Of a DNA stretch of 24,476 bases, positions 1 to 24,476 are shown piece by piece. Source of the DNA: Pseudorhodobacter sp. (lineage in GTDB: Bacteria > Pseudomonadota > Alphaproteobacteria > Rhodobacterales > Rhodobacteraceae); contig JAHEDL010000088.1 of NCBI GenBank assembly GCA_024641255.1, forward strand, positions 1 through 24,476, written 5' to 3'. The first letter of the stretch is position 1. Each line of letters starts with the position of its first letter. The translations under genes and the position numbers were made by a program. The notes beneath the pieces were generated by a model. That model worked only from the letters and a program-made list of their open reading frames with translations, was not told the DNA's origin and did not search any database.

Positions 1-798
1 GCGCTGGGGCAATGTGTGGTGCTGCAAATCGGGTCGATTGATCTGTCGAACGCGGCGATGGCGCTGTTTTGCACGATTTTGTCGGCGTTGACGCTGGGGC
101 CGCTGGGCATCGCCTCGCCATTCTTGTGCGTGGCAGTGGTGACGCTGATCGGGGCGCTGAACGGTGCGTTGATGGTGTTTGCGCAAATTCCGTCTTTTGC
201 GCTGACGCTTGGCACCTTGGGCGTGTTGCAGGCGGCGACGCTGACGGTGACCGGATCGAACGTGGTCTATGTGATGGACAACATGGATGTGGTAGGCTGG
301 CTGTTTACGCTGCAATGGCTGACGCTGCCGGTGGCGTTTTGGCTGGCACTGTTGGCGGCGGTGCTGTTGTGGGGCGTTTTGCGCTTTACCGCGACGGGGC
401 AGGGATTGGCGGCGATTGGGTTTAATGAACGCGCGGCCACGCTTTCGGGGATCAATGTCAAAGCGTTGAAGGTGCTTGCCTTTGCGCTTTCGGGGTTCTT
501 TTCCGGCTTGGCGGGGCTGTGCGTGATTTCGATCAGCGGTGCGGCGTCTTCGATTGGGTTGGGCAGCGATTTGCTGGTGCCGTCGATTGCGGCGGCACTG
601 GCGGGCGGCACGGCGATTACCGGCGGGGTTTGCAACCCGATCAACGTGGTGTTTGGCGCGTTGTTTATCGCGCTGATCCCGGTAGGATCGGCGGCGGTGG
701 GGGTTAATCCGCAAGCGCAAAGCATCGTTTACGGCGTGGTGTTGATTGTTGCGGTGGCCACGACGATGAGCCGGTCGCGCAATGGGATCGTGAAATGA
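1..798 (+). CDS. Ribose-type ABC transporter permease, 5'-truncated by window edge
   Basis: Inner-membrane permease of a sugar-type ABC importer (BPD_transp_2, RbsC-like). The reading frame is open from base 1, so the gene starts upstream; 265 residues are visible against about 320-340 usual for the family. The visible start contains the typical 'GSIDLS' segment that follows the first periplasmic helix in RbsC-like proteins. Several hydrophobic helices follow, then the conserved Ala/Gly-rich 'AAALAGGTAITGG' segment near the end. It is a different protein from the permease at 5874-6848, so a second importer begins outside the window. BKACE follows 81 nt downstream on the same strand, probably in one transcript. 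Family assignment is secure; the substrate is unknown. Confidence 0.9.
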   Translation, partial: ALGQCVVLQIGSIDLSNAAMALFCTILSALTLGPLGIASPFLCVAVVTLIGALNGALMVFAQIPSFALTLGTLGVLQAATLTVTGSNVVYVMDNMDVVGWLFTLQWLTLPVAFWLALLAAVLLWGVLRFTATGQGLAAIGFNERAATLSGINVKALKVLAFALSGFFSGLAGLCVISISGAASSIGLGSDLLVPSIAAALAGGTAITGGVCNPINVVFGALFIALIPVGSAAVGVNPQAQSIVYGVVLIVAVATTMSRSRNGIVK

Positions 799-801
799 AC
801 C

Positions 802-854
802 TGCGCCAGAGCGGCGCATGAGGGAGGCTGCGAGCAGGGCTATGGCCTGCTTGC
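802..854 (+). other. Two intercistronic stem-loops between permease and BKACE genes
   Basis: Between the permease stop and the BKACE start lie two inverted repeats. The first is TGCGCC (802-807) with GGCGCA (813-818), a perfect 6-bp stem. The second is GCGAGCAGG (830-838) with CCTGCTTGC (846-854), a 9-bp stem with one G-U pair. Neither is followed by a T-run, so they look like mRNA processing or stability hairpins rather than terminators. A purine-rich ribosome site, GAGAGGAA, follows before ATG 880. Confidence 0.45.
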
Positions 855-879
855 ATGAGGACAAGAGAGGAAGACGTTA

Positions 880-1827
880 ATGAGCACTGCACTTGACAGA
901 TTTGCCGATGCCAAGCCGCATTGGGACGAACCGCTGATGATTGAATCGCACCAGAACGGCGTGCGGACCAAGCGGATGAACCCCAATACGCCGGTCAGCT
1001 ATGAAGAAGTGGTGGAAGACGCCATTCGCTGCTGGGATGCGGGGGCTACGGCGATCCATGTTCACAACACCAACTTTGATCTGTTGGGCAAGGCGGCGTT
1101 TGATGATTACATGATTGCCTGGGATCCGATCCTGAAGGCGCGGCCGGGGATGATCTGGTATCCGACCACCTGCAACAACAACCTTGTCGGGCCGAACGAA
1201 TGCGGGCTGGAGCATGTGGATTTTCTGAACAAGCACGCCAATGTGCAGGTGGCGGTGGTCGATACCGGCATTGATCAGTTTGTGATCGATGAAGACGCCG
1301 AAGGCTATTCGATGGGTCGGGCCTATGGCTGGGATCTGACGCAGGTGGCGCGGCAGGTGAAGTTTTGCCGCGAACGCGATATTGCGATGATCTGGGGGGT
1401 TTACGAACCCGGTCACCTGCGGGTGGCGCGGCACTATGTTGACCGGGGGATGTTCACCAAAGGGTCGAACTGGGATTTCTACTTTGTCGGCAAATACGGC
1501 CTGACATCGGAAAAGCCGATCGGCACCTGCGGCATGGAGCCTTCGCTGGAAAGCCTGTATTACTATCTGGATATGATCGAGCAGGCCAAGCACAAGCTGC
1601 CGTGGTTCATTTCGATCTGGGGCGAGGGCGACTATGACTATCGCCCGCTGATCCGGCGCACCATTGAATTGGGCGGCCATGTCAAAACCGGGTTGGAGCT
1701 GCACTATAGCCCAAACCGCAACCCGACCAACCTGGAGCTGCTGCAAGAAGTGCAGGAGATCGCCCGCGAGGTTGGCCGCCCGCTTGCCACGCATGACGAT
1801 GCGCGACGGATTTATAACATCACCTGA
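880..1827 (+). CDS. Beta-keto acid cleavage enzyme (BKACE, DUF849)
   Basis: BKACE enzymes (Kce family) are zinc-dependent TIM barrels that condense a beta-keto acid with acetyl-CoA, giving acetoacetate (or another keto product) and a new CoA thioester. The 315-residue protein has the metal-binding HVH motif (60-62) at the end of an early strand. It also has the family's late 'GGHVKTGLE' signature, whose Glu (about 273) corresponds to the third zinc ligand of Kce, and a C-terminal 'GRPLATHDDAR' segment. The first motif continues 'HVHNTNFDLLG' rather than the common 'HxHxRDxxTG', so this is a divergent subgroup and its keto acid cannot be named. ATG 880 is preceded by GAGAGGAA. It sits downstream of the truncated permease and is closed by the terminator at 1859-1886. 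Confidence 0.85.
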   Translation: MSTALDRFADAKPHWDEPLMIESHQNGVRTKRMNPNTPVSYEEVVEDAIRCWDAGATAIHVHNTNFDLLGKAAFDDYMIAWDPILKARPGMIWYPTTCNNNLVGPNECGLEHVDFLNKHANVQVAVVDTGIDQFVIDEDAEGYSMGRAYGWDLTQVARQVKFCRERDIAMIWGVYEPGHLRVARHYVDRGMFTKGSNWDFYFVGKYGLTSEKPIGTCGMEPSLESLYYYLDMIEQAKHKLPWFISIWGEGDYDYRPLIRRTIELGGHVKTGLELHYSPNRNPTNLELLQEVQEIAREVGRPLATHDDARRIYNIT

Positions 1828-1858
1828 TCTTAGCGCCGATCAGGTTTGATTGGTTTGA

Positions 1859-1886
1859 AAGCCCTCCGCAGTGCGGGGGGCTTTTG
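1859..1886 (+). terminator. Rho-independent terminator after BKACE
   Basis: An 11-bp stem pairs 1859-1869 (AAGCCCTCCGC) with 1873-1883 (GCGGGGGGCTT), with one T-G wobble and a 3-nt loop, and runs into a short T-rich tail (CTTTTG). It lies 32 nt after the BKACE stop and ends the first plus-strand transcript. Confidence 0.85.
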
Positions 1887-2126
1887 CTTTGAGATCGGGG
1901 GTGTTCAAATGATTGGCTGTAGGTCTGATTGTTCGGACTCATTGCGCTGAAAATGATTCGCGGGCTGATCGAAATCTAGGCGAATGGTCAGCAGTGCCTT
2001 CATATAAATATAATAAAAACATTGGATTGCGTTCGATCCTGTCTTTTCTAAATCTAATTGACATATGAAATGAACAAATGATAAAAACATGTAATAGATG
2101 TTCAGTCAGGACGAGGAGGGTTCACC
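1887..2126. other. AT-rich intergenic region with promoter elements, no gene
   Basis: This stretch is clearly richer in A+T than the coding DNA around it, especially 1995-2100. I see no credible coding frame; the one short minus-strand frame at 1905-2090 has no ribosome site and an unlikely composition. It holds the promoter of the hydrolase/ABC operon and two TGAACA/TGTTCA elements described separately. Confidence 0.6.
2058..2104 (+). promoter_or_regulatory. Probable sigma70 promoter with inverted TGAACA/TGTTCA element
   Basis: TTGACA (2058-2063) is a perfect -35 box. A reasonable -10, GATAAA (2080-2085), follows at 16-nt spacing. TGAACA (2071-2076) lies between the two boxes, and its reverse complement TGTTCA (2099-2104) lies just downstream, where a repressor would block transcription. 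The same hexamer occurs at three other promoter regions in this window next to genes for SorC-type regulators or their likely targets. The promoter reading is fairly good; the operator reading is inference. Confidence 0.5.
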
Positions 2127-3059
2127 TTGGCAGAGATCTTCGATCATACCGGCGCGCCGGTGAAACATGGCCGGGCCCGCGTGAACGGCATTCGGATGCA
2201 CTATGTCACTGCGGGTGAGGGCGAGCCGCTTTTGCTGCTGCATGGCACGCCGAAGACTCACTTTTACTGGTACAAACTGATCCCGCTGCTGACGCCGTAT
2301 TTCCGCGTCGTGGCCCCTGACCTGCGTGGCTTTGGCGATACCGACAAGCCGCCAGCCGAAGAGGGCTATGACTCGATCACCAATGCCAAGGACATGGCGG
2401 AACTGATGACAGCGTTGGGCCATGACAGCTTTCACCTGCACGGCGAAGACCGTGGGGCAGAGTTCGCCTATGCCTTGGCAGCCACCGAACGCGCGCGGGT
2501 CAAGACCCTGTCGTTTTCGGAAATGCTGCTGTCGGGTGAAGGCCTGGAAGAATGGTCGACCTTCACCCCGGAAAACGTCAGCGCGCAGTTCAATCTGCGG
2601 GGCGTTTGGGTGTGGCATATTCCGTTCTTCTGGATCCCGCATCTGCCCGAAATGCTGATCACCGGCCGCGAGCGTGAGTTCTGGGAATTCTGGATCAAGG
2701 CCGAAACCTGGAACCCGAATGCGATCACCAAGGAAGCGATTGACGAATGGATCGCACGCCTGTCGGCGCCGGGTGGTCTGCGCGGCTGCTTGGAAACCTA
2801 TCGTGCCGGGATGAAGAACGCCCGCATCAACCAAGAGCTGAAGCAAAGCAAGCTGTCCTTGCCGATCTTGACGATTGGCGCACCGGAGTTCTTTGGCGAG
2901 CTGGTGCGCGGCCAGATGGAAAAGGTTGCGGACGGCGTCGAGCGGTCGGAAGTGTTCCAGGAATGCGGGCATAGCCTCGCCCTGGAAGCGCCCGAGCGGC
3001 TTGCCAAGACCCTGCGCGAGTTCATGCTTGACCGGAGCAGCGCCGCGCAAGCGTCCTGA
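2127..3059 (+). CDS. Alpha/beta hydrolase, haloacetate dehalogenase/epoxide hydrolase type
   Basis: A 310-residue alpha/beta-hydrolase. The oxyanion segment 'LLLHGTPKT' (36-43) is followed by 'DLRGFGDTDKP' (65-74). The nucleophile elbow reads 'GEDRGA' (106-111), with Asp108 in place of the Ser of esterases, as in fluoroacetate dehalogenases and epoxide hydrolases. The catalytic His is His282 in 'GHSLALEAPE'. The usual 'GHDRGA' motif has Glu instead of His here. The start is a TTG, chosen because a strong GAGGAGGG lies 6 nt upstream and the frame opens directly after the promoter; the next ATG would remove conserved N-terminal sequence. It leads the operon for the second ABC importer, so it probably acts on that importer's substrate or a derivative. 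The actual reaction (C-halogen, epoxide, lactone or ester hydrolysis) cannot be read from the sequence. Confidence 0.85.
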   Translation: MAEIFDHTGAPVKHGRARVNGIRMHYVTAGEGEPLLLLHGTPKTHFYWYKLIPLLTPYFRVVAPDLRGFGDTDKPPAEEGYDSITNAKDMAELMTALGHDSFHLHGEDRGAEFAYALAATERARVKTLSFSEMLLSGEGLEEWSTFTPENVSAQFNLRGVWVWHIPFFWIPHLPEMLITGREREFWEFWIKAETWNPNAITKEAIDEWIARLSAPGGLRGCLETYRAGMKNARINQELKQSKLSLPILTIGAPEFFGELVRGQMEKVADGVERSEVFQECGHSLALEAPERLAKTLREFMLDRSSAAQAS

Positions 3060-3095
3060 TCCACCCCAGAAGTTCACTGCAAAACCAAACGACGG

Positions 3096-3122
3096 CAGGC
3101 CCTTAGGAAGAGGGAGGGCCTG
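3096..3122 (+). other. Intercistronic hairpin ahead of the binding-protein gene
   Basis: CAGGCCCT (3096-3103) and AGGGCCTG (3115-3122) form a perfect 8-bp stem with an 11-nt purine-rich loop. No T-run follows, so termination is unlikely. Placed between the hydrolase and the binding-protein gene, it could protect or process the mRNA so that the binding protein is made in larger amounts. Confidence 0.5.
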
Positions 3123-3150
3123 TCACATCCAAAAAACCGGAGGAAACACC

Positions 3151-4320
3151 ATGAAACATCTGTCTATCAAACGTGCGGCGCTGGCCTTGTCGGTCGCCTT
3201 TCTGCCCAACCTTGGCCTTGCCGATGTGGCTGCCGATATTGAACATCCGCTGTGGTACACCGCACCGTCGGCCAAAACGATGGAATTGGCCAAGAAAGAC
3301 GACCTGTCGAACACCGTTGTGTCGGACGGCCAGCGTGGCGAGCCCGGCTTTCCGGCCGCAAATCTGGCTTTGACCGATGAGCAGATCGCCAAAGTCAAAG
3401 CTGGCGAGTTCACCGTTGCGATTTCGATGGGCTGGTTGGGCGATGACTGGGCAAGCCAACAGCTGATTGGTTTGAAGGAATCGTTCGAAGCGATGGGCAT
3501 CAAGGTTGTGGCCGAAACCAACGCCAACTGGGATGACGCCAAGCAGATCGCTGACCTTGACGCGATTTCGGTTTTGAAGCCCGACCTGCTGGTTTCGATC
3601 CCGCTGAACGGCAAGACCACCGCAAGCGCCTATAAGAAAATTTCGGATGCTGGCACCAAAGTGGTGTTCATTGACCAAGCCGTTGAAGGTATGGACCCGG
3701 GCAAGGATTATGCGTCGATCATTTCTTCGGATAACCTGGCGCTTGGCATGTATCTGGCCGACGCTTTGGCCGAAGCCACCGGCGGCAAGGGTGACGTGGC
3801 CGCGATGTATTACGCCAACGACTTTTATGTGACCAACCTGCGCTATGAAGGCTTCATCGCCCGCGTCGAAGCAAAATACCCCGACATGCATGTTGTGGTG
3901 GCGGCTGGTCATAACGACCCGAACAAGGGTCAGGAAGTGGCGCAAGGTTTGCTCGCCCGTTACCCGACGCTTTCAGGCGTTTATGCCAGCTGGTCGATTC
4001 CGGCGATGGGGGCTGTGACGGCAGCTACGGTTGCGGGCCGCACCCCGGCTGACTTCAAGATCGTCAACGAAAACTTCGACCAGATCGTTGCGCTGAACAT
4101 GGCGCAGAACGGCTTCATCGCCGGGATTTCGTCGCAGCGCCCCTATGATCAGGGTGTGGCCGAGGCAAAAGTTGGCGCGCTCGCGCTGCTGGGTGAACAG
4201 ACCCCGCCCTACGTCGTGGTGCCGCCGTTGAAAGTGGTGCGCAGCAATCTGGCCGAGTCGTACAAGACCATCTACCGCGTCGATCTGCCGGCCGAGATGG
4301 CCGAAGCGCTGGCCAACTAA
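3151..4320 (+). CDS. Periplasmic sugar-type ABC substrate-binding protein
   Basis: A 389-residue type I periplasmic binding protein (Peripla_BP_4, RbsB-like) that captures the substrate for the importer encoded just downstream. A basic, hydrophobic signal peptide ends near residue 24 (after 'LGLA'). The first strand of the Rossmann-like core ('FTVAISMGW', about 87-95) comes late, leaving roughly 60 residues of mature N-terminal extension not found in RbsB (about 296 residues). Core motifs include 'LKPDLLVSIPLN', 'VVFIDQAVEGM' and the hinge-proximal 'ISSDNLALGMYLADAL'. ATG 3151 is preceded by CGGAGGAAA; a longer frame reaching upstream only overlaps the hydrolase gene and was rejected. The family is secure; the ligand is unknown. 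Confidence 0.92.
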   Translation: MKHLSIKRAALALSVAFLPNLGLADVAADIEHPLWYTAPSAKTMELAKKDDLSNTVVSDGQRGEPGFPAANLALTDEQIAKVKAGEFTVAISMGWLGDDWASQQLIGLKESFEAMGIKVVAETNANWDDAKQIADLDAISVLKPDLLVSIPLNGKTTASAYKKISDAGTKVVFIDQAVEGMDPGKDYASIISSDNLALGMYLADALAEATGGKGDVAAMYYANDFYVTNLRYEGFIARVEAKYPDMHVVVAAGHNDPNKGQEVAQGLLARYPTLSGVYASWSIPAMGAVTAATVAGRTPADFKIVNENFDQIVALNMAQNGFIAGISSQRPYDQGVAEAKVGALALLGEQTPPYVVVPPLKVVRSNLAESYKTIYRVDLPAEMAEALAN

Positions 4321-4393
4321 GGCAGCGATGCGGGCGCGGCACGCTCCCTGCCGCGCCCATTCTGCCACGTTATCCCACGAAACGAGACATGCC

Positions 4394-5923
4394 ATGACAC
4401 GCCCTACGATCCTTGAGATGACCGACATCCGCAAATCTTTCGGCAACATTGCGGTGCTGAAGCGTGTGGCGTTCAGCCTGCGCAAAGGGGAAGTGCACGC
4501 CTTGATGGGCGGGAACGGTGCAGGCAAGTCGACGCTGATGAAAATCCTGACCGGGGTTTACAGCCGCGACGGTGGCAGCGTTCTGATTGATGGGCAACCG
4601 GTTGAAGTGCATGACACCGCCGCCGCCGAACGTGCGGGTGTGGCGATGATCTTTCAGGAATTTTCTTTGGTGCCGACGTTGACCGTGGCACAGAATATTT
4701 TCTTGAAACGCGAGCCGCGTTTTGCCGGCACGCCTTTCATCAACGGCGCTGAAATGAAGCGTCAGGCCCGGCTGATCCTTGAGGAGTTGGGGGTGGATAT
4801 TGACCCCGATGCCCCGGTAAGCGGCCTGAGCGTGGGCTATATGCAGATTGTGGAAATCGCCAAAGCGCTGTCGAAAAAGGCGCGGATTTTGGTGATGGAT
4901 GAACCGACATCGTCGCTGTCCGAAGCCGAGACGGAAGCGTTGTTCGAACTGGTCAACCGGTTGAAGGCCAGCGGGATTTCGATTGTCTATATCTCGCACC
5001 GGATGGCGGAAATTCTGAAGCTGTGCGACCGCGTGACGGTGATGCGCGATGGCGAAACCGTGATGACGGCGGATTGCGCCGACCTTTCGGTGGCGCAGAT
5101 TGTTGAAGCCATGTTGGGCGCGGGCAATGCCACGTCGTTCGAATGGAAAGACCGGCAGGTTCCGGCCACGGCAAAGCCGGTGGTGCAGGTGCGCAATCTG
5201 CGGTTGGACAAGCGGATTGACGATGTCAGCTTTGACATCAAGGCGGGTGAGATTGTCGGGCTGGCCGGGCTGATGGGCTCTGGCCGCACCGAGATTGCCG
5301 AGACGATCTTTGGGCGCCGCCGCGCGGTTTCGGGCGAGGTGCTGTTTGATGGCGTGCCGGTGGCAAATCAGGCAGACGCGATTGCGCGGGGTATCGCGCT
5401 GGTGCCGGAAGACCGGCGCAAGTTTGGCTTGGTGCTGGACCATTCAGTGCGCGACAACATCATCTTGCCGAACCTTGAACGATTCACCCGGCACCTGTTT
5501 GTGCAGGATGCGGTGGCGTTGCAGACGGTGCGCGACACCATCCGGGATCTGGCGATCAAGACCGACGGGCCGGACAAGCTGTCGCGGCTGTTGTCGGGCG
5601 GCAACCAACAGAAGATCGTCATCGGCAAATGGCTGGCGCGCGACCCGCGGCTGCTGATTTTGGACGAACCGACGATTGGCGTCGATATCGGCGCGAAATC
5701 CGAAATCGTCGAGACCGTGCGCGCCATGGCCGATCGTGGCATGGCGGTTCTGGTGATCTCGTCGGAACTTGAAGAACTTATGGCGATCAGTGACCGCATC
5801 CTTGTGCTGCATGGCGGGCGGATCGCGCAAGACATGAACCGTCGCGACGTGGCGACAGAAGAGGAGCTTCACCATGCAATCCAAGGCCACAGCCGCCCCC
5901 AGGCCGCCCTCGGCGCTGCCTAA
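4394..5923 (+). CDS. Sugar ABC transporter ATP-binding protein (tandem ATPase, RbsA-like)
   Basis: A 509-residue double ATPase that powers the importer. Domain 1 has Walker A 'GGNGAGKST' (39-47; most homologues read GENGAGKST), signature 'LSVGYMQ' (145-151) and Walker B 'ILVMDEPTSS' (165-174). Domain 2 has the degenerate P-loop normal for this family ('GLAGLMGSGRTE'), an intact signature 'LSGGNQQK' and Walker B 'LLILDEPTIGVD'. ATG 4394 ('MTRPTILEM') is preferred over an in-frame upstream start at 4328, because the extra N-terminal residues look non-coding and precede no family sequence. Its 3' end overlaps the permease gene by 50 nt, which implies tight co-expression. Confidence 0.93.
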   Translation: MTRPTILEMTDIRKSFGNIAVLKRVAFSLRKGEVHALMGGNGAGKSTLMKILTGVYSRDGGSVLIDGQPVEVHDTAAAERAGVAMIFQEFSLVPTLTVAQNIFLKREPRFAGTPFINGAEMKRQARLILEELGVDIDPDAPVSGLSVGYMQIVEIAKALSKKARILVMDEPTSSLSEAETEALFELVNRLKASGISIVYISHRMAEILKLCDRVTVMRDGETVMTADCADLSVAQIVEAMLGAGNATSFEWKDRQVPATAKPVVQVRNLRLDKRIDDVSFDIKAGEIVGLAGLMGSGRTEIAETIFGRRRAVSGEVLFDGVPVANQADAIARGIALVPEDRRKFGLVLDHSVRDNIILPNLERFTRHLFVQDAVALQTVRDTIRDLAIKTDGPDKLSRLLSGGNQQKIVIGKWLARDPRLLILDEPTIGVDIGAKSEIVETVRAMADRGMAVLVISSELEELMAISDRILVLHGGRIAQDMNRRDVATEEELHHAIQGHSRPQAALGAA

Positions 5924-6848
5924 GGTGCAATTACAGAACTACGTCGTCTATATTTTCTTCGCCGTCGTTCTGTTGTTCTTCAGTGTGACCATCGGCGACA
6001 AGGGGTTCTTGTCGGTGATGAACCTGTTCAACATCGCCCGCACCACGGCGATGATCACGGTGATCGCGGTGGCGATGACCTTTGTGATATCGGCCGGAGA
6101 GCTGGATCTTTCGGTTGGCTCAACAGCGGCCTTGGCGGCGCTGACCTGCGGTTTGGTGATGCAGGCGGGGTTTGGTTGGCCGGTGGCGGTTCTGGCCGCG
6201 TTGGTTGCCGGGTTGGCGGTTGGCTGCCTGAACGGGTTCTTCGTCACGCTGATCGGCATTCCGTCTTTCCTTGTGACGCTGGGGATGATGCAGTTCATTC
6301 GCGGTCTGGACATGCGGGTGACTTATACCAACCCTGTGTCGATTTCGAACCAAAGCTTCAACAGCCTGTTCGGGTCGGGCAATCTGTTTGGCGTGCCGTC
6401 GCTGCTGATCTGGTCTTTGGTGATCGCGGTGCTGGGGCATGTGGTGTTGAAATACACCGGATTTGGCCGCGAGATTCTGGCGACCGGTGGCAACCGGATG
6501 GCAGCTGAATATTCCGGCGTGAAGACGCGGCGGGTGAAGTTTGCGGCCTTCTTGCTGTCGGGTGCGGCGGCGGCGCTGGCGGGGATGCTGTATTCTGGCA
6601 TGATGCAGACCGCGCGCTTCAACTTTGGCGAAGGCGCCGAGCTGATGGCGATTGCGGCGGTTATTCTGGGCGGCACCAGCCTGTTTGGCGGGCGTGGCAC
6701 CATTCTTGGCACCTTTGCCGGGTCTTTGCTGATTGGCACGATCAACAATGGTTTGATCATCATGGGGCTGGATGTCAGCGAACAGATGATGGTGTCGGGC
6801 GGGATCATTATTCTGGCCGTGGCCTTCGGCAAGAAACCCACCGCGTAA
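5874..6848 (+). CDS. Ribose-type ABC transporter permease
   Basis: A 324-residue inner-membrane permease (BPD_transp_2, RbsC-like) of about eight to ten hydrophobic helices, full length for the family. Diagnostic segments are 'SAGELDLSVGSTAAL' after the early helices, 'GIPSFLVTLGMM' in the middle, and 'LGGTSLFGGRG' near the C-terminus. The start ATG 5874 lies inside the end of the ATPase gene, with GAGGAG 7 nt upstream. With the binding protein and ATPase it completes one importer, and the operon ends at the terminator 20 nt downstream. Confidence 0.93.
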   Translation: MQSKATAAPRPPSALPKVQLQNYVVYIFFAVVLLFFSVTIGDKGFLSVMNLFNIARTTAMITVIAVAMTFVISAGELDLSVGSTAALAALTCGLVMQAGFGWPVAVLAALVAGLAVGCLNGFFVTLIGIPSFLVTLGMMQFIRGLDMRVTYTNPVSISNQSFNSLFGSGNLFGVPSLLIWSLVIAVLGHVVLKYTGFGREILATGGNRMAAEYSGVKTRRVKFAAFLLSGAAAALAGMLYSGMMQTARFNFGEGAELMAIAAVILGGTSLFGGRGTILGTFAGSLLIGTINNGLIIMGLDVSEQMMVSGGIIILAVAFGKKPTA

Positions 6849-6867
6849 AGCTGGCAGGCTAAAACAG

Positions 6868-6899
6868 AAAGGCCGGAAGGAGTTTCCTTCCGGCCTTTT
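6868..6899. terminator. Strong bidirectional rho-independent terminator
   Basis: A perfect 14-bp stem pairs 6868-6881 with 6885-6898 around a 3-nt loop, with A-runs on one side and T-runs on the other. It can therefore act in both directions. It separates the plus-strand ABC operon from the minus-strand gene ending at 6921. Confidence 0.93.
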
Positions 6900-6920
6900 G
6901 CGTTTCAGTACTTTCAAACG

Positions 6921-7526
6921 TCAGGCGCTGAGGCGTTCGGCGTTTTTCTTGGCGATCAGCGCGCGATCCAACCGCAGGCGGAAACTGTCGGGGATCTGCC
7001 ATTCCGGTTCCAGCCCGACGAAAACGTCGAAAAAGCCGATGGCGGTATTGGCGTCTTCGGTGACATTTTCGCGGAACGACCACCAGTGCCGAATGTCGAA
7101 AAACTTGGGTGTGGTTGTGGTGCTGGCATCGAATTCCTGTTCGACCACGGCGGCGTGCATGTTCAGGCAAAACACCGTGCAGGCAAAGCCTTCGGGCCAG
7201 TAGTATTCGGCGCGCGACAGATCGGCATCAAGCGGCAGCGGGCCCGCGGTGATTGGCAGATCGCGCAACAGGTCGCGCAGCATCAGCCCCGAGGCGAAAT
7301 CGAAATAGGCGCGGCGCTGCGTGCGGTCGCCGGGTTTTTGCGCTTCGACGTGGCGCAGCCATTGCACGAAAGCTGCGGCAAGTTTGCGATCATCCAACGT
7401 AAAGCGAACGCCGGTTTCTGCGGTCACTTCGGCAAGCTGTTGGGCAAAGGCGGTGCGAAACCAGCGCAGACGGCGAATGGCGACGCGCAGTGGTTCGGTT
7501 GTTTGGGGGAAGTGATGGTCAGACAT
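6921..7526 (-). CDS. Hypothetical protein, 201 aa
   Basis: I do not recognise this protein. It is 201 residues, soluble in appearance, rich in Trp, Phe and Arg, with no signal peptide or membrane helix. Conspicuous stretches are 'RRLRWFRTAF' near the N-terminus, 'WPEGFACTVFCLNMHAAV' in the middle and 'FFDIRHWWSFREN' later. The chosen start, ATG 7526, overlaps the stop of the upstream gene by 8 nt, which implies translational coupling to it; a longer in-frame extension would run deep into that gene. It is the last gene of the minus-strand group that begins at 13001, or of a separate two-gene unit. No function can be assigned. Confidence 0.7.
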   Translation of the reverse strand: MSDHHFPQTTEPLRVAIRRLRWFRTAFAQQLAEVTAETGVRFTLDDRKLAAAFVQWLRHVEAQKPGDRTQRRAYFDFASGLMLRDLLRDLPITAGPLPLDADLSRAEYYWPEGFACTVFCLNMHAAVVEQEFDASTTTTPKFFDIRHWWSFRENVTEDANTAIGFFDVFVGLEPEWQIPDSFRLRLDRALIAKKNAERLSA

Positions 7527-8214
7527 GATGGCGAAACTCGTCAAACAGACGGTGCAGCGCGGCTTCGTCATTCTGCGCTGCAGCAATTTCGCTGCGCAGC
7601 GCAAGTGCCATATTGGCGCAGGCGGGCAGCGTGACGGTAAGGTCGTGGTCATCTGACAACAGCGCAAGCAGGGTGGCAAAAGTTGCAAGTCGCGTCAGTT
7701 CGGCAAAGGTCATGTCCAAGGTGGCGGGCAGGGTGGCATCGCGCAGCGTGCCTGCGGCGATCAGCGCCGGCATCAGACGTGCGGCAAGCGCGGTATCGCT
7801 GGCGGCGGTGCCGTGCTGCAGCGATTGCGCATAGGTGGCAGAGGCAGTGGTTTCGCTGATAAGCGCGGTATCGACCCCCAAGGCCCGCAGCGAAAACTGC
7901 ATGCCGCGATAAAACGCGGCGGCGAAGCGATGTTCGGCACCGGCGGCGTTGGTCAGATCGTCAAGCGAGGTGGTTGTTGATGTGTCTTCCGGCAGCAGGC
8001 TGCGGGCCAAGGCGCGGGTCTGGCGTTCGGCGGCATTGGTGATCTGATCCATCCCGGCCAAGGCGCTGCCTGCGGCTTTGGCCAAGGGTTCGGGCAGAAG
8101 TGAAAGCGGTAGCGCCTGTTTCAGAGTAGCGCGGCCTTTGTCGAAGGCGAAACGCAGGCCGCGCGCTGCGTCTTTCAACGGCGTGGCGTCTGAAGCGGTT
8201 GGTCGGTGGGGCAT
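7519..8214 (-). CDS. Hypothetical helical protein, 231 aa
   Basis: Not recognised. The 231-residue product is Ala/Leu-rich and predicted by eye to be mostly alpha-helical, without a clear signal peptide. The first third has a 'GKATLKQALPLSLLPEPLAKAAG'-like amphipathic stretch (residues about 27-50). The middle contains 'AAAFYRGMQFSLRALG'. ATG 8214 is supported by AAGGAGG 6 nt upstream. It overlaps the next gene by 8 nt, so the two products are probably made together and may interact. It lies 80 nt after the E2 gene, separated by a hairpin, so it could belong to the dehydrogenase operon or be a unit of its own. Confidence 0.7.
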   Translation of the reverse strand: MPHRPTASDATPLKDAARGLRFAFDKGRATLKQALPLSLLPEPLAKAAGSALAGMDQITNAAERQTRALARSLLPEDTSTTTSLDDLTNAAGAEHRFAAAFYRGMQFSLRALGVDTALISETTASATYAQSLQHGTAASDTALAARLMPALIAAGTLRDATLPATLDMTFAELTRLATFATLLALLSDDHDLTVTLPACANMALALRSEIAAAQNDEAALHRLFDEFRHHV

Positions 8215-8268
8215 TGAAGCCTCCTTCGGTTAAAGACTTTGCCGACACGTCTGTCGTCAAAGGCAGAA

Positions 8269-8288
8269 CCCCGGACTTGCGTCCGGGG
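8269..8288 (-). terminator. Hairpin after the E2 gene, weak terminator or dispersed palindrome
   Basis: CCCCGGAC (8269-8276) and GTCCGGGG (8281-8288) form a perfect 8-bp stem with a 4-nt loop, 6 nt beyond the E2 stop on the minus strand. The following minus-strand bases (TTCTG) are a poor T-run. From general knowledge, similar CCCCGGA...TCCGGGG palindromes are scattered through alphaproteobacterial genomes, so it may be a repeat that serves as a leaky terminator. Confidence 0.5.
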
Positions 8289-8294
8289 CTTGGA

Positions 8295-9632
8295 TCAGGG
8301 TCGCAGGTGGCGGCCAATCAAGCTTGCCAAGGCTTCGGGATCTTCGATGTGCGGGATGTGTCCGACCCCGCGCAGAAGATGGAGCGCCACCTCTCCCGGT
8401 GCTTTCAGCGCCTGCGACCACGGTAAGATATGATCATCGCGGCCCCAGATCAACGCTGTCGGCGCGGTGACCCTGTCAAGTGCTGCGGTCAGGTCAAAGC
8501 CCTGCACACCATCGGGGAACAGCACCCGCGCCATATCGGATTGCACGGCGCGCAGGTCCGGGTCCAGACGCGCCAGCATTGCGGCTTTGGCAAAATCGTG
8601 GCTGATGCCATCGGGCCGCGCGGTCAGGCGTTTCAGCCACGGCGCAAGGCTTTCGGTGGCGCTGGCACGGGCGATGCCGTTCAAGGCGGCGCCGTCGATT
8701 TCCGGGCCAAGACCGGCAGGGGCCAGCAAGGTCAGGGTCTTGATCTGGCGGGGCCGGATGTCGGCAAGGGCCAAAGCCAAAGCGCCGCCAAGCGAGTGGC
8801 CAAGCAGATGCACCGGGCCTTCGGCAGCCCGGTCGAAGGCCTGCACCACCAGCCGCGCCAGATCGGCAAAGCCTGCGATGCGGCGGCGTGGAGAGCGACC
8901 GTGGCCGGGCAAGTCGATGCGGATCAGCGGCAGGTCGCGCGGCAAAGCGCGTTCCAGTGCCATCCAGCCTGCGGAATCTGCGGCAAAACCGTGGATCAGT
9001 AGCAATGGCGTGCCGGTGCCCTTGCGGGTGGTGACATGCAGATCGCCGGATTCCTCGCTCCATACCGCCGGGGCTGCCGGTTCGGCGGCGTAGACGGGTG
9101 CGGGGGCAGGGGCGGCGGGTTTGATCGCGGCGCGGCGGGCGATTTCACGTTCAACGTCATCCTTCTGGATGCGCTGGCGCGGACCGCTGCCGATGACGCT
9201 TTCCAGCGCGATTGCGGCTTCGCGGGCCAAACGGCGGGCAACCGGGGTGGCACGTGGTGTGCCGTTCGCAACTTCGACCGCTGCAATCGCGGCCACAGGC
9301 GTGGTAACAACTGCGTCGGCAGCAGCAGGAGCGGGTTCTGGAGTGGCCGTTGCTGCTGCCGACGCTACCGATGGGGCGGGGCCCACCGCTTCACCCTCGG
9401 CATAGATGAACGCCAGGGGTGCCCCCACGGCAATGACTTGCCCCGGGGCGGCAAGGATGTGGTGAAGACGGCCAGAGGCTGGGGCCTCGACCTCCATCGC
9501 AGCCTTGTCGGTTTCTATGTCGAACAGCGCTGCACCTTTCTTGACGGTTGCGCCTTCTTCGACATGCCACACCGCCAGCTTGCCGCTGGCCATGTCCATG
9601 TCGACCTTGGGCATGATCACTTCGACGGGCAT
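8295..9632 (-). CDS. Acetoin/2-oxoacid dehydrogenase E2 with C-terminal alpha/beta hydrolase (AcoC-like)
   Basis: 445 residues with the AcoC layout. An N-terminal lipoyl domain carries the lipoylation Lys43 in 'DIETDKAAMEVEAP'. An Ala/Pro-rich linker (about 82-128) follows, then an E1/E3-binding domain ('ATPVARRLAREAAI', about 128-165), a second linker, and an alpha/beta-hydrolase-fold domain (about 200-445) in place of the usual CAT domain. That domain keeps a full Ser-Asp-His triad: 'GHSLGG' (Ser about 280), 'WGRDDHILPW' and 'GVGHIPHIEDPE'. In acetoin dehydrogenase the E2 passes the acyl group from the lipoyl arm to CoA. The ATG start lies 2 nt from the E1 beta stop. No dihydrolipoyl dehydrogenase (E3) gene is next to it. 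The architecture is secure; acetoin itself as substrate is not established. Confidence 0.9.
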   Translation of the reverse strand: MPVEVIMPKVDMDMASGKLAVWHVEEGATVKKGAALFDIETDKAAMEVEAPASGRLHHILAAPGQVIAVGAPLAFIYAEGEAVGPAPSVASAAATATPEPAPAAADAVVTTPVAAIAAVEVANGTPRATPVARRLAREAAIALESVIGSGPRQRIQKDDVEREIARRAAIKPAAPAPAPVYAAEPAAPAVWSEESGDLHVTTRKGTGTPLLLIHGFAADSAGWMALERALPRDLPLIRIDLPGHGRSPRRRIAGFADLARLVVQAFDRAAEGPVHLLGHSLGGALALALADIRPRQIKTLTLLAPAGLGPEIDGAALNGIARASATESLAPWLKRLTARPDGISHDFAKAAMLARLDPDLRAVQSDMARVLFPDGVQGFDLTAALDRVTAPTALIWGRDDHILPWSQALKAPGEVALHLLRGVGHIPHIEDPEALASLIGRHLRP

Positions 9633-9634
9633 GA

Positions 9635-10654
9635 TCAGACCTCGCGCCGGACAAGCTGGCGGGCGGCGGCTTCGATGGCCGGGGCTTGCGGCACGGCTGC
9701 GCGTTCCAGATCGGGGTTGTAGGGGATCGGCGCTTCGGCGCCGCCCAGACGCAGGATCGGCGCGTCAAGGTAATCGAAGGCTTCGCTTTCGGCGATCATC
9801 GCGCTGATTTCGGCACCAACACCCAGCGTGCGTACCCCTTCATACACACACAGCAGGCGGCCGGTCTTGCGGACCGAAGCGATGATGGTGTCGCGGTCAA
9901 TCGGGCGAACCGAGCGCAGGTCGATCACTTCGGCATCAATGCCGTCTTTCGCCAGCTTTTCGGCGGCTTCCAGCGCGCGGTGCACCATGATGGCGCTTGC
10001 AACGATGGTGACATCGCGGCCCGGACGCATGATCTGCGCCTTGCCGATTGGCGTGGTGTAATAGCCTTCGGGCACCTGCGCCTTCATTTTGTAAAGCAGC
10101 TTGTGTTCGAAAATGATCACCGGATCGGGGTCTTCCAACGCGGCAAGCAGCAGGCCCTTGGCATCCGCCGGGGTTGATGGCTGCACCACTTTCAGGCCCG
10201 GAACATGGCCGAACCAGGCTTCGAAGCTTTGGCTGTGCTGGGCTGCGGCCCCGGTGCCAGAGCCTGCGGGCATGCGAAACACCAGCGGCACGGCGGCTTC
10301 GCCCCCCAGCATGTAGCGCATCTTGGCGGCCTGGTTGACGATCTGTTCCATCGCAAGTGCTGCGAAATCGGAAAACTGGAATTCGAAGATCGGCTTCAGG
10401 CCGGTCAACGCCGCGCCGACGGCAACGCCGGCCCCGCCCAGTTCGGAAATTGGCGTATCCATCACGCGGTCGGTGCCAAAGCGTTCGACCAGATCGCCGG
10501 TGACCTGAAACGCGCCGCCGTAGACGCCGATGTCTTCGCCCATCAAGATGACGGTCGGGTCACGTTCAAGGGCGATGGCCATGGCGTCGCGGATCGCTTC
10601 GGCATAGCTCATTTCGCGGGTTTTAACTTCGGGGATTGCGGTCTGGGCGTTCAT
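9635..10654 (-). CDS. Acetoin/2-oxoacid dehydrogenase E1 component, beta subunit
   Basis: A 339-residue transketolase-like beta subunit (PdhB/AcoB family) that forms the ThDP active site with the alpha subunit. Visible features are '[12 protein letters not shown]' (38-49), the cofactor-activating Glu71 in 'PISELGGAG', the active-site His140 in '[12 protein letters not shown]', and the C-terminal transketolase domain ('[11 protein letters not shown]'). The length is normal. The start ATG overlaps the alpha-subunit stop in an ATGA, so the two subunits are made in equal amounts. The substrate is a 2-oxoacid or an acyloin such as acetoin; the AcoC-type E2 next door favours an acyloin-like substrate. 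Confidence 0.92.
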
Positions 10655-11676
10655 GCCGACACCTCTGCGTGGACGAATTTGGTGACTTCGGTGATCTGCG
10701 GCGCGGGGCTTGCCTTGGCAAATTCGATGCCCTGCGCCACGTCGGCTTCGGCGGCCTGTTGCAGCGCGGTGGCGCTTTCGTCGTTCAGGATGCCGTGGGT
10801 GATCAGATCGGCGCGGAAGCGGGCGATCGGGTCGCGCGCCATCCAGCTTTCGATTTCATCTTTGGTGCGATAGCGGTTGCGGTCGGATTTGGAATGGCCG
10901 CGCCAGCGGTAGGTCAGGTTTTCGACAAGGCTTGGGCCTTCGCCAGCCCGCGCGCGGGCGATGGCGCGGTGCATCGCTTCGGCGACCGCCGAGAAATCGT
11001 TGCCGTCAACGGTTTCGCCCGGCATCGAATAGGCGACAGCACGGTCTGCAATGTAGCGCACAGCGGTAGAGCGTTCGATCGAGGTCGACATACCGTATTT
11101 GTTGTTTTCGCAGACGAAAATCACCGGCAGCTTCCAGACCGACGCCATGTTCAGCGCCTCGTGGAAGGCGCCTTCGTTATTGGCGCCGTCACCGAAGAAG
11201 CAGATGGTGACATCATCGCGGCCCAGCCGTTTGGCGGTAAGCGCCGCACCGACAGCGATGGGAAGACCGCCGCCGACGATGCCATTGGCACCAAGGTTGC
11301 CCGTTTTCACGTCGGCGATGTGCATCGAGCCGCCGCGGCCATGGCAATAGCCGGTTTCCTTGCCGAAGAATTCTGCGAACATCCGGCCCACTTCGGCGCC
11401 TTTGGCAATGCAGTGGCCATGGCCACGGTGGGTCGAGGTGATCTTGTCGGCGTCGGTCAGCTCCATGCAGGTGGCGACGGCGCTGGCCTCTTGGCCGATG
11501 GACAGGTGCATGGTGCCGTGGATCAGGCCACGGGTGTAGCTGTCTTCAGCACCTTCTTCGAACAGGCGGATCAGGTACATCTTCTTCAGCGCGGCGCGCA
11601 GGGCGTCGGGGCTAAAGTGGCGGATCGCGAAGGGCAGATTGTCTTGGGCGGTTTCGACCTTGTCTTTCATGGTCAT
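10651..11676 (-). CDS. Acetoin/2-oxoacid dehydrogenase E1 component, alpha subunit
   Basis: A 341-residue alpha subunit (AcoA/PdhA family). The ThDP/Mg motif is complete, starting 'GDGANNEG' (162-169) and ending in the paired Asn 'NN' at 191-192. 'STHRGHGH' (81-88) and '[10 protein letters not shown]' (111-120) are standard active-site segments. The C-terminal loop reads '[15 protein letters not shown]'. The start is taken at ATG 11676, which overlaps the upstream stop as ATGA; ATG 11670, two codons later, is an equally reasonable start. A frame extending to 11868 only shadows the oxidoreductase gene. It couples the oxidoreductase to the dehydrogenase complex. Confidence 0.9.
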
Positions 11677-13001
11677 GCCCCCACCTTGCCGTAGACCAAT
11701 TCGTCCTGGCGCGCGCGCAGGGCTGCGATGCGCGAGCCGTCGGCGGGTTTGGCGTTGGCGTAGGTGATCAGATCGCCCTTGCGGATCGGCGCGGTGACAG
11801 TGCCGCCTGCCAGCAGACCCGACGGAATGGCGCGGGCCGCGCGGGCGTCTTCGGCGGTCATCACCCAAGCGCGGTAGCAGAATTCGCCGATCTGGTCCAA
11901 ACGGTCGCCCGGCTGCATGTCTTTCTTGGCAACGGCGGCGACTTCGGCGACCGGTTTTGCCAGCGGCACCATATCGGCTTTGCCATAAAGCACGACACGG
12001 GCGCAGGTCAGCGGCACCTCAAGCGAGGTGAGGTGATAGGGGCGGTGGAAGGTGAAATACGGGCCTTTGCCCATTTTCAGATCTTCCATGCGTTCGGAAA
12101 TGCGCGGGTGCGACATGTCGGCGACGACGAAAACGCCGGGGGCGACGCCCTTGCCGATGGAGTAATCGACCACGCCGACCTTGTTCAGCACGCCACCGTC
12201 TTTTTTCGGGATCAGCACTTTTGACAGCTGATCCAGCGTTGCCGCCGGGCCGTGCATACCGGCTACGTCGGGCACAAGGCCGGTGGCGTTGGCGATGGCG
12301 GCCATTTCGACCATGGTTTTCGACCCGTCGACGAATTCGACCAGCATGCGCACGTTCATGTGGCGGCGGGCGGCTTCTTCTTCATAGGCGGGGGGCGTGG
12401 CGTCGATGTTCAGCGGGTTGTTTTTGCCCTTGCCAGCCGCCACGATGGTGTGGCCCATGGCGCTGACAAATTCGATCAGCTCCATACAGGACGACGGTTC
12501 GTCGCCCGCGCCCAGCGAATAGGTCACGCCCAGACGGTCGGCTTCGGATTTCAGGTAGGCGCCAATGGTCACGTCGGCTTCGACGTTCATCATCACCAGA
12601 TGCTTGCCATGCTCCATCGCGCGCAGGCCGATTTCAGCACCAACAGCGGGCACGCCGGTGGCGTCGATCACAACGTCGATCAGGCCAGAATTCAGGATTA
12701 GGTCGGCGTCAGAGGTGACAGCAACCTTGCCCGCTTCGATCGCGGTGTTCAGGGCATTGCCAGAGCTGACTTCGCTGGAATGGCCTTTTTCTTGAAAGGC
12801 GATGTCCACGGCTTTGGCGGCGTTCTGCGGGTTCAGTTCGGCAATCGCCCCGATTTCGATGCCGGTCATGTGGGCGACTCGGGTGACGATGTCGGTGCCC
12901 ATTTCGCCAGAGCCGATCAGGCCGATGCGGATCGGGCGGCCGGACTTGGCGCGGGTTTCAAGGTCTTTCGCAAGCCCGGTCGGGGCGACGTTAATGGCCA
13001 T
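11673..13001 (-). CDS. NAD(P)-dependent oxidoreductase with C-terminal SAF-like domain (COG4091 type)
   Basis: 442 residues. The Rossmann motif 'IGLIGSGEMG' (26-35) and a homoserine-dehydrogenase-like N-terminal half ('VVIDATGVPAVGAEIGLRAM', about 110-129) are followed by a substrate-binding region with 'GAGDEPSSCMELIEF' (164-178). The C-terminal part ('KKDMQPGDRLDQIG' onward) looks like an SAF/antifreeze-like domain. This matches proteins called 'predicted homoserine dehydrogenase' (COG4091), whose true substrates are not settled as far as I know. It is the first gene of the E1/E2 operon and overlaps E1 alpha by 4 nt, so it very probably makes or uses the substrate of that complex rather than homoserine. 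A GAGGAA-type site precedes ATG 13001. Confidence 0.85.
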   Translation of the reverse strand: MAINVAPTGLAKDLETRAKSGRPIRIGLIGSGEMGTDIVTRVAHMTGIEIGAIAELNPQNAAKAVDIAFQEKGHSSEVSSGNALNTAIEAGKVAVTSDADLILNSGLIDVVIDATGVPAVGAEIGLRAMEHGKHLVMMNVEADVTIGAYLKSEADRLGVTYSLGAGDEPSSCMELIEFVSAMGHTIVAAGKGKNNPLNIDATPPAYEEEAARRHMNVRMLVEFVDGSKTMVEMAAIANATGLVPDVAGMHGPAATLDQLSKVLIPKKDGGVLNKVGVVDYSIGKGVAPGVFVVADMSHPRISERMEDLKMGKGPYFTFHRPYHLTSLEVPLTCARVVLYGKADMVPLAKPVAEVAAVAKKDMQPGDRLDQIGEFCYRAWVMTAEDARAARAIPSGLLAGGTVTAPIRKGDLITYANAKPADGSRIAALRARQDELVYGKVGA

Positions 13002-13097
13002 GGTGTTCCTCCTTGAGTCTGGCGCCCAGGATGTGTCGTGGGGCCGTTGTTCGGCGGTGCTGCGATTGAATCGAGACGCCTCTGCGATGAGTCTGGT

Positions 13098-13144
13098 TTA
13101 CACTATTGAATGAATTTTTGTCAAAGGCAAAAACAAAATGTTCA
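13098..13144 (-). promoter_or_regulatory. Probable promoter region of the oxidoreductase/E1/E2 operon
   Basis: In the AT-rich gap before the oxidoreductase gene, the minus strand reads TGAACA (13144-13139), then TTGCCT and, partly overlapping, TTGACA (13124-13119), then AATAGT. TTGCCT-17 nt-AATAGT is the best-spaced promoter reading. The TGAACA hexamer upstream of it is the same element found at the other promoters of this cluster. Box assignments are tentative. Confidence 0.4.
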
Positions 13145-13189
13145 GGACGATTGTTGATGTAGCGCAGCGGCACGGCATGAGGAATGACG

Positions 13190-13218
13190 AAAAACGGCCG
13201 CCGACAGGGTCGGGGCCG
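13190..13218 (-). terminator. Rho-independent terminator of the ADH-EryB-SorC operon
   Basis: On the minus strand a GC-rich stem pairs 13218-13209 with 13205-13195 (one bulged base, 3-nt loop) and is followed directly by TTTTT (13194-13190). It lies 22 nt after the stop of the SorC regulator gene, ending that operon and separating it from the oxidoreductase operon. Confidence 0.85.
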
Positions 13219-13240
13219 CTTTGTTTTCAGAAGATAAAGA

Positions 13241-14218
13241 TTACGCGTCGCGCAGCAGGGTCGCGGCGGTGACTTCGTCGGTGATCAGGACGGTTGGTTG
13301 CAACAGCGCCATGGCGCCGCGCAGCGCGGCGACCTTTTCGGTGCCGCCAGAGGCAAGGATGCGTTCGGGCGTTTTGCGCAGATTTGCCAGTGGCACGCTC
13401 ATCACGCGGGTGTTCAGCGGATGGTCAACCAGATCGCCCGCCGCGTCGAAGTAGTTGTAAAGCACGTTGCCAACGGCACCCGCCCGCACCAATTCGCGCC
13501 GCGTCGATTCCGAGATATAGTCAGGTGCGCCGGGGATGCGGTCTGACTGCACGCCGCCGACCGACAAGAGCACCGCGTCCAGTGTTTCCGAAATGGCGAA
13601 AGAGCCGCCGATGCCGCAGCGTTCGATCAGGGCCGATTTGGTTTCGACACTATCGACGATGGCGGGCGCGGTGATCAGATAACAGCGGGCGCGGAACATG
13701 CGCGAAAACTGCCAGGCAAATTCGGCCGGGTTATAGTGCTGCACGTTGGAAATGCCGCCCAGCAGCGACACCACGGTGTCGACCTGTTTTTGGTCAACAT
13801 AATCAAGCGACGAAAACAGCGTTTTGCCCCAGCCGACGCCCAAGGTCATATCAGGGTGCACGAAGTCGGAAATATAGCCGCCGGTTGCCGCGCCAATGGC
13901 AGTTGTCGGATCGCCGTCGGCGGCGGAAAGCGGGGCGACGACGGCTTCGCGCAGGCCAAATTTCTTTTCCAGACTGATTTCAAGTTCGGGCAGATCTGAA
14001 ATGCCGCGGCTAAGCGTGATGGAGACTTCGTGCATGGCGCGGGCATCGGCCAAGAGCCGCGTCACGGTGACCCGACCGATGCCAAGCTTTTCGGCAATCG
14101 CGCCTTGGGTCATTTCTTCGGCGTAATACATCCATGCCACCCGCAGGCGCAGCCGCGCCGACCTGCGGCCGGTTGTTTCGGCGATGGGGGCGACGGTTGC
14201 GGTGCGGCGGTTTATCAT
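13241..14218 (-). CDS. SorC-family (EryD-like) sugar-binding transcriptional regulator
   Basis: A 325-residue regulator. The N-terminal helix-turn-helix is at about 36-58 ('MTQGAIAEKLGIGRVTVTRLL'). A SorC/CggR sugar-phosphate-binding domain follows ('TLGVGWGKTLFSSL', then 'LASGGTEKVAALRGAM' near the end). SorC proteins are usually repressors released by a phosphorylated sugar from the pathway they control. ATG 14218 overlaps the EryB-like stop in an ATGA; a frame extending to 14437 shadows that gene. It is a clear paralogue of the regulator at 18104-19051. Its place in an ADH-EryB operon suggests autoregulation, and the TGTTCA elements in this window are its candidate operators. Confidence 0.88.
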   Translation of the reverse strand: MINRRTATVAPIAETTGRRSARLRLRVAWMYYAEEMTQGAIAEKLGIGRVTVTRLLADARAMHEVSITLSRGISDLPELEISLEKKFGLREAVVAPLSAADGDPTTAIGAATGGYISDFVHPDMTLGVGWGKTLFSSLDYVDQKQVDTVVSLLGGISNVQHYNPAEFAWQFSRMFRARCYLITAPAIVDSVETKSALIERCGIGGSFAISETLDAVLLSVGGVQSDRIPGAPDYISESTRRELVRAGAVGNVLYNYFDAAGDLVDHPLNTRVMSVPLANLRKTPERILASGGTEKVAALRGAMALLQPTVLITDEVTAATLLRDA

Positions 14219-15801
14219 TCGGCCACCTTTGCGATAGGGGCGGACGCCAGCAACGCGGCGATCTCTTGCCGCAGGGCTGAACTGTCTTGGCCGGTCAGCG
14301 CGATCAAGGTGCGGCGCCGCACCAGGTCGTCGGCGGTCTTGACGCGTTCGGTCTTGATCAGATGCGCCAGTTCTTCGCGGCTGTAGTCCGTCAGGGTCCC
14401 AAGCGGGGTTTCGCCTTTGCCGTGCAGGCTGGCGCAATAGTTGCGGGCGCGGGTGCCATAGCGCGACAGAAGTTTGTCGGCGCGTTCGGCGGTGATGCCC
14501 GCCAAGGTGGCTAAGTCACGGGCCAGCGCGGCGCGATCTTTGGCGGCGCGCGGAAAATCTTTGCCGCCGCCGATTGCCAGACCGGCTGTGGTCATTTTGC
14601 GCGGGCGGCCCAGATTGGCCAGAACCAGATCTGTCACTTGTTCGGAAAAACCGCGGAAGGTTGTCCATTTGCCGCCAATCAGGCAATGCACCGGCGTTCC
14701 GTTTGCAAGGCTAAGCGTGGCGATGGAATGGTCGCGGGTGACGGCGCCAATATCGCCATCGGCGCGGGGCAGCGGGCGCACGCCGCAAAAACGATAGGCG
14801 ATCTGTTCGGGCAGGATCGGGATGTTGGGAAACACCTCTGCCACGGCGGCGCACATATAGGCGGCTTCGTCGTCGGTGCAGACAGCCGCATCGGGGTCGG
14901 GTTGCGCGATGTCGGTCGCGCCGACCAGCACCTTGCCCGCAAACGGATACAGCAGGTTCACCCGGCCATCTGCCGTGCCAAAGTAGATCATCCGGCCTTT
15001 CAGGGCGGCCAGCAGCGCGGGGTTATCGACCACCAGATGCGAGCCGCGGCTGCCACCCATCAATTTGGAGTGCAGCCCGATTTGCGCGTTGACCTGATCT
15101 ATCCACGCGCCACCTGCATTCAGAATCACGCGCGGCCGCACCTGATGGGTCTGGCCGTTGACGCGATAGGTCAAAACGCCGTTGTCTTGCCCCAGAATTT
15201 CGGCGTGAGTTTCGGCGCGTGACTGCGGATTTGCCGCTTCGGCGTCCAAAACCAGTTCAAGCCCCAAGCGTTCGGCGTGGGTGATGTGACCTTCGTAGTA
15301 AAGACCAGCGCCGGTGATTTCGGGGGCCAGATCAGGCAGCAGGCGGCGCAAGGCGCTGCGTCGAAGCATGCGATGCGTCGGCGTGGCGCGCAGGGCGCGA
15401 CCGTAAAGATCATAAAGGCGCAGCCCAAGCGCGGTGATGATAAAACCGCGGTCATTCAGCCGGGCCTTGATGCCGAAAAACCGCGCCACCGACCCGAAGA
15501 TGCCGCCGAAGGTTGACCGCACCGGCACCACACATTCCAACGGTTCGACGACATGCGGCGCGGTGGCCAGCAGCATGTTGCGCTCGGTCAGCGATTCCTT
15601 GACCAAACGGAATTCGCCGGTTTCCAGATATTTCAGCCCGCCATGCATCAGCCTCGACGAGGCGGCAGAGGCCCCGGCGCAGAAATCTTCGCGTTCGATC
15701 AGCAGGCAGCGCAGGCCTTGCAGGCAAAGGTCGCGGAAACTGCCGCAGCCGTTGATGCCGCCGCCCAGAATGACGACATCGAAGTCTTCGATCTTAGGCA
15801 T
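14215..15801 (-). CDS. EryB/GlpD-like FAD-dependent polyol-phosphate dehydrogenase
   Basis: 528 residues of the glycerol-3-phosphate dehydrogenase family, resembling EryB (erythritol-phosphate dehydrogenase) more than GlpD by my recollection of EryB's 'GGGINGxGxFRDLCLQG' start. The FAD motif 'VVILGGGINGCGS' is at 9-21, followed by 'SRLMHGGLKYLETGEFRLVKESL', typical of the whole family. Late motifs 'YRFCGVRPLPRAD' and 'GGKWTTFRGFSEQ' and a C-terminal DAO_C-like helical domain are present. It would oxidise a polyol phosphate to a keto-sugar phosphate and pass electrons to quinone at the membrane. ATG 15801 overlaps the ADH stop by 8 nt (a TTG two codons upstream is an alternative). The presence of a kinase (17046-17993) fits a phosphorylated substrate. 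Confidence 0.88.
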   Translation of the reverse strand: MPKIEDFDVVILGGGINGCGSFRDLCLQGLRCLLIEREDFCAGASAASSRLMHGGLKYLETGEFRLVKESLTERNMLLATAPHVVEPLECVVPVRSTFGGIFGSVARFFGIKARLNDRGFIITALGLRLYDLYGRALRATPTHRMLRRSALRRLLPDLAPEITGAGLYYEGHITHAERLGLELVLDAEAANPQSRAETHAEILGQDNGVLTYRVNGQTHQVRPRVILNAGGAWIDQVNAQIGLHSKLMGGSRGSHLVVDNPALLAALKGRMIYFGTADGRVNLLYPFAGKVLVGATDIAQPDPDAAVCTDDEAAYMCAAVAEVFPNIPILPEQIAYRFCGVRPLPRADGDIGAVTRDHSIATLSLANGTPVHCLIGGKWTTFRGFSEQVTDLVLANLGRPRKMTTAGLAIGGGKDFPRAAKDRAALARDLATLAGITAERADKLLSRYGTRARNYCASLHGKGETPLGTLTDYSREELAHLIKTERVKTADDLVRRRTLIALTGQDSSALRQEIAALLASAPIAKVAE

Positions 15802-16831
15802 CGACAATCGCCACTTTCATTGCGCCACCGCTTTCTGCCATTGCAAAAGCGGCATCCATTTCGCCCAAGCCGTAATGGTGGGTCACCATCGACTTTGCGT
15901 CAATCCGGCCATCGGCGATCATGTGCAGGGCGTCTTCGTAGTCTTTGCGCGCCAGACCAAAAGCGCCGGTCAGCCGCAGTTCTTCGTAGTGGATGGCGTT
16001 TACGTCCAAGGAACCAAGTTCGCCTTTGGAAAATCCGGCGAACAGGCTGACGCGGCCGCCTTTGCCGGCAAGCCCGACGGCTTGGGCCGCAAGTGCCGGG
16101 ATGCCGATGGCGCAAATGACCACATCGGCGCCAAGGCCGCGGGTTTCGCCGCGGATCGCGTTGCGCAGGTCGCCTGCGTTGGGGTCGATGACAACGTCAG
16201 CGCCCGCGGCAAGGGCGGCGTCGCGGCGGGCGGCGTTGGGTTCGCTGACGATGACGCGCGCCGCACCGCGCAGGCGGGCAAGCTTGGCGTGCAATGTGCC
16301 GATTGGCCCGGCCCCCAGAATCACAACGGTATCGCCCTGGCGCAGGTTGACCTTGTTCTGACCGTTCAGCACGCAGGCCAGCGGTTCGACCAAAGCGGCC
16401 TCTGCATGGCTGACGTGCGACGGTAAAACGTGGACGTTGCCCAGTTCCAACGCGCGGGCCGGGATGCGGATGTATTCGGCAAAAGCACCGTCGATTTCAT
16501 AGCCAATTGCCGCCAGATCGGGGCACAGGTTTTCACGGCCCCGGACGCATTGCGGGCACTGGCCGCAGGGAATCGCCGGGCAGACACCGACGCGCTGACC
16601 GACCTGAAAACCGCTTGCCGAATCCGCCTGCACGATCTCGCCGGAAAATTCGTGACCAATGATTGACGGATAGCGGATGCCCGCGGTTTTGCGGCCGCGC
16701 AGAACGCGAATATCGGTGCCGCAGATCGTAGCAGCTTTCACGCGCAGAATCAGATCGCCCGGTTCGGCGACCGGATCTGCAGCTACATCCAGAAACATCT
16801 GGTTTGGCGCTTTGAGTATTGCTGCCTTCAT
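15794..16831 (-). CDS. Zinc-dependent alcohol dehydrogenase (MDR, polyol/sugar type)
   Basis: A 345-residue medium-chain dehydrogenase. Catalytic zinc ligands are Cys37 ('TICGTD'), His60 and Glu61 ('GHEFSGE'). The structural zinc has all four cysteines (89, 92, 95, 103; 'CGQCPQCVRGRENLC'). The NAD-binding motif is 'VVILGAGPIG' in the second half. It resembles the sorbitol/threonine dehydrogenase branch and would oxidise a secondary hydroxyl of a polyol or sugar with NAD. ATG 16831 is preceded by GGGAGG; an in-frame extension to 16948 runs through the promoter region and was rejected. It is the first gene of an operon with the EryB-like enzyme and a SorC regulator, divergent from the PfkB kinase. 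Confidence 0.9.
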   Translation of the reverse strand: MKAAILKAPNQMFLDVAADPVAEPGDLILRVKAATICGTDIRVLRGRKTAGIRYPSIIGHEFSGEIVQADSASGFQVGQRVGVCPAIPCGQCPQCVRGRENLCPDLAAIGYEIDGAFAEYIRIPARALELGNVHVLPSHVSHAEAALVEPLACVLNGQNKVNLRQGDTVVILGAGPIGTLHAKLARLRGAARVIVSEPNAARRDAALAAGADVVIDPNAGDLRNAIRGETRGLGADVVICAIGIPALAAQAVGLAGKGGRVSLFAGFSKGELGSLDVNAIHYEELRLTGAFGLARKDYEDALHMIADGRIDAKSMVTHHYGLGEMDAAFAMAESGGAMKVAIVDA

Positions 16832-16851
16832 GGTCACCTCCCGTCGTGATG

Positions 16852-16886
16852 TGAACAAACTATATGGGTAAAATACAAATGCGCAA
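16852..16886 (-). promoter_or_regulatory. Promoter of the ADH-EryB-SorC operon with TGTTCA element
   Basis: On the minus strand a good -10, TATAGT (16864-16859), lies 16 nt from a weak -35, TTGCGC (16886-16881). TGTTCA (16857-16852) begins 1 nt after the -10, at the expected transcription start, a typical repressor position. Confidence 0.5.
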
Positions 16887-16985
16887 ATGATTTCTTCAAT
16901 ATTGTTGCGATGGATGGGGATGCTTTGCGGCGCATAGACTAAATTCAATCGGAAAAACGCAGGCTACACCGATTAAACAAAAGGT

Positions 16986-17014
16986 TTGACAAAGTATCAA
17001 ATGTTCAATTAAGT
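16986..17014 (+). promoter_or_regulatory. Promoter of the PfkB kinase operon with TGTTCA element
   Basis: A perfect -35, TTGACA (16986-16991), is followed after 17 nt by a weak -10, TTAAGT (17009-17014). TGTTCA (17002-17007) sits in the spacer, so a bound protein would exclude RNA polymerase. The start codon is 31 nt further on. Confidence 0.5.
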
Positions 17015-17045
17015 TTTGGGCAGCGACAGACGACGGGAGGATGGG

Positions 17046-17993
17046 ATGCGCTACGACTATGTCTCGGTGGGGTTCTACACCTTCGATTGTCTGGGCTGGC
17101 CGGTGGCCGAAATTCCGCCGGGTGGCGGCACTGTGTTTATCGAAGATCTGACCATGGCGGTTTCGGGCGCTGCGGGAACGGCGGCGATTGTGGCAGCCAA
17201 GCTTGGCCTGAAAACCCTTGCTGTGGGCGGCTATGGCCGCGACATGATGGGGGATTGGGCGGTGCAACGGCTGGAAAGCTTTGGCATCGACACGTCGGGT
17301 TTGCAGCGGTTGGAAGGGGTTCCAACCTCGAGTTCGATCGTGCTGACCCGCGCCGACGGATCGCGCCCGGCACTGCACCTGAAGGGCGCGACCGGGCATT
17401 TCGTGGTGGACCCGGCTGATTTTGATGCGGTGACGGATACCAAAGTGTTCCATCTGGGCGGCGTTGGCCTGATGGATGCGATGGACGGCGCGCGCAACAC
17501 CGCGCTTATGAAACACGCGAAGGCGCGCGGCTGTATCACCACGGTTGATATTTTCGCAGGCTCTGCGGCCGATCTGCCGGATGTTGATGCGGTGCTGCCT
17601 TACACCGACTATTTCATCCCGTCGGTCGAAGAGGCGCATGCGCTGACCGGGTTGACCGATTTGGATGACATGGCGCGGTTCTTTATGGATCGCGGCGCGC
17701 AGGCTTGCGTGTTTACGCTGGGCGGCGACGGGGCGTATTACCGCGACCGTCAGGGGCTTACCTTCCGAATCCCGGCGTATAACATCGACGTGCGCTGCAC
17801 CTGTGGCTGTGGTGATGTGTTCAACGCCGGTTTTGCCGCCGGGTTGCTGAACGGCATGAGCCCGCAGGATGCAGTGCGGTTGGCGCAGGCCAGTTCGGCG
17901 TTGAATGCGACCGGCCTTGGCAGCCAGGCTGGCGTGGTGTCGCTGCAAGATACGCTGGCGTTCATGCGGGCGTGTGAGGTGAAGGTGGCTTAA
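17046..17993 (+). CDS. PfkB-family carbohydrate kinase
   Basis: A 315-residue ribokinase-like (PfkB) sugar kinase. The N-terminal substrate region has 'GAAGTAAIVAAKLGLKTLAVGGYGRDMMG', and the middle has 'DYFIPSVEEAHALTG' and 'VFTLGGDGAYY'. The C-terminal signature reads 'TCGCGDVFNAGFAAGLL', where the catalytic Asp base lies in 'GCGD' (usually GAGD). Full length for the family. ATG 17046 is preceded by GGGAGG at 5-nt spacing; an in-frame start at 17016 lies over the promoter-leader and was rejected. It probably phosphorylates the sugar or polyol-derived ketose handled by this cluster, and its product could be the inducer sensed by the SorC regulators. The substrate cannot be read from the sequence. 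Confidence 0.9.
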   Translation: MRYDYVSVGFYTFDCLGWPVAEIPPGGGTVFIEDLTMAVSGAAGTAAIVAAKLGLKTLAVGGYGRDMMGDWAVQRLESFGIDTSGLQRLEGVPTSSSIVLTRADGSRPALHLKGATGHFVVDPADFDAVTDTKVFHLGGVGLMDAMDGARNTALMKHAKARGCITTVDIFAGSAADLPDVDAVLPYTDYFIPSVEEAHALTGLTDLDDMARFFMDRGAQACVFTLGGDGAYYRDRQGLTFRIPAYNIDVRCTCGCGDVFNAGFAAGLLNGMSPQDAVRLAQASSALNATGLGSQAGVVSLQDTLAFMRACEVKVA

Positions 17994-18103
17994 GGCCCGG
18001 CGTAAGACCAGCAAAGGCTTGCGGGTAAAAGCTTAACGCTCCATTGTGCACAAAGGCTGTCGGGCTATAGCATTGGTCCGACGCAAACGCGCAAGGGATC
18101 AAC

Positions 18104-19051
18104 ATGACGGCAGTAGACGTGACCGATGACGTAAAAACCCGGATTGCCTGGCTGTATTACGTCGAGGGCATGACTCAGGACGAGGTGGCAAACCTTGTTG
18201 GCATGAACCGGTCACGCGTGTTGCGGATTTTGGCGGCGGCGCGGCAGGATGGCACTGTGCAAATCCGGGTCACCACCCGCACGTCGCATTGCGTTGAGCT
18301 AGAGCGCGCGTTGGAGGACAGATGGAGCCTGACGCGCGCCATCGTCGTGCCAGAGCCGCAAGATGAATCGCAACTGCGTGCCATCATCGGTGCCGAGTTG
18401 GGCGCCTATATGTCGCAAGCGGTGACCAGCAACATGACCGTCGGTCTGGGCTGGGGCAAAACGCTGACCAGCGGCGTTCCGGCGATTGTTCCGCGCACGC
18501 CGGATGGGGTGCGGGTGTTGTCGCTGTTGGGTGGGCTGACGCGTGTGTCAGAGGTGAACCCGTCAGAATTTGCATGGCGGGTGGCGGATAAGCTGTCGGC
18601 TGAATGTTACATGCTGGCAGCCCCGGTCTATGCGCCCGACTCGCGGACCCGCGATGCGCTGATGCAGCATTCCGGTATTGCCGAGGTTTTCGCCCGCGCC
18701 CGTTCGCTGGATATGGCGGTGATTTCGGTGGGCGATCTGACGCCGCATTCGGTGTTTTCCGAATATGGCCTGCTAAGCCGGGAAGAGATTTCTTCGCTGG
18801 TCGATGCCGGTGCGGTCGGCGACGTGCTGTGCCACTTTGTGGATGCAGAGGGCAATCTGGTGGACCATCCGGTGAATAACCGGGTGCTGGCGGTGAACCC
18901 GATTGATCTGCGCGGCACGCGCAACATCGTGCTGGCGTCAGGCGGTTGGCACAAGCTGACGATCCTGCGCGCGGCGTTGAAAATGCTGCGCCCGACGGTT
19001 CTGATCGTTAACGAGCTGATCGCAGAGCGGCTTGCGGCAGAGCCGCGCTAG
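18104..19051 (+). CDS. SorC-family (EryD-like) sugar-binding transcriptional regulator, second copy
   Basis: A 315-residue SorC regulator. The helix-turn-helix is at about 23-45 ('MTQDEVANLVGMNRSRVLRIL'). A sugar-phosphate-binding domain follows, with 'TVGLGWGKTL' in the middle and 'LASGGWHKLTILRAALKMLRPTVLI' at the end. It is a paralogue of the regulator at 13241-14218: the two share the 'AW.YY.E.MTQ' start of the HTH, 'LVDHP.N.RV' and the C-terminal 'LASGG' segment. The recognition helices differ (MNRSRVLRIL against IGRVTVTRLL), so they may bind related but different operators. It lies 110 nt after the kinase gene on the same strand and is probably co-transcribed with it. Confidence 0.87.
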   Translation: MTAVDVTDDVKTRIAWLYYVEGMTQDEVANLVGMNRSRVLRILAAARQDGTVQIRVTTRTSHCVELERALEDRWSLTRAIVVPEPQDESQLRAIIGAELGAYMSQAVTSNMTVGLGWGKTLTSGVPAIVPRTPDGVRVLSLLGGLTRVSEVNPSEFAWRVADKLSAECYMLAAPVYAPDSRTRDALMQHSGIAEVFARARSLDMAVISVGDLTPHSVFSEYGLLSREEISSLVDAGAVGDVLCHFVDAEGNLVDHPVNNRVLAVNPIDLRGTRNIVLASGGWHKLTILRAALKMLRPTVLIVNELIAERLAAEPR

Positions 19052-19129
19052 CATTCGGCGCTTTGCGGTCTGCGGTTGATCCAGCGCGGCGCGGCGGCTA
19101 GGTGTGTTTTCGGAAAAAGGGAACACGCT

Positions 19130-19837
19130 ATGGTCGATACTCTGCCCGCCGCGCAGCCGGAACGCAAACGTGGCCATGGTGTGCGGCTTGCTTATGAAGT
19201 GCTGCGCGATGAGATCCTTGATCTGACGCTGCCGCCCGGTAGCCCGGTAGACGAAGCCACCTTGGCCGAGCGTTTCGCGATGTCGCGCACCCCGATCCGC
19301 GAGGCTTTGGTGCGGCTGGAAGGCGAGGGGCTGGTTGTCACGCTGCCGAACCGGTCGACCGTGGTGGCCAATATCGACTTTGCCAATCTGAACGCGTTTT
19401 TCGACGCGCTGACGCTGATGTACCGCGTGACGACGCGGCTTGCCGCCGAATTTCACAGCGACCCTGATCTGCAGCGTATTCGCGCGAAACAGGCGGTGTT
19501 TGCCACCGCGGTCGAGGCGGGGGATGAGTTGGCGATGATTGCCTGCAATCGCGATTTTCATGTGGCCATCGCCGAGGCCGGACGCAACGGCTATTACCTG
19601 CAGCTTTTCGCGCGCTTGCTGGATGAAGGGCGGCGGATTTTGCGGCTGTATTACTACCCCAGTTTTGAAAGCAGCCTGCCGCATCCCTATGTGATTGAAC
19701 ACGAAGCGATTATCGCCGCCGTTGCGGCGCGCGACATTGATCTGTGCGACAGGCTGGCCAGGGATCATGCTGACCGCATCGTGCAGCAAATTCGCGACAT
19801 GATCGCCCGCGATAGCCGCCGCGACATTCGGATTTAG
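19130..19837 (+). CDS. GntR-family regulator with FCD domain
   Basis: A 235-residue FadR-subgroup GntR regulator, probably controlling the hydroxyproline genes that follow. The winged HTH covers about 20-82, with 'DEATLAERFAMSRTPIREAL' at 41-60. The FCD effector domain has the expected metal-ligand pattern: Asn140/His144 in 'CNRDFHVAIAEAG' (Asn where many have Asp), His191 in 'EHEAIIAAV' and His213 in 'RDHADRIV'. ATG 19130 follows AAAAAGGGA. An in-frame extension to 19076 has no comparable ribosome site and was rejected. The TTGTCGACAA palindrome just downstream matches the TNGT..ACNA type of site bound by this subgroup. Confidence 0.87.
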   Translation: MVDTLPAAQPERKRGHGVRLAYEVLRDEILDLTLPPGSPVDEATLAERFAMSRTPIREALVRLEGEGLVVTLPNRSTVVANIDFANLNAFFDALTLMYRVTTRLAAEFHSDPDLQRIRAKQAVFATAVEAGDELAMIACNRDFHVAIAEAGRNGYYLQLFARLLDEGRRILRLYYYPSFESSLPHPYVIEHEAIIAAVAARDIDLCDRLARDHADRIVQQIRDMIARDSRRDIRI

Positions 19838-19883
19838 GCCAGCTTTACGCGGGGCGGGGTGGCTTTTGTGACGTTCGAAATTC

Positions 19884-19919
19884 TTGTCGACAAATAAAAT
19901 GCAAAGTTTATGCTATAAT
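19884..19919 (+). promoter_or_regulatory. Promoter and GntR-type operator of the hydroxyproline genes
   Basis: TTGTCGACAA (19884-19893) is a perfect 10-bp palindrome of the TNGT-ACNA form typical for FCD-type GntR proteins. A perfect -10, TATAAT (19914-19919), lies 20 nt beyond it. The -35 position (about 19891-19896, CAAATA) is poor, so the promoter may depend on an activator or be tightly regulated. The start codon is 43 nt downstream, behind AAGGAGG. Confidence 0.55.
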
Positions 19920-19962
19920 CATCTGATCCAGATTCGACCCCGTTCTTCGAAGGAGGCTCTTC

Positions 19963-20922
19963 ATGAATTCCAGCATTTTTTCGGGCACGATCCCGGCCCT
20001 GATGACGCCCTGCACCGCAGACCGCAGCCCTGATTTCGACAAGCTGGTTGAAAAGGCCAAAGAGCTTGTGCGGGTTGGCATGTCTGCGGTGGTGTATTGC
20101 GGGTCGATGGGCGATTGGCCGCTTTTGACCAATGAACAGCGGATGGAAGGCGTAGAGCGTCTGGTGGCCGCCGGGATTAAGGTTGTGGTGGGCACCGGGG
20201 CTGTGAACACCGCGACGGCTGTGGCGATTGCGGCGCATGCGCAAAAAGTCGGCGCGCATGGTCTGATGGTGATCCCGCGGCTGTTGTCGCGTGGCACGGT
20301 GCCTGCGGCGCAAAAGGCGCATTTCAAGGCGGTGCTGTCGGCCGCGCCTGACCTGCCTGCGGTGATCTATAACAGCCCCTATTACGGCTATTCGACCAAG
20401 GCCGACCTGTTCTTTCAGATCAGGGCAGAGCATCCGAACCTTGTTGGCTTCAAGGAATTCGGCGGCTTTGATGATCTGTCTTATGCGGGCGAGGCGATTA
20501 CCAGCGGTGACGACGCGATCAAGCTGATGATCGGCGTCGATACGGCGGTGTTCCACGGCTATGTGAACTGCAATGCCGATGGCGCGATTACCGGGATTGG
20601 CAATGTGTTCCCCAGTGAAGTGCTGCACCTGACGGCGCTGTGCAAGGCGGCGATGGCGGGCGATGCCGAGGCGCGCAAGCTGGCTTTCGAATTGGACAGC
20701 GCGATGCAGGTGTTGTCGAAGGTTGATGCGGGGCCGGATCTGGTGCTGTTCTTCAAGCATATGCTGGTGCTGCAAGGTGACGACGCCTATCGGCTGCATT
20801 TCAACGAAAGCGATGCGCTGTCGCCCAGCCAGAAGGGCTTTGTTGAAAAGCAATTCGCGCTGTTCAATGCGTGGTATGCGGATTGGTCGCAGCAGCCGAA
20901 CGTGTTGCAATACGCGGCTTAA
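19963..20922 (+). CDS. DapA-family deaminase, probably pyrroline-4-hydroxy-2-carboxylate deaminase
   Basis: A 319-residue dihydrodipicolinate synthase-like TIM barrel. The Schiff-base Lys164 lies in 'LVGFKEFGGF' and the catalytic Tyr136 in 'VIYNSPYYGYSTK'. 'GSMGDWPLLTNEQR' (47-60) replaces the 'GTTGE' of true DapA, which argues against lysine biosynthesis. Placed with a D-amino-acid-type dehydrogenase and a hydroxyproline epimerase, it most likely deaminates Delta1-pyrroline-4-hydroxy-2-carboxylate to alpha-ketoglutarate semialdehyde. ATG 19963 follows AAGGAGG. The family is certain; the specific reaction rests on context. Confidence 0.82.
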   Translation: MNSSIFSGTIPALMTPCTADRSPDFDKLVEKAKELVRVGMSAVVYCGSMGDWPLLTNEQRMEGVERLVAAGIKVVVGTGAVNTATAVAIAAHAQKVGAHGLMVIPRLLSRGTVPAAQKAHFKAVLSAAPDLPAVIYNSPYYGYSTKADLFFQIRAEHPNLVGFKEFGGFDDLSYAGEAITSGDDAIKLMIGVDTAVFHGYVNCNADGAITGIGNVFPSEVLHLTALCKAAMAGDAEARKLAFELDSAMQVLSKVDAGPDLVLFFKHMLVLQGDDAYRLHFNESDALSPSQKGFVEKQFALFNAWYADWSQQPNVLQYAA

Positions 20923-20934
20923 GGAGAAACGGCG

Positions 20935-22170
20935 ATGGGTCAGGTAATTGTCATCGGGGCCGGTGTTATCGGGCTTTCGGCGGCGCTTGCCGCCCAAGCG
21001 CGCGGGCTTTGTGTTACGGTGATCGACCGTGAAGGTCCGGCAGCGGGGGCTTCGGCAGGCAATGCCGGGGCCTTCGCCTTTACCGATATTTTGCCGCTGG
21101 CGTCGCCCGGAATTCTGAGAAAAGCGCCAAAATGGCTGTTGGACCCGTTGGGGCCGCTTTCGGTGCCGCCGTCTTATGCGCTGCAAATTGCGCCGTGGAT
21201 GTATCGGTTCTGGCGCGCTTGTTCGCCTCGGGCAGTGGCGCATTCAACCGTGGCGCAAACTGCGATGATGGATCTGTCGAAGGCAGAGTTAGAGCCGTTT
21301 TTGGCCACGTCTGGCACGCTGCACATGCTGGAAAAGCGCGGCAATTTGCAGGTTTACGAAAGTGCGGCGGAACTGAAAGCGTCGCTTCCCGGTTGGCAGG
21401 CGCGGGCCGACCATGGCATTGAATTTCAGCATCTGACCGCTGCCGAGATGGCCGGTTTGCAGCCGGGGTTAAGCCCGCAGTTTACCCACGGCACCTTTAC
21501 GCCGGGGTGGTATTCCATCGCCGACCCCAAGCTTTACACGCTCGCCTTGGCTGACCGGTTTCGCGCCGCTGGTGGGGAAATTCGGCGGGCCGAGGTGACG
21601 GCATTGGAGGCCGATGATGCGGGGGTGACCGTGCATTGCGCCGGGGCCGATGCGCTGCGCGCTGATCAGGTTGTGGTGGCGGCGGGGGCGTTTTCGCACC
21701 GCATTGCGCGCACATTGGCCGAGAAGATTCCGCTGGAAACTGAACGCGGCTATAATACCACCTTGCCCAGCGATGCGGTTGATCTGCGGATGCAGATTAC
21801 CTTTGGCGGGCATGGCTTTGTGATCAGCCGCCTGTCAACCGGCATCCGTGTTGGCGGGGCGGTGGAATTGGGTGGGCTGGCGCTGCCGCCAAATTACAAA
21901 CGATCCGAGGCGATGCTGAAGAAAGCGAAGGCGTTTTTGCCGGGGCTGAACCCTGCGGGCGGTGTGCAGTGGATGGGGTTTCGCCCGTCGCTGCCCGACA
22001 GCCTGCCAGCGATTGGCCGCGCCCGCGCCACGGCTCGGGTGATTTATGCCTTCGGGCACGGTCACCTTGGGCTGACGCAATCGGCAGGCACCGCGCGGCT
22101 GGTGGCGGATTTGCTGACCGACCAAACGCCTGCGATCAACATTACCGCGTTTTCGCCGCAAAGGTTTTAG
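20935..22170 (+). CDS. FAD-dependent D-amino acid (D-hydroxyproline) dehydrogenase
   Basis: A 411-residue DAO/DadA-type flavoprotein. The FAD motif 'VIVIGAGVIGLSAALAA' begins at residue 4. 'GAFAFTDILPLASPG' follows in the position where DadA proteins bind flavin and substrate, and the C-terminal 'GFRPSLPDSLPAIGRA' and 'YAFGHGHLGLTQSAGTARL' are diagnostic. In the hydroxyproline pathway it oxidises cis-4-hydroxy-D-proline to pyrroline-4-hydroxy-2-carboxylate, passing electrons to the respiratory chain. It begins 12 nt after the deaminase stop with an AAGGAGAAA site, and the epimerase gene begins 2 nt after its stop. The single-gene type is normal for alphaproteobacteria. Confidence 0.87.
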   Translation: MGQVIVIGAGVIGLSAALAAQARGLCVTVIDREGPAAGASAGNAGAFAFTDILPLASPGILRKAPKWLLDPLGPLSVPPSYALQIAPWMYRFWRACSPRAVAHSTVAQTAMMDLSKAELEPFLATSGTLHMLEKRGNLQVYESAAELKASLPGWQARADHGIEFQHLTAAEMAGLQPGLSPQFTHGTFTPGWYSIADPKLYTLALADRFRAAGGEIRRAEVTALEADDAGVTVHCAGADALRADQVVVAAGAFSHRIARTLAEKIPLETERGYNTTLPSDAVDLRMQITFGGHGFVISRLSTGIRVGGAVELGGLALPPNYKRSEAMLKKAKAFLPGLNPAGGVQWMGFRPSLPDSLPAIGRARATARVIYAFGHGHLGLTQSAGTARLVADLLTDQTPAINITAFSPQRF

Positions 22171-22172
22171 CC

Positions 22173-23174
22173 ATGGCCAACCATACCTTTCACTGCATTG
22201 ACGGCCACACCTGTGGCAACCCGGTCCGGCTGGTTTCGGGGGGCGGGCCGCGTCTTGACGGCGCCACGATGTTGGAACGCCGCGCGCATTTTCTGCGCGA
22301 GTTTGATTGGATTCGCACCGGGTTGATGTTTGAACCGCGGGGGCATGATATGATGTCGGGCAGCATTCTGTATCCGCCAACGCGGCCCGATTGCGATGTG
22401 GCGGTGCTGTTCATCGAAACCTCTGGCTGTTTGCCGATGTGCGGGCATGGCACCATTGGCACCATCACCATGGGGCTTGAAAATGGTCTGATCACGCCGC
22501 GCGAACCCGGCAAGCTTTCCATCGACACGCCAGCGGGCAAGGTGGACATCAGCTATGTGCAGAATGGCCGCTATGTTGACGAGGTGCGGCTGACCAATGT
22601 GCCGGGGTTCTTGCATGCCGAGGGCCTGACCGCCGAAGTCGAAGGCTTGGGCGAGGTGGTGGTGGACGTGGCCTATGGCGGCAACTTTTACGCCATCGTC
22701 GAACCGCAACGGAATTTCCGCGATATCGCGGACCATACAGCGGGTGCGCTGATCGGCTGGTCGCCAAAGCTGCGGGCGGCGTTGAACGCGAAGTACGACT
22801 TTGTGCACCCCGAGCATCCGGCGATTAACGGGCTGTCGCATATCTTGTGGACGGGCCAAGCCACGGTGGCGGGTGCCGATGCCCGCAACGCGGAGTTTTA
22901 TGGTGACAAGGCAATTGACCGCAGCCCTTGTGGCACGGGCACCTCGGCGCGGATGGCGCAGTTGGCGGCCAAGGGGAAGCTGGCGGTGGGCGATGAGTTT
23001 GTGCATGAATCCATCATCGGTAGTCTGTTCAAAGGCCGGATCGAGGCGGCGACCACCGTTGGCGACCGCCCGGCCATCGTGCCATCGGTGGCGGGATGGG
23101 CGCGGATGACGGGCTATAACACCATTTTCATCGACGACCGCGATCCGTTCGCGCATGGCTTTGTGGTGAAGTAG
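22173..23174 (+). CDS. 4-hydroxyproline 2-epimerase (proline racemase family)
   Basis: A 333-residue proline-racemase-fold enzyme. Both acid/base cysteines are present: Cys90 in 'MCGHGTIG' and Cys253 in 'SPCGTGTSARMA'. This marks a racemase/epimerase rather than the trans-3-hydroxyproline dehydratases, which replace the first Cys. 'DGHTCGNPVRLV' at the N-terminus and 'HESIIGSLFKGRI' near the end are also typical of hydroxyproline epimerases. It converts trans-4-hydroxy-L-proline to cis-4-hydroxy-D-proline, the substrate of the dehydrogenase encoded just before it. The start ATG lies 2 nt after that gene's stop. Specificity for hydroxyproline over proline is inferred from the neighbours and motif wording. 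Confidence 0.87.
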   Translation: MANHTFHCIDGHTCGNPVRLVSGGGPRLDGATMLERRAHFLREFDWIRTGLMFEPRGHDMMSGSILYPPTRPDCDVAVLFIETSGCLPMCGHGTIGTITMGLENGLITPREPGKLSIDTPAGKVDISYVQNGRYVDEVRLTNVPGFLHAEGLTAEVEGLGEVVVDVAYGGNFYAIVEPQRNFRDIADHTAGALIGWSPKLRAALNAKYDFVHPEHPAINGLSHILWTGQATVAGADARNAEFYGDKAIDRSPCGTGTSARMAQLAAKGKLAVGDEFVHESIIGSLFKGRIEAATTVGDRPAIVPSVAGWARMTGYNTIFIDDRDPFAHGFVVK

Positions 23175-23198
23175 CCGCTTGGCCTGCAGGCCAAGCGG
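23175..23198. terminator. 24-bp perfect palindrome between convergent genes
   Basis: CCGCTTGGCCTG (23175-23186) is directly followed by its reverse complement (23187-23198), giving a 10-bp stem with a TGCA loop in RNA. It starts right after the epimerase stop and lies 8 nt from the RTX stop, so it can serve both converging transcripts. Neither side has a T-run, so it may be a weak terminator or a 3'-end-protecting hairpin. Confidence 0.6.
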
Positions 23199-23205
23199 GT
23201 GCGGA

Positions 23206-24476
23206 TCAGATCACCAGAAAGTCAGCTGCAGTGACCGCAAGCGATGGCGCTAGGGTTGCAAAACAGATCGCGATGGCGGCACCGGTGCCGTCACGATCAA
23301 ACCACAGCCGACCAGTGTCGGTTTCGTAGATAATGCGGTCTGCCGTATCCATCGCCGCGCCTTGTAGATTGGCGACAAAGGCGGTGGCAGCAAGGCGGCC
23401 TACAGGCAGGCCAAGAAAGACCGCATTTTCAAGCAGGATTTGGTCACTGACCACGTTGAAATCGCTGATCCGGTCAACATTGGCGGCGCCAAGCGTGGCG
23501 TTGAAAACAAAGCTATCGGCGCCAAGGCCACCGATAAGCGTATCAAGCCCGCCGCCGCCGTTCAGCACATTCGCGCCCGCATTTCCCGTGATGGTCTGCG
23601 CCAGCGCGTTGCCGGTCAGCGCGATAGCGGTGGTGCCTGCGGTGTTGGTGGTGGACAAGAATTCGACGGATTGCGCGGCGGTCAGGCTGTAGCTGACGGA
23701 AGCATAGGCGCGGTCGATGCCTTGGTTGGCGGCCTCAATGATGCGGTCAGCGGCGTTGGCGATGACATAGCTGTCGTCGCCCGCGCCGCCGATCAACAGG
23801 TCTGCCGCACCGCCGCCGGTGTTTAAGATGTTTGCTCCGGCATTTCCGGTGATGGTCTGCGCCAGCGCGTTGCCGGTCAGCGCGATGGGGGTGGTGCCTG
23901 CGGCGTTGGTGGTGGACAGGAATTCAATCGATTGCGCGGCGATCAGGCTGTAGCTTACGGCGACGGCGACCTTGTCAACGCCTTGGCCGGTTGCTTCAAC
24001 CACAACATCGTCGGCGTCTTGCACTGTATAGCTATCATCCCCCAGCCCGCCATAAAGCGAATCCCGGCCCAAACCCGCGAACAGCGCATCGTTGCCCGCC
24101 ATGCCAAACAGCCGTTCCGCCTTGCTGGTGCTGAGCAAAGTATCGGCGGCAGCGCTGCCGACAATATCGCCCGGTCCGCCGATATTCAGATCGGGTTCGA
24201 TCGGAACGCCGGGGTCGGACCAGATTTGGTTCAGGTTGTACAGGTCTGCCCATCGCAGTTGCGCGGGTTGAATTGGCTGCGATGTTGCGCTGACAAGGGT
24301 CACGGTTTCGCTGCCGTAGCGGATTGTCATGCCGGTGGCGGTGGCAGTTAGCGTTAGCTGGCGCAGATCGCGCAGCATCGGCCATGCCGACAGATCAATG
24401 CGGTCTTGGCCCAGGGTGAAATCCAGGATGCTGTCGGCGCGGGCATCGGCGCTTAGCACAAAGGTGTCTGCGCCGA
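23206..24476 (-). CDS. RTX-type calcium-binding protein, C-terminal part (start beyond window)
   Basis: The frame is open to the window edge, so only about 422 C-terminal residues are seen. The visible start reads 'GADTFVLSADARADSILDF', a standard RTX block with 'GQDRIDLS'. Glycine/Asp nonapeptides follow ('GMAGNDALFAGLGRDSLYGGLGDDSY', later 'GGAGDDSY' and 'GGLGADSF'). These bind calcium outside the cell. Two near-identical 87-residue modules of the 'VSYSL.A.QS.EFLSTTN' type lie in between. The end ('WFDRDGTGAAIAICFATL') resembles other type I secreted proteins, whose signal is at the C-terminus. It is convergent with the hydroxyproline genes and unrelated to them in function. The N-terminal effector domain and its activity are outside the window. 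Confidence 0.88.
   Translation of the reverse strand, partial: GADTFVLSADARADSILDFTLGQDRIDLSAWPMLRDLRQLTLTATATGMTIRYGSETVTLVSATSQPIQPAQLRWADLYNLNQIWSDPGVPIEPDLNIGGPGDIVGSAAADTLLSTSKAERLFGMAGNDALFAGLGRDSLYGGLGDDSYTVQDADDVVVEATGQGVDKVAVAVSYSLIAAQSIEFLSTTNAAGTTPIALTGNALAQTITGNAGANILNTGGGAADLLIGGAGDDSYVIANAADRIIEAANQGIDRAYASVSYSLTAAQSVEFLSTTNTAGTTAIALTGNALAQTITGNAGANVLNGGGGLDTLIGGLGADSFVFNATLGAANVDRISDFNVVSDQILLENAVFLGLPVGRLAATAFVANLQGAAMDTADRIIYETDTGRLWFDRDGTGAAIAICFATLAPSLAVTAADFLVI
23581..23960 (-). repeat. 119-bp direct repeat pair inside the RTX gene
   Basis: Bases 23581-23699 and 23842-23960 are near-identical (about 109 of 119 matches by my count), offset by 261 nt, exactly 87 codons. They encode the 'SYSLxAAQSxEFLSTTN...LTGNALAQTITGNAGAN' module twice, so the reading frame is kept. 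This points to a fairly recent in-frame duplication or ongoing homogenisation. Confidence 0.85.

Follow-up and report, generated by a model that had tools for sequence, protein, structure and literature searches.

What substrate is served by a locus that combines sugar-uptake genes with an acetoin-type dehydrogenase? The window analysed here, 24,476 nucleotides of a Pseudorhodobacter sp. genome (contig JAHEDL010000088.1), carries at 8295..19051 a zinc dehydrogenase (ADH), an EryB-like enzyme, a PfkB kinase, a COG4091-type oxidoreductase, an acetoin-type E1/E2 complex and two SorC regulators. The first-pass annotation had named these families, and NCBIfam and Pfam profiles agreed with both the families and the coordinates. 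It had also proposed that a sugar or polyol of the 1-deoxy or methyl-branched kind is converted to an acyloin-like intermediate and cleaved by the acetoin-type complex. Identification of the COG4091-type protein as DXR-II supports this scheme, with putative substrates and direction, and makes it specific: the methyl-branched polyol phosphate would be MEP and the 1-deoxy-ketose DXP. We consider it likely that the core of the locus is an operon for the breakdown of a methyl-branched C5 polyol, with 2-C-methyl-D-erythritol as the best candidate; the polyol would be degraded via MEP and DXP to acetyl-CoA and glyceraldehyde-3-phosphate.

Results

The protein encoded at 11673..13001 (minus strand) matched the DRL catalytic domain (PF21135, DRL_cat) with 229 bits against a cut-off of 27, and the solved DRL structures (PDB 3UPL/3UPY) with E = 1e-206 over 434 residues; judged by its sequence, it is a DXR-II (DRL). 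The available text of PMC3847144 names K191, K193 and T229 as substrate residues, E174, F178, R320 and Y322 as dimer residues, and G121, H250 and V351 as divergence sites of DXR-II, and all ten occur in the window protein. K191, K193, N194, N195, T229, H250, F178 and R320 were invariant in 145/145 DXR-II copies examined. In 22 DLO paralogues, T229, H250, N194, N195 and F178 were mostly substituted, neither T at position 229 nor H at position 250 being among the four commonest residues, and K191, K193 and R320 were retained in 20/22, 14/22 and 8/22, respectively. Scores among 299 genomes were separated by a wide gap (DXR-II copies at least 618 bits, others at most 338), which together with the residues rules out a generic COG4091 (DLO) identity.

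The DXR-II gene lies within a run of minus-strand genes. It is preceded by the zinc polyol/sugar dehydrogenase (15794..16831; PF08240 and PF00107), the EryB/GlpD-like FAD polyol-phosphate dehydrogenase (14215..15801; PF01266 and PF16901, the DAO and DAO_C families) and a first SorC-family sugar-binding regulator (13241..14218; PF04198, 162 bits), which overlaps EryB by 4 bases. Beyond it follow the ThDP-dependent dehydrogenase E1-alpha (10651..11676; PF00676, 300 bits), the start of which overlaps the DXR-II stop by 4 bases, E1-beta (9635..10654; PF02779/PF02780) and E2 (8295..9632), all on the same strand. A divergent intergenic region (16832..17045) separates the ADH unit from a plus-strand unit of a PfkB/ribokinase-family kinase, the proposed methylerythritol kinase (17046..17993; PF00294, 136 bits; best solved relative 3H49, ribokinase/YdjH), and a second SorC regulator (18104..19051; PF04198, 186 bits). 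At lower coordinates, on the plus strand, are the genes of a probable ribose-type ABC importer, encoding a periplasmic sugar-binding protein (3151..4320; PF13407), an ATPase with two ATPase domains (4394..5923; PF00005 in two stretches) and a permease (5874..6848; PF02653, 147 bits). The window has 93 open reading frames of at least 80 residues, of which 30 were scanned with Pfam, most of the others overlapping or running antisense to these. Of the 30, a single one, PfkB, encodes a sugar kinase, and neither an FGGY (EryA-type) kinase nor an EryC-type isomerase was found among them, as the first-pass annotation had noted; membership of an eryABCD system is thereby ruled out.

The E2 has lipoyl, E3-binding and alpha/beta-hydrolase domains and scored above the curated cut-off for acetoin-dehydrogenase E2 (NF011457, PRK14875; 340.9 bits, cut-off 307). 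E1-alpha fell slightly under the cut-off of the PDH equivalog (TIGR03182; 376.9 versus 393.85), and E1-beta passed the PDH E1-beta subfamily model (NF006667; 408 bits, cut-off 321). These models are silent on substrate, and the E1 and E2 sequences do not discriminate between DXP, acetoin and a 2-oxo acid. The window E1 is not the sole one in its genome, a second E1-alpha, 44% identical, being encoded on another contig (C622).

The conservation of the locus was examined in the best 80 of at least 565 loci, a selection that leans to Rhizobiales and Rhodobacteraceae, together with 34 further DXR-II copies from the same genomes; Bacillota and Chloroflexota were represented in the genome scans by a few plasmid records. 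Copies with E1-alpha within 12 kb of DXR-II were classed as clustered in the 87-locus, 145-copy and 94-genome tallies, and paralogue loci served as the control. DXR-II, E1-alpha, E1-beta and E2 followed one another in this order, all on a single strand, in 81/87 clustered loci, the remainder being cut by a contig end (5) or otherwise arranged (1, in Priestia). E1-alpha was the next recognised gene past DXR-II in 86/87 clustered loci and was near 0/22 paralogue loci; its lack at solitary copies is no evidence, since having no E1/E2 genes is the criterion by which a copy was called solitary. The gene set of the window was found again in four relatives (L011, L013, L028, from Tabrizicola soli, and L259), so that the arrangement is not due to chance, and the conservation test that the first-pass annotation had set for its own proposal did not refute it. 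Another of the loci, L005, is carried on pRM41A of Sinorhizobium meliloti Rm41.

Neighbouring genes were called from BLAST matches to a fixed reference protein set, by which unlike kinases or importers are missed. A SorC gene was nearby in 58/87 clustered, 3/55 solitary and 0/22 paralogue loci. A kinase or PTS function was present in 49 of the 64 clusters with full flanks, the other 15 having none that matched the reference proteins, versus 1/22 solitary and 0/22 paralogue loci. The phosphorylation parts are interchangeable among loci, being either PfkB kinases or a glucitol-type PTS; the latter was found roughly 10 kb or less from DXR-II in alphaproteobacteria and in Priestia, Listeria, Ligilactobacillus and Enterococcus, and in the last three genera DXR-II and PTS occurred with no E1/E2 within 10 kb. 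ABC genes like those of the window adjoin the cluster in L011, L013, L028 (in part), L065, L066, L074 and L259. Three loci classed as solitary look catabolic: L204 and L240 have a weak FGGY match, SorC and a ribose-type ABC system, and L238 has SorC next door, all with no E1.

EryB and the zinc ADH form an accessory, optional pair that is missing from most clusters. They are adjacent in 12 clustered loci including the window, alongside a window-type PfkB, another PfkB or a PTS. In a separate 70-locus tally, in which any E1a, E1b or E2 match defined a cluster (thus taking in L082, with a 27% E1b-like match only), an EryB match was found in 11/70 clustered loci (one distant and unpaired) and an ADH match in 12/70 (two distant and unpaired). 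The solved relatives of EryB are glycerol-3-phosphate dehydrogenases (3DA1, 2QCU), and those of the ADH include threonine, sorbitol and galactitol-1-phosphate dehydrogenases. The erythritol-type reading that the first-pass annotation had drawn from EryB is not upheld by this optional occurrence; in the available text of PMC3599248, EryA, EryB and EryD are ubiquitous in 19 erythritol loci, with 65% identity as the cut-off for an EryB orthologue.

The genome of the window encodes a canonical DXS and also DXR-I (contig C620; 408.7 bits, cut-off 315.7). The window DXR-II is thus not the sole DXR and, with both canonical enzymes present, is not required for isoprenoids. Of the 94 DXR-II genomes tallied, 33 also possess DXR-I, and every one of these carries a clustered copy (one, G328, also a solitary one), whereas of the 61 without DXR-I, 49 have a solitary copy and 10 have clustered copies alone; in these 10, biosynthesis too must rely on the clustered copy, barring gaps in the assembly. 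This count leaves out L038, treats L085 and L182, at contig edges, as unknown (both are among the 55 solitary copies of the locus tallies) and drops L267, the same gene as L084, which is kept among the 87 clustered loci. G531, with a partial DXR-I match below the cut-off, and G526, with DXR-I in three fragments, were both scored as having the gene. Within the family of the window, sampled at one genome per genus, the copy was clustered in 11/11 genomes with DXR-I or its remnants and solitary in 4/4 without DXR-I; these 15 genomes are a subset of the 94, G000 and G384 (= G325) having been in the first set already. Examined in 6 phylogenetically independent pairs, the genome-level association did not reach significance: about 3.5 pairs went the expected way and 0 the opposite way (p 0.125–0.25).

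Discussion

In the pathway that we infer, from import and substrates to direction and regulation, the adjacent ABC importer would bring in the polyol and PfkB would phosphorylate methylerythritol to MEP; in other lineages the glucitol-type PTS would achieve import and phosphorylation in one step. DXR-II would then run in the reverse of isoprenoid synthesis, oxidising and rearranging MEP to DXP with reduction of NADP+. The DXR equilibrium favours MEP, so that reverse flux needs a pull, which oxidation by E1/E2/E3 could provide. DXP is an acyloin (CH3-CO-CHOH-R, an alpha-hydroxyketone), and its C2–C3 bond may be split in the manner of acetoin dehydrogenase to give acetyl-CoA, NADH and glyceraldehyde-3-phosphate. 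The SorC regulators may sense a phosphorylated intermediate, and EryB and the zinc ADH probably broaden the range, either through oxidation and re-reduction at C3 of a threo isomer or through oxidation of deoxypentitols. Among the matches listed in the open-licence literature, none had a title or abstract opening that described the breakdown of methylerythritol or assigned DXR-II a catabolic function.

It is unlikely, in our estimation, that the core works as proposed on another natural substrate (2-C-methyl-threitol, 1-deoxy-pentitols, 1-deoxy-D-xylulose or a methylerythritol conjugate) and that EryB and ADH are indispensable to its breakdown. The pair does persist in 12 clustered loci across differing phosphorylation systems, polyol phosphates are the substrates of EryB/GlpD-type enzymes, and two SorC regulators suggest two signals; however, most clusters lack the pair, and a 1-deoxy-xylulose route needs no DXR-II, yet DXR-II is the constant part. 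We regard as very unlikely a biosynthetic operon in which E1/E2 or a side reaction gives DXP and DXR-II gives MEP, forming a second, inducible entry to the MEP pathway. Such a role would accord with the clustered-only copies in 10/61 genomes lacking DXR-I, and, as far as the available texts go, with reports of 11 DXR-II proteins complementing DXR-deficient E. coli (PMC3847144) and of DXP production in E. coli from mutant PDH (PMC3424233). It is opposed by the DXS and DXR-I of the window's own genome, by kinases, PTS and SorC being far commoner with clustered than with solitary copies, and by the clustered copy in 33/33 DXR-I genomes, where it is not needed; on the 94-genome tally, a biosynthetic-only role in DXR-I genomes is thought unlikely.

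The locus might also comprise two unrelated units, one for a polyol or butanediol (kinase, ADH, EryB, SorC) and one an acetoin or 2-oxo-acid dehydrogenase with a redundant DXR-II. The AT-rich gap of 239 bases between the first SorC gene and DXR-II and the independent variation of the EryB/ADH and PfkB units would fit such a division, as would the (R,R)-butanediol dehydrogenases among the lower PDB matches of the zinc ADH, which would suit acetoin. This arrangement is nonetheless highly improbable given the 4-base overlap of DXR-II with E1-alpha, the order of these two genes in 86/87 clustered loci and the phosphorylation function in 49/64 clusters versus 1/22 solitary and 0/22 paralogue loci, acetoin needing none. 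In our view, the constancy of DXR-II as first gene likewise makes a plain acetoin/butanediol operon unlikely, the butanediol dehydrogenase matches notwithstanding.

Catabolism of methylerythritol through MEP and DXP, if true, would offer a testable answer to why DXR-I bacteria keep a seemingly spare DXR-II, account for the patchy distribution of DXR-II, predict consumers of methylerythritol and perhaps of isoprene-derived 2-methyltetrols, and provide enzymes for MEP and DXP salvage. The available text of PMC3847144 asks the same question, names no common trait of such bacteria except animal pathogenicity, and describes two functional DXR-II paralogues each in M. loti and O. anthropi. We see as evenly balanced the wider reading that DXR-II is catabolic at root, part of a widespread, often plasmid-borne methylerythritol pathway that runs the first MEP-pathway steps backwards with interchangeable phosphorylation, its isoprenoid role being a later recruitment after DXR-I loss and the carbon source being plant-derived methylerythritol or isoprene-derived 2-methyltetrols formed in air.

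The locus can be compared with several known systems. Many DXR-II clusters adjoin a GutM, IIC, IIB and IIA set as in gut/srl operons (in L004, IIC and IIB are each recognised by one curated model out of two), but DXR-II occupies the place where sorbitol-6-phosphate dehydrogenase is expected in those operons, and the polyol transported is probably methylerythritol; unlike these PTS-type loci, the window has a kinase and no PTS. In the eryABCD route the product is isomerised towards erythrose-4-phosphate, whereas the window lacks EryA and EryC among the scanned reading frames and its product would be split by a ThDP acyloin dehydrogenase. Shared with the Rhizobiales eryABCD loci, as described in the available text of PMC3599248, are an EryB-like FAD dehydrogenase, SorC/EryD-type regulators and phosphorylation of a polyol followed by oxidation. 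The E2 passes the cut-off of the acetoin dehydrogenase (AcoABC) model, and the proposed chemistry is alike (acyloin + CoA + NAD+ to acyl-CoA + aldehyde), but the acyloin would be DXP instead of acetoin, and E2 in some other loci has the usual 2-oxoacid-dehydrogenase catalytic domain. Finally, the window protein has its family and its substrate-binding and dimer residues in common with the Brucella abortus type DRL of the MEP isoprenoid pathway; unlike that enzyme, it shares a sugar-uptake operon with an acyloin dehydrogenase, comes from a genome that also encodes DXR-I, and would act in the opposite direction.

Identity and gene context of DXR-II

Family matches confirmed every gene listed in the first-pass annotation, and the enzyme named there as a COG4091 oxidoreductase (11673-13001, minus strand) is, by its sequence, a type II DXR (DXR-II, or DRL). 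The protein matches Pfam DRL_cat at 229 bits (cut-off 27) and aligns without gaps over 434 residues with the solved DRL entries 3UPL and 3UPY (E = 1e-206). Passages of PMC3847144 assign fosmidomycin and substrate binding to K191, K193 and T229, the dimer cavity to E174, F178, R320 and Y322, and the separation of DXR-II from its sister families DLO1 and DLO2 to G121, H250 and V351; all residues named there are present in the window protein. K191, K193, N194, N195, T229, H250, F178 and R320 are invariant in 145/145 DXR-II copies, comprising 87 clustered copies (E1-alpha within 12 kb), 55 solitary copies (without E1/E2 genes) and 3 with a PTS only. Among 22 DLO-type paralogues, position 229 is mostly S (15), 250 mostly A or L (8 each), 194 mostly Y (16), 195 mostly L (16) and 178 mostly W (20); K191, K193 and R320 are weaker discriminators, kept in 20, 14 and 8 paralogues, respectively. 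Across 299 genomes sampled evenly over the phylum, DXR-II scored at least 618 bits against at most 338 bits for other proteins, with a DXR-II-level match in 14 genomes and any match at E <= 1e-60 in 31.

DXR-II heads a minus-strand four-gene unit with E1-alpha (10651-11676), E1-beta (9635-10654) and E2 (8295-9632) of an acetoin-type dehydrogenase. A gap of 239 bases separates it from the SorC gene of a three-gene unit on the same strand, consisting of a zinc dehydrogenase (ADH, 15794-16831), an EryB-like FAD dehydrogenase (14215-15801) and the first SorC regulator (13241-14218), in which neighbouring genes overlap by a few bases. The PfkB kinase (17046-17993) and second SorC regulator (18104-19051) are divergent, on the plus strand. 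Past E2, also on the plus strand, are a ribose-type ABC importer (3151-6848) and an adjoining alpha/beta hydrolase (2136-3059), with a beta-keto acid cleavage enzyme (BKACE, 880-1827, plus strand) nearby; the hydrolase also accompanies the importer at loci L011, L013, L065, L066 and L074. The plus-strand genes at 19130-23174 (GntR/FCD regulator, dihydrodipicolinate-synthase-family enzyme, FAD oxidase and proline-racemase family protein) presumably resemble a hydroxyproline catabolic cluster, separate from the DXR-II finding, and one protein at 23206-24459 (minus strand) carries RTX calcium-binding nonapeptide repeats. ARAGORN detected no tRNA in the window, nor did any Rfam family score up to its gathering threshold.

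Conservation of the operon

The surveyed loci comprised the best 80 of at least 565 from a species-genome collection, all 34 extra copies in those genomes, 14 from a sample of the window's family, 4 from another scan and the remainder from plasmid records. DXR-II, E1-alpha, E1-beta and E2 were consecutive recognised genes on one strand in 81/87 clustered copies, in a survey seeded by DXR-II similarity and drawn mostly from two alphaproteobacterial groups. A contig end interrupted the run in five (L012, L027, L035, L044 and L054), and in Priestia (L008) the E1/E2/Lpd genes lie upstream of DXR-II. Solitary copies lack E1 by definition and so provide no control; DLO paralogues, picked irrespective of their neighbours, served instead, and E1-alpha, E1-beta and E2 were found near 0/20 of these, nor near the plasmid-borne L243 and L244. 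Genes may be missing from some of the draft genomes surveyed. SorC regulators were nearby at 58/87 clustered, 3/55 solitary and 0/22 paralogue loci. The gene set that had been proposed as a catabolic unit is conserved as a whole, with both SorC genes, PfkB, ADH and EryB, at L011, L013, L028 (Tabrizicola soli) and L259. An assembly titled Bacillus subtilis SK6B4 (L067) carries an alphaproteobacterial-type DXR-II (79% identity) and is probably mislabelled or contaminated.

Phosphorylation systems and accessory genes

Judged by gene content, the phosphorylation part of the clusters is interchangeable. Flanks of 8 kb or more are available on each side of 64 clustered loci; a phosphorylation system was recognised at 49 of these, some of them having two (glucitol-type PTS, 24; window-type PfkB, 10; other PfkB subfamily, 17; FGGY match, 3), and none at the other 15. 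Such a system was recognised at 1/22 fully flanked solitary loci, where it is a weak FGGY match, and at 0/22 paralogue loci. In Rhizobium sp. L51/94 the annotated order is GutM, IIC, IIB, IIA, ptsP, SorC, DXR-II, E1-alpha, E1-beta, E2; in S. meliloti Rm41 it is ABC importer, PfkB, SorC, DXR-II, E1-alpha, E1-beta, E2, Lpd, lipoyl synthase, followed by two hypothetical genes, EryB and ADH. Pseudoroseomonas, Terrarubrum and Priestia provide further annotated examples. The product of a PTS is a polyol phosphate, which passes to the enzyme that follows; should DXR-II be that enzyme, MEP is the simplest candidate for the phosphate.

Listeria, Ligilactobacillus and Enterococcus have DXR-II, a PTS and SorC without E1/E2 within 10 kb. 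In Enterococcus raffinosus a phosphoketolase, which is a ThDP enzyme, lies near DXR-II and the PTS (L242:6082-8463), and in Ligilactobacillus salivarius a transketolase (ThDP) accompanied by an FSA-type aldolase (L010:14907-17566); these may be local stand-ins for the cleavage step. In Mesorhizobium and Ochrobactrum-like genomes, a galactitol-like PTS (IIA, IIB, IIC) adjoins DXR-II genes of the clustered as well as the solitary kind (L039-L041, L046-L049, L190, L191, L193, L194 and L198). Mesorhizobium L017 is one of the 15 clusters in which no kinase was recognised; of the ten ORFs scanned there, the only one of a kinase type encodes a ROK-family protein and lies at the far end. The cluster is followed by a transporter of the aminoethylphosphonate/polyamine ABC type, which might, as a guess, import an already phosphorylated compound.

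The EryB and ADH genes stand side by side at 12 clustered loci, one of them in the window, accompanied by window-type PfkB, other PfkB or PTS. Since most clusters lack the pair, among them L036 and L037 with window-type PfkB, it more likely widens the substrate range than belongs to the core. Its candidate substrates are a threo isomer, which would be oxidised and re-reduced at C3, or a deoxypentitol, which would be oxidised.

Relation to DXR-I

DXR-I occurs in 33/94 DXR-II genomes, all 33 with the clustered form and one (G328) also with a solitary copy. Of the 61 genomes lacking DXR-I, a solitary copy is present in 49, of which 31 have a clustered one as well; clustered copies alone occur in 10, and contig edges leave 2 undecided. 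Fisher's test on the decided genomes, kinship ignored, gives p = 7e-15. Six independent pairs on the DXR-II tree differ in DXR-I, about 3.5 as expected and 0 contrary (p 0.125-0.25). The least selected part of the 94 comes from a sample in which each genus of the window's family is represented by a single genome; DXR-II is carried by 15 of its 198 genomes. Here the solitary/operon split tracks DXR-I, because DXR-II is clustered in 11/11 genomes that retain DXR-I (window's genome included; one partial, one fragmented) and solitary in 4/4 that have lost it. The fragmented case (G526:C131:11804-12517) has DXR-I as three fragments, through either assembly error or gene decay. In the DXR-II tree (FastTree, many weak forks), solitary copies are nested at several places in clustered clades, with 17 state changes counted without direction, a pattern that would fit a catabolic DXR-II having been co-opted once DXR-I was lost.

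Canonical DXR-I (contig C620, 408.7 bits) and canonical DXS (C574, 812.7 bits) are both encoded in the 3.08-Mb genome to which the window belongs (84.9% complete), so that the window DXR-II is predicted to be dispensable for isoprenoid synthesis. A further E1-alpha, 44% identical, lies on contig C622.

Proposed pathway

The functions of all operon proteins are predicted. DXP, CH3-CO-CH(OH)-CH(OH)-CH2-OPO3, is an alpha-hydroxyketone, and acetoin dehydrogenase cuts the carbonyl-carbinol bond of acetoin, passing acetyl to lipoate and then CoA. The same cut in DXP would give acetyl-CoA and glyceraldehyde-3-phosphate. Passages of PMC3424233 describe 1-deoxy-D-xylulose made from pyruvate and D-glyceraldehyde by purified PDH, citing among others a 1986 paper with acetoin dehydrogenase in its title, and a mutated E. 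coli PDH permitting an unknown reaction leading to DXP. DXP cleavage is plausible because of these reports and because the window E2 scores above the curated cut-off of acetoin dehydrogenase E2, while E2 in some other clusters is of the standard acyltransferase type, so that two unrelated domains fill the same slot. The DXR equilibrium favours MEP; an oxidative, CoA-linked third step would pull DXR-II towards DXP. The thiazole of thiamine, too, derives from DXP, and in Rhizobium sp. L51/94 the DXR-II operon is followed two genes downstream by a thiamine synthesis operon (thiC onwards; L004:16814-21311); thiC was near 0/70 clustered loci in the neighbour tally.

The puzzle of a redundant DXR-II in strains with DXR-I is raised in PMC3847144, passages of which suggest gene dosage or fosmidomycin tolerance; a term search of its main text returned no catabol-, acetoin or transporter, and no methylerythritol catabolic pathway was apparent among the open-licence papers listed by literature searches. 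The component families are already known, as is the logic of import, phosphorylation, oxidation and cleavage; the combination of parts, the substrate and the direction appear to be new.
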